Assembly: GCF_030145185.1 (NCBI RefSeq)
Contig: NZ_JAQYWB010000042.1
Span: 1-55,584, forward strand
Direction of reading: 5' to 3'
Source of the DNA: Desulfoluna sp.
Lineage (GTDB): Bacteria; Desulfobacterota; Desulfobacteria; Desulfobacterales; Desulfolunaceae
Length of the DNA: 55,584 bases
In this document: positions 1 to 55,584 of the stretch, in pieces
Layout: each line of letters starts with the position of its first letter
How positions within the stretch are numbered: the first letter of the stretch is position 1
The notes under the pieces: model-generated
The model's input: the letters and a program-made list of their open reading frames with translations, nothing else
The model's database searches: none
Told to the model about the DNA's origin: nothing
Position numbers and translations under genes: made by a program

Positions 1-30
1 GCGGAGCCTATGAATGAGAAAAAGCGGTAA
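1..30 (+). CDS. Possible 3' end of a gene entering from the left
   Basis: Frame 1 is open from the window edge to a TAA at 28-30 and would give a polar, basic C-terminus (AEPMNEKKR). It is followed by A/T-rich DNA and a strong hairpin, as expected behind a gene. Only ten codons are visible, so the product cannot be named and the call is weak. Confidence 0.25.
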   Translation, partial: AEPMNEKKR

Positions 31-69
31 GGGCTCACGCAAATAATAAATGCACAATTTTTATAAAAA

Positions 70-116
70 TGCCGCTGTGATTTGACCCGAGGCACGAGGG
101 TTAAATCACAGCGGCA
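70..116. terminator. 19-bp stem-loop, possible terminator
   Basis: Bases 70-88 pair with 98-116 (one G-T wobble) around a 9-nt loop. No T-run follows, so it is either a weak terminator of the gene ending at base 30 or a structural repeat. Confidence 0.45.
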
Positions 117-120
117 ACTC

Positions 121-153
121 GCTTTCAAGGTGGCTCACCTTGCCGCCGGAGGC
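121..153. repeat. Dispersed REP-like repeat, copy 1
   Basis: A small hairpin (CAAGGTG-GCT-CACCTTG) is followed by CCGCCGGAGGC. Near-identical units lie at 9241-9270 (inverted), 35761-35815 (inverted), 40461-40494 (inverted) and 48586-48616, all intergenic. The family is not recognised by name. Confidence 0.65.
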
Positions 154-188
154 ATCGCTTTTTGTATGTTTTATTTTTGTACCAGCCC

Positions 189-492
189 TAACTATTCAGC
201 TTCATCCTGTCTCTGGCGGGTCTCTTTTTGAAAAAAGTTTCGCAAAAACGTTTCAGCCCGTAGGGTGCGGCTCCCGCACCGTTCAACGTCACGCAAACCG
301 CCGGCCCCGTCTCAACACGTATCACAAAATGCGGCGTTGCAGGTTTATCGGACGTTAAGCGGTGCGGGAGCCGCACCCTACATTTTTCACATCGACACGG
401 TTACCAAAGGACAGACCCTTTATACGGTTTCCTTCTTCATCGAACCTGCCGTATCGGTGTGTGGCGATTGGGTGGCAGGAGCTGAATAGTTA
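189..492. repeat. MITE-like element with TAACTATTCAGCT ends
   Basis: The 13-bp sequence TAACTATTCAGCT at 189-201 is matched in inverted orientation at 480-492, bounding about 304 bp with no convincing gene. The same end motif borders the repeats at 16949 and 24958-25127 and recurs beside repeats near 35826 and 48622. A second inverted-repeat element (260-381) is nested inside. No transposase is encoded, so a non-autonomous element is inferred. Confidence 0.55.
260..381. repeat. Nested MITE-like element with GTAGGGTGCGG ends
   Basis: Bases 260-290 (GTAGGGTGCGGCTCCCGCACC followed by GTTCAACGTC) are repeated in inverse orientation at 351-381 with only a few mismatches. The ends contain their own palindrome (GTGCGG...CCGCAC). 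A related element lies at 17031-17216. It has no coding capacity. Confidence 0.6.
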
Positions 493-499
493 CCTTTTT

Positions 500-1357
500 T
501 TAATCCTCTGCAGGACCTTCTCCCTGCGCTTCCTTGAGACGAATCCCTTTGTCGCTCAGCTCGATGTGTCCCTTCTTGTAAAGCCCGCCCACGGTGCGTT
601 TAAACTCTTTTTTACTCATGGAAAATATCGCCTTGATTTCATCGGGGGAGCTCTTGTCATGGCAGGCGATAAAGCCACCGGCTTTTTTCAGGATCTCCAC
701 CACGTGATCTGTGGAGGCCGAGACGGAACGGTAGCCCGGTTTTTTTAAGGTCAAGTCGATTTTCCCATCCTCGCGGACACGGGAGACATACCCGGTCATG
801 CGGTCCCCAACGGCGACTTTGGAAAACACCTCGTTTCGGTAGAGGATGCCCAGGCACTCCTCGTCGATCACGGCCTGGATGCTCAACTTGGTGATCCCGT
901 AAATAAGCAGGGAGACCTCCTGCCCCTCCTCCTGTCCCGTGGAAAATTTCGGGCAGTGCCGTCCGAGCCGCGTGGACCCGAACACCCTTCCGGTCTCATC
1001 GTCGAGGCTGAGATACACCACATGCTGCTCGCCCACAGCCATGGGATTTTGCTGCTCGCTTCTGGGCACGAGGAGGTCTTTTTCAAGCCCCCAGTCAAAA
1101 AAAGTGCCAAAAGGATTCACGTCGACCACCGTCAACAGTGCGAAATCGCCCACCATGGCTTTGGGGGTCAGGGTCGTGGCCACGGGACGATCCTCGGAGT
1201 CCGTGTAGACAAAGACATGGATGCGGTCCCCCAGCTTGAATCCCTCGGGTACATATTTGTTCGGAAGAAGCACCTGCTCGTCCGCAGGGTTGAGGTAAAA
1301 GCCGAACTCCATATAACGCTCGGCAATAAGAGAGTTCATCTGACCAATCTTGAGCAT
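500..1357 (-). CDS. cvfB: CvfB/YitL-like S1 RNA-binding protein
   Basis: The 285-residue protein has the layout of the CvfB family: tandem S1-type OB folds followed by a C-terminal winged helix. The third S1-like unit is near residues 150-215 (GYVSRVREDGKIDLTLKKPGYRS) and the winged-helix part near 220-275 (SMSKKEFKRTVGGLYKKG). Family members bind RNA in the cytoplasm and affect expression post-transcriptionally; the precise target here is unknown. The ATG at 1357 is preceded by AAGGATAAG. It stands alone, divergent from the hydrolase gene at 1721. The length is normal for the family. Confidence 0.8.
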   Translation of the reverse strand: MLKIGQMNSLIAERYMEFGFYLNPADEQVLLPNKYVPEGFKLGDRIHVFVYTDSEDRPVATTLTPKAMVGDFALLTVVDVNPFGTFFDWGLEKDLLVPRSEQQNPMAVGEQHVVYLSLDDETGRVFGSTRLGRHCPKFSTGQEEGQEVSLLIYGITKLSIQAVIDEECLGILYRNEVFSKVAVGDRMTGYVSRVREDGKIDLTLKKPGYRSVSASTDHVVEILKKAGGFIACHDKSSPDEIKAIFSMSKKEFKRTVGGLYKKGHIELSDKGIRLKEAQGEGPAED

Positions 1358-1720
1358 ATTTCTTATCCTTCAAAGACAGTAACACCCATAAATCAGGGCG
1401 TCTGGCATTATTTCCTGTTGATGTCAGACCGGCTTCACCGTCGGTCGGGTCCTTCTATATCAGCAATACGCCATGGAATCGAGGAGTAAGGTGATGGGAT
1501 GACTAAAAACCGGTAAAAAGATCACCCTGACGGCCCCGCCTCCCTCGGCTAGCGCAACCAAAGACCCGCTTAAATGAAAAAGCCGGGGCTGCCTGCAGAC
1601 AGCCGTAGATAATGTCATGATATCCATGTATATATAGACTATATACACTCCGCAGCGACAAGACAAACCCCCGTGACCCCGAACCCCTCAAAAAACGCGA
1701 CAATTCAAAAGGAGACAGCC
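1358..1720. promoter_or_regulatory. Divergent intergenic region with a palindrome
   Basis: This gap separates the cvfB-like gene (-) from the carbon-nitrogen hydrolase gene (+). It contains a perfect 7-bp inverted repeat GTATATA-N5-TATATAC at 1628-1646, about 75 bp upstream of the hydrolase start. This could be an operator or an A/T-rich promoter core. No known regulator motif was recognised. Confidence 0.4.
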
Positions 1721-2677
1721 ATGATCAAGGTCGGTGCAGTGCAAATGGTGGCCAGGACGGCAGACATTGCCTATAACCTCGCACACATTCGGGAGCTGGC
1801 CGAGGCCGTGATCGCAGAGGGGGCCAAAGTGATTGCTCTCCCGGAATTTTTTACCACGAGCATTGTCTGGGATCGTCGGCTCTGGGGGTGCTCGCTGCCC
1901 CCGGAAAACCCCGCCCTTGAGATGCTCCAGGCGTTGGCGCAAAACCATGGGGTGATGATCGGCGGATCCTATCTGGAAAAACGGGGGGAGGATGTGTTCA
2001 ACACCTATGCGCTGGTACAGCCCGACGGCACCGTCTCCAAACATGACAAGGACCTGCCCACCATGGTGGAAGGTGCCTTCTATAAAAAAGGAGCCGACGA
2101 CGGCGTGCATGAGACCTCCCTGGGCCGTGTGGGAACCGCCCTCTGCTGGGAAACCATCCGCACCCAAACCGTGACACGCCTGAAGGATCGCATTGATTTT
2201 TTGATGACCGGAAGCCATTGGTGGGCGCCCCCCACCCGGTGGTATGTCATGAACGGCTTCTTCGATTCCATGGCCCGCTCCAATCAGGAGCACATGGCCG
2301 CCGCCCCGGCCGAACTCGCACGCATCTTAGGCGTCCCAAATCTCCACGCAGCCCATGCGGGCGACCTTGACGGCCGCATTCTTCTGATGCCCACCGACAA
2401 AATCACCGGCATCTTTCCCAGCTATTTATTAGGTGAAACCCAGATCATCGACAACAAAGGGGCGGTTCTGGCCCGCATGAAACGGGAGGAAGGGGCAGGC
2501 TTTGTGACGGCGGAGCTCGATCCCACCCCTGCCAGCCCCACCCTTGAAACCCCGGAACGGTTTTGGATCCCCCGGCTCGAAAAACGATTTCACCTTTTCT
2601 GGCATCACCAGAATCTCTGTGCAGGGGCCATGTATCGATCTGCCAGGCGTCAGGGCCTCCTTCGTGTCAATGACTGA
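1721..2677 (+). CDS. Carbon-nitrogen hydrolase (nitrilase superfamily)
   Basis: This 318-residue cytoplasmic amidase/nitrilase-fold enzyme should cleave a C-N bond in an amide or nitrile through a Glu-Lys-Cys triad. The expected residues are present: Glu in ALPEFFT (about residue 45), Lys in the KHDKDLPTMVEG segment and Cys in GTALCWET (about residue 147). The ATG at 1721 has AAAGGAG 5-6 bases upstream; an in-frame ATG at 1673 lacks such a site. It is monocistronic. The substrate cannot be assigned; a WGCS insertion after the Glu motif is unlike the best-known ureidopropionase or omega-amidase types. Confidence 0.8.
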   Translation: MIKVGAVQMVARTADIAYNLAHIRELAEAVIAEGAKVIALPEFFTTSIVWDRRLWGCSLPPENPALEMLQALAQNHGVMIGGSYLEKRGEDVFNTYALVQPDGTVSKHDKDLPTMVEGAFYKKGADDGVHETSLGRVGTALCWETIRTQTVTRLKDRIDFLMTGSHWWAPPTRWYVMNGFFDSMARSNQEHMAAAPAELARILGVPNLHAAHAGDLDGRILLMPTDKITGIFPSYLLGETQIIDNKGAVLARMKREEGAGFVTAELDPTPASPTLETPERFWIPRLEKRFHLFWHHQNLCAGAMYRSARRQGLLRVND

Positions 2678-2679
2678 CG

Positions 2680-2828
2680 AACCCGGACATTTCATGAGGA
2701 ACCGAAACGTAAAAGAATATATAGTTTATTACAGGGCGTTGTGGAAAAAATCAGGCATTCAAAAAATACAACCTGTCATTTTCGGGTTTCTGTCCGATTT
2801 TCTCTCCCTTCGTGAAATATCCGGGCTG
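2680..2828. repeat. MITE-like element, CCCGGATATTTCA family, copy A
   Basis: The left end ACCCGGACATTTCATG (2681-2696) and right end CGTGAAATATCCGGGCTG (2811-2828) are inverted repeats around about 115 bp without a gene. Sister copies lie at 6414-6495, 31205-31456 and 40510-40654. It abuts the stop codon of the hydrolase gene. The rest of the gap to 3072 shows nothing recognisable. Confidence 0.6.
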
Positions 2829-3072
2829 AAAACACCGATCATTGCTCAAAATGACAGGGGAGAAGAAACAACTCATTGAAATTGACTGAAAAGCTGGAAA
2901 AAATATGGCATCTGCGTTACTATCAACAGAATCCGATACATTTTGCGTTACCCGTAAGAAAAGCGGTTAAATTTTCATGAAACAGCCCCTTTTAACCGAG
3001 TAAAAATGACGGACCAAAATCAACCAAGGGATTCCAATATCGCGTCATGCCAAACCAGAAAAGGAGTGTTTT

Positions 3073-4455
3073 GTGAGTTCAGTCAATCCAAGAGAACAGC
3101 TCGGAAGCCGCATCGGCTTCCTTTTCATTTCAGCCGGGTGCGCCATCGGCCTCGGCAACGTCTGGCGTTTTCCTTTCATTACAGGAAAATACGGGGGGGC
3201 AGCGTTTGTTCTCATCTACCTACTCTTTCTCTTCATTCTGGGCCTTCCCATCATGGTCATGGAATTTTCCATCGGACGCGGTGGACGGCAAAACATTGCC
3301 GGAGCCCTGAAAAAACTCCAGCCTGAAGGGAGCAAATGGCATCTGTACGGCTACTTTGCCATTCTGGGCAACCTGTTGCTCATGATGTTCTACACTACCG
3401 TGGCCGGGTGGATGCTCGCGTATTTTTATCACACCCTCACCGGCAGCCTGGCAGGCCTTTCACCGGATGAGGTGGGGGGCTTCTTCGGCGGCCTTCTGGC
3501 CAGCCCCGGTACCCTGATCTTCTGGATGGGCCTGACCGTTGTTCTTGGGTTTACGACTTGTTCCATTGGCCTGCAAAAGGGAGTCGAAACAATCACCAAG
3601 TGGATGATGTCCTCCCTTTTTATCATTCTCATCGCCCTGGTCATCAAATCTGTCACCCTGCCTGGCGCATCGGCCGGCCTCTCCTTCTACCTGATGCCGG
3701 ACCTGGATCGGCTGATGGAGATTGGGGTCTGGGAGACCGTCTACGCGGCCATGGGGCAGGCGTTCTTCACCTTGAGCCTTGGCATCGGCAGCATGGCCAT
3801 CTTCGGGAGCTACATCGGCAAAGAACGGTCTCTCACAGGAGAGTCCCTCAACATCATCGCCCTGGATACCTTTGTGGCCATCCTCTCCGGCCTGATCATC
3901 TTCCCCGCCTGCTTTGCCTTCGGTAAGGACCCCGGGGCTGGCCCCGGCCTGATTTTTGTCACCCTGCCCAACATCTTCAACTCCATGAACGGGGGGCGTA
4001 TCTGGGGTTCCCTTTTCTTCCTCTTTTTAAGCTTTGCAGCCATGTCCACGGTCATCGCCGTCTTTGAAAACATCATGGCGTTCACCATGGAAGAGTTGGG
4101 CTGGAGCCGGAAAAAGGCCGCCGTCATCAACTGTCTGCTGCTCTTTGCCCTCTCCCTGCCCTGCGCCCTGGGCTTCAACCTCTGGAGCGAGATCCAGCCC
4201 CTGGGCAAAGGCACCGGGATCATCGATCTGGAAGATTTTATCGTCGGCAACAACCTCCTGCCCATCGGCTCCCTCGTTTTTGCCTTTTTCTGCAGCTATA
4301 AAATGGGGTGGGGTTGGGACAACTTTGTCAATGAAGCCAACGAAGGCCACGGGCTTCGCTACCCTGAAAAGACAAAGTTTTATGTCAAATATATCCTGCC
4401 GCTCATTATCCTGGTGGTTTTTATCGGGGGGTATATCGAAAAATTCGGAGGATGA
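3073..4455 (+). CDS. Sodium-dependent transporter, SNF (NSS) family
   Basis: The 460-residue inner-membrane protein has the LeuT-fold signature in TM1 (AIGLGNVWRFPF, about residues 21-32) followed by YGGAAFVL, and about eleven hydrophobic segments. Family members couple Na+ influx to uptake of amino acids or related amines. The GTG start at 3073 is supported by AAGGAG seven bases upstream. It is a single gene closed by a strong terminator at 4536-4567. Most bacterial members, like this one, lack the twelfth helix of the animal carriers. The substrate is not predictable from the sequence. Confidence 0.88.
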   Translation: MSSVNPREQLGSRIGFLFISAGCAIGLGNVWRFPFITGKYGGAAFVLIYLLFLFILGLPIMVMEFSIGRGGRQNIAGALKKLQPEGSKWHLYGYFAILGNLLLMMFYTTVAGWMLAYFYHTLTGSLAGLSPDEVGGFFGGLLASPGTLIFWMGLTVVLGFTTCSIGLQKGVETITKWMMSSLFIILIALVIKSVTLPGASAGLSFYLMPDLDRLMEIGVWETVYAAMGQAFFTLSLGIGSMAIFGSYIGKERSLTGESLNIIALDTFVAILSGLIIFPACFAFGKDPGAGPGLIFVTLPNIFNSMNGGRIWGSLFFLFLSFAAMSTVIAVFENIMAFTMEELGWSRKKAAVINCLLLFALSLPCALGFNLWSEIQPLGKGTGIIDLEDFIVGNNLLPIGSLVFAFFCSYKMGWGWDNFVNEANEGHGLRYPEKTKFYVKYILPLIILVVFIGGYIEKFGG

Positions 4456-4535
4456 TGCCCCATCCTTTCCGAAACGTTTCCGTTTGCCTCCGGCAGACCG
4501 TTTTTTGAACAAACCGTTCGCTTAAAACAACGAAA

Positions 4536-4567
4536 AGCCCCCCGGCCATGCCGGGGGGCTTTTTTTA
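4536..4567 (+). terminator. Rho-independent terminator
   Basis: A perfect 11-bp stem (AGCCCCCCGGC / GCCGGGGGGCT) with a 3-nt loop is followed by seven T residues, 80 bp behind the SNF transporter stop. Confidence 0.9.
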
Positions 4568-5048
4568 TTCTGCCATGACGAAAAACCGTTGCAAGCGCCT
4601 TTCCGTATTTTTGTTCAAAGAATAAAATAGCGAAACGTGAGCCGCTCAGGGTTTACGAATGAAAAAAAAGAGGCCGCCAAACATGTCGTTTGCCTGAAAT
4701 GTGAGGATTCAAACCGTCTATCAAGGGCCACCAAGCCGGAGAATTAGGGCGTTCAGCATTAAAACAGGTCATTTTTTTCGAAATGATCAAAAAGAGAAGT
4801 CATTCCGATTGAAATACGGAAAGTATTCTCGGACTCGACTTTATTCATGTAAAAAAAGACCCGCCGATAATAGTCATTTATCCACTGTCTCTTTATGCGA
4901 ACAACCATTACCCACTGAAAATAAGGCCAAACAAGGCTATGCAGCGCCTGCCTGTGATTCCAGCAGGAAATGTGTTAACTTCGCTGCTTTCTGTCACGTG
5001 AGGGTCCTGAAGTACCCCCGGACAGACGTATTGTAATGACTGAGTTGG
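4568..5048. other. Intergenic region upstream of brnQ, no gene seen
   Basis: About 480 bp of A/T-richer DNA. No RNA gene, T-box feature, repeat or conserved ORF could be recognised; it presumably holds the brnQ promoter. Confidence 0.4.
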
Positions 5049-5062
5049 TGGAGGTAACACCT

Positions 5063-6379
5063 GTGAATAAAGAAAGCAAAGATATCATCGTTGCAGGGGC
5101 GGCCCTGTTTGCCATGTTTTTTGGTGCCGGAAACCTGATCTTCCCCCCCGCGCTGGGATTTCTCTCTGGGCAATCGTGGTTTCTCTGTATGTTGGGATTC
5201 TTTATTACCGGCGTGGGGTTGCCCATTCTCGGGGTCGCGGCCCTTGCCAAATCTGAAGGGTCTCTGGATCGTTTTGCCGGAAAAGTAAGCCCTCTCTTTG
5301 CCAAGGTGATGGGCACCAGCATTGTCCTGGCCATCGGGCCTTTCCTTGCCATCCCGCGCACCGGGGCCACCGTATACGAGATTGGTATCAAACCACTCCT
5401 CCCCGGTGTTTCTCCCTTGACCGCCGCCGGTATTTTTTTTGCTCTCACCCTCTTTTTTGCCCTGAAGCCCTCGAGCATCGTGGACAAAATCGGAAAGTTT
5501 CTCACCCCCATTCTTCTTTTGATCATTGGCATGATCATCATCAAAGGCGTGGTAAATCCTATTGGTCAGCCCATCGATACCGGACTGGTCCAGCCCTTGT
5601 CCCGAGGGTTCATCGAAGGCTACCAGACCATGGACGCTCTGGCCTCTATCCTCTTTGCCGGCCTGGTTCTTTCGGCCATAGCCGCCAAAGGGTATCAAAC
5701 CACGGAAGAGCAGATCAAACTGACCTGTAAAGCAGGGCTGATCGCAGGAGTTGGTCTGATGTTTGTCTACGGTGGCCTGCTTTATCTCGGCGCGACCTCG
5801 TGCACGCTGTTCGGCCAGGGGATCACCAAGGCAGAGCTTATCGTCTCCATCACCAACACCATCTTCGGTGCCGCAGGGCAAAGCGCGCTGTGCCTGGCTG
5901 TGTCCGCCGCCTGTCTGACCACCTCCATCGGCCTGACTGCGGTGGTGGGAACTTATTTTGAAAAGATGACCCACGGCAAGATTGGCTACATCCCCATCGT
6001 CATCGCCACCTCGGTGTTCAGCGCCATCATTTCAGTGTCCGGCGTCGAAAAAATTGTCACCCTTTCCGTCCCTCTGCTGATTATCGCTTACCCCATCGTC
6101 ATTGTGCTGATCGCCTTGACACTCCTCGGCAGAAATCTCAGCTCTGCTTTTTATCGAGGGGCCGTGGCCGGGACCTTTGTCGTCAGCGTGTTTGATGCCC
6201 TCGCTTTCTTAAAAATCAGCACGGGCGTCGCAGGAGAGATGATTGCCAGGCTCCCCTTCTCTGATTCCGGGTTTGCCTGGATTCTCCCGTCTGTTTTATG
6301 CGCGGTGGCTTGCGAGCTCATCAGCTCCTTAATACATCACGGCCATGCAAACACACACAGTACGGAACAAAAAGCCTGA
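5063..6379 (+). CDS. brnQ: Branched-chain amino-acid carrier, BrnQ/LIVCS family
   Basis: The 438-residue, roughly twelve-helix inner-membrane symporter takes up Leu/Ile/Val with Na+ or H+. The diagnostic N-terminal motif FFGAGNLIFPP follows the first residues, with KGYQTTEEQIK in the central loop. GTG at 5063 is chosen because GGAGGT lies eight bases upstream (5050-5055); the in-frame ATG at 5036 has no ribosome site. It is monocistronic. The length is normal for the family. Confidence 0.87.
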   Translation: MNKESKDIIVAGAALFAMFFGAGNLIFPPALGFLSGQSWFLCMLGFFITGVGLPILGVAALAKSEGSLDRFAGKVSPLFAKVMGTSIVLAIGPFLAIPRTGATVYEIGIKPLLPGVSPLTAAGIFFALTLFFALKPSSIVDKIGKFLTPILLLIIGMIIIKGVVNPIGQPIDTGLVQPLSRGFIEGYQTMDALASILFAGLVLSAIAAKGYQTTEEQIKLTCKAGLIAGVGLMFVYGGLLYLGATSCTLFGQGITKAELIVSITNTIFGAAGQSALCLAVSAACLTTSIGLTAVVGTYFEKMTHGKIGYIPIVIATSVFSAIISVSGVEKIVTLSVPLLIIAYPIVIVLIALTLLGRNLSSAFYRGAVAGTFVVSVFDALAFLKISTGVAGEMIARLPFSDSGFAWILPSVLCAVACELISSLIHHGHANTHSTEQKA

Positions 6380-6413
6380 TACCTTGCCTCGATCACGGGG
6401 CATCCCAAGCCGA

Positions 6414-6495
6414 TCCCGGATATTTCACAGTAACCAGCTGTATTGACATCTTATTCTTTTGGCATGGTCGTTTTCTCATGAAATATCCGGGCTAA
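6414..6495. repeat. MITE-like element, CCCGGATATTTCA family, copy B (short)
   Basis: CCCGGATATTTCA at 6415-6427 and its inverse TGAAATATCCGGG at 6479-6491 bound about 50 bp of spacer. This is the shortest of the four copies. The remaining gap (6496-6786) is A/T rich and shows no gene. Confidence 0.55.
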
Positions 6496-6786
6496 GTGCC
6501 CCGCGATCGCATGTCACAGCGTGTTCATCCCGCCTCTTTTCCATGCCCCATCCCCTCGCACAATTTGTATGAGATTCGTTGTAATAAATGTGCTATAAGA
6601 GAATTTGTTAAAGTTATTCTGGCACAAAAATAAAGCCTCGGTTAAAAATAAGGTCTTTAAAAACCCGGCAACAGACCAGCGACTCTTTATAAAATGCCAC
6701 AACAGGCAGTGAGCCATGGAAGTGATTTGATTTTTTGGAAAGGCCATTTCAAAGGTGATTGGGAAAAAAGGTGATCGGAAAAAAAC

Positions 6787-7572
6787 GTGGCGGAATTTAA
6801 AACACATCTGACCGTGTCCAGCCTCTGCAGCAGCGCAGCGGCCACCTTTCTCCTTGCGGCAGCCCTTGCCACCCCCGAAGAGGTGCTTCTCTTTTTTATC
6901 ATGGGCGTTGTGGGCGGCCTGCTCCCCGATATCGACTCCGACAGCTCCCTGCCCGTCCGCCTTCTCTTCACCTTTATTGCCACGGTGATTTCCTTTCTCA
7001 TTATGTTCCATCAACGGGCCGACAACTCCGCCGTGGAACTCTTCACCCTCTGGCTTGGCAGCTTCCTGGTGATCAAGTGCCTCATTTTTTCCATGTTCAC
7101 CCGCATCACCGTACACCGGGGGATCATTCACTCGGTCCCCGCCAGTCTCTTCTTCTGGCTTGTTACCACCATTATCCTCTACCATTTTTTCAATTTTTCT
7201 AAAAAAACCGTTTGGATGGCAGGCTTTTTCATGTTTGGCGGATTTATCCTTCACCTGTTGCTTGATGAGCTGGTCAGCCTCAACTTATCCGGAAAAAAAC
7301 CCAAAAATTCGTCTGGCACGGCCTTTAAATTTGCAAACGCCAAAGACCTTAAATCCACGGTGGCCGTCTATGCCCTCACGGCCCTTCTTTTTACCGCGGC
7401 CCCCGATTACACGCCTTTTGTGCGCACCTATTTTTCCTCTACCAGCTTAACCTCCCTTCGCGTCTTCCCGGAAGGCACCTGGTTTAAGCATCTCTACCGG
7501 AGGTATCTCATCCGCTGGCAGACGAAAACAGCAGGGGCCCCCGACATACCTGTCGGGAGCCCCCGCCTTTGA
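6787..7572 (+). CDS. YdjM-like membrane-bound metal-dependent hydrolase
   Basis: The 261-residue protein resembles the LexA-regulated, membrane-bound YdjM hydrolase family (PF04307). It has an early His (THL), a metal-binding GGLLPDIDSD segment (about residues 42-51) and HRGIIHS (about 109-115), between four or five hydrophobic stretches. Start GTG 6787 has AAGGTGAT upstream. The last 15 or so codons overlap a terminator hairpin and the end of the converging TonB-receptor pseudogene, so the C-terminus may be rearranged. The function of the family is poorly known. Confidence 0.7.
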   Translation: MAEFKTHLTVSSLCSSAAATFLLAAALATPEEVLLFFIMGVVGGLLPDIDSDSSLPVRLLFTFIATVISFLIMFHQRADNSAVELFTLWLGSFLVIKCLIFSMFTRITVHRGIIHSVPASLFFWLVTTIILYHFFNFSKKTVWMAGFFMFGGFILHLLLDELVSLNLSGKKPKNSSGTAFKFANAKDLKSTVAVYALTALLFTAAPDYTPFVRTYFSSTSLTSLRVFPEGTWFKHLYRRYLIRWQTKTAGAPDIPVGSPRL

Positions 7573-8125
7573 TCGAATAAACACATCCCTTAAACAGCGA
7601 ATCGTTGCAGAGGGACTCCCGGACACCCGGGGTTGGTGCAGGATAGTCCAGCCAGTCTCCCTCTCCGCCGTTCCAATACACCTTAAGGCTGCCGTCTGCG
7701 GTATCGTAGCTGTTGGAGAGGGTGGCTTCGGCCAGCCAGGTCCGCGTCTCGAAGGTGCCTTCCCGCAAGGCGGGATCGGCCCCCTCTTCCCCGGGATCGC
7801 TGGCCTCGTTGTCATTCCAGAGGGTCACGATGTTGAGGTCCCAGTTGGGGCTCAAGGCATACCCCAGGCTGCCGTAGATATTTTTCAACTCGCCGTCGGC
7901 GGCCGTCCTGTGCCCGTCGGAGCTTCGGTACCCGCACCCGATATAATAATCGAGCCGGTCTTTTTTTCCGCCGTGCTCCACCGTTCCCACCAGGGTGGAC
8001 CAGCGGCCTGTTGCAACCTGTCCCTTGGTCTCAACCCCCTCGGTAAGCTTGCGCTTGGGCACTACGTTCACCACGCCGAAGGCGTTGCCGAAATGCTGAG
8101 GTTGGGGGGCTTTTGTACACCTCAA
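7508..8125 (-). pseudogene. TonB-dependent receptor, barrel fragment after a frameshift
   Basis: This frame continues the receptor plug directly (APQPQHFGNAFGVVNVVPKRK) and then reads as early beta-barrel strands (DYYIGCGYRSSDGHR, NWDLNIVTLWND). It ends after only about 200 residues where 400-500 are expected. Receptor-like sequence fades near 7590, beside the end of the converging YdjM-like gene. The gene is therefore shifted by one base near 8104-8114 and also lacks most of its barrel. Without the barrel it could not transport. Confidence 0.75.
7534..7570. terminator. Hairpin terminator between converging genes
   Basis: GGGGCCCCCGACA (7534-7546) pairs with TGTCGGGAGCCCC (7551-7563) with one mismatch and a 4-nt loop. 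Short T-runs exist on both strands. It overlaps the 3' end of the YdjM-like gene and the TonB-receptor remnant. Confidence 0.6.
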
Positions 8126-8567
8126 TGGTTCGCGCGGAATCCACGGGAATGGTGTCTAAAAACGGATGGTTCCAAACGCTCAGGTACATGGGGATGCCGT
8201 CAAAAAGGGTCTTGATCTCCGATCCCGGGCGGCTGGACCCCATGCCCCGGATAAACACCCCGCCCCCTTCGGCCCCACCGAAGGAGCCGATGGGGTTGTA
8301 CCGGGAGATGTTGACTCCTGGGGTCCGACGCAGGGCAGTCTCCAGATCCTGGGCGTTGAGGTCGCTCACCTGATCTTCGGTGACCCGGGTTTTCCGTGCC
8401 CCATAGGCATCGGTGATGTTTCCGTCAATGACCGGAGACGCGGTGACCTTCACATCGTCCAGCAAAAGGGCGGCGTCTTGCGTGGCCCCTGCGTTGCCGG
8501 GCAGAAAAAGCGGCGTCACAAGGACGCACAGCACCAGAAGGACCCATATGACACGGGGCCGTGTCAT
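8031..8567 (-). pseudogene. TonB-dependent receptor, signal peptide and plug
   Basis: From ATG 8567 the protein starts with a signal peptide (MTRPRVIWVLLVLCVLV...). A TonB-box-like DDVKVTA and a plug domain follow (LETALRRTPGVNI, GGGVFIRGMGSSRPGSEIKTLFDGIPMY). The frame is lost after IEVYKS at a homopolymer pair (G6 at 8104-8109, T4 at 8111-8114); removing one base joins it to the barrel fragment. It is the last gene of the metal-chelate operon. Intact, it would carry the same ligand across the outer membrane that the FecBCD-type importer takes across the inner membrane. Confidence 0.75.
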
Positions 8568-8605
8568 GGTGATGTCGCAGGATGTGCTCCTCTCTACAGA
8601 GGGAA

Positions 8606-9214
8606 TTACGCTTTTTTCGCACACAGAAAATACCCCCTTTCATCGTCGGTAAACTCCGTGATCGTCAAGTTGGCCCCGGAACACAGCCGCTCCATCTCTT
8701 CGCGTTCGGGGATCATGTCTTTCGCCACGGCCGTGCCTGCCTTGCGGTGTACGTCGTTGATGGCAGACATGGGCTTAAAATGGCAGATGATGAGAAGGCC
8801 CCGGTCCTTCAGGCTGCGTGATAGAATGGCAAGGGCCCCTTTTGGGTCTTCGAGGTGGGGAAAGACTTGGTGACAGAGAGCCAGGTCCACGCCGTCCACG
8901 GGCAGGGGAAAAATTTCGAGCCGTCCCTGCCTCAGCTCCACATGGGCTTGGCCCGTGAGTCTTTTTTTCGCCGCTGCCACCATCCCTGCGCTGATGTCCA
9001 TGGCAAGAACTCGGCCCCTGATGCCCACCGTACGTGCCAGAATCTTGGTAAGACGACCCGTGCCGCAACCCGGCTCCAGAACGGTTTTGCCTTCAAGGGG
9101 ACCGGCTGCGGCAAACACCCGGACCAGCTTTGCGAGCTCCTCCGGACCGTAGTCGTCGGCCGCCCAGGAGGCGTCACTCTGTGAGTCAAAAAAATCCGCC
9201 TTCCGTGCATACAT
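8606..9214 (-). CDS. Class I SAM-dependent methyltransferase
   Basis: The 202-residue cytoplasmic enzyme has the SAM-binding glycine motif VLEPGCGTGRLT (about residues 45-56), an acidic motif II (LAMDISAGM) and the post-I strand LALCHQVFPHL. The ATG at 9214 has AAAGGA upstream. It lies between the binding protein and the TonB receptor in the same strand and operon. The substrate is unknown; the context suggests a metal chelate, corrinoid or chelator precursor. Confidence 0.8.
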   Translation of the reverse strand: MYARKADFFDSQSDASWAADDYGPEELAKLVRVFAAAGPLEGKTVLEPGCGTGRLTKILARTVGIRGRVLAMDISAGMVAAAKKRLTGQAHVELRQGRLEIFPLPVDGVDLALCHQVFPHLEDPKGALAILSRSLKDRGLLIICHFKPMSAINDVHRKAGTAVAKDMIPEREEMERLCSGANLTITEFTDDERGYFLCAKKA

Positions 9215-9240
9215 TTGGGGGTATCCTTTCTTTTAAAAAC

Positions 9241-9356
9241 GCCTCCGGCGGCAAGCTATGCCACCTTGAAATCAAGATTCATTCAAAAAGAGTGTTTCAG
9301 ACCTGTTTGCCAACCTTTTTAAAAGGTTGGCCCCCGGCAGGGCTGCCGGAGGCAGA
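9241..9356. repeat. Composite dispersed repeats inside the operon
   Basis: Two repeat types lie in the 148-bp gap between the binding protein and methyltransferase genes. One is an inverted copy of the CAAGGTGG...CCTCCGGCGG unit (9241-9270). The other is a unit at 9300-9356 with a short inverted repeat CCAACCTTTTT-AAAAGGTTGG and CCCCGGCAGGGCTGCCGGAGGC. A related inverted unit sits at 55369-55412 and a weaker one at 48507-48535. Confidence 0.55.
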
Positions 9357-9362
9357 TCTTTT

Positions 9363-10439
9363 CTATTTTATGGTCAGTTTGACCCCGATGGGGCCGTAGG
9401 TTGTTTTGAGCTGATCGTACACCGGTTTTCCCACGAGGAAGGTGTAGATCTCATTTGCCTTAACGGCCAGGTCGATATCGGCGAAACGCTCCGGGTAGAG
9501 GATCTTTCCGACGGCGTAGGCATCCCCCATGGCGGTGCCGATGTTGGTCATGTACCAGTTGTAGGAGTGAAGGGTGTAGACCCTGTCTTCCCGAAAGGCG
9601 GAGAGGCCTTTGTAAAAGGCCGGTTTGATTTGCATGTCCCGGGCCACATTTCCTTTTCCACCGCCATCGATGAAGATGATGTCCGGGTCCAGGGCAAGGA
9701 GGGTCTCCTTGCCCACAAAGAGGTGACCCTTAGTCCCCTGGTCTGCCACCACGTTTCTGGCCCCCACCCAATCAAAGGGAGCATAGGTGGTTTCCGTGCT
9801 TCCGATGCCCTGGGTCGCTTTAAACCCAATGCCGCCGACGTACACCCTGGGTTTTGTCTCGGCACCCTCCCCTTTCACCCGTCTTGAGAGATCTTTTCTG
9901 GCATTTCCAATAAAGGCGACGACCTCCTCCGCCCGGGTCTCTTTTTCCAGGATTTTTCCAGCCAGGCGCAGGGAACGGTACATGGTCTCGTCAAATCGTC
10001 CGAAGGGACCATAGGAGAGGACCACCACGGGAATCCCGAGCTTGGCCTGGAGTTCGTCGGCTTTGCGTTTCTCCAGGTAGGTGATGAAGATGAGGTCCGG
10101 AGCCGCAGAGAGCAATGCCTCCAGGTCCGGATCGCTGTTGATGGACCCCGGGCCGCCCGGGCCCACGGAGGGGAGCACGTTCAGGTCGCTGTTGGCGACC
10201 CAGTAGGGCCGCGTGGTGGGAAACCGCTTTTCGATGGCCTCCACCCCCGCCACCATCTCTTTGGCCCCCAAGTAAATGATAAGGCGCAGGGTGCCGGGGG
10301 CCAGGCAAACGATACGCTTTGGGGGGGTTGCAATCGTCACGTCCCGTCCCGCCATGTCGCGGACCGTGATGGAATCGGCCATAGCCCCCGGTACAACCCA
10401 AAAGGACAAAATACAAAAAATCAGGAGAGAGCGCTTCAT
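9363..10439 (-). CDS. FecB/BtuF-type metal-chelate binding protein
   Basis: The 358-residue periplasmic protein carries a signal peptide (MKRSLLIFCILSFWVVPGAMA) and the class-III fold typical of vitamin B12, siderophore and molybdate/tungstate receptors. It begins DMAGRDVTIATPPKRIV and has LSAAPDLIFI. Its ATG overlaps the stop of the upstream methyltransferase gene (ATGA), so translation is coupled. A long insert with NSDLNVLPSVGPGGPGSIN is unlike BtuF and closer to FecB-like proteins of uncertain ligand. It works with the ATPase and permease at 11611-13523. Confidence 0.82.
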   Translation of the reverse strand: MKRSLLIFCILSFWVVPGAMADSITVRDMAGRDVTIATPPKRIVCLAPGTLRLIIYLGAKEMVAGVEAIEKRFPTTRPYWVANSDLNVLPSVGPGGPGSINSDPDLEALLSAAPDLIFITYLEKRKADELQAKLGIPVVVLSYGPFGRFDETMYRSLRLAGKILEKETRAEEVVAFIGNARKDLSRRVKGEGAETKPRVYVGGIGFKATQGIGSTETTYAPFDWVGARNVVADQGTKGHLFVGKETLLALDPDIIFIDGGGKGNVARDMQIKPAFYKGLSAFREDRVYTLHSYNWYMTNIGTAMGDAYAVGKILYPERFADIDLAVKANEIYTFLVGKPVYDQLKTTYGPIGVKLTIK

Positions 10440-11542
10440 CAGGGGACCATCCCTTTCTTAACGGCAATAATCATCCTGGAATCCACCCTGTCCCCGAATT
10501 TGGCCAGGGGGAGCCCGGAGAAGGCGTCGGCTTCCAGGGTCTCTTCGATGGTAAAATATTGTGTCAACAGGTCTTGGTGAGCCTCCCAGGAGAGATCGCC
10601 TGAAAACCGGTAGACGTTATCGCCTTTTTTCACCCCGTTAAAAGCAGAGAGGCTCCATTCGAGGTCGAGTAAGCGGTCTTTGGACCCTTCCTCTTTTTTG
10701 TAAAAGACGTGTTTGGTGACAAAAAGGCCCCCGGGCTTCAAGGCGTCATGGATCCGTTTTAAAAGAGCCGGATTTTTTCCCCCGGGATTGTAGGAAAGAA
10801 AGATGACGTCGTGATCGCTTCCCAGGTCGTCGGTAAAGAGATTGCCCGGCACGAACCGGACCCTGTCGGCACCGTTGGCCGCCAGCACCTCTTCGGCCTT
10901 TCGTGCGATGTCCGGAAAATCAAAGACCGTGGCGTGAAGCTCGGGATTGATCCGGCTCAGGGCAATGGCGTAGAGCCCGTGACCGCCCCCTAAGTCCAGG
11001 AGACTCCGGGCTTGCTTAAAGGCCGGGACGGATGCCACGGCCTCAACGGTCTTCTGGAGTTCGCCGCAGAGAATTTCAGCGGCTAAGGAATCCACCAGGC
11101 CGTTTTCGAAAAAGGTTTCTTCCTCCACGGCGATGGGCCCCTCCTGAAGCACCCGGTCCAGCCGATCCCAAAGGGCAAACCCGTTTTGGATATCGCGCAT
11201 CACGGCCCCTTGAAACAAAGGAGAGGAGGTGACGAGGTAGAGGGCGCTCAGCGGGGTATTCCGATATCTGTCGTCCTGCCGATTGAGGAGCCCCAGCTCG
11301 CAGAGGAGTTCCAGAAGGTGTTTCGTGGCAGGGGGCAACAGCCTGCAGGCGTCACAAAGTCCTTCGAGGGTGAGGGGCTCTTCCAGGGCATCAAAAATCC
11401 CCAGGCGAACCGCAGCCGTCATGGCACAAAACTCTTTGTAATGGCGTGATGCCTGATAAAACAGGCCATGGAGAGCATCGGCTTGGGGCTCGGCCCCCTT
11501 TCCCTTCATGTCGTCGGTGGTTGATTCGTCTGTCGCAAACAC
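10439..11542 (-). CDS. O-methyltransferase-like SAM enzyme with dimerisation domain
   Basis: The 367-residue protein has the two-domain plan of plant/bacterial O-methyltransferases (hydroxyneurosporene or acetylserotonin type). An N-terminal winged-helix dimerisation part (AAVRLGIFDALEEPLTLEGL, about residues 42-61) precedes a Rossmann domain with LLDLGGGHGLYAIALS (about 187-202) and DALKPGGLFVTKHV. The GTG start at 11542 is preceded by AAAGGGA. It is embedded between ABC-importer genes, which is unusual for this family; modification of a metal ligand or cofactor is the natural inference. Confidence 0.78.
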   Translation of the reverse strand: MFATDESTTDDMKGKGAEPQADALHGLFYQASRHYKEFCAMTAAVRLGIFDALEEPLTLEGLCDACRLLPPATKHLLELLCELGLLNRQDDRYRNTPLSALYLVTSSPLFQGAVMRDIQNGFALWDRLDRVLQEGPIAVEEETFFENGLVDSLAAEILCGELQKTVEAVASVPAFKQARSLLDLGGGHGLYAIALSRINPELHATVFDFPDIARKAEEVLAANGADRVRFVPGNLFTDDLGSDHDVIFLSYNPGGKNPALLKRIHDALKPGGLFVTKHVFYKKEEGSKDRLLDLEWSLSAFNGVKKGDNVYRFSGDLSWEAHQDLLTQYFTIEETLEADAFSGLPLAKFGDRVDSRMIIAVKKGMVP

Positions 11543-11610
11543 AGCAGGTCCCTTTCTTGAGTTGGTGGTGACGTGAGCAAAGGATCAACGAAGGCCGGTG
11601 TCCCCGGCTT

Positions 11611-12414
11611 TTATCCAGTTTTGACCAGTGAGGGCCGCATGGCCTCGCGTGGCTGATGGCTGTCCAGGGGGACCACCACGGTGTGTCCCCGAACGCGTTC
11701 CAGGGCAACGGGAATACCGTAGACCTCACGGATCATCTCCGGGGTGACCTCTTCACGGGGGCAGAAGGCATGCATGGCTCCGTTGTTTAGCAGGAGAAAA
11801 AAATCGGCGTGGCGAAAGGCCAGGTTCAGATCGTGCATGGAGACCACCGCCGTAAGCCCCTGGCTGACCACGACGTCTGAAATACGGTCCATCACGGCTA
11901 TTTGGTTTTTAAGGTCCAGGCTGCTGGTGGGTTCATCCATGAGAAGCAGCTCGGGCTCCTGGGCCAGAGCCCGGGCAATGGTGACCTTCTGCAACTCGCC
12001 GCCGCTTAAGCTGCCCGCGGGCCGCAAGGCCAAATGGTCCAGGTGCATGGTGGTCAGAATTTTTTCCACCATGGCCAGGTCACGGCGGGACGGTGCCCAG
12101 GTGATATAGGGTTTGCGCCCCAGAAGCACGGTGTCAAAGACGGAAAGAAGCTGGGCCCCGGTGCTCTGGGGTACATAGGCCGCGTATCGGGAGAGTTTTC
12201 GCCTCGGCATGGAGCGGAGATCCAAGCCGTTGAGGCGCACCTCGCCGCGGGAGGGATCAAGAATCCGTATCAGGCACTTGAGCAGGGTCGATTTTCCGGC
12301 CCCGTTAACGCCCAGTACCCCGCAGACAGACCCTGGCGGGAGCTCAAACCCGACCTCGTTAAAAACCGGCGCGCTGCCGTAGTCAAAGCAAAGATTGTTG
12401 ACGTAAAATGTCAT
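11611..12414 (-). CDS. FecE/BtuD-type ABC ATPase
   Basis: The 267-residue ATPase of a metal-chelate importer has Walker A GVNGAGKST (about residues 35-43), signature LSGGELQK (about 136-143), Walker B LLLMDEPTSSLD (about 156-167) and a switch His in VVSMHDLN. Its ATG overlaps the permease stop codon (12411-12414), so the two are translationally coupled. Confidence 0.9.
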   Translation of the reverse strand: MTFYVNNLCFDYGSAPVFNEVGFELPPGSVCGVLGVNGAGKSTLLKCLIRILDPSRGEVRLNGLDLRSMPRRKLSRYAAYVPQSTGAQLLSVFDTVLLGRKPYITWAPSRRDLAMVEKILTTMHLDHLALRPAGSLSGGELQKVTIARALAQEPELLLMDEPTSSLDLKNQIAVMDRISDVVVSQGLTAVVSMHDLNLAFRHADFFLLLNNGAMHAFCPREEVTPEMIREVYGIPVALERVRGHTVVVPLDSHQPREAMRPSLVKTG

Positions 12415-13523
12415 CTGTTTATCCCCCGTACAAGAAGGAAAAGAAAAAGAGGAGCCCCCATAAAGGAGGTCAGTACCCCTACGGGCAGGGCCCCGGATCC
12501 AACGAGAAGGCGACCTGCCGTGTCTGCCCCCAGGAGCAGCAAGGCCCCGATGAGGCAGGAGAAGGGCAGCAGCAACCTGTGGTCACCCCCCACAAGTCGA
12601 CGGGCGATGTGGGGCGCAAGCAACCCCAGAAACGCGATGACGCCGTGAAACGCCGTCACCAGGGCGGCCACCAGGGTGGCAAGGATCATCCCGGTAAGCC
12701 GAAGCCCGGTGACATTGACCCCCAGCGCTTGCGCTTCGTCCTCCCCGGCAGCCAGGGCATTCAAATTCCACCGGTTCAATAGAAAATAGACAAGCACGGC
12801 AAGGGTCACACACCCCAGGATCCACAGCTCCTGCCAGCTGGAGCGGGCCACGTCCCCGAAGGCCCAAAAGACAACCGCTGCAAGCTCTATCTCGGAGGCA
12901 AAATACTGGATTAAAATGGTGCCGGAGGTGAAAAGGGCCGACAGGGCAATGCCGGCCAGAATAACGGATTCCGGGGACATGCCGCGCAAGCGTGCCAGAA
13001 TCAGAATCACCACCGTGGCGGCCATGGCCCCCAAAAAAGCACAGAGCGTCACGGCGCACATGCCGTGAAGGGGCCAGGCCTGGGTGGCGCTGGCTGCCAC
13101 GGCGCCCTGTTCCAGCCCCCCGACACCCAGGACCACGATGGCAAATGCCGCGCCACAGGCCGCCCCCTGGTTTATGCCCAGAGTAAAGGGTGAGGCCAAA
13201 GGGTTCTTTAGAAGGCTTTGGGTGACCAGCCCCGAGAGTCCCAGGCCGCATCCGGCGACCATGGCCGCCACAATTCTCGGCAGTCGGATGCTCCACACCA
13301 CGATGTGGGCTGTGCCTGTCTCAACGCCCAAGAGACTGCGGACAACATCAAGAATCGACAGGTGATAAGAGCCCACGGTGACGGCCCAAACGGCAAGAAC
13401 GATAAGCAGAAGGCACAACCCCGAAAACATCAGGGACCGTCTCGCTATGCTCGCCCCGTACAACCGGGCAACAGGCCCCGGGTCTTCACAGCGGCCCCCT
13501 TGCCTTGTGTCGATGTATTCCAT
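12411..13523 (-). CDS. FecCD/BtuC-type ABC permease
   Basis: The 370-residue inner-membrane permease has about ten hydrophobic segments and the family landmarks IRLPRIVAAMVAGCGLGLSG (about residues 79-98), NPLASPFTLGINQGA and the coupling-helix region FLGLLAPHIARRLVGGDHR. The ATG at 13523 follows GGAGGG. It is the first gene of a six-gene minus-strand operon: permease, ATPase, methyltransferase, binding protein, methyltransferase, TonB receptor. Confidence 0.9.
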   Translation of the reverse strand: MEYIDTRQGGRCEDPGPVARLYGASIARRSLMFSGLCLLLIVLAVWAVTVGSYHLSILDVVRSLLGVETGTAHIVVWSIRLPRIVAAMVAGCGLGLSGLVTQSLLKNPLASPFTLGINQGAACGAAFAIVVLGVGGLEQGAVAASATQAWPLHGMCAVTLCAFLGAMAATVVILILARLRGMSPESVILAGIALSALFTSGTILIQYFASEIELAAVVFWAFGDVARSSWQELWILGCVTLAVLVYFLLNRWNLNALAAGEDEAQALGVNVTGLRLTGMILATLVAALVTAFHGVIAFLGLLAPHIARRLVGGDHRLLLPFSCLIGALLLLGADTAGRLLVGSGALPVGVLTSFMGAPLFLFLLVRGINR

Positions 13524-13591
13524 ACATGCCCTCCGGCAGCGTGACTGTGTCTATGGACGTGCCAAGAAAATAAACGTGCCCAGAAAATAAA

Positions 13592-13648
13592 AAAGGCCAC
13601 GAAGGCTCACCCACCTCTTTCGAGAGTGTTTGAGCCTTCGTGGCCTTT
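13592..13648. terminator. Perfect 18-bp hairpin upstream of the permease gene
   Basis: AAAGGCCACGAAGGCTCA (13592-13609) pairs fully with TGAGCCTTCGTGGCCTTT (13631-13648) across a 21-nt loop. T/A-rich flanks on both sides allow terminator function in either direction. It lies about 70 bp upstream of the importer operon start, so it could act as a leader attenuator or insulate it from the glnK side. Confidence 0.5.
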
Positions 13649-14478
<830 letters not shown>

Positions 14479-14527
14479 GGAAGCATTGCCCAACCCATTC
14501 ACCCATAAATCCAAGGAAGACGCTCTA

Positions 14528-15931
14528 ATGAAAAAACGACTCATGACACTCATCCCACTCCTGGCCATTGCCTCCTCTGCCTGGGCCGGGGACGACACCC
14601 CCACGGCCTTGAGCAACCGGGACGCCATCGTGCTGGTTCAGGAACATGCCAACTTTGTCTGGACCCTCGTGGCCGCCTGCCTCGTCTTTTTCATGCAGGC
14701 AGGATTCGCCCTGGTGGAAGCGGGTTTTACCCGGGCAAAAAACGTCATCAACATCATGATGAAGAACCTCATGGATTTCTCCATGGGCTCTCTGGCCTAC
14801 TGGGCCGTGGGCTTCGGTTTAATGTTTGGCGCCAGCAAAACGGGCTTCTTCGGCACCTCAGGGTTCTTCTTAAGCGATTACACCGAAGGGGGCGATCCGT
14901 GGATCCTGGCCTTCTGGATGTTTCAGGTGGTGTTTGCGGCCACAGCTGCCACCATCGTCTCGGGGGCCATGGCCGAACGCACCAAGTTCTCCGCTTACCT
15001 GGTCTACAGCGTCATCATCAGTGCCCTGATCTATCCCATCTTCGGAAGCTGGGCCTGGGGCGGTCTTCTCAACGGGGGCGGATGGCTTGAAAAATTGGGA
15101 TTCATCGATTTCGCCGGATCCACCGTGGTTCACTCCGTGGGCGGGTGGGCCGCCCTGGCCGGGGCCATCGTTTTGGGTCCCAGACTCGGCAAATACACCA
15201 AAGACGGTAAAATCAAACCCATCCTGGGGCACAACATCGGGTTGGCCGCCCTGGGCGTTTTTATCCTCTGGCTGGGCTGGTTCGGCTTCAACCCCGGGTC
15301 CACCACCACCGCGGATAAAAGCATCGCCCTGATCTTTGTCAACACCAACCTCTCTGCAGCCACCGGCTCCGTGGCCGCCATGATCGTCTCCTGGATCACC
15401 TTTGGCAAACCGGACGTAGGCATGAGTTTAAACGGTGCCCTGGCCGGTTTGGTGGGCATCACCGCAGGATGCGCCAACGTCTCCCCGTCAAGCGCCATCA
15501 TCATCGGTCTTCTGGCAGGCATTCTGGTGGTCTTTTCGGTTGTCTTCTTTGACAAGTGCCGTATCGATGACCCGGTCGGCGCCATCTCCGTCCACGGGGT
15601 CTGCGGTGCCTGGGGAACCCTGGCCGCCGGACTCTTTGACACGGGCGGATTCTCCATCTCGGTGGTCTCTGTACAGCTCATCGGCATCGCCGCCTGCTTC
15701 GCATGGACCTTTCCCACGGCCTACGGTCTTTTCAAACTCCTTGAAAAAACCATGGGACTTCGAGTGACGGCCGAAGAGGAGATGATGGGGCTCGACCTCT
15801 GCGAGCACGGTGGCAACGCCTACCCAAACTTTGAAGTGTACAACTACGACGGAGGCGGAAAGTCACCTGACGCAACCGGAGAAAGAAGCGCTTCCATGCG
15901 CCTGAAAAGACCGCCGGAACCGGCCGTCTGA
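14528..15931 (+). CDS. amtB: Ammonium transporter AmtB
   Basis: The 467-residue inner-membrane channel conducts ammonium/ammonia when PII is released. It starts with a cleavable signal peptide (MKKRLMTLIPLLAIASSAWA), then about eleven helices. Landmarks include FFMQAGFALVEAG, SWAWGGLLNGGGWL, STVVHSVGGWAALAGA (pore His) and the second pore-His region GAISVHGVCGAWGTLA. The cytosolic tail has the MGLDLCEHGG motif that contacts PII. The start has AAGGAAG upstream. Confidence 0.95.
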   Translation: MKKRLMTLIPLLAIASSAWAGDDTPTALSNRDAIVLVQEHANFVWTLVAACLVFFMQAGFALVEAGFTRAKNVINIMMKNLMDFSMGSLAYWAVGFGLMFGASKTGFFGTSGFFLSDYTEGGDPWILAFWMFQVVFAATAATIVSGAMAERTKFSAYLVYSVIISALIYPIFGSWAWGGLLNGGGWLEKLGFIDFAGSTVVHSVGGWAALAGAIVLGPRLGKYTKDGKIKPILGHNIGLAALGVFILWLGWFGFNPGSTTTADKSIALIFVNTNLSAATGSVAAMIVSWITFGKPDVGMSLNGALAGLVGITAGCANVSPSSAIIIGLLAGILVVFSVVFFDKCRIDDPVGAISVHGVCGAWGTLAAGLFDTGGFSISVVSVQLIGIAACFAWTFPTAYGLFKLLEKTMGLRVTAEEEMMGLDLCEHGGNAYPNFEVYNYDGGGKSPDATGERSASMRLKRPPEPAV

Positions 15932-15941
15932 TACCCACAAA

Positions 15942-15968
15942 GCCTCCGACGGATTTTCCGTCGGAGGC
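15942..15968 (+). terminator. 12-bp hairpin between amtB and the nitrogenase-like gene
   Basis: GCCTCCGACGGA (15942-15953) pairs perfectly with TCCGTCGGAGGC (15957-15968) around TTT. No T-run follows, so it probably reduces rather than ends transcription into the next gene. Confidence 0.6.
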
Positions 15969-15987
15969 CCTATTAAAAGGAAAAACC

Positions 15988-16737
15988 ATGGACGCTCGAC
16001 ACCTCTGCATAAGCCACGCCCCCGGACCGGCCCTTTATCCCGCAATCGATGCCCTTCACCTCGTCTACGGGGATACCGGCGGCACCTGCCCATGGGAAAA
16101 CCCGACGAATCATCGCCCTGCCCTTTCGGCACATCTGGGCAGCACCGCGGGGATCACCCAAGGAAAGAAGACGCTCTACCGGGGCCTCTTGGACCTCATC
16201 GAAGGACACCACCCGGCGGCGGCCTTCGTCTACCCCACAGGCCGGGGAGACGGTTTGGGCGAGGAGGTGGATGCGGTGTGTTCCAAAGTGGAAAAAGAGA
16301 AAGGAATCCCCGTGATTGCCGTCCATTCAGAAGGACCTAACGGGGTAAAAAAGAGCCCGTGCCGGGTCTCCTGCGAGGCTCTGTTTCGACTTATGGGGAC
16401 AGGAAACACCGAAGGCATTTCTCCGGCGAGCGTCAACATCCTCGGTGGGGAGCACAACAAAGGGGCCATCGGCGAGTGGGTACGATACTGCCACGCCCTG
16501 GGGGTGGAGGTGGTCTCCGTGCTCCCGGCCGACTGCGAGGTTGCGGACATCCGACGCAGCCACGGCGCCGCACTCAATGTGGTGATTTCAGAAGGGAACC
16601 TGCTGCAACTGGCCCTCATGATGGAGATTGAATACGGCATCCCGTTTTTCCATGTCTCCGGCGATGGCGCAGGGATACCGGTGGAGGCATTCGCCGCCGT
16701 AAAAAACGGATGTGTCCACCGCACCTCATCGAGATAA
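15988..16737 (+). CDS. Short nitrogenase component 1-like protein (NifD/NifE type)
   Basis: The 249-residue protein aligns by eye with the first and second Rossmann-like domains of NifD/NifE. LCISHAPGPALY resembles the P-cluster loop ISHGPVGC; GLLDLIEGHHPAAAFVYPTG resembles the second strand; IPVIAVHSEG, SVNILGGEHNKGAI and the EIEYGIPFF segment also match in order. It lacks the N-terminal Cys region and the whole third domain, being about half the usual 450-500 residues, and the GC after HGP is replaced by PA. The ATG at 15988 has AAAAGG upstream. Position behind glnK-amtB supports a nitrogen-related or cofactor role, but it could be a decayed gene. Confidence 0.65.
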   Translation: MDARHLCISHAPGPALYPAIDALHLVYGDTGGTCPWENPTNHRPALSAHLGSTAGITQGKKTLYRGLLDLIEGHHPAAAFVYPTGRGDGLGEEVDAVCSKVEKEKGIPVIAVHSEGPNGVKKSPCRVSCEALFRLMGTGNTEGISPASVNILGGEHNKGAIGEWVRYCHALGVEVVSVLPADCEVADIRRSHGAALNVVISEGNLLQLALMMEIEYGIPFFHVSGDGAGIPVEAFAAVKNGCVHRTSSR

Positions 16738-16948
16738 AATGGCCTTAGTTATCGTTTCGGCCACATTCATAAAGCCGATCTCGAGTGTGGTTCTCTCTTC
16801 GAGCGTTACGGTTTATCGTACCGGCAAGGCAGAGCCTTGCATCCAACCCCGGCACTGACCCATTAAGTGGTGGGACAACAAAACGTGTACAGTATGATCA
16901 CAAGGTAAGTACCGGACAGAGCTTGGGAGCATTATTGTTGCCTGATTT

Positions 16949-17300
16949 GTAACTATTCAGCTTGCCTTCGCCAGGTCGTTCGAGACAAATCACAGAAAGA
17001 TTCAAATGCCAAGACGTCACGTCTTTTCATCACCGCGTAGGGTGCGGCTCCCGCACCTTTTACCGTAGAGAGGGCCCTCAGCCTCACAAGTTAACGATGA
17101 CCACGAGTCTTATTTCAACATGCGGTGTTTCCGGCAAACGATACGCCGGGTGGATGCGCACGGCGCACCCTACGCATCCACCCGGCACTTCATTGTAAAA
17201 ATGAGGACCATAGGGATTTTCATACATGGATCCCCGCCTGCGCGGGGAAGACGAAAAGCGTAGGGTGCTGTCAGACCGGGGTCATAAAGAAAAAATGGAT
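16949..17300 (+). repeat. Interrupted copy of a 160-bp repeat (left flank of the peptide-transport cluster)
   Basis: GTAACTATTCAGCTTGCCTTCGCC through the segment containing CCCCGCCTGCGCGGGG and TGTCAGACCGGGGTCATAAAG matches 24958-25127 in inverse orientation. This copy is split by an insertion (17031-17216) and has lost its right inverted end. The adjacent gap 16738-16948 has a small hairpin (GCAAGGC-AGA-GCCTTGC, 16825-16841) but no gene. Confidence 0.65.
17031..17216. repeat. MITE-like insertion with a 7-bp direct repeat
   Basis: This segment interrupts the flanking repeat, which is continuous in its inverted sister at 24958-25127. TTTTCAT occurs just before it (17024-17030) and again at its end (17217-17223), consistent with a target-site duplication. 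Its core has inverted GCGTAGGGTGCG (17035-17046) and CGCACCCTACGC (17164-17175), as in the element at 260-381. The right-hand 41 bp lie outside the inverted ends, so the exact boundary is uncertain. Confidence 0.6.
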
Positions 17301-17362
17301 ACTTCAAATTTACGTTGCCGGAGGCTTTTTGGGAAACTGAACACTTCCCTGTTTTTTCCCAC

Positions 17363-18322
17363 TTAAAAATAATGACAGGCCACTTTGCGGCCCGGGCTTT
17401 TCATCTCAAGATCCGGCTCCACCAGATCACAGCCCTCCTGCCTGTTGGGGCATCGGGGGTGAAAATTGCACCCTTTGGGGGGATGGATGGGGCTGGGAAC
17501 ATCACCCGTCAGGATAATGCGGTCCCGGGGCCTGTCCGGGTCCGGATAGGGAATGGCGGACAGCAGGGCCTTGGTGTAGGGATGCCGGGGGTTGGCGTAG
17601 ACCTCCTCACACGTCCCCTCTTCCACCACTTTTCCCAGGTACATGACGGCGATGCGATCGCAGATGTGTTCCACCACGGCCAGGTCATGGGAGATAATCA
17701 CATAGGAGAGGTTAAACTCTTTCTGGATATCAATAAGGAGGTTGATGATCTGGGCCTGAATGGAGACGTCCAGTGCTGAGACCGGCTCATCACCTATGAT
17801 CATCAGAGGATTCAGGGCCAGCGCCCGGGCAATGCCGATACGCTGGCGCTGACCGCCGGAAAATTCATGGGGATAGAGGTTGCCCTGCTCGGGAGAGAGC
17901 CCCACCTTCTTCAGAAGCCAGGCGACCCGATCGGCACGTTCGGTCTTGTTGCCCATGCCATGGACCTTCATGGGCTCGCCGATGGCGCGGTTGACCGTCA
18001 TGCGTGGATTTAGAGAAGAGAAGGGGTCTTGAAAAATCATCTGCATTTTCTGGCGGGTTTTTCGCAACTCAGCAGGGGACAGGCTATCCAAATCGGCGCC
18101 GTCAAAGTTCAGGGTTCCCTGGGTCTTTTCGACCAGCTTCATGATGCCCAGACCCGTGGTGGTCTTGCCGCATCCAGATTCACCGACGATCCCCAGGGTT
18201 TCCCCTTTTTTAAGGGTGAGGTTAACCCCATCCACGGCATGGACCACATCCGAGTAGCCGCAAAACCCACCTTTGACGGGAAAATGGACTTTCAAGTTTT
18301 CTACGGTCAGAAGGTTTGTCAC
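17363..18322 (-). CDS. dppF: Oligopeptide/dipeptide ABC ATPase, DppF/OppF type
   Basis: The 319-residue cytoplasmic ATPase has Walker A GESGCGKTT (about residues 45-53), signature FSGGQRQRIGIARAL, Walker B LMIIGDEPVSALD and the C-terminal oligopeptide-transporter extension with the CNFHPRCPNRQEGC cysteines. Such Cys clusters bind an Fe-S group in some family members. It overlaps the dppD stop by four bases. It powers the DppBC permease encoded on the opposite strand. Confidence 0.9.
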   Translation of the reverse strand: MTNLLTVENLKVHFPVKGGFCGYSDVVHAVDGVNLTLKKGETLGIVGESGCGKTTTGLGIMKLVEKTQGTLNFDGADLDSLSPAELRKTRQKMQMIFQDPFSSLNPRMTVNRAIGEPMKVHGMGNKTERADRVAWLLKKVGLSPEQGNLYPHEFSGGQRQRIGIARALALNPLMIIGDEPVSALDVSIQAQIINLLIDIQKEFNLSYVIISHDLAVVEHICDRIAVMYLGKVVEEGTCEEVYANPRHPYTKALLSAIPYPDPDRPRDRIILTGDVPSPIHPPKGCNFHPRCPNRQEGCDLVEPDLEMKSPGRKVACHYF

Positions 18323-19329
18323 GCAACGGCTCCTTTTTCACATGCCGATTCACACAGCCAGCACCGTACATCGTGGCCCGGTGACACGGTGAAAAGGGGT
18401 GGCAGCTCGGTTCGGCATCGCTTATTCTGGTGGGGACATCGCGGGGCGAAACTGCACCCCTCGGGGAGTTCGTAAAGGCTGGGCACCATCCCGGGGATCT
18501 CTGTCAGGCGGCTGTTCCCGGCGGCATCTTTGGCGCCGATGACCGGGACCGAGTTCATCAAGCCCTTCGTGTAGGGATGACCGGTTTCATGAAAAAGGAC
18601 ACGCGTGGAGGCGGACTCCACAATGCGCCCGGCATACATGACCACCACCCGGTTGGCCATCTCGGCGATAATCCCCAAGTCATGGGTAATCATCATGATG
18701 GCGGTCTTGTGCTGATCCTGAAGTTTCAGCATGAGGTCCATGATCTGGGCCTGAACGGTAACATCCAGGGCTGTGGTGGGCTCATCGGCGATGAGGATTT
18801 CCGGATCACAGGCCAGGGCCATGGCAATCATCACCCGCTGTCTCATGCCGCCGGAGAGCTGGTGGGGATACTCCGTCACCCGTCGGCGCGCCTCGGGGAC
18901 CTGAACCTTCTCCAGCATCTCCATGGCCTTATCCAGGCTCTCCTTTTTAGACACACCGCGGTGAAGGGCGTAGACCTCCCCGATCTGTTTTCCCACGGTC
19001 TTTAAAGGATTCAGGGACGTCATGGGCTCCTGAAAAATCATGGAAATCCGGTCACCTCGAATTTTACGCATCTGTCGGAGAGTCAGCGCGGCAAGGTCCA
19101 TACCGCCAAAAAGGATCTCGCCCTTTTCGATGCGCCCCGGAGGTTCCGGAATGAGCCGCATGACGGACTGGGCTGTCACGCTCTTCCCGCAACCGGATTC
19201 CCCCACCACTCCCAGAATCTCGCCGGGATACATCCCGAAAGAGACCCCGTTGACGGCATGAGCCACGCCCCGAGGGGTATGAAACCGCGTGGTGAGGTGC
19301 TTTACGTTCAATAAATAGTCGTTTTGCAT
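18319..19329 (-). CDS. dppD: Oligopeptide/dipeptide ABC ATPase, DppD/OppD type
   Basis: The 336-residue ATPase has Walker [10 protein letters not shown] (about residues 39-47), signature [15 protein letters not shown], Walker [13 protein letters not shown] and the C-terminal Cys motif [14 protein letters not shown]. It is first in a two-gene minus-strand operon and divergent from the binding-protein gene. Confidence 0.9.
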
Positions 19330-19493
19330 GGTACCCCTGATTGAATGGAAATTGAGGAAAAATTAATACCAGCTATTTAGGACCCATTCAACTCTTAAAA
19401 AAACCAAATCCTCTGAAAACCTTTCCTTTCAGGGAACCATGATTCCCTTACATTCCCCCGCAGGGAACATAAATTTAGTTTTATGATAACTTA

Positions 19494-19523
19494 TTGACAG
19501 CCATTTAAGGGTGTGGTTCTATT
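19494..19523 (+). promoter_or_regulatory. Candidate sigma-70 promoter of dppA
   Basis: TTGACA (19494-19499) and TCTATT (19518-19523) are separated by 18 bp and lie about 60 bp upstream of dppA. The divergent gap (19330-19585) also contains AGGGAAC/ATTCCCT half-repeats near 19433-19470 that might bind a regulator. Confidence 0.45.
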
Positions 19524-19585
19524 TTTAGTTCTCGCAAAATATTTTATTGTTTTTTCAGTCACAGTTATTCAGGAGGATCGTTTTA

Positions 19586-21178
19586 ATGAAGAATATTGGA
19601 ACATTGCTGCTCGCTGCCGTAACGGCTCTTCTGGTAACGGCGGGAGGGGCATCAGCTTCTTCCGGCGGAACCTTTGTTTTCTGCGCGCCTTACGGGGGGG
19701 ACCTTTTTTCCCTGGACATGCATAAAACATCACGCACCCAGGATTACATCGTCGGACTCAACATTAACCGCAGCCTGTACAAATGGGACGCGGATCAGAG
19801 CAAGCCCGTTCTTGCCCTCGCCACCGATGTCAAGATCTCTGCCGACAGAAAGGTCTACACCTTCTCCCTTCGTAACAATGTGAAATTTCACAACGGACGG
19901 ACCATGACCGCCGATGACGTGATCTGGAGCTACAACAGGATCGCCCAGCCCGAAACCTCCTCATCAGCCGCCAGCTACATCGCCAACATCGAAGGCGCCG
20001 ATGCCGTGATGACAGGAAAAACCAAAACCATCAGCGGCCTTAAAAAAATCGATGACTTCACCCTGGAGATGACCCTCAAGCACCCCGTGGACATCGGCTA
20101 CGCCCTCTGCAAAGTTGAGGCCGCCATCGTCCCCCGCGAAGCCATTGAAGGCCGGGAAGCCGAATTTTCCATCAACCCTGTGGGATGTGGACCCTTCAAG
20201 TTCGTCAAGTGGGTACGCGGCAGCGAAGTGATCCTGGAAAAATTTGATGGCTACTTCGAAGCCGGCAAGCCCTACATCGACAAACTGGTTTACAAGATCA
20301 TGCCCGAAGGAGCGGCCCGTGACATCGCCTTCCGTTCCGGCGAGCTCGACGCCAACATCGTGGGGGCTTCCCAGTATCCCATCTATCTGCGTGACCCCCA
20401 GATCAAAGACAACATGATCGAAGTGGCGGAGATGTACACCCGCCTCATCGGCTTCAACTCCGAGTTCAAGCCCTTTGCCGATCTGCGCGTGCGCAAGGCC
20501 ATCAACCACGCCATCAATGCCGAACTGATCATTCGAAAATTGCTCAAGAACAAGGCCGTTCTCGCCACCGGTTTTCTGCCCACCAGCTCCCCTGCGTATG
20601 ACACGGCGATGAAAGGGTACGAATACAACCTGACCAAGGCCAAAGCGCTGATGAAAGAGGCGGGTTACGCGGACGGCTTTACCTTTGAGTGCATTGCCAC
20701 CGCCAACAAAAGCTGGGGCGTGGGCATCGTCGAGGCCCTGATCCCCTTTCTGAAGCGAATCAATATTACCATCAAACCCCAGCAGCTCGAAGGCGCGGCC
20801 CTGGGCGAGCGTTGCCGCACCGGCAAGTTTGATGCCTTTATCTGGTCCAATGAATCCGGTCCCGATCCCCTGGAGACTCTCAATCGATATCGCTCCACCA
20901 CCCCGAGATCTGCGGGCAACTACACCGCCTATGCCAACCCCAAGTACGACAAGGCTCTGGACATGGCTGCCACCGCAAAGACCCCTGCAGAAAAGCTTGA
21001 ATGGGTGAAAAAAGCCAACCGGATCCTCTTTGAAGATGCCCCTTTCTGGTTCTTCAACTACAACAAGGCCATCATCGCTTATCAGCCTTGGGTCAAGGGG
21101 ATCAAGCCCGTTGCGATTGAAATGATGCTCCAGGATTTCACCAACGTCACAATCGATGACAGCTCTCCCCGAAAGTAG
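19586..21178 (+). CDS. dppA: Peptide ABC transporter substrate-binding protein (DppA/OppA type)
   Basis: The 530-residue periplasmic SBP (family 5) has a signal peptide (MKNIGTLLLAAVTALLVTAGGASA) and the family signature DVKISADRKVYTFSLRNNVKFHNGRTMTADDV early in the mature protein, in two overlapping parts. ATG 19586 is preceded by a perfect AGGAGG. It is followed after 298 bp by the permease genes; that gap shows no gene. Proteins of this family bind di- or oligopeptides, nickel or heme; the ligand is not readable from the sequence. Confidence 0.9.
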   Translation: MKNIGTLLLAAVTALLVTAGGASASSGGTFVFCAPYGGDLFSLDMHKTSRTQDYIVGLNINRSLYKWDADQSKPVLALATDVKISADRKVYTFSLRNNVKFHNGRTMTADDVIWSYNRIAQPETSSSAASYIANIEGADAVMTGKTKTISGLKKIDDFTLEMTLKHPVDIGYALCKVEAAIVPREAIEGREAEFSINPVGCGPFKFVKWVRGSEVILEKFDGYFEAGKPYIDKLVYKIMPEGAARDIAFRSGELDANIVGASQYPIYLRDPQIKDNMIEVAEMYTRLIGFNSEFKPFADLRVRKAINHAINAELIIRKLLKNKAVLATGFLPTSSPAYDTAMKGYEYNLTKAKALMKEAGYADGFTFECIATANKSWGVGIVEALIPFLKRINITIKPQQLEGAALGERCRTGKFDAFIWSNESGPDPLETLNRYRSTTPRSAGNYTAYANPKYDKALDMAATAKTPAEKLEWVKKANRILFEDAPFWFFNYNKAIIAYQPWVKGIKPVAIEMMLQDFTNVTIDDSSPRK

Positions 21179-21476
21179 ATCCCGGGAAAGCTTACGCACC
21201 CTTTTAAAGAAGTAAACGCCAGCCACAGAGCTTGAAAGAGACCCCGAGAGGAACCATCGGTGGGAGCCACCACCCTTTTTTCGGGCTCTTTGCTCGCTCT
21301 GTGGTTTTATTATTGAACGTTTCGAATGCATCGGAAGACAAACCGTTCCCCGGACGTGCCTTTGCCTGCAAAACAAACCGCCCGGCAAACCACCCATGGT
21401 CCGACAGGCTGGCCCACCGGGGGCCTCTGATCGCATTTGCTCGCCATTCATTTTTTTATCCCAGGTTGTTCAACGT

Positions 21477-22406
21477 ATGAGAGCTTACGCTTTTCGCCGT
21501 ATTCTACAATTCATCCCCACGATCCTGATCATTTCGGTCATTATGTTCGTGCTGCTTAATCTTTTGCCGGGAAACGCCGCCCTGATGGCCGGTGACCAGC
21601 GCAAGGCTCCGGACCCCCGGGTCGTGGAGCAGTTGAAAAAGGAGTGGGGAATCGACAAACCGATTCATACCCGTTATTTCATCTATCTCAAAGGCCTCGT
21701 TCAGGGAGACCTGGGCACCTCGTTCTTGAGGCGGGAACCCGTGAACAAGCTCGTGGGAGAACGCATCTGGCCCACCTTGCGCCTCTCTTTTGCCGCCCTT
21801 TTCATCTCCGTTGCCATCGGTATCCCCTTAGGCTTTATCTCGGCCCTTAAACGGGGCTCCCTCATCGACACCGCCTCCATGGTCGCTGCGGTCTCCGGGG
21901 TCTCGTTGCCCCAATTCTGGCTGGGCCTGTTGATGATGTATCTCTTCTCCGTGGTCCTGGGCTGGCTCCCTTCCTCGGGGTACGGCAATGGAAATTTCGT
22001 GAACCTGATCATGCCTGCCTTCACCCTGGGCATCGGGTACACCGCTCTTTTAGCCCGCGCCACCCGGGCTGCCGTTCTTGAAGTTTTACATAAAGATTAC
22101 ATCCGTACCGCAAGAGCCAAGGGGCTCTCCGAGATTATGGTCAACTGGCGCCACGTCATGCGAAACACCATGGTGCTGGTCCTGACGACCGCGGGCCTGC
22201 AATTCGGCGCCCTCATCGGCCAGACCGTCATTGTGGAAAAACTCTTCTCATGGCCTGGCCTCGGTTCCCTTCTCGTGGACTCCATTTTCCAAAGGGACAT
22301 CCCCGTCACCCAGGGGTGTATCCTGGTTATGATTCTCGTCTTTCTCATCGTCAACCTTGTGGTGGATCTTCTCTATTCGGTGGTGGATCCAAGGATCGAA
22401 TACTGA
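21477..22406 (+). CDS. dppB: Peptide ABC permease DppB/OppB
   Basis: The 309-residue inner-membrane permease starts MRAYAFRRILQFIPTILIISV and has the DppB-type N-terminal helix, six hydrophobic segments and an EAA loop near RTARAKGLSEIMVNWRHVMRN. ATG 21477 is chosen because the protein then begins as in homologues. Its stop overlaps the dppC start (TGATG). Confidence 0.88.
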   Translation: MRAYAFRRILQFIPTILIISVIMFVLLNLLPGNAALMAGDQRKAPDPRVVEQLKKEWGIDKPIHTRYFIYLKGLVQGDLGTSFLRREPVNKLVGERIWPTLRLSFAALFISVAIGIPLGFISALKRGSLIDTASMVAAVSGVSLPQFWLGLLMMYLFSVVLGWLPSSGYGNGNFVNLIMPAFTLGIGYTALLARATRAAVLEVLHKDYIRTARAKGLSEIMVNWRHVMRNTMVLVLTTAGLQFGALIGQTVIVEKLFSWPGLGSLLVDSIFQRDIPVTQGCILVMILVFLIVNLVVDLLYSVVDPRIEY

Positions 22407-23236
22407 TGGCATTTTCAAAAGCAGCACTCAAAGGAAACAGTAACCTCATCATCGGCGCGGTGCTCACCGTTCTGGTCATCGGCATGGCGGTGTTCGCGCC
22501 GGTTCTTGCCCCCTACCATCCCGTTGATGACGCAGACCTCATGGTTGCGGAAGAGCCCCCGTCCAGCGATTACCTCTGCGGCACGGACACCCAGGGGCGT
22601 GACGTCCTCTCCCGGGTGATCTACGGCTCGCGGATCTCTCTCTCCGTCGGGCTGGTGAGCCAGCTTATCAACACCCTTATTGGCGTGATTTTAGGGGTCA
22701 CCGCTGGCTATTTCGGTTCCTGGTGGGACGATCTCATCATGGGACTGACCAACATCATGCTCTCCATCCCTTCCATGATCTTTGCCCTGGCCATTATGGC
22801 CCTTCTTGGACCGGGGCTCGTCAACATCTACATCGCCCTGGGGCTTACGAACTGGTCCTTTACCTGCCGGATCACGCGATCCCAGGTGCTCTCAGCCAAG
22901 CGTATTGAATACATCCGGGCCGCCGAAGCCCTGGGTTACGGCAAATGGCGCATTATGTTCGGCCAGATTCTTCCCAACGTGGTGGGACCGATCCTTGTTA
23001 TGGCAACCCTGGGCATCGCCTACGCGATTTTAACGGAGGCCTCACTCTCCTTCCTGGGCCTCGGCACCCAGCCCCCCACCCCGAGTTGGGGCGGCATGCT
23101 CTCCAACGCCCGGGAAGAGTTCTTCACGGCCCCCTGGATCTCGATCTTTCCGGGACTGGCCATCTTCGCCACCGTGCTCGGTTTCAACCTCCTCGGCGAC
23201 GGGCTGCGGGACCTTCTGGATCCGCATAAACTATAG
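22406..23236 (+). CDS. dppC: Peptide ABC permease DppC/OppC
   Basis: The 276-residue permease has the OppC N-terminal motif (YHPVDDADLM...CGTDTQGRDVLSRVIYGSRISL in two adjoining parts), six helices and the EAA loop RAAEALGYGKWRIMFGQILPN. It starts by overlap with dppB, so the two are co-translated and form the heterodimeric channel. Confidence 0.88.
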   Translation: MAFSKAALKGNSNLIIGAVLTVLVIGMAVFAPVLAPYHPVDDADLMVAEEPPSSDYLCGTDTQGRDVLSRVIYGSRISLSVGLVSQLINTLIGVILGVTAGYFGSWWDDLIMGLTNIMLSIPSMIFALAIMALLGPGLVNIYIALGLTNWSFTCRITRSQVLSAKRIEYIRAAEALGYGKWRIMFGQILPNVVGPILVMATLGIAYAILTEASLSFLGLGTQPPTPSWGGMLSNAREEFFTAPWISIFPGLAIFATVLGFNLLGDGLRDLLDPHKL

Positions 23237-23333
23237 GTCTAAACTGGCATCGACATGCCGTCCTCTCACGCACTCGTGAGGAACGGTCTATGCCCTCTTA
23301 CTTCATACGGATGCGATACGCATTCGCCCTATG

Positions 23334-23357
23334 GGCCCAGGGGAGATCCCCTGGGCC
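23334..23357 (+). terminator. 10-bp hairpin upstream of the amidohydrolase gene
   Basis: GGCCCAGGGG (23334-23343) pairs with CCCCTGGGCC (23348-23357) around AGAT. It lies in the 139-bp gap after dppC and has no T-run. It overlaps GCCGGAGGC-type repeat sequence, so it may be a processing site or weak attenuator. Confidence 0.45.
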
Positions 23358-23375
23358 GCCGGAGGCAAATAAAAA

Positions 23376-24947
23376 ATGAAACGCGCGATTGTCTCAAGCC
23401 GAATTTACACCGGGGTCAAAGAGTCCCCCTTTGCGGAAGCCCTGCTGGTGGAGGACGGCCTCATCACGGCCGTGGGGACCACCGACGAAATCATGGCCCA
23501 GGTCACCCCGGATACAACCGTTACCTCCCTGCCCGGCCACCTCGTCACCCCCGGCCTGGTGGACGCCCATTCCCACCTTGCCAGCTATGGCCTCACCCTG
23601 ACTCGGGTCAATCTGGTAGGCCTGCCCTCCATAGAAGCCTGTAGAAAGGCCATTCAAGAGGCTGTGGCCATCGCCGAACCCGGGGCCTGGATTATCGGTC
23701 GCGGCTGGAACCATCATTTCTGGGAAGAGCAGCGGGAACCCACCCGGGCCGACCTCGATGATATCTCCCCGAATCATCCCGTGGCCATGACCCGCGCCTG
23801 CGGTCATCTCATTTGGGTCAACGCAAAAGCCCTGGAGGTCGCCGGTATCACGAAAAAGACGGTCACCCCCGAGGGGGGCCAGATCGACCGGGACAAAAAC
23901 GGCCTCCCCACCGGCATCATTCGGGAGTGCCTGGACGTGATCCGAGAGCACATCCCCGCCGTTACCCATGAAGAGAGAAAAACCGCCATCCTGGAAGCCC
24001 AGGTGCGCACCCTGGCCTTTGGCCTTACCGGCGTCCATGTCTGCGAAGAGTTCGAAGATTACCTCGCCTACGCTGAGCTGGAAAAGGAAGGCAAGCTCAA
24101 ACTCCGGGTCTGCCATCTCCTGCCCCCGGAAGTACTCGACAAAGCAGACGCCATGGGCATCCGCCCCGGCGCCGGAAGCGATCACCTCTGGCACACCCAC
24201 GTCAAACTCTTTATGGACGGCTCCCTGGGTGCAGAAACGGCCTGGATGTTCGAGCCCTACGAGGGTTCAACGGATTGCTGCGGCCTCGCCTGTCTGACAC
24301 AGGAAGAGCTTCACGCCCAGATCGAGATGGCCTATAAAACGGGCCGCAGCGTTGCCATCCACGCCATCGGCGACCAGGCCGTTTCCACCGCCCTCGATGG
24401 GTTTGCGGCCATGCGCGCCCTCTACCCGGGGAAAAAACGCGACCGCATCGAACACCTCCAGCGGGTCAGGCCGAAAGATCTCCTCCGATTCAAAGAGATG
24501 GACGTCACCGCCTCTGTACAACCCGGCTTTCTCCCCACGGACTGGAAAACTGCCGAAGCCAAATGGGGCCTTCCCCGCTGCCGCGACGCCTACACCTGGA
24601 AACGCATTCAGGAGACCGGCATCCGCATGCAGTTCGGCTCCGACGTCCCCGTGGAATCCAACAATCCCATGATTGGCATCCGCGCCGCCATGTTCCGCAC
24701 CGACGCCGAAAACAATCCCGCCGGAGGCTGGTTCCCCGACCAGGCCCTCTCCTTCTGGGAAGCCGTCGATGGCTACACCAAAACCGCCGCCTGGACCGCT
24801 GGCATTGAAGAAAAAGCAGGCACCATCGAGCCCGGAAAATGGGCGGATTTCACTGTTTTTGACGATGATTTTTCCGATCCTGAAAAGGCCATACTCAAAG
24901 CGACTGTGGTAAAAACAATCGTGGGGGGAGACGTGGTCACCGGATAA
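23376..24947 (+). CDS. YtcJ-type amidohydrolase
   Basis: The 523-residue metal-dependent hydrolase of the amidohydrolase-3/YtcJ group has the metal-binding HxH in DAHSHL (about residues 66-71), RGWNHHFW, VKLFMDGSLGAETA, AIHAIGDQAV (metal His) and a late catalytic Asp in FGSDVPVES. No signal peptide is seen, so it acts in the cytoplasm. Co-direction with the peptide permease suggests it hydrolyses an imported amide or N-acyl compound. The exact substrate is unknown. Confidence 0.82.
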   Translation: MKRAIVSSRIYTGVKESPFAEALLVEDGLITAVGTTDEIMAQVTPDTTVTSLPGHLVTPGLVDAHSHLASYGLTLTRVNLVGLPSIEACRKAIQEAVAIAEPGAWIIGRGWNHHFWEEQREPTRADLDDISPNHPVAMTRACGHLIWVNAKALEVAGITKKTVTPEGGQIDRDKNGLPTGIIRECLDVIREHIPAVTHEERKTAILEAQVRTLAFGLTGVHVCEEFEDYLAYAELEKEGKLKLRVCHLLPPEVLDKADAMGIRPGAGSDHLWHTHVKLFMDGSLGAETAWMFEPYEGSTDCCGLACLTQEELHAQIEMAYKTGRSVAIHAIGDQAVSTALDGFAAMRALYPGKKRDRIEHLQRVRPKDLLRFKEMDVTASVQPGFLPTDWKTAEAKWGLPRCRDAYTWKRIQETGIRMQFGSDVPVESNNPMIGIRAAMFRTDAENNPAGGWFPDQALSFWEAVDGYTKTAAWTAGIEEKAGTIEPGKWADFTVFDDDFSDPEKAILKATVVKTIVGGDVVTG

Positions 24948-24957
24948 AAAAAAGGTC

Positions 24958-25127
24958 ACTATTCAGCTATCCATTTTTGCTTTATGGCCCCGGTCTGACA
25001 GCACCCTACGCTTTTCGTCTTCCCCGCGCAGGCGGGGATCCATGTATGAAAAGACGTGACGTATTGGCATTTGAATCTTTCTGTCATTTGCCTCGAACGA
25101 CTTGGCGAAGGCAAGCTGAATAGTTAC
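24958..25127 (-). repeat. 170-bp repeat with ACTATTCAGCT ends (right flank of the peptide-transport cluster)
   Basis: Inverted ends ACTATTCAGCT (24958-24968) and AGCTGAATAGT (25114-25124) bound a sequence that is the uninterrupted inverse of 16949-17300. Internally it carries CCCCGCGCAGGCGGGG, a palindrome common in proteobacterial REP sequences. Confidence 0.65.
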
Positions 25128-25136
25128 AAAAAAAAA

Positions 25137-25168
25137 GGCCCCCGGCAATCCTGCCGGGGGCCTTTTTT
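25137..25168. terminator. Rho-independent terminator
   Basis: GGCCCCCGGCA (25137-25147) pairs perfectly with TGCCGGGGGCC (25152-25162), loop ATCC, followed by six T on + and preceded by a long A-run (T on -). It is thus bidirectional and ends both the amidohydrolase and the TRAP operon. Confidence 0.88.
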
Positions 25169-25196
25169 AATATTCGATACTTACGGGCGCTCCGCT

Positions 25197-26501
25197 TTAA
25201 TCCACCATCTGGTTGGGCAGATAGAAGACAATGTCCGGAAAAGCCGTGATGGCGATCACCATGAGGATCATGATGATGAAAAAGGGGAAGGTGGCCTTGA
25301 GGATGTCCCCCACCTTCTCGCCGGAGATCCCTTCGATGACAAAGATGCTGAATCCCACCGGGGGGGTGATCTGGGAAAGCTCCACCATGAAGACGAGAAA
25401 GATCCCGAACCACAGGGGATGAAAGCCTGCAGCCACCACGATGGGCAGCACGATGGGCAGGGTCATGACCACGATGGAGATCCCGTCTAAAATCATGCCC
25501 AGAAAGAGGTACATGATGGCGATGACAAAAATCAGTACATAGGGCGAGAGCCCCAGGCCTGAGATATAGAGACTCAAGGCACGGGCGATGCCCACGAACC
25601 CCACCACCTGGGAGAGAAAGGCCGCACCCACAATGATAAAGGAGATCATGGAGGTGGTCTGCACGGCAGAGAGCACCGCTTCCCGGAAGTTTTCCACCGT
25701 CAGGTTCTTAAACCACACCGCAAGGGCCAGCGCACCCACCACCCCGATGGCTGCGGCTTCCGTGGGGGTGGTAATCCCCATGTAGATGCCCCCTAAAACC
25801 ACGACAATGAGCAGGAGCACGGGAAACAGCTCCCGGGAGGCTGCGAGCTTCTCTTTAAAGGTGTAGCGTTCTTCTTCCACGGGCATAATCCCGGGGTCGA
25901 GGGTGGCGCGAACCATGATGTAGACAGCGTAGGCCGATGCCAGAGCCAGGCCGGGGATCACCCCGGCAATAAAGAGCTTGCCGATGGAGGTGTCGGATAG
26001 AATTCCGTAGATAATCATGATCAGACTGGGCGGAATAAGAAACCCGAGGGTCCCTGCCCCGGCCAGAGAGCCGATGGCGATGCTGCGGTCATAGCCCCGT
26101 TTTGAGAGCTCATCCAGGGTGATTTTCCCCACGGTGGCTGTGGTGGCGGCACTCGAGCCCGAGACGGCGGCAAAGAGCGAACAGGCCACAACGTTGATGT
26201 GAAGCAATCGCCCGGGAACACCGGCCAGCCACGGTTGAAGTCCATTTAACAGCCGTGTGGAGATCTGGGTCCGGTAAAGAATCTCCCCCATGAGGATAAA
26301 GAGCGGCAAAGCCGTCAGGGACCAGGAGTTGGTGCTGTTCCAGATGGAGTTGGCCAACAGACCGCCGATCTTGTCCCAGACCGACAGGGTGGGCGGCAGG
26401 TTGAGCTTGAACATCAACATGCCCATCACCCCTGCCCCCATCAGGGAGAAGCCGATCCAGAGACCGGACAGCAGCAGCAGGAACATCACCCCAAAGAGCA
26501 A
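25197..26501 (-). CDS. dctM: TRAP transporter large permease DctM
   Basis: The 434-residue inner-membrane protein with about twelve helices is the ion-coupled channel of a TRAP system. Family features include SGSSAATTATVGKI (about residues 112-125), GAGTLGFLIPPSLIMIIYG and the later ITPPVGFSIFVIEGI. It lies five bases behind dctQ and ends the operon at a strong terminator. Confidence 0.92.
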   Translation of the reverse strand: MLFGVMFLLLLSGLWIGFSLMGAGVMGMLMFKLNLPPTLSVWDKIGGLLANSIWNSTNSWSLTALPLFILMGEILYRTQISTRLLNGLQPWLAGVPGRLLHINVVACSLFAAVSGSSAATTATVGKITLDELSKRGYDRSIAIGSLAGAGTLGFLIPPSLIMIIYGILSDTSIGKLFIAGVIPGLALASAYAVYIMVRATLDPGIMPVEEERYTFKEKLAASRELFPVLLLIVVVLGGIYMGITTPTEAAAIGVVGALALAVWFKNLTVENFREAVLSAVQTTSMISFIIVGAAFLSQVVGFVGIARALSLYISGLGLSPYVLIFVIAIMYLFLGMILDGISIVVMTLPIVLPIVVAAGFHPLWFGIFLVFMVELSQITPPVGFSIFVIEGISGEKVGDILKATFPFFIIMILMVIAITAFPDIVFYLPNQMVD

Positions 26502-26506
26502 AAAGG

Positions 26507-27004
26507 TTAGAATGAGCGGATCTGAAACGATAACAACCTCCTCAAAAAATCACCGATAAGCTGTAAAATCAACAGCAGCAGGCCCACCGGGATGACCAGC
26601 TGGGGAATATAAAGGGGGGTTTCGGAGATCGAATCCGCCGTCATGCCCAGGTCCCAAACATCATAGGTCATCAGAACCGCATGATAGAAAGCAAAGCCGG
26701 CAAGGGCAATGGCCCCGGCCAGCACCAGAAGGTCCAGGACCCTAAGGACCGGTTCCGGCAATTTGCTCCGCAACAGGGAGATCCGGATGTGGGTCCCCTC
26801 TTTCATGGAAAAAGAGAGCCCCATCATGACCACCACGACAAAAAAGTAGGCGCAGTATTCGTCACCAATGAGAGTGGAGGTATTAAAGAGCGTCCTCGCA
26901 CAGATCTCAAGGGTGATCAGCGCCACGATCAATAGCATGAACAAACCGGAGACATAGCCTCCGGCTTTGGAGCAGGCATCGATAAATAAGATAATTTTTT
27001 TCAT
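26507..27004 (-). CDS. dctQ: TRAP transporter small permease DctQ
   Basis: The 165-residue, four-helix membrane subunit has the DctQ pattern of an early helix followed by EICARTLFNTSTLIGDEYC (about residues 32-50) and SMKEGTHIRISLL. It follows dctP by three bases and pairs with DctM. Confidence 0.88.
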   Translation of the reverse strand: MKKIILFIDACSKAGGYVSGLFMLLIVALITLEICARTLFNTSTLIGDEYCAYFFVVVVMMGLSFSMKEGTHIRISLLRSKLPEPVLRVLDLLVLAGAIALAGFAFYHAVLMTYDVWDLGMTADSISETPLYIPQLVIPVGLLLLILQLIGDFLRRLLSFQIRSF

Positions 27005-27007
27005 AAT

Positions 27008-27988
27008 CTACTTTACGTATTTGTTTAAAAGGGCCTTCTCAGCTTTTTTGGCTTTCTTGAGAAATTTTTTCTGAATTTCACTGGCTGCGGCGTCCAACTC
27101 GGCGGTGAGCGCGGCGCTCTCAGGGGTGATCACGATGCCCTCGGCGGCAATCACCTTCAGGGCCTCCTCGCTACGGGCCTGGGATGCCTGCCACTGGGCC
27201 AGCTCGGTTTCAGCGGCGGCCTTCATCATGGCGTCCTGCTGCGCCCCGGAGAGGGCATTCCAGTAATCGAGGTTGATGGTGACCATGTTCAGGGGGTAGG
27301 CGTAATTGATCGGTTCAAAATGACTGAGCACTTCCCAGAATTTTCCATTCTTGGCGGATTCGGAGGAGGTCAGGACCGAGTCGATCATACCGGTCCGAAG
27401 GGAGGCATACACCTCGCCCCAGGGCATGGACAGGGGCATCCCGCCCATGGCGCGAAGGAACTCGGCACCATTCTTGTCATAAGTTCGGGTTTTGATGCCC
27501 TTGATATCTGCGCGGGTGACGATCGCTTTTTTAGTGACCAGTCCGCTGGGAGGCCAGGGCGCGGCGTAGAGAAATTTCTGATTCCATCTGCGGGCGGTTT
27601 TCTCATAAAGGGGCTTGGCGTCGGCGTAAAGGGCCCTGGCGTCATCATAGGTAGAGACCAGACGGGGCAGCGAACTGATGCCAAAGACGTGGGCACTTCC
27701 GGCGACCACCCCCATCAGGATGTCAGACATGGGGATCTGGCCGTCTTTCACCACTTTTAAAAGCTCTGGGCCTTTGAATCCAAGACTGCCACCGGGATGA
27801 ACCGTGATGAGGACAGAGCCTCCGGAGTGCGCTTCAACGCGCTTGGCAAAGGCCATGGCCCCCTGGGTATGAAAGCTGGTGGCACCATAGACGGCGTTCA
27901 AATCCAGCTTGATGGGTTCGGCCATGGCGGCGCTACGTGAAAAAAAGACGAGAATCGTTAAAACAAACAGTGTCTTTAAAGGCTTCAT
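27008..27988 (-). CDS. dctP: TRAP substrate-binding protein DctP
   Basis: The 326-residue periplasmic binding protein has a signal peptide (MKPLKTLFVLTILVFFSRSAAMA). It carries the DctP core pattern FAKRVEAHSGGSVLITVHPGGSLG and the ligand-carboxylate Arg region GIKTRTYDKNGAEFLRAMGG. The start has AAGGAG upstream. Because it directly follows the 5-oxoprolinase genes, pyroglutamate is the likely ligand; DctP proteins that bind pyroglutamate are known in Bordetella. The ligand assignment is inference. Confidence 0.87.
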   Translation of the reverse strand: MKPLKTLFVLTILVFFSRSAAMAEPIKLDLNAVYGATSFHTQGAMAFAKRVEAHSGGSVLITVHPGGSLGFKGPELLKVVKDGQIPMSDILMGVVAGSAHVFGISSLPRLVSTYDDARALYADAKPLYEKTARRWNQKFLYAAPWPPSGLVTKKAIVTRADIKGIKTRTYDKNGAEFLRAMGGMPLSMPWGEVYASLRTGMIDSVLTSSESAKNGKFWEVLSHFEPINYAYPLNMVTINLDYWNALSGAQQDAMMKAAAETELAQWQASQARSEEALKVIAAEGIVITPESAALTAELDAAASEIQKKFLKKAKKAEKALLNKYVK

Positions 27989-28111
27989 GAATCACACACT
28001 CCTTCATGCTCAGTTTACTGGGTTCATTCTTCTCGATGCGACAGCGTTTACGCATCGGCTGCGGTGGGACATGGGTCTGCCCTGTTATCTCATCTCTAAA
28101 CAGAGCCTGCC

Positions 28112-29074
28112 TCAGGCCAGGGCCAAATCCATGTCCTTGAGGGTCAAGAGTCTCTGGTGGTGCTCCACGGTGATTTGGTGGGCCGCAGCCACCGACACTC
28201 TCTGAAATCGTATCGTCTGTCCGGGCAGCGCCTGGGCCACCCGGGAAATATCGTCTGAGATCACCGAGGCGATCTTGGCGTATCCCCCCACGGTCTGTTC
28301 TCGAAGCAGAATAATGGGATCTCCTCCTTCGGGCACCTGAACGCCTCCGGGAAGGCTGGGCTCGGAGATGATGCTTTTCGGCATTCCCTCTTTTCGAAGG
28401 ACCTTGGGGCCTTCCAGGCGATAGCCCATCCGGTTTGCCTGCTGGGTGATGGTGAACTCTCGACTGAAAAAGAGCGCCAACCCTTCATCAAAAAAATCGT
28501 CCTGGGGACCGGCCACCGCTCGAAGCTCAATGGACGAGGCATACACCGGCCTGAAAGATTCCGGAATGCTTTTTGGGGGGCTCCCGGCCCCTGGGGAAAC
28601 GCCATAAATCACATCTCCGTGAGCCAGCGCCCTTCCTTTATGCCCTCCAAACTTCCCCCCCACATAACAACTGCGACTGCCCATGACCTCAGGCACATCA
28701 ATGCCCCCGCCAAGAGCCAGGTATCCCCGACAGCCCGAGGTCGCCATGCCAATGGCCACCACATCACCGGCGGAGACGGAAAAAGAGCGCCAGCATGAAA
28801 TGGGTGCGCCATTGACCGTCACATCCATTGTGGCCCCGGCCAGGGCCAGGGTACAGGAAGAGAGGATCTCCAGGGTGGCACCATAATAAGTCATCTCAAG
28901 AACGGCGGCGCCGTCCGGGTTGCCCACCAGGAGATTGGCCAGGACCGCGGCCCGGGTGTCCAGTGCGCCAGAGGGGGGCACACCGAAACGCTGATAACCG
29001 TAACGTCCCAGGTCCTGAACGGTGGTCAGAGGGCCGGGCTCTCGAACGTTAAACACGGCGACGGAGGGGGTCAT
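28112..29074 (-). CDS. pxpC: 5-oxoprolinase subunit C (PxpC, KipA-like)
   Basis: The 320-residue protein is of the biotin-dependent carboxyltransferase-like AHS2 family. It contains TVQDLGRYGYQRFGVPPSGALDTRA (first half about residues 18-30), YLALGGGIDVPEVMGSRS and the C-terminal GYAKIASVISDD. With PxpA and PxpB it performs ATP-dependent opening of 5-oxo-L-proline to glutamate in the cytoplasm. It overlaps pxpB by four bases. Confidence 0.9.
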   Translation of the reverse strand: MTPSVAVFNVREPGPLTTVQDLGRYGYQRFGVPPSGALDTRAAVLANLLVGNPDGAAVLEMTYYGATLEILSSCTLALAGATMDVTVNGAPISCWRSFSVSAGDVVAIGMATSGCRGYLALGGGIDVPEVMGSRSCYVGGKFGGHKGRALAHGDVIYGVSPGAGSPPKSIPESFRPVYASSIELRAVAGPQDDFFDEGLALFFSREFTITQQANRMGYRLEGPKVLRKEGMPKSIISEPSLPGGVQVPEGGDPIILLREQTVGGYAKIASVISDDISRVAQALPGQTIRFQRVSVAAAHQITVEHHQRLLTLKDMDLALA

Positions 29075-29802
29075 GCCCTCACCTCCCCGGCATCAAACGA
29101 CGCAAATGCCTCAAGGGAGATGGGGATAAACCGCAACAGATCTCCTGCCTTAATATAAAAGGGATTTCTCCGATTCAAGTCAAAGAGACGAAGGGGGCAT
29201 CGGCCGATCAGCTGCCACCCCCCAGGGCTCTCAATGGGGTAAATCCCGGTCTGGTTGTTGGCGATGCCCACCGACCCCGCCGGGACCCTCGTACGGGGTG
29301 TGGCCAGGCGCGGTGCGTGAATCTTCTCGGAGAGCCCCCCCAGATAGGGGAAACCCGGGGTAAATCCCAGCATATAAACAGGATAAAGTGTCCCCGAGTG
29401 AATACGGATCACCTCTTCGGGGGAGAGCCCGTTGTGGGAAGCCACATAGTCCAAATCCTCCCCAAAGTCCCCGCCATAACAGACCGGCACCTCCACCACA
29501 CGGGGTTCCGGCGCCTCGGATTTCTCCAGCCTCTCTGAAAGAGCCCTTAAATACCGTTCAACAGGCTCAGGGCCTGTTTTCAGAGGATCGTAAGCAACAA
29601 TCAGCGAGCAATAGGTCGGAATCACCTCCACCACGCCCACCGGTGCACAGATTTCAAGTGAAGCGCACAGGGCCCGGAGCTTCTGGCGGGTCTGCCGGTT
29701 GATGGTGGTGGAGAGCTCCATGAGCAGTCCCCGGTCTCCCACGAGCCGGAACACCGGTTCATCCCATAGCCCTTCGGGCTGCATATCATCACAGGTGCTC
29801 AT
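29071..29802 (-). CDS. pxpB: 5-oxoprolinase subunit B (PxpB, KipI-like)
   Basis: The 243-residue AHS1/KipI-family protein has the signature LGFTPGFPYLGGL (about residues 144-156) followed by TPRTRVPAGSVGIANNQTGIYP. It overlaps both neighbours by four bases, giving a tightly coupled pxpA-pxpB-pxpC order. In Bacillus the homologue KipI also inhibits a sensor kinase; here the operon context points to the enzymatic role. Confidence 0.9.
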   Translation of the reverse strand: MSTCDDMQPEGLWDEPVFRLVGDRGLLMELSTTINRQTRQKLRALCASLEICAPVGVVEVIPTYCSLIVAYDPLKTGPEPVERYLRALSERLEKSEAPEPRVVEVPVCYGGDFGEDLDYVASHNGLSPEEVIRIHSGTLYPVYMLGFTPGFPYLGGLSEKIHAPRLATPRTRVPAGSVGIANNQTGIYPIESPGGWQLIGRCPLRLFDLNRRNPFYIKAGDLLRFIPISLEAFASFDAGEVRA

Positions 29803-30563
29803 ACGGATTTTACGATAATTCCTGATGTTTCAAGGGTGCAGCGAATCGAGCGCACCAGGGTTGCGGCTTCCGGCGTATCCCCGTGGAGGCAGAGGGTCTC
29901 CGCCTCAATCTCAATGAGGTCACCGTTGATGTCCAGCACCCGATGCTCTTCTGCCATCCTGAGGGCCCGGTCAGCGATCTCAGACGGGTCGGTCTTCACC
30001 GCCCCCGCCATGGTGCGCGGGGCCAGATTCCCCTCCGGGGTGTACGCCCTGTCAGGAAAGGCTTCCCGAACCACGCGCAGACCATTTTCCCGACAGATTC
30101 GGGCCATGTTCTGTCCCTTGACTCCGGCCAGAACAAAGACAGGAAGGCTGGCATCGATACGGGCCACACCTTCGGCAATCCCACGGGCGACGGTCTCATC
30201 GACCATGGCATTATTGTAAAGAGCGCCATGGGGTTTCACGTGGCTGATAGAGGTGCCGGCTGCGGAGCAAAAGCCCCTGAGCGCTCCCACCTGGTAGACG
30301 ATGGCGTTGCGAAGCTCCTCACAGGAGAGCTCCATAAAACGCCGCCCGAACCCCATGGGATCGAGATATCCCGGGTGGGCTCCGCTCTTGACCCCATGTT
30401 CAACCGCCATTCTGACGGTCCGTTCCATCACAGACGGGTCTCCGGCATGCCATCCGCAGGCAATATTTGCAGAGGTGATATGGGGCATCACCGCATCGTC
30501 GGCGCCAATACTGTACGACCCAAAGCTCTCGCCCATGTCGCAATTCAAATCAATGGATTTCAC
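29799..30563 (-). CDS. pxpA: 5-oxoprolinase subunit A (PxpA, LamB/YcsF family)
   Basis: The 254-residue protein starts with the family hallmark KSIDLNCDMGESFG and contains NIACGWHAGDP, HGVKSGAHPGYLD and VKPHGALYNNA. GTG 30563 is chosen: AGGAG lies ten bases upstream and homologues begin here. It is the first gene of the pxpABC-dctPQM operon on the minus strand. The reaction is ATP-dependent hydrolysis of pyroglutamate with PxpBC. Confidence 0.92.
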   Translation of the reverse strand: MKSIDLNCDMGESFGSYSIGADDAVMPHITSANIACGWHAGDPSVMERTVRMAVEHGVKSGAHPGYLDPMGFGRRFMELSCEELRNAIVYQVGALRGFCSAAGTSISHVKPHGALYNNAMVDETVARGIAEGVARIDASLPVFVLAGVKGQNMARICRENGLRVVREAFPDRAYTPEGNLAPRTMAGAVKTDPSEIADRALRMAEEHRVLDINGDLIEIEAETLCLHGDTPEAATLVRSIRCTLETSGIIVKSV

Positions 30564-31204
30564 GGAAGGTGTGCTCCTGTCTTTTATCTGCACGGATGGC
30601 CCCAATCAGGCCCCACGTTAAATTCAAAAAACCACACAATTTAAAGCGAAGAGCCAAAAACCGAATCAAGCCCCCTTTTTTAAGGACGCATCAAACCCCA
30701 AGCCTCCCACCCGCGACGAGACCAGGCCATGCGAACTCACGGGGAAAGAAACCGGCCATTGTATTTTTAATGTTTAGCGAAAATTAGCAGGATGAAACCT
30801 ACAAAGAGACCCCATAAATGTCAAGAATAAAGCCAAGCCACTTGCGGCTTTCGTATCTTTAAAGGAGATGATGCTGAATTTTCAAAAGCGATAAAAAGCT
30901 CGAGAATACAAGGTGTATCCACACCTCATCCCTCGGTCCTCTCCCCGGCTGAGAAAAAGACACCCCGACCAATGGTCAGAACCGATCGTTACTTGTTGTA
31001 TACATAACAAGTAAAAAAAATTTCAACCATTATTTCAGTAATTAAAAGAAATTAAGTGAGCCATCACACCCTCCCCTCTTCGGGTAATGTCTGCCATCGC
31101 GACAAGGGTTTTGGCGAATTGACCCAACCCACATCTCTGGGGCTCAAAGCAAATGCATGAAGATCATGAAGCGGCTACGCCGTCTCAAGAGGCGGCTGCG
31201 CCGC
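30564..31204. promoter_or_regulatory. Leader region of pxpA with a GntR/FadR-like palindrome
   Basis: No gene is seen in this 640 bp. ACTTGTT-GTATACAT-AACAAGT at 30992-31013 has perfect 7-bp arms and a TTGTATACAT core resembling operators of FadR-class GntR regulators. It is about 430 bp from pxpA, so control of the operon is only a possibility. Confidence 0.4.
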
Positions 31205-31456
31205 TAACCCGGATATTTCACGAGTTGGGTGTGCTCATATGCAAGGCATCAGAGCTGAAGATGTAGTGGTTTACCTCAAAGCTCTGATAACGCGGCAGAT
31301 GAGTGCACCCGGCTCGCCCGAAGGGTGGGAAAATCAGACAGAATACCGTGGATTACATTTTGCATTTTTGAAATATCTCAAAATATTACTGCAAAGAACT
31401 GTAATTACAGATTATTCATTAGTCCTGATTGTTTTCTCATGAAATATCCGGGCTAA
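31205..31456. repeat. MITE-like element, CCCGGATATTTCA family, copy C
   Basis: TAACCCGGATATTTCACG (31205-31222) and TCATGAAATATCCGGGCTAA (31437-31456) are inverted ends. The interior shares a stretch with copy D (inverse of ATTTCAAAAATGCGAAATATAA). At about 250 bp it is the longest copy; its short frames have no recognised product. Confidence 0.6.
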
Positions 31457-31495
31457 AAGCCTTTTTCTTTTTCAGGGGACAGGCACCATGCGATC

Positions 31496-31590
31496 TCGAG
31501 GTGTTTCTTGCTGGTGCTTTCAACAATGTACGAGCCGTTGAGGTGCTTCATGATCTGCTGAAGATTCACGTTGGGGGTTTCGACGAGGAT
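31496..31590 (-). pseudogene. RAYT/Y1 transposase fragment
   Basis: Read on the minus strand this encodes NILVETPNVNLQQIMKHLNGSY, the region next to the HUH motif of REP-associated tyrosine transposases. Parallel fragments are at 31884-31954 and 47764-47965. It is bounded on both sides by the 18-bp repeat. Confidence 0.65.
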
Positions 31591-31608
31591 ATTTTCAGGG
31601 GACAGGCA

Positions 31609-31761
31609 CCATGCGCTTTGCCAAGGACGAGGCTCATTATATGGGTCCCAAGGGTATGTTGGACAATGGGAAGCAGCGGAAAAGTGCATCTCGAACATTT
31701 AAGAGACTTGCAGAGATAAGGTTGGATTACAGGGCCCGCCCGGAAGTAAGTTCCGTAGCGT
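31609..31761 (+). pseudogene. 50-codon ORF started by a repeat-borne ATG
   Basis: The ATG lies in the repeat copy at 31598-31615 with AGGGGA eight bases upstream. The peptide is basic (MRFAKDEAHYMGPKGMLDN...) and looks like the C-terminal piece of a larger protein; it was not recognised. It may be translated, but it is probably a gene remnant. Confidence 0.3.
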
Positions 31762-31883
31762 AAACGAGGGTTGTGGCACAACGAGTGACCAGGGGACAGA
31801 CACCATACGATTTATCAAATTACGAGCTCGGGTGCGGCATCTTGGCGGAATATGTCAGTATGTAAGGGGACAGGCACCATGCG

Positions 31884-31954
31884 CTCTCGAGGTGTTTCTT
31901 GCTGATGCCTTCGATAATATACGAGCTGTTGAGGTGCTTCATGATCTGCGGAAC
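31884..31954 (-). pseudogene. Second RAYT/Y1 transposase fragment
   Basis: About 70 bp are near-identical to 31496-31570 (same strand), again bounded by copies of the 18-bp repeat on both sides. It is too short to encode anything functional. Confidence 0.55.
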
Positions 31955-32020
31955 TGTCAGGGGACAGGCGACATGCGTTCAATATCGTTTCAGCGTTTCA
32001 GGGACAGGCGACATGCGTTT

Positions 32021-32474
32021 GATGTTGAATCTCATGCCCTAATATTTTCTTTTTGCGTCATTCCTGACCAAAAAAAACGTTGCAACCCCGGTGGTCCGAT
32101 CTGGACTTAATGTGTTCTTGTGAGTCGATGCCCGAACAGGCAGATGCAGGAACAGCCCTTCCAGCTGACATGACGGAAGGCAAAACATGAATTGTATGCC
32201 CTCACGACAACAGGTATGGATGCTGATTTCATTCTGATCGTACGCAGGTTCTTGCCTTTGCCGTGGACTTTATCTGATGCAATGGCAGAAAATCGTCAGG
32301 CCTCTCTCAATCGCTTCATGGAATACATGCCATCAAGCCCTTTCACATGCTTGGGAACCCGTTCCCGGCTTCCATAAAGTCGATCCTTAAAAACTTCATA
32401 GGTTCCCATAACAAAAGCCTTGGAGCCGATGATGCCCGCGTCGGTAAAATATCGGGTTCGGGACAGGAACCTCC
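32021..32474. repeat. 455-bp segment duplicated at 41819-42273
   Basis: The two stretches match nearly base for base. They cover the 3' end of the RAYT gene plus about 270 bp beyond it. The copy at 41819 is in the same orientation. Confidence 0.75.
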
Positions 32475-33219
32475 GGCTGCGATCCATCTCGAAATTTTTC
32501 TCTTTTTCAGACTGGAACACTCGCGACGGGATCGCGGCCTTGCCCCGTTTTTTCACCGACCCCGCATGGTAGAGAAATTCACGGTATTTTTGCAGTCGCT
32601 CAGCGCTCTCCACCCCGAACTCCACCAACCCGAAGTCCAGGGAGAGAAAATCATCTCGGTTTCCCGTCTGCATATGGTGCCCGATGGAGCACCAGCGGTA
32701 GTCCTCAGGCCGCGTCACAATGCCCGCCCTTACGGCATTCAAATCAATATAGGCAAGGCAATTGATAACGGTCTCCCCTTTTTCTACGATCACGCTTTTA
32801 AACCGCTCGCCCCAAAGGGTCCCCCGCCGTTTTTTCTTCCGATTGTAGTGCCGGGAGAAGGTCTGCTTGATGTCCTTGACATACCACGACAAGCTGGAAA
32901 ACCGTTCCCTGAAGGCCTCAAGCTGTCCTTCAGGAAACTCCGACCCTTTTGTCTGAAGAAGCATAAAACGCTGCCGCACCTCCTCATCCGAAAGCATCGC
33001 ACCCGGGCTCACTTCTGCGAGAATGTGGAAATGACTGCCCATCACACTGAAACCCAACACCTCAACGGCATACACCATTGAGAATCGACGGATCACACGG
33101 ACCAGCTCATCTTTTTCAGAATCCTTGAAGGGGAGGCCATCCAGCGCGGTTCGACTGATTACATGATAAACGGTCTTCTGGCCGGGATCTGTCCTGACCA
33201 TCCGGGGAATACGAGGCAT
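32296..33219 (-). CDS. REP-associated tyrosine transposase (RAYT, Y1/HUH family), intact
   Basis: The 307-residue protein belongs to the IS200-like Y1 transposases domesticated as RAYTs. It begins MPRIPRMVRTDPGQKTVYHV, has the HUH metal motif in MGSHFHIL (about residues 61-68), the catalytic Tyr helix KQTFSRHYNRKK, and GTLWGERFKSVIVE followed by YIDLNAVRAGIV. Copies of an 18-bp repeat lie on both sides in opposite orientations, which is the arrangement expected of RAYT with its target sequences. Copies of its ends occur at 42095-42273 and 45373-45516. Confidence 0.85.
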   Translation of the reverse strand: MPRIPRMVRTDPGQKTVYHVISRTALDGLPFKDSEKDELVRVIRRFSMVYAVEVLGFSVMGSHFHILAEVSPGAMLSDEEVRQRFMLLQTKGSEFPEGQLEAFRERFSSLSWYVKDIKQTFSRHYNRKKKRRGTLWGERFKSVIVEKGETVINCLAYIDLNAVRAGIVTRPEDYRWCSIGHHMQTGNRDDFLSLDFGLVEFGVESAERLQKYREFLYHAGSVKKRGKAAIPSRVFQSEKEKNFEMDRSRRFLSRTRYFTDAGIIGSKAFVMGTYEVFKDRLYGSRERVPKHVKGLDGMYSMKRLREA

Positions 33220-33351
33220 AGCGCATCATCTCCTTAAGGTGTCATGTCAGAAATACGGATCTATTAATTAGGCTCTGGAATGATTTTTCTATTAAATTAA
33301 GGCGGGTTACTTTTCAAAAAGGAGTGTCTCACAGATTGATGAAGAGGTCAA

Positions 33352-33404
33352 GCGCATGGTGCCTGTCCCCGGTCCTCCGGTCCCAGCGCATGGTGCCTGT
33401 CCCC
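33352..33404 (-). repeat. Two inverted copies of the GGGGACAGGCACCATGCG repeat
   Basis: GCGCATGGTGCCTGTCCCC occurs at 33352-33370 and 33386-33404, 34 bp apart, upstream of the RAYT gene. The remaining gap up to 33603 shows no gene. Confidence 0.75.
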
Positions 33405-33603
33405 GGTCCCCGTCCCCCCTCCAGTCCCCGTCCTTCCTGATCTCATTTGCCGAAACATGATCCACGATTATCACGAGGACAATAATTTTTGACAGAATTG
33501 AGGCCGATAACTCTGCCAGGTTTTACACAGCTGGCCATTTTTAATCTAATTTCAGTCATAGGAATTGGCAAAAAATTTCATCGAGACTTATTCTACAGCC
33601 TCG

Positions 33604-35721
33604 TTACTCTTTAGGCAAAAAAGTCCCTGCAACACCTATAAAACATCCAATGCCACCAACATCCATGCTACCACCGTCAGGTATTACCTGGCTTTCGTCA
33701 CTATTTTTCAGACCGATGCCGGATGTATGGACAATAGTCTTATTTGCTATCCCGTCGAAATCACCACGCCCTCCATCTTCAACCTTGAGTGTGACACATG
33801 TCCCTTTTTCATTAAAAACGATATCTTCCATAGCCTCTAACACCCCTTTTTCAGTAGAATAGCAATACAATTTACTGCCATCAGGCATGGGGATGGAGAA
33901 ATAGATCTCAACCTCGACCTCGCCATTGCTATCTTCAGAAATGCCATCAATCTTAAAAGAAACAAGACCGAAGGGCAAAAATCTGGACTCACTATCATCA
34001 TCAAAGGATTCTGGCTTAATGGCCTGGATAGCCTTAAAAGCAAAACTATATCCAGACTTTATTTTAAAACCTATTTCGGCATTGCCATCATATGTTTTAA
34101 TCACTTTAAATTCGTCCTGCTTCTTATCAGACACACCATTACTGTCTAAATCCGTGTCATACTCCACCTCGTCAAATCCTATGGCCTGAAAATATGGCAT
34201 GGATCCGGGCCATGCCCATTGCGACCATTTTTTTAAGAATGTATTTGAAGAAAAGCCCACTTCAAATCTGGTTTGCCATTCATTGGAATTATAATCGTCA
34301 AAAATGATCATTGGGATTTTAAGTATTGCATGGCCCTTATCCGTATAATTATTAAGAATAATGGGTTTATCACAATTATTCTCATCACATCCTGAATCGT
34401 AAAGTCTCCATTGGGTTCTTAAATGCACAACCCCGTCCCGACTTTCGGGGAAAGGGTCTATTTCAAGCTTCAATATTGAATCTGTGATAGACGATTCGTG
34501 CAGTACAGGAATAGGAATAGGAATAAATGGAGGTGGAGGTGGAGGGATTTTATTAAATTCGTATGCGCCCATATCAATCCTGGCATCACCAATTCTGGGA
34601 TTTCCGGCAAGGTCCTCAAAGCCTGCATCACTCGTTGTTGTATCTGGATTTCCGGTATTAATACATGGTGACGAAGGCAACAGGTTGAAATCACCATTGG
34701 TGGCATCAACAAACTCCGGATTTATATCAAGACATCCTGTTCCAAACCACGCCTGACCAGTTCCGCCTTGCACGCAGCTGAAGGTAACGGAAGGCGTGGC
34801 GTTATCATTGTAAATATGATCCTCACCGGAGGTATCTCCCCAGAAAATACAGTTGGTCAAGACTGTCGAGCTTAAAGAAGTAACCGCCCTGCCACTCATG
34901 CCATCATGACCACCCAAGCCACGATTTCCTGAAAACGTACAATTCATCAGCTTGGGCGAGCAGTATAGACCGTTATACATTCCCCCACCGTATCCGTAAC
35001 TCACAGTATTATCTGAAAATAAGCAGTTAGTCAGAACTGACGATGATGATAATCCACACATTCCACCGCCTCCTTCCAGTGCAGAATTACCCACAAAAAT
35101 GCAGTTGGTCAAAACAGGTGATGATGACACATTATGCATCCCACCTCCTTCAACTGCATAGTTATCCACGAATGTGCAGTTTCTTATAATTGGCGAGGAT
35201 AAAACATTGTACATCCCTCCACCTTCACTACGCACATTGTCTCCATCTGCCTTCCCTCCAGTGACTGTAAACCCATCGAGAACGGCCGTTTCATCTAAAC
35301 TTAGATCACCGGAATGATAGAACACGTGGTAGCAGTTGTCCGTATCATCTCCCTCAGCGCCAATATCCCCACTGAGGACAGTCGCATTAGAAATAAAATC
35401 ACGATTGATGATATTAAACGTTGCGGGATCTTCATCACCCGAAAAACCGCCGTAAATTGACACGCCTTTTGCCATCTGGAAATATTCAGACCGGTCTTCG
35501 ACACCAGGTTTATAGATCCCGGCTGCCACCCATACCTCATCATTGGGTTTCGCCGAGTCAATCGCGGACTGCAAGTCTGTGTAAGCATTCAACCAACTGC
35601 TGCCATTCCCATCTCCTGCTGCGTCATCATTAACATAAACAACGATTCCGGATTCAGCCCATATCTTAAAAGCCAGCAACAGGAAGACGGTGTTGAGCAA
35701 TATAAAGAATGCTTTTTTCAT
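33604..35721 (-). CDS. Secreted beta-helix protein with choice-of-anchor U-like and CFI-box-like end
   Basis: The 705-residue protein has a signal peptide (MKKAFFILLNTVFLLLAFKIWA). A right-handed beta-helix follows (about residues 30-370) with repeated units such as SSPVLTNCIFVGNSA and SSSVLTNCLFSDNTV. After a Pro-rich linker (PPPPPPFIPIPIP), a domain near 510-670 resembles the choice-of-anchor U domain (SGYSFAFKAIQAIKP, LPFGLVSFKI). The tail GGIGCFIGVAGTF is a shortened CFI-box. ATG 35721 is taken because GAGG lies six bases upstream; a second ATG at 35727 is possible. It is probably surface-displayed. The ligand is unknown. Confidence 0.72.
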   Translation of the reverse strand: MKKAFFILLNTVFLLLAFKIWAESGIVVYVNDDAAGDGNGSSWLNAYTDLQSAIDSAKPNDEVWVAAGIYKPGVEDRSEYFQMAKGVSIYGGFSGDEDPATFNIINRDFISNATVLSGDIGAEGDDTDNCYHVFYHSGDLSLDETAVLDGFTVTGGKADGDNVRSEGGGMYNVLSSPIIRNCTFVDNYAVEGGGMHNVSSSPVLTNCIFVGNSALEGGGGMCGLSSSSVLTNCLFSDNTVSYGYGGGMYNGLYCSPKLMNCTFSGNRGLGGHDGMSGRAVTSLSSTVLTNCIFWGDTSGEDHIYNDNATPSVTFSCVQGGTGQAWFGTGCLDINPEFVDATNGDFNLLPSSPCINTGNPDTTTSDAGFEDLAGNPRIGDARIDMGAYEFNKIPPPPPPFIPIPIPVLHESSITDSILKLEIDPFPESRDGVVHLRTQWRLYDSGCDENNCDKPIILNNYTDKGHAILKIPMIIFDDYNSNEWQTRFEVGFSSNTFLKKWSQWAWPGSMPYFQAIGFDEVEYDTDLDSNGVSDKKQDEFKVIKTYDGNAEIGFKIKSGYSFAFKAIQAIKPESFDDDSESRFLPFGLVSFKIDGISEDSNGEVEVEIYFSIPMPDGSKLYCYSTEKGVLEAMEDIVFNEKGTCVTLKVEDGGRGDFDGIANKTIVHTSGIGLKNSDESQVIPDGGSMDVGGIGCFIGVAGTFLPKE

Positions 35722-35760
35722 GTCCATCCTCGATTCTGAAATAAAGACCGACAAACAATA

Positions 35761-35835
35761 CCGCCGGCGGCAAGATGCGCCACCTTGAAAGCGGGTTGCC
35801 GGAGGCATTACCTTTCAAGTGCTGAACAGTTACGA
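35761..35835. repeat. Dispersed repeats between surface-protein genes
   Basis: CGCCGGCGGCAAGATGCGCC with ACCTTGAAAGC, then GCCGGAGGCATTACC and GCTGAACAGTTAC, combine the CAAGGTGG/CCTCCGGCGG unit with the TAACTATTCAGCT end motif. The block fills most of the gap between the porin and beta-helix genes. Confidence 0.5.
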
Positions 35836-35844
35836 ATTAATTTC

Positions 35845-37284
35845 TTAAAAATAACAAATCACCGAGGCATAAAGGGTATGCTCACGAACATCCTGTGAAA
35901 ACCCATACTCCTGTAGTATGGATTCCCCCACATCATCAGCAAATCGATATTGATACGCGACATCAAGGGAAAATCGTTTAAACGTCACTCCCGTTCCTAA
36001 CGTTGCGCCAAAAAAATCATCGGGTTTTCCTTCCGCCGGGGCCGGGTCATAAAAAAAGCCACAACGAAGGGGGATCAGGTATCGTGGCTTAATAAGCAGG
36101 TACTCTGCCCCTGTCCGCACCTGAAGTGTGGGGGCAATGTCCGATTCGTCATAGGGTTTTCCCGTGAGGGGGCATGTTGTTCTGCCTTGGGAATTCTCAA
36201 CCTTGTAATCATCCCACCGGGTCCTGTATAAATCCATGGAAACGGTCAACGCATCCGATGCCCGGTAAGCCAAGCCCATGCCGTAGGACATCGGCATGTG
36301 CAGGGTGCATTCTTCTTCGCTGGATGCCTCATCCTCAAAATCTGCAGGAAAATTCGGCTGGGTGTAATTTAGTTTTGTATAGGACCACTCCCTGTGATTC
36401 AAGTCTGCCCTGAAAGGCGTTTTTAATACCGCACCAAGGGTTAGTTTGCGGCTCACAGACCACAGGAAGCCAAGGTTTGCGTTTAGCCCCTTAAACGAAT
36501 ACCTGCGATGCCTGACCGATTCAAAATCCGCCGTGTACCTGCCAAAATTACCCTGTCCTGTCTCAACAATTGATTTTTCCCAGTGATTTTCCGTCAGGTC
36601 ATCATCCCAAATGTTAAGCGCAAAACCTATGGAAAAATCGGGAGTAATAAGGATACCGCAAGCCAGGCCCAGAGCTGAGAGCCCGCCGTCCTGGGAGTAG
36701 CTTACCTGCTGTTCCTGGTGTATTTCATTCAGCCCCTCAGTCCCCTCTATGGTCATGGGGAAATCCCACGCCCGGGCAAAGTCGTAGAGCCGCTGATAAT
36801 TCAGAGACAAGGTCAGGCTGTACCCCCAAAGTTGCACGGGAGTGGATACACTAAAGTAATTGATACTGGCGTTACTTATCGTCTCCACGCCATTTGCTTC
36901 GGAGTTTTCGCTGAACAGGTTCTCTTCTGCGCGACGGGAACCGGAAACCACCATTGACACTTCGGGTCGTTCAATCTGAATCAACCCGGCCGGATTCCAT
37001 GAGGCGGCAGTAGCGTCATCAGCGACAGCAATGAACGCACCGCCCATGCCCAACGCCCTTGCACCGGAGCCAACCGGATTGAAGGAGCAGGGAATATCTA
37101 TTCGAATGAGGCGGTCTTCGGCGAGGGCAGGTGTCACTATATGGCTGCAGATGACAACCCCCATGACCAGCACGGACAGGGAAAATGGGTGAAGGAAACG
37201 GTTTTTTTTCTCCTTTCTTCCCCTTAAAGCCCAAAGGCCCTTGAGAAAAAACCTGACATCTGAGCACTCTTCCCATAACAACAT
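35845..37284 (-). CDS. FadL/OmpP1-like outer-membrane barrel protein
   Basis: The 479-residue protein has an N-terminal hydrophobic export segment (SLSVLVMGVVICSHIVTPALA). The plug-like hallmark of FadL/PorV-type barrels follows, GARALGMGGAFIAVADDATAASWNPAGL, in two adjacent parts near residues 75-102. The chain ends in Phe (YASVICYF), typical of outer-membrane barrels. ATG 37284 has AGGGG upstream. It starts 11 bp after the stop of the caspase-like gene, so the two form an operon. The transported substrate is unknown, possibly hydrophobic. Confidence 0.75.
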   Translation of the reverse strand: MLLWEECSDVRFFLKGLWALRGRKEKKNRFLHPFSLSVLVMGVVICSHIVTPALAEDRLIRIDIPCSFNPVGSGARALGMGGAFIAVADDATAASWNPAGLIQIERPEVSMVVSGSRRAEENLFSENSEANGVETISNASINYFSVSTPVQLWGYSLTLSLNYQRLYDFARAWDFPMTIEGTEGLNEIHQEQQVSYSQDGGLSALGLACGILITPDFSIGFALNIWDDDLTENHWEKSIVETGQGNFGRYTADFESVRHRRYSFKGLNANLGFLWSVSRKLTLGAVLKTPFRADLNHREWSYTKLNYTQPNFPADFEDEASSEEECTLHMPMSYGMGLAYRASDALTVSMDLYRTRWDDYKVENSQGRTTCPLTGKPYDESDIAPTLQVRTGAEYLLIKPRYLIPLRCGFFYDPAPAEGKPDDFFGATLGTGVTFKRFSLDVAYQYRFADDVGESILQEYGFSQDVREHTLYASVICYF

Positions 37285-37294
37285 CAAGCAACCC

Positions 37295-40200
37295 CTATTT
37301 GGTGATAACCAATTGCCCTGCCCTGAGGCCGCCCGTCACCTCTTCATCACCCATGACCTCTGCATGAGACATTTTGGCAAGAACCTTATTGATGCGAGCG
37401 GTTCCCAATGGGAAGGTATCTACCCCCAGGTACTCCCCTGTTTCCGGGTCCATAACAGGCTCATCTTCTTCAAAAAAGATAAGATGCATTCCCTTCTTCA
37501 CCTTATGATTATCCCCCAGGTTGATGGTAACCCTCTCGCCCTTGACCATAACAACTTTTCCTTCAACGAGAGGCAGATCATATCGAAGTTTGAAAATCAG
37601 CCCCCGGCACATCCTGTCGAGGATCTCCCGGTTGATGCCTTCATCATAGACATCTGCGGCGGATACAATATCGAGGGTTTCCGTTTCAATCAGACGGGCA
37701 CGGATCTCCAGTGAGTTCCCTACGGCCTTTGCTTTGCCAGTAATGAAAAAATCAATCCCCTGAGCCTTTGCAAGGCGGGAAATGTCAACCGGGTCATATT
37801 GGGCTTCCTCAGAAAGACTCCCCTGCCACTGCTTCATATTGAACCGATCGCAATCGAACAGGTGATCGAAAAGCGTACTGTCAAGATCCATATCAAGGTT
37901 CCCGCTGATCTCGAGAGGAAACAGAGCAGCGGACATCCTGGAATTGTCATCATGTACAGTCCTGACTTTGCGATAAATGTGCACCTCTTTCCGAACCCGA
38001 TTGCCGGCAACATCAACGCACTCAATGATAAAGGGATTGTCTCCCTCTTTGAGTTCCGCCAGGTGATTGAAATAGATGGTCTTGCCCGGCACCTTTATAA
38101 CACTCCGACCATTGATCCGAATATCCTCAACGCAACTGTCGTCTGTGACCCGACCTTCCATAAAAATATGATCCAGGAAAACCGTATGATTGTCCTTCCA
38201 GTTTTTTATGGAAATAAGAGGAGACAGGGTATCGGCGCCCCTTTCCCGGAGTTCCCTGTCGGGCGAAACGATAGGCTTTACCACGGCTTGCGCAGCCCCA
38301 CTCTCTTTTTTAAGGCACAAGACATACTCCCCATCCTCATCCATGGGAGTCGTAAACCGCCCCAAAACAGGCCGCTGGCCACCGATCCTGAAAACAGGCT
38401 CCCAGACATAAGAATTGATAATGCTCTTAAGATCGATTACCGGCTCCATGTTCTCTTCAAGCCCTTTGAGAAGATAGTAGGCAAACAGGCTGTGTTTGTC
38501 CCTCCCCCAGTCGGCCACCGGCTCAAGACTGCCAGAAGTAATGATCTGCCTTGATTTCCTGGAAGATAACCGGAGTCGCCTCGACTGAAGAGCCTGCTCC
38601 GAAGAGACCTCGGCCGATCCCCCTCCCCCGCGGGCAAGTTTTCCTCCGTAACAGGAGTCGGCGATCACCACGATATTATTTGCCCGGACCTCTTCAGAGA
38701 CGATCATATTTTTTACAGCTGAATGCGCTATCCACGACCAGACAGCACTCCCCCTCTTCCCTTCCACCGGTATCCAGTAGCCGTCATTGCTGTGCTCGCT
38801 CAATTGCCCGTGACCGGCAAAGTAAACGAGAAGGTTGTCCGAATCACCGAGACCGGAGGTCATCTGCATCAACGCATCGATCAGGGCAGGACGGGTGGCG
38901 CTCTTATCGGTTAGGAGCCGTACGTTTTCATCCTCAAAGGCGTATCGTTCCACCAGAATCTTTTTCAATGCCAGGGCATCGTTTACGGCTGTTTTTAAAG
39001 GGTTCCAGTGCTCATAGGCATCGATCCCGATGATCAGCGCATAATTGGTCCCCGGCCTCACATCCAAGCGGCTGTCCTGGGGTGTGACGGCACCGCCCCG
39101 AGTCACCCGCGAAAGGTGCCGTGCCCCACTCACCTTCGCGGCGTCCCCGACTCCGCCCTCATGTCTATGGGAGTCGGCGTTTGCAAGCAGGCAGAGAGGC
39201 GTATCCAGAGATGCGAGAAGCAGTCCAGGGAAGCTGCCTGCCTTGCCACCGGGCAGGAAGTCCGGCAGAAGGATTTGGGCCGTGGTAATATTCCCGGCCT
39301 GATCTTCGGCGGATATGACAACTTTGACCTCCCCGGGCGCCAGGGTTACCGGACAGTCAAGAACAACTTCCGAAACAGGGACACAGGCGAGGCTCTGACC
39401 GTTCAAAAGAACGTCCCTAATGCCAGAGTCATCCCCCACATATGCATTGATATGATAAGTATTCTCCATAAGATCCGAAGCAACCGGCTCGTATATACTC
39501 AGAATCGGCCCCAAACGGTCACACCGTATGGTTCTTTCAAGCCTCGCTGTTTTGCCGGTCAAATCCCTTACGGCTATCGTGATGATGTTTTCTCCCTGAG
39601 CCAACGACACTTCTGTGCTAAAGGAAACCTCCTGCGCCGAGAGATCGACCTGAACAGGCTTTCCGTTAATCAGTATCTCTTTGACAAAGGTGTCATCGGT
39701 TGCCACGCCTGAGACAAGGATTTTATTTCGATTTACAACATCCCGGTCAGCAGGAGTTCTGCATATGATCTCCGGAAGTTCCATGTCCATTCGGTGGTCT
39801 TCAAGCCATGATTTCCTGGCCTTATCCAAAAAAAACTGGGCCTTTGAGGATGTAACGTGCCCAAGGGACGTTTCCAATTCTTTTATGGACTCTAAAAACC
39901 TCCCTTGGTGAAAAAGGGCGATTCCAAGCTCTCGATGGGAGAAATACTCGATAAAGTGAAGCCCGTAAGTCCGAGAACGAAGTCCGTCCACCTCCCGTTT
40001 CAAGAGGGCCTCCCGGAAGTCTTCTTCCGCTTCTGCCCAGAACCCCCCTTCTGAGTAGGAGAGCCCCCGCTCATAATAGTTCCAGTACCTGTGCCGAAAC
40101 GCACCGCTTGTCACACCGTACCGCTTTCCATCCTTTACGACGGGCTCGCGCTTGCGTGCGATCCGACACGCTGTAAAGATCAGGATGACAAGTAGCCCGA

Positions 40201-40327
40201 GAATAATCAGAATAGATGATTTGCGTATCCTTCGTTCGATAGAAATCCCCCTTTGGCAAAACTCCGACACCGGCGACAAACCGCAACCTATGCGAAGCCA
40301 CACCAACACCATAACAGCAGAATACAA
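37295..40327 (-). CDS. Caspase-fold (peptidase C14) protein with TPR, Ig-like and CsgG/FlgT-like domains
   Basis: The longest reading is 1010 residues. Order of parts: hydrophobic segment with lipobox-like FTAC (about residues 38-54); TPR-like helices (80-165); two Ig-like repeats (about 185-350, VSGVATDDTFVKEILINGKPV); caspase domain (about 425-650) with catalytic His in YFAGHGQ and Cys in IADSCYGG; a third Ig-like repeat (MEGRVTDDSCVEDIRINGRSV); then a CsgG/LpoB-like domain and a FlgT-C-like tail (VTINLGDNHKVKKGMHLIF). The true start is uncertain: 40327 (TTG) lacks a ribosome site, whereas ATC at 40240 follows AGGGGG and would give an ideal lipoprotein signal. It is probably a periplasmic or outer-membrane-anchored protease-like scaffold. 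Confidence 0.78.
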   Translation of the reverse strand: MYSAVMVLVWLRIGCGLSPVSEFCQRGISIERRIRKSSILIILGLLVILIFTACRIARKREPVVKDGKRYGVTSGAFRHRYWNYYERGLSYSEGGFWAEAEEDFREALLKREVDGLRSRTYGLHFIEYFSHRELGIALFHQGRFLESIKELETSLGHVTSSKAQFFLDKARKSWLEDHRMDMELPEIICRTPADRDVVNRNKILVSGVATDDTFVKEILINGKPVQVDLSAQEVSFSTEVSLAQGENIITIAVRDLTGKTARLERTIRCDRLGPILSIYEPVASDLMENTYHINAYVGDDSGIRDVLLNGQSLACVPVSEVVLDCPVTLAPGEVKVVISAEDQAGNITTAQILLPDFLPGGKAGSFPGLLLASLDTPLCLLANADSHRHEGGVGDAAKVSGARHLSRVTRGGAVTPQDSRLDVRPGTNYALIIGIDAYEHWNPLKTAVNDALALKKILVERYAFEDENVRLLTDKSATRPALIDALMQMTSGLGDSDNLLVYFAGHGQLSEHSNDGYWIPVEGKRGSAVWSWIAHSAVKNMIVSEEVRANNIVVIADSCYGGKLARGGGGSAEVSSEQALQSRRLRLSSRKSRQIITSGSLEPVADWGRDKHSLFAYYLLKGLEENMEPVIDLKSIINSYVWEPVFRIGGQRPVLGRFTTPMDEDGEYVLCLKKESGAAQAVVKPIVSPDRELRERGADTLSPLISIKNWKDNHTVFLDHIFMEGRVTDDSCVEDIRINGRSVIKVPGKTIYFNHLAELKEGDNPFIIECVDVAGNRVRKEVHIYRKVRTVHDDNSRMSAALFPLEISGNLDMDLDSTLFDHLFDCDRFNMKQWQGSLSEEAQYDPVDISRLAKAQGIDFFITGKAKAVGNSLEIRARLIETETLDIVSAADVYDEGINREILDRMCRGLIFKLRYDLPLVEGKVVMVKGERVTINLGDNHKVKKGMHLIFFEEDEPVMDPETGEYLGVDTFPLGTARINKVLAKMSHAEVMGDEEVTGGLRAGQLVITK

Positions 40328-40460
40328 GAATCAATTTCAAGAAAGGAAATGTAAAATAGATTTACCAAATACATGAAGGGCTTGGCGCACGACAGGGATG
40401 GCGCCAAAATAAAACAGACAAAAAGCACGGCCTTCTATGGTTAAAGTCGGGGCAAAAACG

Positions 40461-40494
40461 TGCCTCCGGCGGCAAGGTGAACAGCCTTGAAAGC
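40461..40494. repeat. Dispersed REP-like repeat (inverted copy)
   Basis: TGCCTCCGGCGGCAAGGTGA...CCTTGAAAGC is an inverted member of the CAAGGTGG/CCGGAGGC family, placed next to MITE-like copy D. Confidence 0.55.
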
Positions 40495-40509
40495 AGGCGG
40501 GCGCAGCGC

Positions 40510-40654
40510 TTAGCCCGGATATTTCATGAGAAAACTGTCGGGCCAGGTTAATAAGATTAACGATAGTCGGTTGCATGGAAAAATATAGACATTTCAAAAA
40601 TGCGAAATATAATTCACCGTTTTCTACTCGCTTTTCGTGAAATATCCGGGTTAG
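40510..40654. repeat. MITE-like element, CCCGGATATTTCA family, copy D
   Basis: TTAGCCCGGATATTTCATGAG (40510-40530) and CGTGAAATATCCGGGTTAG (about 40636-40654) are inverted ends around a 105-bp A/T-rich core. It separates the TPR gene from the caspase-like gene. Confidence 0.65.
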
Positions 40655-40673
40655 CAAAACTATGAATCACTAA

Positions 40674-41408
40674 TCAGTCGGGCATGGAGCGTCTATCCTG
40701 ATTTGCCGCTCTGAACCGGCCGAGTTTTTCTCGGAATATCGGATTAATCCCGGCAGCCTTCTCCATCAACGACAGGGCCTCGGCATAGGCCCCTGCATCG
40801 AACTCGATTTCAGCAAGCGTGTCCAGGCAATTGGCCTCCTCCGGTAAAAGCTGGGTAGCCATTCTTGCAAGTGGCAGAGCTTTGGTATCGTCCCCCCTTG
40901 TGTGGTACAACCAGGCCAGGTAGTTCAGGGGCAAACCTACCAGCGCCAAGCCTTCCTGGTAAGCCAGGATCGCATTATCAAGCTCTCCACGTTCTTCATA
41001 ATAACGCCCTTTTTTGATGGCGGCAGTCAACCCACAGGCTTCTTCTCCCTCCCCCCCTCTTAGACTAAGGGTCATCTGATGCTTGTCTTCTCCCCCCCCG
41101 CTGGAAGATTTTTCCTGAGAATATCCATTGATAAGGTTCAGCGTCAATTCAGGGCTTCCGGCAAAAATCATCACACTGATAATAACGACGCCAAACAAGG
41201 CAAAACAGGTTCCAGGGGCGGCATTCTGGAGTTTGAACCTATGTTCCCCAAAATTAGCGTCCACGGTCGTTCCTGCGCCTGTTCCGAAGCCAGGCGCGGT
41301 CCCATTACAAAACAACCGATAGCCCAGGATAATCGATACAATCCCTGTAAAAATGATAGAAAGGCGGAAGACAGTCAGGTAAAGAATAAAAGCCGATATA
41401 CTATCCAC
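40674..41408 (-). CDS. TPR-repeat membrane protein
   Basis: The 244-residue protein has two transmembrane helices near its N-terminus (about residues 6-30 and 66-86). Three TPR-like units fill the C-terminal half (KKGRYYEERGELDNAILAYQ, YHTRGDDTKALPLARMAT, DAGAYAEALSLMEKAAGINP). GTG 41408 is chosen because AAGGAG lies six bases upstream; the upstream TTG at 41441 has none. It probably scaffolds protein-protein contacts at the membrane. A link to the caspase-like protein downstream is only positional. Confidence 0.6.
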   Translation of the reverse strand: MDSISAFILYLTVFRLSIIFTGIVSIILGYRLFCNGTAPGFGTGAGTTVDANFGEHRFKLQNAAPGTCFALFGVVIISVMIFAGSPELTLNLINGYSQEKSSSGGGEDKHQMTLSLRGGEGEEACGLTAAIKKGRYYEERGELDNAILAYQEGLALVGLPLNYLAWLYHTRGDDTKALPLARMATQLLPEEANCLDTLAEIEFDAGAYAEALSLMEKAAGINPIFREKLGRFRAANQDRRSMPD

Positions 41409-41818
41409 TGGACTCTCCTTGGGCGTTACCAGGTTTGTCAACAGTCCCTGCGAAGTCGATTAACAGGGTCATCGGGTAGTTTTAGACATGAGCCTATTTA
41501 TTCGCGCATTTTTTTAGAGGCTAATTTTCCAACATTATTGAGGATCAAGACGATCGAATGCACTCACAAATAACTTTCATTAAATCATAAAAATATCTCT
41601 ATATCAACAGCCTGCTAAAGAAGTATTCAACGATCTGACAACGATAAAACAATCGCCCGCCATCTATCGATGCTTGATCAAAGGCCAGACGCCGGGTCAG
41701 AAACTATTTTGGTTGCTCTCAAGACAAATTAAAACCGGAACAGCTGGAAAATTACTTTTCCGAGTTGGTGGAAAGGACAGGGGCCAGGGAGACCAGCGGG
41801 AACAGGGGATAGACTGTT
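41409..41818. other. Intergenic region, no gene seen
   Basis: About 410 bp of A/T-rich DNA between the TPR gene and the duplicated RAYT segment. No repeat, RNA or coding similarity was recognised. Confidence 0.35.
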
Positions 41819-42094
41819 GATGTTGAATTTCATGCCATAATATTTTCTTTTTGCGTCATGCCTGACCAAAAAAAAGCGTTGTAACCCCGGTGGTTCGATC
41901 TGGACCTCATGTGTCATTGTGAGTCGATGCCCGAACAGGCAGATGCAGAAACAGCCCTTCCAGCTGACATGACGGAAGGCAAAACATGAATCGCATGCCC
42001 TCACGACAACAGGTATGGATGCTGATTTCGGTCTGATCGTTTGCAGGTTCTTTCCTTTGCAATGGACTTTATCTGGTGCAATGACAGAAAATCG

Positions 42095-42273
42095 TCAGGC
42101 CTCTCTCAATCGCTTCATGGAATACATCCCATCAAGCCCTTTCACCTGCTTGGGAACCCGTTCCCGGCTTCCATAAAGTCGATCCTTAAAGATTTCGTAG
42201 GCTCCGATAACAAAGGACTTGGAACCGATAATGCCCGAGTCGGTAAAATACCGGGTTCGGGACATGAACCTCC
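42095..42273 (-). pseudogene. 3' fragment of a second RAYT copy
   Basis: This encodes the last 59 or so codons of the 32296-33219 transposase (RTRYFTDSGIIGSKSFVIG...). Similarity stops at 42273, about 40 bp before a copy of the 18-bp repeat (42315-42332, inverted). The matching 5' fragment lies at 45373-45516 on the other strand, with the ATPase and MarR genes in between. Confidence 0.75.
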
Positions 42274-42509
42274 TCCACCCCGAACCCTACCCTACCAGCC
42301 CGAAATTCTACAAACGCATGGTGCCTGTCCCCTGGAATTTGGTCCCCTGGAATTTGGCCTGGTTCAATAATAAGCTTTTCAGGGTCACTCGGGCCGGGGC
42401 AAGCCCCCGGCAAAAAAAGCCGCGGCGGAGCACGGCGCGCCCAGAAAGCGCCCGTTCACTCCCCCTTCAAAAGGTGTAATTCTGTTTTGAACCAGGCCAA
42501 CACGTTGTG

Positions 42510-44351
42510 CTATAACTCTCTCGAATATCTCAGGGAAGCGGCAAGGGCCACCACAAGGATGGAACCGATGTTGTGGGTGATGGCCCCCAGGATAGGAGTC
42601 AACACCCCTAAAAAGCCAAGGATTACAGCAATAAGATTGATGGTAAAGCTTAAGGCGATATTGATCTTAATGGTGAGGCTCATCTTTCGGCTGAGGTCCA
42701 CGAGAAAAGGAAGTTTCTCCAGCCGATCGTTCATCAGCACGATATCGGCCGTCTCAAGGGCCACATCCGAACCGCGAAGGCCCATGGCGATGCCTGTATC
42801 GGCCGCTTTCAGGGCAGGCGCGTCATTGACCCCGTCGCCCACAAAAATCAGGCCGGAGCCCTGGTGATTTTTAATCAGGTCCAGCTTCTCATCTGGTTTG
42901 CATCCGGCATGCCATCGGGAGATCCCCACCTCATCAGCGAGGCGTTTGACGGCGGGTTCCCGGTCGCCCGAGAGGATGCGGATATCTTTGATGCCTTTGG
43001 CTCCCACCGCGCGGATCGTCTTTTCGGCCATGGGGCGTGCCGTATCTTCCATGCAGATGCAGCCCCATACATCGCCATCCACGCGCACCTCCACGGTAGT
43101 GAGGCCTTTCTGGCCATAGGCTTCGCTGGAGACCACCTCCACACGCTTTTCGCCCACCATGCCGGAAACTCCGCGGCCCGTCTCTGAGAGGATCTCCCGG
43201 GCTTCAGGGAGGGAGTACCCCCTCTCGTTTACTTTTCTCAGGATCGCTTTTGCAAGGGGGTGGGCACTTCCCGTCTCCACGGCAGCGGCCATGACGAGAA
43301 GCTCCTCAACGCTTTTATCGCCTTCAGGCAGAATCTCCACAACACCGGGCTCTCCCCTGGTGAGGGTGCCCGTCTTGTCGAAATAGAGAGAATTAGCTTT
43401 TGCCATGTTTTCCAGATAACCGCCCCCTTTCACCAACACGCCCTCTTTGGCCGCACGGCTGATGGCGGCCACTGTGGTAACGGGTCCTGCCAGAAGAAAC
43501 GAGCAGGGACACCCCACAATCAGAACCGTGATGGCACGGCTGACGTCACCGGTGAAGAGGAGGGCAAGAACCGCACTGGCCAGAATGACGGGGGTAAACC
43601 ACTTGGCGTAGTCATCGACAATGCGGGCACTTTGCGTCTTGGACACTTCGGCCGTCTGAATCATTTGAACGATTTTTCCGAAGGTAGAGTCTTTTCCCAC
43701 ACGCACCGCGTCCATCTTAATGAATCCGTCCACACAGGTGGTCCCGGCGTATACGTCGTCCCCTTCCCGGCGATTTACCGGAATGGACTCCCCGGTGATG
43801 GATGACTCATCCACCGAGGTGGCACCTTTGCGGATTACGCCGTCCACGGCTATGATCTCACCGCTTCGTACCACCAGCGTGTCTCCTTTACGAATCGTTT
43901 CCACCTTAACCGTCATTTCACAGCCGTTACCAAGAAGCGTGGCCGTATCCGGGGTCATCCCCACCAGCTCTTTGATGGCCTGACGGGCGCTGTCGCTCAC
44001 TACCTCTTCGATAAGCGCACCCGCCACCATGATGGCGCTTACCACGGCGGCCTCCAGGTAGTTGCCGGTGAACATGCAGGCGATGATGGCGATACTCACC
44101 AGCTCATCCACATTCACCTCCCTGGCCATCATCCCTTTTATCGCGTTTATGATGATGGGAAATCCGTTCACCATCACCGAGATAATGAGAACCAGCTCTT
44201 TCAGACTAAGGGACGCAACCAGCCCGGTATTGTTCACCCCTTCCATAAGAAGAGCCACAGGGATCAGGAAGGCCCCGCTTGCCACACGATAAAAATCCGA
44301 CGACTTAAAAATTTCCTGATACACATTCAATTTTGCATACCTGCCGATCAT
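42510..44351 (-). CDS. P1B-type heavy-metal ATPase
   Basis: The 613-residue inner-membrane metal exporter lacks an N-terminal HMA domain. It shows TGES in the actuator domain (SSITGESIPVNRR), the membrane metal site CPC (VGCPCSF), the phosphorylation site DKTGT, the P1B His-Pro pair in GSAHPLAKA and GDGVNDAPAL. The last helices carry an Asn-rich pair and HNIGS; HN(x)S in TM8 resembles the mycobacterial CtpC (Mn/Zn) group more than Cu-type MxxSS. ATG 44351 has GGGAG five bases upstream. It is divergent from a MarR regulator, which may control it. Confidence 0.88.
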   Translation of the reverse strand: MIGRYAKLNVYQEIFKSSDFYRVASGAFLIPVALLMEGVNNTGLVASLSLKELVLIISVMVNGFPIIINAIKGMMAREVNVDELVSIAIIACMFTGNYLEAAVVSAIMVAGALIEEVVSDSARQAIKELVGMTPDTATLLGNGCEMTVKVETIRKGDTLVVRSGEIIAVDGVIRKGATSVDESSITGESIPVNRREGDDVYAGTTCVDGFIKMDAVRVGKDSTFGKIVQMIQTAEVSKTQSARIVDDYAKWFTPVILASAVLALLFTGDVSRAITVLIVGCPCSFLLAGPVTTVAAISRAAKEGVLVKGGGYLENMAKANSLYFDKTGTLTRGEPGVVEILPEGDKSVEELLVMAAAVETGSAHPLAKAILRKVNERGYSLPEAREILSETGRGVSGMVGEKRVEVVSSEAYGQKGLTTVEVRVDGDVWGCICMEDTARPMAEKTIRAVGAKGIKDIRILSGDREPAVKRLADEVGISRWHAGCKPDEKLDLIKNHQGSGLIFVGDGVNDAPALKAADTGIAMGLRGSDVALETADIVLMNDRLEKLPFLVDLSRKMSLTIKINIALSFTINLIAVILGFLGVLTPILGAITHNIGSILVVALAASLRYSREL

Positions 44352-44610
44352 AGCAACTCCCTTAACTCTATCTTCAACATACCGAATGTTATTACCAAAT
44401 AGACAATCACTACACGACAAGACTATTTTAGAGGCTACTGAGCACGACGAACAACAGTATCCACTCCCCCATCGGTTTCAACTTTTATACAGACGATTAG
44501 TTTGAAGATCAAGCTATTTGATTGTCCACCTAAAAAAAAGCTTGACGGTCAATCTATACGATGATTGAACAGTTTGATTTCTAAACTTTTCAGGCGGGAG
44601 GCGTTTTTGA
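44352..44610. promoter_or_regulatory. Divergent metal-ATPase/MarR promoter region with TTGA-N3-TCAA sites
   Basis: TTGAAGATCAA (44502-44512) and TTGACGGTCAA (44542-44552, perfect palindrome) share TTGA-N3-TCAA arms and are 40 bp apart, about four helical turns. They lie between the divergent starts and are candidate operators for the adjacent MarR protein. Confidence 0.45.
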
Positions 44611-45033
44611 ATGACGAATCAAAAAGAGAACGAAATTTCGCAACTTCTTATCGAACTGTATGAGAAAACTTCCGCTTGGGAACATGCGGTGGTCAAGGAA
44701 AGCGGCCTGTCACCCGCGCAGATGCATGCGGTAGAAATCGTTGGCCACCATGAAAAATTGCGAATGAAAGAGCTGGCGAATAAAATGGGAATAACCACCG
44801 GGACCCTGACCGTGATGGTCGACCGGTTGGAAAAAAAAGGATTGGTCAATAGAGAGCCGCACCCGACAGATCGCCGCTCCTATATCATCGTCCTTACCGA
44901 TTTAGGGCGTGAGCATTTCCATGAACACGATCACATGCACAACCTTTTAACGACCAAACTCACCGCCCCCTTCAAGGGTGACGAGATCGATCGCTTAAAA
45001 GTCTATCTGGAGCGTTTGGTGCACCAATTCTAA
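44611..45033 (+). CDS. MarR-family transcriptional regulator
   Basis: The 140-residue winged-helix dimer has the MarR layout: an N-terminal helix (LIELYEKTSAWEHAVVKESGLSP), a recognition-helix region MKELANKMGITTGTLTVMVDRL (about residues 53-74), then the wing with DRRSYIIVLTDLGREHF. A His-rich stretch (HFHEHDHMH, about residues 107-115) could bind a metal, fitting its place beside a metal ATPase. GGGAGG lies nine bases before the ATG. Confidence 0.88.
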   Translation: MTNQKENEISQLLIELYEKTSAWEHAVVKESGLSPAQMHAVEIVGHHEKLRMKELANKMGITTGTLTVMVDRLEKKGLVNREPHPTDRRSYIIVLTDLGREHFHEHDHMHNLLTTKLTAPFKGDEIDRLKVYLERLVHQF

Positions 45034-45119
45034 TCCACCGGGGCAAAGAGTCATAAGGGAACCAGGAACCAGAGAACCAGGACGAACTAGCGAACGGACG
45101 AACTATGAACTAGTGAACT

Positions 45120-45307
45120 AGGGGACAGGCACCATGCACTCGACCTCTACGCCACTCTGTAAGACACTCATTTTCGAAAACTAACCTGCTTTTTTTAAAA
45201 GAAGAATAGAAGACGAGGAAGACGAGGGACAGGCGCCATGCGTTCGACCTCTACGCCAATCCGTGAGACGCTCATTTTTAAAAACTAACCTGCCTTTTTT
45301 AAAAGAA
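45120..45307 (+). repeat. Tandem 104-bp duplication led by the 18-bp repeat
   Basis: Two units (45120-45203 and 45225-45307) each begin with the GGGACAGG-type repeat and continue CGACCTCTACGCCA... to AACCTGC with a T-run and AAAAGAA. The same leader, with the repeat about 150 bp upstream, precedes the intact RAYT at 33219 on the other strand, so it is RAYT 5' flank. Confidence 0.65.
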
Positions 45308-45372
45308 ATTCAGCCTGAAATTACATCAATACTCTCATATTTCTGACATGACACACCAAGGAGATGACGCGT

Positions 45373-45516
45373 ATGCCTCGTATTCCCCGGATGGTCAGGA
45401 CAGATCCCGGCCAGAAAACCGTTTATCATGTAATCAGCCGAACGGCACTTGACGGCCTCCCCTTCAAGGATTCTGAAAAAGACGAGCTGGTTCGTGTGAT
45501 TCGTCGATTTTCAATT
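45373..45516 (+). pseudogene. 5' fragment of RAYT transposase
   Basis: From ATG 45373 (AAGGAG upstream at 45358-45363) the frame encodes the first 48 residues of the intact RAYT (MPRIPRMVRTDPGQKTVYHV ... VRVIRRFS). It then runs straight through a copy of the 18-bp repeat (read as NQGTGTMRS) into IstA sequence. The fusion frame is open to 46566. Confidence 0.75.
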
Positions 45517-45534
45517 AACCAGGGGACAGGCACC

Positions 45535-46566
45535 ATGCGCTCCGGCAAGCATTTTGTTCGCTGCTATCCTTGCGAGCGTCAACAAGCCTTTTTTGACGGG
45601 CATATGCATGCGTTTTCATTTTTTGGTGGGGTGTTCCCCGTTCTGATTTACGACAATCTCACGACAGCTGTTCAAAAAGTCTATCGGGGTAAAAAGCGGG
45701 ATCTTCAAGAGAGTTATGCCCGGTTTGTGGGGTATTACAACTTCATGCCCCGTTTTTGCAATCCCGCCTCAGGCCATGAAAAAGGCGGTGTTGAAGGGCT
45801 GGTTGGATATTCTCGGCGTAACTACATGGTCCCCTTGCCAGATGTTGACTCCCTTGACGAGCTGAACGACAGACTTCTTGAAGCGTGCATGGCCTACGGC
45901 GACCACCGGCAGGCTGGCAAGGAAGAGAGCGTTGACGCCTTCTATGAGGCTGAAAAAAGCAGCCTGTTATCATCCCCCGGTGTCCCGTTCAGTAATGTCG
46001 GGATGTCTGCCCCGAAGATCGACAAGTATGCCACCGCCATCGTCGATAAAAACCGATATTCCGTCCCCACCCGTTATGCCCATGTGAAGGCCAGGGCTCT
46101 GCTTTATGTGGACCGGGTGGAGATATTTTACGGCCAGACGCGCATTGCATCCCACAAACGGTTGTACAACAACAATCAATGGAGCCTTGAACCCGGTCAT
46201 TACCTGGAACTTATCCGTCAAAGGCCCCAGGCGTTCGATACCGCGCGCCCTATACGGCAATGGCGAGAAGCTTGGCCCGATTGCTTTGAAGAGCTGTTGG
46301 AGCGCCTTCGTCATAAGTATGGGCATACGCGAGGCACCCGAGATTTTATCTCTGTTTTGATGCTTTACAAGACATACCCCACTGCCGAGGTTGAAGCCGC
46401 AGTGGCGTTGGCACTCTCCTCGGGTGCTGAGTCGCTTGCCACGGTCGAGTATGCATTGCTTGCTGCCACAAGGCCCCCGGAAAAACAGGCCGATTCTGTT
46501 GCGGGTTGGCCCACCCTTCCTCCTGCGGATATAGCCATTTACCAGCAGCTGGGAGGTGTCCAGTGA
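45535..46566 (+). pseudogene. istA: IS21-family transposase IstA, N-terminally truncated
   Basis: The frame carries the second half of the DDE integrase core: Asp in FPVLIYDNLTTAV and Glu in EKGGVEGLVGYSRRN. The IstA C-terminal domain follows (KIDKYATAIVDKNRYSVPTRYA). The N-terminal DNA-binding part and first catalytic Asp are missing, so it cannot be active. The in-frame ATG at 45535 belongs to the 18-bp repeat, whose AGGGGA provides a ribosome site. Overlap GTGA links it to istB. Confidence 0.82.
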
Positions 46567-47345
46567 ATACAGCAGCCATGCATGCCATATTGATTGAGAA
46601 TTTGAAGCAGCTCAAACTCTCTTCCATGACGAAAAACATCGAAAGTGAACTGAGACAAGCCCGGGAAAACGGCATCTCTTATGAAGAATTTTTACTGAAC
46701 CTGAGCGAGCTTGAAATCCATCACCGAAGAGAAAATGGCCGAAAAAGGCGGGTCAAGGAAGCCATGTTCCCCCTCTTCAAGCCCCTTGAGACATTTGATT
46801 TTACGGCTTCTCCGCAACTTGACCGACGGCTTGTCAGAGAGCTCGCTACCGGTGAATATCTGAAAGAGAAGCGGAATATTATCTTCATGGGAAAGAGCGG
46901 CACAGGCAAGACGCACCTGGCTACGGCCCTGGGCATAGAAGCATGTACAGAAGGCCATCGCACGCGTTTTGTAACGGGTTGTGGCCTTGCCAATGAGCTG
47001 ATTGAAGCCGGCGATAAAAAGGGGCTTACCCGCATGTTGAAGCGGTATGCGGGGTACGGGCTTCTGGTTGTAGATGAGCTGGGTTACGTGCCGTTCTCAA
47101 AAGAGGGCGGTGAGTTGCTCTTCCAGGTGCTTGCAGAACGCCATGAGAAAAGGTCTGTCATTATTACCACAAACCTTGGGTTTGGTGACTGGACACAGGT
47201 CTTCGGAGACCCGAATCTTACAGCTGCGCTGTTGGATCGTCTCACACACAAAGCCCATGTGATCCATTGCAATTGGGACAGCTATCGACTCAAAGAGACT
47301 CTGAAAGGACAAGCAAGGGTGACACATGGAACTAACAGTTTATAA
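46563..47345 (+). CDS. istB: IS21-family ATPase IstB
   Basis: The 260-residue AAA+ transposition helper has Walker A GKSGTGKTHLA (about residues 103-113), Walker B LLVVDELGYV (about 162-171) and the sensor region VIITTNLGFGDW. The GTG at 46563 overlaps the istA stop (GTGA), as is usual in IS21. It appears intact though its partner is truncated. The family normally regulates target choice for IstA. Confidence 0.9.
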   Translation: MNTAAMHAILIENLKQLKLSSMTKNIESELRQARENGISYEEFLLNLSELEIHHRRENGRKRRVKEAMFPLFKPLETFDFTASPQLDRRLVRELATGEYLKEKRNIIFMGKSGTGKTHLATALGIEACTEGHRTRFVTGCGLANELIEAGDKKGLTRMLKRYAGYGLLVVDELGYVPFSKEGGELLFQVLAERHEKRSVIITTNLGFGDWTQVFGDPNLTAALLDRLTHKAHVIHCNWDSYRLKETLKGQARVTHGTNSL

Positions 47346-47580
47346 TACAAATAAGCATCGCTTGGAGACCTTCGAAGTGGAGTTTACCGTAGAGAATACG
47401 ACGACCTTTTATGCGGCGACAATTGATGACGCCGTCTGGCGAATCACCGATTTTAACGGCGGCCTTCTTATCTCACCGAACAACTATAACTACCCTGCAT
47501 GGATAGACGATATATCCAGAAAAGATATTGAATTTAATCATAAAAAGGCCGAGGCGTTATTGGCCACAATCACGGAGTAG
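47326..47580 (+). CDS. Small hypothetical protein downstream of istB
   Basis: An 84-residue acidic protein (MELTVYNTNKHRLETFEVEF...) overlaps the end of istB by 20 bases. It has no signal peptide or membrane segment and looks like a compact beta-rich fold. Not recognised; possibly an IS-linked accessory ORF. Confidence 0.4.
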   Translation: MELTVYNTNKHRLETFEVEFTVENTTTFYAATIDDAVWRITDFNGGLLISPNNYNYPAWIDDISRKDIEFNHKKAEALLATITE

Positions 47581-47600
47581 AGCCCCTACACCATAGCCGC

Positions 47601-47660
47601 CCCGCCGCCCTGGAGGGAACTCCGGTCGCAAGCTCCCTTCGTTCCCTCCAGGGCGGCGGG
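47601..47660. terminator. Perfect 20-bp inverted repeat behind the IS21 genes
   Basis: CCCGCCGCCCTGGAGGGAAC (47601-47620) and its exact inverse (47641-47660) flank a 20-nt loop. No T-run follows. It may block read-through out of the element. Confidence 0.6.
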
Positions 47661-47707
47661 TGTATATCACGTTATCGTTAAACGAATCGATGTGTTTTTA
47701 TTTAACT

Positions 47708-47756
47708 GGGGTGGGTCAAAATTGGATTGTCGAAGGGGGACAATTTTGGGTTGTCG
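47708..47756. mobile_element. Probable right end of the IS21-like element
   Basis: GGGTGGGTCAAAATTGGATTG and GGGGGACAATTTTGGGTTGTCG resemble the repeated transposase-binding motifs (CAATTTTGG...TTGTCG) at IS21-family ends. The left end was not found, in line with the truncated istA. Confidence 0.5.
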
Positions 47757-47763
47757 TTTACAC

Positions 47764-47965
47764 GAGGTATTTCTTGCTGGTGCTTTCAACAATGTACGAG
47801 CCGTTGAGGTGCTTCATGATCTGCTGAAGATTCGCGTTGGGGGTTTCGATGAGGATATGGTCATGGTTGGTTATGAGGCAGGAAGCATGGATGATGGCCC
47901 CATACCGTTCATGGGCCTCACCGAGATACTCAAGGAATCTCTCTCGGTCCCGCTTGCTTTGTAGA
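47764..47965 (-). pseudogene. RAYT/Y1 transposase fragment
   Basis: Minus-strand reading gives EYLGEAHERYGAIIHASCLI then TNHDHILIETPNANLQQIMK, including the HUH-type NHDH motif of Y1/RAYT transposases. It is the longest of three fragments of this second RAYT lineage (others at 31496 and 31884) and joins the IS21 right end directly. Confidence 0.7.
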
Positions 47966-48111
47966 TGTTCGTTCGCTCATTACCCCGATATGCCACAGGG
48001 TAAAACGCCCCGGGAAACTTAATCCGTAGGGGTCGTGCCATGATGCTTTGCCTTTTGATGAGAGATGAGAAGGCTGTTTTCAGGGTCTGTTAAAAAACCA
48101 GGACAATCGTT

Positions 48112-48246
48112 TTGATTTAAATCAATCATTTGTGGTTTTCTCCGATGTCAAGACGCACCCCTTTTTTCTCGCATTTCTACCTTGCCCGATATCAAGACGT
48201 GACCCCCGCTTCTCATTTATTAGATATTCATCTTGATTAAAATCAA
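48112..48246 (+). promoter_or_regulatory. Two perfect FNR-type boxes upstream of the NRPS
   Basis: TTGATTTAAATCAA (48112-48125) and TTGATTAAAATCAA (48233-48246) both match the FNR/CRP-family consensus TTGAT-N4-ATCAA exactly. They are 121 bp apart and about 430-560 bp before the NRPS start. Between them, a TCAAGACG-containing motif is repeated with a 45-bp period (48141-48161, 48186-48206). Confidence 0.6.
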
Positions 48247-48485
48247 CTACCCCTGAAACTTTAAAAAGAACATCTTAATTCGTTGAAGAATCCAACTTGC
48301 CAAAGGGATGGTATGGTTCTATGGTTAGCTAATATTGTTGGGCAAAAATACTTGTTCATCAGATGGTAGTTTCCTAATGATTGGGTTTCCTATAAGGGTG
48401 TTATAGGACAATGATTTGATGGTATGCTTCAGAACACTCAAAGGCACAACACGGAATAGAAGCCAATAAGGAAACCGATGACTCC

Positions 48486-48634
48486 GGATTTGAACCCTCT
48501 ACTTATGCCTCCGGCGGTCTTGCTGGGGGCTAAATTTTTGCCTGATTTCATAAAGACGGGTTTGACAATGACATCCGCAACCTACTTTCAAGGTGGCCCA
48601 CCTTGCCGCCGGAGGCTTTTTGGAGAGCTGAATA
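48486..48634. repeat. Dispersed repeat cluster just upstream of the NRPS
   Basis: This holds ATGCCTCCGGCGGTCTTGCTGG (48505 on), a CAAGGTGGCCCACCTTG hairpin with CCGCCGGAGGC (48586-48616) and the AGCTGAATAGTTAC end motif (about 48627). No promoter of good quality could be recognised between here and the NRPS start. Confidence 0.5.
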
Positions 48635-48674
48635 GTTACAAAAAATTTAACTTCAAAATGAAAGATACCTTGAT

Positions 48675-49949
48675 ATGAATACATTTGTTGAAACAAAGGA
48701 AGCCAGAACGAGTCTTGATTATTTCACATCAATTTTTCATGGACTTGAAACCGACTCAAACCCGATTTATGATACCCCGGAAAATATCATAAAAAGTACC
48801 CCCTCCGTCGAATCTCACCTTATTGCTTTGCCAGGGACGCGGACTCCTCCATCCATTAAAAATTTTCTGATGGAAAAAAGCTTAACTGAGAGCACCTTCT
48901 TTCTGGGTGTTTTTTCATATGTTCTTGCCAAATTTACCGGCCAGAACGAAAGTGTTTTCTGCATACATACCAAAAATACGACGCACCGAATCTTGCCGAT
49001 TTATATTAAAATCGATGAAACCCAGCTGATTTCAGAATACCTTGATACCGTTCATAAAAATTATTTAGAGACCATTCACCACACTGCCTGTCCTTTTGAA
49101 ACACTGGCAGAAAAACTCGGTATCAAATCGGATATCCAGTTCAATTACGGGTCGGATTCGAACGCTTTGATTCCAAGCTCAGATCCAATCCTCTCCGTTT
49201 TTATTTTTTCAGAACCAGACGGCTACCAAATCACACTCCACTACCGGGGTGATTTATATAGAAAAGAGACGATCCAGCGTTTTTCTGCTCTTTTTGAAAA
49301 AACGGTTTCAAGCTTTTTAAACACTGCCAAGTTATCCGAGCTGACACTGATTTCCGATGAGGACCGGCGTCTTTGTCAAGGGTTCAATCAGACAGAGGTT
49401 CCCTATGACACCTCTTTGACCCTGGTTGATCTCCTGGGCAACCAGATGAAGAAAACCCCGGACAATATTGCTTTGGTTTATAAGGATGTCCGGATTAGTT
49501 ACAAAGAACTGGATGAGGTCACCGAACGGCTGGCCAAACACATTAAAAGTTTTGGCATCGGCCGAAAGAATGTCGTGGCCATCCTTCTCCCGAAATCCCA
49601 GTATATGACCATTGCCGCCATTGCTGTTTTAAAAGCGGGAGCGGCCTATCAGCCACTGGACCCCAGCTACCCCATGGATCGTCTTAAATTTATGGTTCAG
49701 GATGCCGACGCAACGCTTTTGATTGCCGACGAATCCATGATTCCTTTGTTGCCGGACTATCATGGACCCATTGTTTTAACCAAAGATATTGATGGCATAA
49801 AAGATTCAGACCGGATACTTGATGATCCAAAACCGGAAGATCTTACTCGTCGTGCTCTACACCTCCGGCTCCACCGGGGTCCCCAAAGGGGTGATGCTGT
49901 CGCATCAAAATATTGTTGCCATGTGCCGGTGGTTCCCCCGCTATTATAA
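48675..49949 (+). CDS. NRPS, 5' part: condensation C-lobe and start of adenylation domain 1
   Basis: Residues 1-230 match only the C-terminal lobe of a condensation domain (ESTFFLGVFSYVLAKFTGQNES lines up with LNAFFVGVFGYVLGRYNHKDHS in module 2). The N-lobe and HHxxxDG are absent. Adenylation core A1-A2 follow (YKELDEVTERLAKHI, LKAGAAYQPLDPSYPMDRL). The frame breaks near 49841-49854, just before core A3: one extra base leads into nonsense ending at 49949, while the true sequence continues in the next frame. ATG 48675 has only a weak ribosome site. Either a real frameshift or a sequencing error. Confidence 0.8.
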   Translation: MNTFVETKEARTSLDYFTSIFHGLETDSNPIYDTPENIIKSTPSVESHLIALPGTRTPPSIKNFLMEKSLTESTFFLGVFSYVLAKFTGQNESVFCIHTKNTTHRILPIYIKIDETQLISEYLDTVHKNYLETIHHTACPFETLAEKLGIKSDIQFNYGSDSNALIPSSDPILSVFIFSEPDGYQITLHYRGDLYRKETIQRFSALFEKTVSSFLNTAKLSELTLISDEDRRLCQGFNQTEVPYDTSLTLVDLLGNQMKKTPDNIALVYKDVRISYKELDEVTERLAKHIKSFGIGRKNVVAILLPKSQYMTIAAIAVLKAGAAYQPLDPSYPMDRLKFMVQDADATLLIADESMIPLLPDYHGPIVLTKDIDGIKDSDRILDDPKPEDLTRRALHLRLHRGPQRGDAVASKYCCHVPVVPPLL

Positions 49950-52900
49950 TCTTGATGAAACAGCCAGAGTATCTGCCTACGCCAGTTTCGGTTTTGATGC
50001 CAGTCTGATGGACATCTATCCGGCCTTAACCGTTGGGGCCTGTGCTTATATCATCGAAGACGAGATCCGTCTTGATCTGATCAAACTGAACGACTATTTT
50101 AAAGGCAATCAGATTACCCATGCCTTTATGACCACCCAGGTGGCCCGACAATTTGTGGTAAATATCGAAAATCATTCCCTGAAACATTTGTTAACCGGGG
50201 GTGAAAAGCTTCCTACCCTTACCCCGCCGAGGTATCCACTCCATAACATTTACGGCCCCACCGAAACCACCGTCCTGGTTACTGCCTTTCCCGTGGATGC
50301 CGAATACCCAAACATTCCTCTGGGTAAGGCCATTGACAATGTGAAGCTTTATGTGCTGGATGAATTTGAACGTCAGGTTCCCATCGGTGTCCCAGGAGAG
50401 CTTTGTATTGCAGGGATACAGGTCTCGTGTGGCTATCTCAACCAACCGGAAAAAACCAAGGCGGTCTTCACCCCCAACCCCTATGCCCTGGAAAAACCTT
50501 ATGACCGAATGTATCATACCGGGGATATTGTTCGGTATCTGACCGACGGCAATATTGAATTTATAGGCCGCCGGGATGCCCAGGTGAAAATCAGAGGTTT
50601 CCGCATTGAACTTACGGAAGTGGAGGAGGTGATCCGCCACTTTGAAGGCATTCAGGATGCCACAGTTGTCGCCTATGACAATGCCGGCGGCGGCAAGTAT
50701 ATTGCCGCTTATATTGTGGCCGATGCCCCCATCGACATGGATGCGCTCAATGGGTTTATAGAGTCCCGAAAGCCCTCCTATATGATTCCTGCGGTCACCT
50801 TGCAAATTGACAAGATCCCGCTGAATCAGAACATGAAGGTCAATAAAAAAGAACTGCCGGTTCCTGTAAGGAAAACTGAAAACATCGTTAAGCCTGAAAA
50901 CAAAATCCAGCAGAAAATATTTGATTGTGTTGCCAAAGCGCTGGGCCATGATGAATTCGGCATTCATACCGATTTTCAGGATGCCGGTCTGACCTCCATC
51001 GGAATCGTCTCCTTGAATGTGCTTTTGTCAAATACATTCGGCGTTGCTGTCAAAACCCGGGATTTGACAGTATGCAATACCATTGTCCGGCTGGAAGCCT
51101 TTCTCGCCACTGCAGATCCATTGTCCACCATGGAGGCCATGGAAAAACAGGAGGCTTATCCGGTTTCTGAAACCCAGATGGGACTGTTTGTCGAGTCCAT
51201 GGCCAAGCCCGAATCGCTGCGATATAATTTGCCGATGCTGTTTAAGCTCCATCCGGATGTGGACCTGGATAAATTGAAAACCGCCATTGAAGCAACCCTC
51301 GAGGCCCACCCTTACATTAAAACCCGATTTTTCATGGACGGGCATGATGAAATCATGCAGCGACGACAAGATGATGACCCTTTTGTCGTGAAAATCCTGA
51401 ACACCCTGGACATAGAGACACTTGTCACCCCTTTTAAACTTATTGAAGGGCAGCTGTTCGACCTCTCTCTTTACGATACCAAAGAAGGCAGCTTCTTTTT
51501 TATGGATCTTCATCATATGATCTGTGACGGAACCTCCATTGCCATTCTTATTGAGGATATCAACCGGGCTTATGCCGGTGAAAAACCTGAACCTGAAATC
51601 TATACGGGGTTTGAAGCAGCCCTTGACGAAAAAAAAACCCGGGCCTCGGAGGTTTACACCCAGGCCAAAGCCTATTACGCCTCGATTTTTAAAGGCTGTG
51701 ACACCCATTTTCTCCTGGCACCGGATAAAAAAGATGACCCAGCCCCCAGCCTGGGAGAAATAGCGCATATTCCATTGGATCTTGACCTTGAATCGGTGAA
51801 CGCGTTTTGCCATCAAAAGAAAATTACATTGAATGCTTTTTTTGTGGGTGTATTCGGGTATGTCCTTGGGCGATACAACCATAAGGATCATAGTGTATTC
51901 ACCACCATCTATAACGGAAGAAATGATTCGAGAATCGCCCGATCCGCCGGAATGTATGTAAAAACCCTGCCGATTTATTGTCATCTTACGACCACCGTTC
52001 CCGGACTGCTGGCCACCACCAAGGAACAGCTTATGAACGGGATGGATCATGATATCTATTCATTTGCAGAAATCAGCCGTGCCTTTGGCATCACTCCCGA
52101 TATCATCTTTGCTTATCAGGGCGATAATTTTGAATTTGAGAGCATTGGCAATCTTCCTGCGGAAAACATCCAGGTGATGACCGACGGTGCCATTGCGCCG
52201 ATCTCTGTGATCATGTCTATCCAGGGTGGAAAATTTCATTTGATGGCATCTTTTCGACGCGACATGTATGACGACAGAACCATGGATGCCCTTCTGAAAA
52301 ACTACGTCCTGGCGGCCAGACAAATGCTCTTTTGTGATGATCTGTCCCAAATTCGGCTTCTTTTTGATGAAGAAAATAAAATGGTCGATGATCCCCGTTT
52401 CTACGGACAAACCTTTGTGGATCTTTTCGCCAAATCGGCCCAACAATATCCGGATCATATTGCCGTCAAGGATATAAATGGCGTCATCACATATCAGGAG
52501 CTGGATTCGGCTTCCGATGCGCTGGCCCTCAGCCTCCTTTCCCAGGGCCTGCAGGCACAAGATTTTGTCGGGGTGCTTTCCGGAAGATCACGGGAATTTA
52601 TCATCGGGGTGACGGCTGTGATGAAGGCCGGAGGGGCCTATGTTCCCCTTGATCCGGAATACCCCCAGGACCGCCTTCGATACATGCTTGAAGATTCCGG
52701 CGCAAAGATTCTTCTTTCCGTAAGCGATCATAAAGATCTTACCCGTTTTTATAAGCAAAAAACCATTCTGCTGGACCTGCTTCCAGCAGCGAAAACTTGT
52801 TTACCGGATAAATCCTGGATGACCGCCAGGCCCTTACCGGAAAATCTGGCCTATATGATTTATACCTCCGGTTCCACCGGAAAGCCCAAAGGGGTTATGA

Positions 52901-55353
52901 TCAGCCACGGTAATCTCTCAAACCTGATTTTTAACGAAACCCTCCATAATAAACTGGATGCAACCACACAATGTGCCGAGTATTCCAGCTTTTGTTTTGA
53001 CGCATCGGTCATTGGAATTTTCCCCGCTCTTGCCAATGGGTGTTCCCTTTATTTATTTGCTGAAGAGGACCGGAAAGATGCGGCAAGGGTGTGTGACATT
53101 CTCAAAGAAGAAGCCATCAATGTTGTCGTCTTCCCGACCCAGATGGGGGAGATTATTGTTGAGAATCTAAGGGAGGACTGCGATCTGACCTATATTATGC
53201 TGGGCGGAGAAAAACTTAAACGCTATTACGACCGGCCTTATACCCTAATCAATGGATACGGCCCCACCGAAAGCACTGTTGAGACCACGACGTTTAATGT
53301 GGATCACGAATACAAAAATATCCCCATTGGGAAATCATTGATCAATGTACGCTCCTACGTGGTGGACGAGCACCTGAATCCGGTGCCTGTGGGCTCTCCA
53401 GGAGAACTTTGCCATGCAGGACGACAGATTGCCCGGGGGTATCACAATCTGAAAGAAAAAACCGAATCGGTATTTGTACCCAACCCCTTCTCCGTCTGCA
53501 AGGATGACAGAATTCTCTACCGCACCGGTGACATGGTTCTCCGGCACGGTGACGGAAACCTCGAATATTCCGGCAGAATCGATTCCCAGGTAAAAATCAG
53601 GGGATACCGCATTGAACTGGGTGAGATTGAAGGGGCCATGAGTGCGTATCCCCCTGTTGGGCAAACAACGGTAACCGTCGAAGAAAACAGTGGGAACAAA
53701 TATATTGTCGGTTACTACACCTGCGATGCCGGTGAAATCGATCCTAAAATCTGGAACAGGGTGTTACAGCCCCTGCTGCCGGAATATATGATGCCAAGCG
53801 TTTATGTGCATCTGGATAACATGCGAATCACCCCCGGGGGCAAAATCGATAAAAAAGCATTGCCCAAACCCGAAATCAATTTAAACACCCCTGATTATGC
53901 GCCACCGGAAACAACATTGCAGCAAACCCTATGCAGCATATTTGGAATGGTGCTGGGGATGGAAACGGTCGGAATCAATGATGACTTTTTTGCCGTTGGC
54001 GGCACCTCCATTTCTGCGGCCAAAGTGGCCATGAAATGCATCACCCAGAAAATTTCCATCACCTATTCCGATATCTTCGAACACAAAACGGTCAGAAAAC
54101 TGGCAGAATTTGTAGAGTCCGATATGGCGGAAGCCATGACCACAAACGACGTGATCAAAAACTTTAACTACGAACGTATCACGCCCATGCTTGCAAAAAA
54201 TACGGTGACGCATCTTCCAGAACTCCAGTGCAATGCCCTGGAAGATATTATTATTACCGGTGCCAACGGATTTCTGGGAATCCATATTCTCAAAGAATTT
54301 CTCGATCATTATGAAGGAAGAGTGACCTGTTTTATCCGGAAAGGACGGTTGGACTCTGTTGAAGAACGCATGAAAACCATGCTGTTTTACTATTTCGATC
54401 AGGATTTTGGTCCACTTTTCGGCAAACGAATTTTCTGTGTCGAAGGCGATATCACCGACGTTCAAAGCGTGATGGCTCTAAAATCTATTTCGGCAAAGAC
54501 ACTGATCAATTGTGCTGCCTGCGTCAAACATTTTGTAGCCGACGATTCACTTGAAAAAATTAATGTAACCGGGGTTAAAAATCTCATTACCCTTTGCAAA
54601 AAAACCGATAAACAATTGATCCAGATTTCTACGGTGAGTGTAGGGGGGGATGGGAAAAACAATACCCCTCCTGTTGAGAAGCGGATCATGGAGAATGAGC
54701 TTTTTTTCGGACAAGACTTGGAAAATGCCTATATCCACTCCAAGTTTTTGGCAGAGCGGGCCGTGGTGTCAGCCATTGCCCAAGACGGACTCAACGCAAA
54801 AATCATGCGGGTTGGCAACCTGATGAGCCGACACAGTGACGGAGAATTCCAGATCAATTTCCTGACAAACGGGTTTATGCGCAGCCTGAAAGGATATAAA
54901 TATCTCGGCAAATTCCCGGTAAGTGCCATGAATAGTTCGGTTGAGTTTTCACCCATTGATGTCACAGCCGATGCCATTTTAAAACTGTCTGAAACCAATC
55001 GGGAGTTTACGGTTTTTCATCCTTATAACAATCACGCCATATTTATGGCAGATGTGATTTTGCAAATGAAGGCCTATGGATTTGATATCAAAATCGTCAG
55101 AGATGAAGAATTTGCCATGGACATGAAAGCGGGGATGGAAAATCCGGAAATATCCCAGGCCATTTCCGGATTGATTGTCTACCTTTCAAATGATGCGATC
55201 AATACGGTTTATCCCATTGGTCCCGACAATAGATTCACCACTGAAGTGCTGTATCGGATCAATCATAGCTGGCCCATGACCAGTGAAACCTATTTGCACA
55301 AATCCTTAAAGGCTTTGGATGAACTCGGATTTTTTGGCATTGAAGAGTTTTGA
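49819..55353 (+). CDS. NRPS, main part: A1-T1-C2-A2-T2-thioester reductase
   Basis: 1844 residues. A1 remainder (about 1-360): A3 YTSGSTGVPKGVMLSH, A5 NIYGPTETT, A7 YHTGD. T1 (about 365-435), Ser in DAGLTSIGI. C2 (about 450-860), active site HHMICDG. A2 (about 870-1360): YTSGSTGKPKGVMISH, NGYGPTEST, YRTGD, final Lys in GGKIDKKALP. T2 (about 1370-1440), Ser in GGTSISA. Terminal NAD(P)H reductase (about 1470-1844): TGANGFLG, ISTVSVGG and YIHSKFLAE. The enzyme joins two amino acids and releases the peptide reductively as aldehyde or alcohol. Hand-read specificity codes: A1 D-A-M-F-L-G-I-V-L-K (Leu-like), A2 D-A-I-V-M-G-G-V-E-K (hydrophobic, unclear). No PPTase or tailoring gene is in the window. 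Confidence 0.92.
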   Translation: MMIQNRKILLVVLYTSGSTGVPKGVMLSHQNIVAMCRWFPRYYNLDETARVSAYASFGFDASLMDIYPALTVGACAYIIEDEIRLDLIKLNDYFKGNQITHAFMTTQVARQFVVNIENHSLKHLLTGGEKLPTLTPPRYPLHNIYGPTETTVLVTAFPVDAEYPNIPLGKAIDNVKLYVLDEFERQVPIGVPGELCIAGIQVSCGYLNQPEKTKAVFTPNPYALEKPYDRMYHTGDIVRYLTDGNIEFIGRRDAQVKIRGFRIELTEVEEVIRHFEGIQDATVVAYDNAGGGKYIAAYIVADAPIDMDALNGFIESRKPSYMIPAVTLQIDKIPLNQNMKVNKKELPVPVRKTENIVKPENKIQQKIFDCVAKALGHDEFGIHTDFQDAGLTSIGIVSLNVLLSNTFGVAVKTRDLTVCNTIVRLEAFLATADPLSTMEAMEKQEAYPVSETQMGLFVESMAKPESLRYNLPMLFKLHPDVDLDKLKTAIEATLEAHPYIKTRFFMDGHDEIMQRRQDDDPFVVKILNTLDIETLVTPFKLIEGQLFDLSLYDTKEGSFFFMDLHHMICDGTSIAILIEDINRAYAGEKPEPEIYTGFEAALDEKKTRASEVYTQAKAYYASIFKGCDTHFLLAPDKKDDPAPSLGEIAHIPLDLDLESVNAFCHQKKITLNAFFVGVFGYVLGRYNHKDHSVFTTIYNGRNDSRIARSAGMYVKTLPIYCHLTTTVPGLLATTKEQLMNGMDHDIYSFAEISRAFGITPDIIFAYQGDNFEFESIGNLPAENIQVMTDGAIAPISVIMSIQGGKFHLMASFRRDMYDDRTMDALLKNYVLAARQMLFCDDLSQIRLLFDEENKMVDDPRFYGQTFVDLFAKSAQQYPDHIAVKDINGVITYQELDSASDALALSLLSQGLQAQDFVGVLSGRSREFIIGVTAVMKAGGAYVPLDPEYPQDRLRYMLEDSGAKILLSVSDHKDLTRFYKQKTILLDLLPAAKTCLPDKSWMTARPLPENLAYMIYTSGSTGKPKGVMISHGNLSNLIFNETLHNKLDATTQCAEYSSFCFDASVIGIFPALANGCSLYLFAEEDRKDAARVCDILKEEAINVVVFPTQMGEIIVENLREDCDLTYIMLGGEKLKRYYDRPYTLINGYGPTESTVETTTFNVDHEYKNIPIGKSLINVRSYVVDEHLNPVPVGSPGELCHAGRQIARGYHNLKEKTESVFVPNPFSVCKDDRILYRTGDMVLRHGDGNLEYSGRIDSQVKIRGYRIELGEIEGAMSAYPPVGQTTVTVEENSGNKYIVGYYTCDAGEIDPKIWNRVLQPLLPEYMMPSVYVHLDNMRITPGGKIDKKALPKPEINLNTPDYAPPETTLQQTLCSIFGMVLGMETVGINDDFFAVGGTSISAAKVAMKCITQKISITYSDIFEHKTVRKLAEFVESDMAEAMTTNDVIKNFNYERITPMLAKNTVTHLPELQCNALEDIIITGANGFLGIHILKEFLDHYEGRVTCFIRKGRLDSVEERMKTMLFYYFDQDFGPLFGKRIFCVEGDITDVQSVMALKSISAKTLINCAACVKHFVADDSLEKINVTGVKNLITLCKKTDKQLIQISTVSVGGDGKNNTPPVEKRIMENELFFGQDLENAYIHSKFLAERAVVSAIAQDGLNAKIMRVGNLMSRHSDGEFQINFLTNGFMRSLKGYKYLGKFPVSAMNSSVEFSPIDVTADAILKLSETNREFTVFHPYNNHAIFMADVILQMKAYGFDIKIVRDEEFAMDMKAGMENPEISQAISGLIVYLSNDAINTVYPIGPDNRFTTEVLYRINHSWPMTSETYLHKSLKALDELGFFGIEEF

Positions 55354-55584
55354 GTAATTAGTCAGCTCATGCCTCCGGTGGCCCTGCCGGGGGCTAAACT
55401 TTTAAAAAGTTTAATAAACAGGTCTTAAAAAGTGTCTTTAAACCTGAAAATGGGATAAAGCGCACACCTTAAGCCAAAAAACCACTCTCATTTGCGTTAT
55501 TCAATTGAAAAATCAAGCTTTTTTCCCTTGCTTTTTGAGGTGTATGCATTGTATAATACGTACACTTTAAAGGGGGTTATATTC
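55354..55584. repeat. 3' flank of the NRPS with dispersed repeat
   Basis: ATGCCTCCGGTGGCCCTGCCGG followed by GGGCTAAACTTTTAAAAAGTTTAA (about 55368-55413) is the inverse of the unit at 9300-9356 and contains a small hairpin. The last bases include TATAAT and AAAGGGGG, hinting that another gene starts beyond the edge. Confidence 0.45.

Follow-up and report, generated by a model that had tools for sequence, protein, structure and literature searches.

The window, that is, the whole stretch of DNA that was analyzed, is an entire contig of 55,584 bases that ends 231 nt 3′ of the stop codon of an NRPS locus (48675–55353), hiding its downstream neighbourhood. Pfam profiles gave the domain order half-C, A1, T1, C2, A2, T2, and reductase (R), spread over two reading frames. 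The features of the locus and its flanks are as follows.

45364..47345, + strand: mobile-element debris upstream, an ORF that opens like a Y1 transposase and continues as the C-terminal portion of IS21 IstA, followed by IstB
48507..48534, + strand: copy of a REP-like, genome-wide repeat upstream of the NRPS
48675..49949, + strand: ORF1, 424 aa, encoding the half-C and the beginning of A1 in a frame other than that of ORF2
48675..49379, + strand: half-C, the C-lobe alone of a condensation domain, lacking HHxxxDG and shortened in two stretches
49425..49841, + strand: N-terminal part of A1, in the frame of ORF1, AMP-binding positions 3–109 of 384
49819..49855, + strand: frame-change stretch, a single frame change directly 5′ of the A1 core motif
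49819..55353, + strand: ORF2, 1844 aa, from the A1 core motif through the reductase
49843..50853, + strand: A1 from the core motif to its end, code DAMFLGIVL by hand mapping
50911..51105, + strand: T1 carrier domain, PP-binding (Pfam)
51145..52308, + strand: C2 condensation domain with HHMICDG (E 5.3e-52, Pfam)
52411..53853, + strand: A2 adenylation domain, hand-mapped code DAIVMGGVE, no substrate assigned
53893..54114, + strand: T2 carrier domain (Pfam, carrier-serine motif)
54136..55350, + strand: R, thioester reductase with NAD(P) motif TGANGFLG, STVS, and YIHSK
55371..55398, + strand: copy of the same REP-like, genome-wide repeat just 3′ of the NRPS stop

As listed, 48675–55353 was not one open frame. 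ORF1 stopped at 49949, ORF2 was open from 49819, and the frame changed once, in a short stretch before the YTSGSTG motif of A1. The copy as sequenced would not yield a whole enzyme, because its frame is broken inside A1. The half-C-A-T-C-A-T-reductase order read in the original prediction was borne out by Pfam and motifs, but it lies in two frames rather than one, and the intact single gene assumed there was not found; the one continuous frame of a C-A-T-C-A-T-R dipeptide-aldehyde NRPS was likewise absent. By Pfam, ORF1 matched Condensation positions 239–453 of 456, an incomplete first C domain without HHxxxDG, plus the first part of AMP-binding. ORF2 matched the remainder of A1, PP-binding, a near-complete Condensation (1–427 of 456), a full AMP-binding, a second PP-binding, and NAD_binding_4. 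The ORF2 signal is far beyond chance, with 1844 codons without a stop and 768 bits against a solved NRPS. Both C-domain matches in the host's own genome belonged to this NRPS.

A pattern search in ORF2 found two A3, two YGPTE, and two TGD motifs, two carrier serines, HHMICDG, TGANGFLG, STVS, and YIHSK; the A10 pattern matched A1 alone, and its equivalent in A2, TPGGKIDKKALP, was found by eye. Read across the two frames, the locus contained two A-T pairs with a catalytic-motif C between them and a C-terminal reductase with an NAD(P) motif and Thr/Ser-Tyr-Lys. The reductase Tyr/Lys and the A-domain residues, which the original prediction had singled out for checking, were present at motif level, and the two-module reductive release proposed there agrees with this reductase and its motifs. 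The locus is a two-module NRPS that starts with a half-C and ends in a reductase; it is an ordinary relative of known enzymes, is split in this assembly, and may not work here.

The closest relatives found were NRPSs of Lachnospiraceae-type Clostridia, at 52–54% identity over ORF2, which upholds the closeness to gut Firmicutes NRPSs that had been expected. Identity over 1833 columns was 52.8% with L025 and 51.8% with L026, both named Lachnospiraceae MAGs; it was 53.8% with L129, 53.4% with L130, and 53% with the genomes of L157 and L158. ORF2 was collinear with modules 2–3 of the Lachnospiraceae NRPSs. In an IQ-TREE tree (19 rows, midpoint root, three long branches flagged, L160 left out), the window was sister to six trimodular Lachnospiraceae-type NRPSs with 100/100 support. 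These six (L025, L026, L129, L130, L157, and L158) share the collinear A1-T1-C2-A2-T2-R with the window, but they are each in one frame, begin with an additional A-T module, and have a complete C. When T2-R of the window, together with PDB 6vtj, was used as a query against named genome contigs, three Lachnospiraceae MAG loci (51–52%) were followed by Chryseobacterium (39%) and a Clostridia MAG (33%) among the best 80 matches.

Matches at E ≤ 1e-200 were found in 20 of the 397 genomes of the family sample around L025, centre included, with identities of 29–59%, a threshold that also takes in distant NRPSs. The order sample around G403 gave 13/392, some genomes being common to both samples. The gene was present in one of the eight genomes of the genus of G120, the genus of the best match. 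At the same threshold, the host's class yielded its own genome only out of 389, with none in the 388 others sampled. Genus-mates carried other NRPS-type matches at about 27–37%. A plasmid collection returned only matches below 60% identity (about 26–31% in the rows listed).

Since the relatives lie in Lachnospiraceae-type Clostridia and none reached the threshold in the 388 other genomes of the host's class, the NRPS was likely acquired horizontally. Its composition is no proof of transfer: the GC content of ORF2, 46.9% against 52.5% for the window, falls inside the range of the other window genes measured (43.9–60.9%). A donor among these Clostridia is putative, because the window is sister to the Lachnospiraceae clade rather than nested in it, the tree is midpoint-rooted with flagged long branches, and the gene is in only one of eight genomes of the genus of the best match. 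With this locus, the gut NRPS family of protease-inhibitor type reaches, apparently by horizontal transfer, a host whose class otherwise yielded no member in the sample searched.

The relatives differed in how their first module begins. Three modules with A first were found at ten loci (L025, L026, L129, L130, L132, L134, L135, L137, L157, and L158), a full-length C came first at seven (L027, L028, L133, L136, L139, L153, and L155), and a half-C came first at two, namely L161 (= L110, L131; one 2237-aa ORF) and L160 (= L121, L141; cut by a contig end), both from the family sample around a Lachnospiraceae MAG. Left out of these counts were L156 (C-first, no reductase pattern), L138 (A-first, two modules), and L142 (one module), as well as partial loci (L024, L120, L140, L146, L154, and the shorter cuts L143–L145 and L147–L152) and other types (L159 and L162). 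The reductase pattern missed L139 and L155, both of which were kept in the tree by alignment. L161 matches the window in plan, with half-C-A-T-C-A-T-R and with the C-lobe start and two shortened stretches that L160 also has; it differs in lying on another branch of the tree, in its A2 code, and in being one ORF.

The half-C lacks the HHxxxDG half of a condensation domain. In a multiple alignment, all three half-Cs (window, L161, and L160) shared one start point immediately ahead of the C-lobe, and two stretches were shortened in all three vs none of ten full-length C rows. In that alignment the window half-C was 16–17% identical to the other two half-Cs and 21–33% to the ten full-length C rows, so its conservation is weak. 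Pairwise, it was 29% identical to the matching part of L026 and 23% to that of L025, compared with 66% for the same half between L025 and L026. Elsewhere, the window was 48–63% identical to these two in A1 (52% to L026 and 48% to L025 in its N-terminal part), about 43% in C2, 55–58% in A2, and 52–53% in R. An AlphaFold model of the half-C (pLDDT 79.8, pTM 0.81) matched C domains by Foldseek (best E 6.4e-14), and VIA-align superposed it on TomBC residues 264–525 (Z 23.5, rmsd 3.1, 215 aligned). Assuming that the entry keeps the numbering of its paper, this aligned part starts after the HHxxxD motif at 222–227. The predicted fold of the half-C is that of a C-domain C-lobe.

The floor loop (beta 8–9) and the latch loop (beta 10–11) are described as crossover elements from the C-lobe to the N-lobe (PMC11186497). 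The two shortened stretches fit these two loops. In the half-C model, a tight hairpin and a short loop appear to stand at the matching places when strands are counted from beta 7. There is precedent for truncated starter C domains: ThdA of the thermoactinoamide synthetase carries an N-terminal truncated C before its first A, described as "probably inactive", and its authors considered that the truncated C may tune the following A domain (PMC7253712). A "truncated" C is also mentioned in PMC6737921 and PMC3705289. The window shows a comparable arrangement, an N-terminal C reduced to the C-lobe ahead of the first A, by comparison with the description of ThdA, whose product is a cyclohexapeptide and whose cut position is not stated in the account given of it (PMC7253712). 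Given the missing HHxxxDG, the half-C is likely inactive, with A1 starting the chain. As two Clostridia relatives share both its start point and its shortened stretches, it is probably more than local damage, and the window and these two relatives give three comparable starter C domains that are cut down to a single lobe.

Because the window and L161 stand apart in the tree, two separate losses of the N-lobe are suggested; the half-C sequences are too diverged to serve as a test of this. We tentatively propose, as a possibility rather than an expectation, that the N-lobe was lost at least twice in this reductase-terminated NRPS family, that the C-lobe left behind in each case shed its floor and latch loops and stayed on, in no catalytic role, to support the first A or act as its gatekeeper, and that this offers a natural route from longer or N-acylating reductase-terminated lines to synthetases of free-amine dipeptide aldehydes (pyrazinones). 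If the half-C were confirmed as a non-catalytic support, it would point to a natural site at which NRPS starter modules could be cut in engineering work.

For substrate specificity, the hand-mapped A1 code DAMFLGIVL agrees at 6/9 positions with DAWFLGNVV, the code given for Leu (PMC7253712), and weakly suggests a Leu-like residue, as had been read earlier by hand. All specificity codes were hand-mapped only, and position 278 was misplaced in at least the third A domain of L025. Known systems serve as the guide to the product. Gut C-A-T-C-A-T-R NRPSs are reported to make dipeptide aldehydes that are detected as pyrazinones (Guo 2017, as cited in PMC10979478 and PMC12327764), and AusA is reported to give aureusimines through the same release (PMC12153313). 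The gut enzymes were compared by their published description. The published plan that the original prediction had invoked fits the window in its two modules and terminal reductase, but not in its first C, which is present in the gut enzymes and reduced here to the C-lobe; the window gene is in addition split.

AusA of staphylococci (A-T-C-A-T-R, aureusimines) likewise has two modules and R, and the NCBIfam AusA model (NF047350) matched along ORF2. The scores, with the ORFs scanned apart, were 977 bits for ORF2 and 104.7 for ORF1, below the curated cut-off of 2500 bits. The window R scored 160 bits against AusA vs 345 bits against 6vtj, and is far less AusA-like. The latter structure covers just the PCP-R didomain of an NRPS, and T2-R of the window is 41% identical to it over its full length. 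We take 6vtj to be the archaeal didomain of Deshpande 2021, and the carrier-reductase pair of the window is, by sequence, also close to an archaeal one. Methanobrevibacter ruminantium mru0068 is similar in having two C-A-T modules, by description; a thioester reductase domain is shown according to a figure legend, the main text names a thioesterase as its last domain, and its neighbours are reported to include a MatE exporter and serine phosphatases (PMC2812497).

In the proposed mechanism, the half-C, having no active site, would give A1 nothing but structural support, and A1 would place a residue, probably Leu-like, on T1 with no condensation step before it. C2 would join the A1 residue to the A2 residue on T2. 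R with NAD(P)H would then release a free-amine dipeptide aldehyde, which would cyclise spontaneously to a dihydropyrazinone and oxidise to a pyrazinone. Since a first domain without an N-lobe should not condense, A1 would start the chain and the product would keep a free amine able to cyclise. By analogy with the known enzymes, a free-amine dipeptide aldehyde cyclising to a pyrazinone is most likely the product of an intact enzyme. We consider it fairly probable that the locus is a borrowed, reductase-terminated NRPS of the gut-Clostridia family that, with its C-lobe starter, would make such an aldehyde and pyrazinone when intact.

Partner genes are suggested by the relatives. In L025 and L026, a MATE-type ORF precedes the NRPS and a PPTase-like ORF follows it (by eye); in L161, a MATE-HATPase (Pfam) and a phosphatase-like ORF (by eye) lie beside it. 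The idea of a self-contained pathway was not sustained, since all three relatives have the MATE-type ORF adjoining and two of them the PPTase-like ORF. The accompanying claim that no tailoring genes lie nearby found no support, as the contig ends just past the gene. The exporter itself is an odd exporter-regulator fusion, a MATE exporter joined to a C-terminal HATPase (L025 698–2446, L026 625–2478, L161 1409–3163; Pfam for L161 only, the others by eye). In the genome of the window, a search for a MATE-HATPase partner gave weak partial matches only (best E 4.1e-6).

Two readings of the frame change are nearly even. In one, to which we give an even chance, a true mutation shifted the frame and left a recent pseudogene among abundant mobile debris. 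Between the flanking residues that relatives share, the frame-change site contains no base run longer than two and is no homopolymer, which also speaks against the second reading, an intact gene with a sequencing or assembly error, whose probability we place a little short of even. A pseudogene would also agree with the broken IS21 and transposase pieces upstream, the lack of a clear MATE-HATPase partner in the genome, and the lower GC of the half-C coding part (40.6%). Against it, no further stop interrupts the frame in roughly 2,225 codons, and the catalytic motifs that were tested survive; for this reason any inactivation would be recent or only apparent. An error is in line with the frame changing just once in 6.7 kb that are open elsewhere, with the same kept motifs, and with one PPTase-family gene (239 aa) elsewhere in the genome. 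Among columns invariant in 14 relatives, the window broke 11/216 and L161, an equal end branch, 3/208, with 0–16 in the relatives, so mild extra change in the window copy is possible. It would be unusual for an enzyme to be split within its A core, and a programmed frameshift or two separate polypeptides forming a working enzyme is very improbable; the frames do overlap, and potential starts for ORF2 exist 5′ of the core motif, but the relatives whose long frames were read across the site (L025, L026, L129, L130, L157, L158, L160, and L161) keep one frame.

The half-C might instead be what the adjoining mobile elements left of a trimodular A-T-C-A-T-C-A-T-R gene after truncating it locally at the 5′ end. 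The nearest relatives do have three modules, with collinearity setting in partway through the C domain of the second, and the mobile debris does lie upstream. Simple 5′ damage of this kind was downgraded once L161 and L160 showed the same start, and we regard it as unlikely: L161 is an unbroken 2237-aa ORF with its MATE-HATPase adjoining, the stretches fitting the crossover loops are shortened in all three half-Cs, and a search upstream of the half-C for remnants of the missing module returned noise only (best E 0.27). For the product, R domains of this fold are capable of aldehyde or alcohol release, and the contig end hides possible partner genes for product modification. A four-electron reduction to the alcohol, or another modification of the product, is nevertheless quite improbable, as the known C-A-T-C-A-T-R and AusA relatives are reported to give pyrazinones via aldehydes. 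A free-amine dipeptide aldehyde released by R from a half-C starter enzyme remains the preferred reading.

Around the NRPS, cadA was common to all five other genomes of the genus (73–84% DNA identity), and the NRPS was absent beside cadA in the two genus stretches fetched; an empty site is not demonstrable, as the other flank lies past the end of the window contig. The repeats at 48502–48554 and 55366–55418 were considered as ends of an inserted element and rejected, since their REP-like core occurs at 188 genome places (93 forward and 95 reverse, ≤3 mismatches), with 0 in a backwards control. This repeat, GCCTCCGG...GGGGGCTAAA, has a further window copy at 9326–9353, and similar stretches occur in the two same-genus stretches fetched. 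The ORF at 45364–46566 is chimeric: its first ~150 nt match the start of a Y1-transposase ORF (33077–33229) and many genome places, and the remainder is the C-terminal part of an IS21 transposase.

Further upstream, the − strand encodes at 37295–40327 a protein of 1010 aa in which a caspase domain (Peptidase_C14) and a match to Glucodextran_B were found; next on that strand come a FadL-type outer membrane protein (35845–37287) and then a protein with a weak beta-helix match (33604–35808). A stretch of ~475 nt at 41799–42273 recurs, in all or part, at 71–91% identity at 27 other listed genome places. Finally, 45122–45307 contains two 82-nt direct repeats that are 88% identical and 104 nt apart, start to start.
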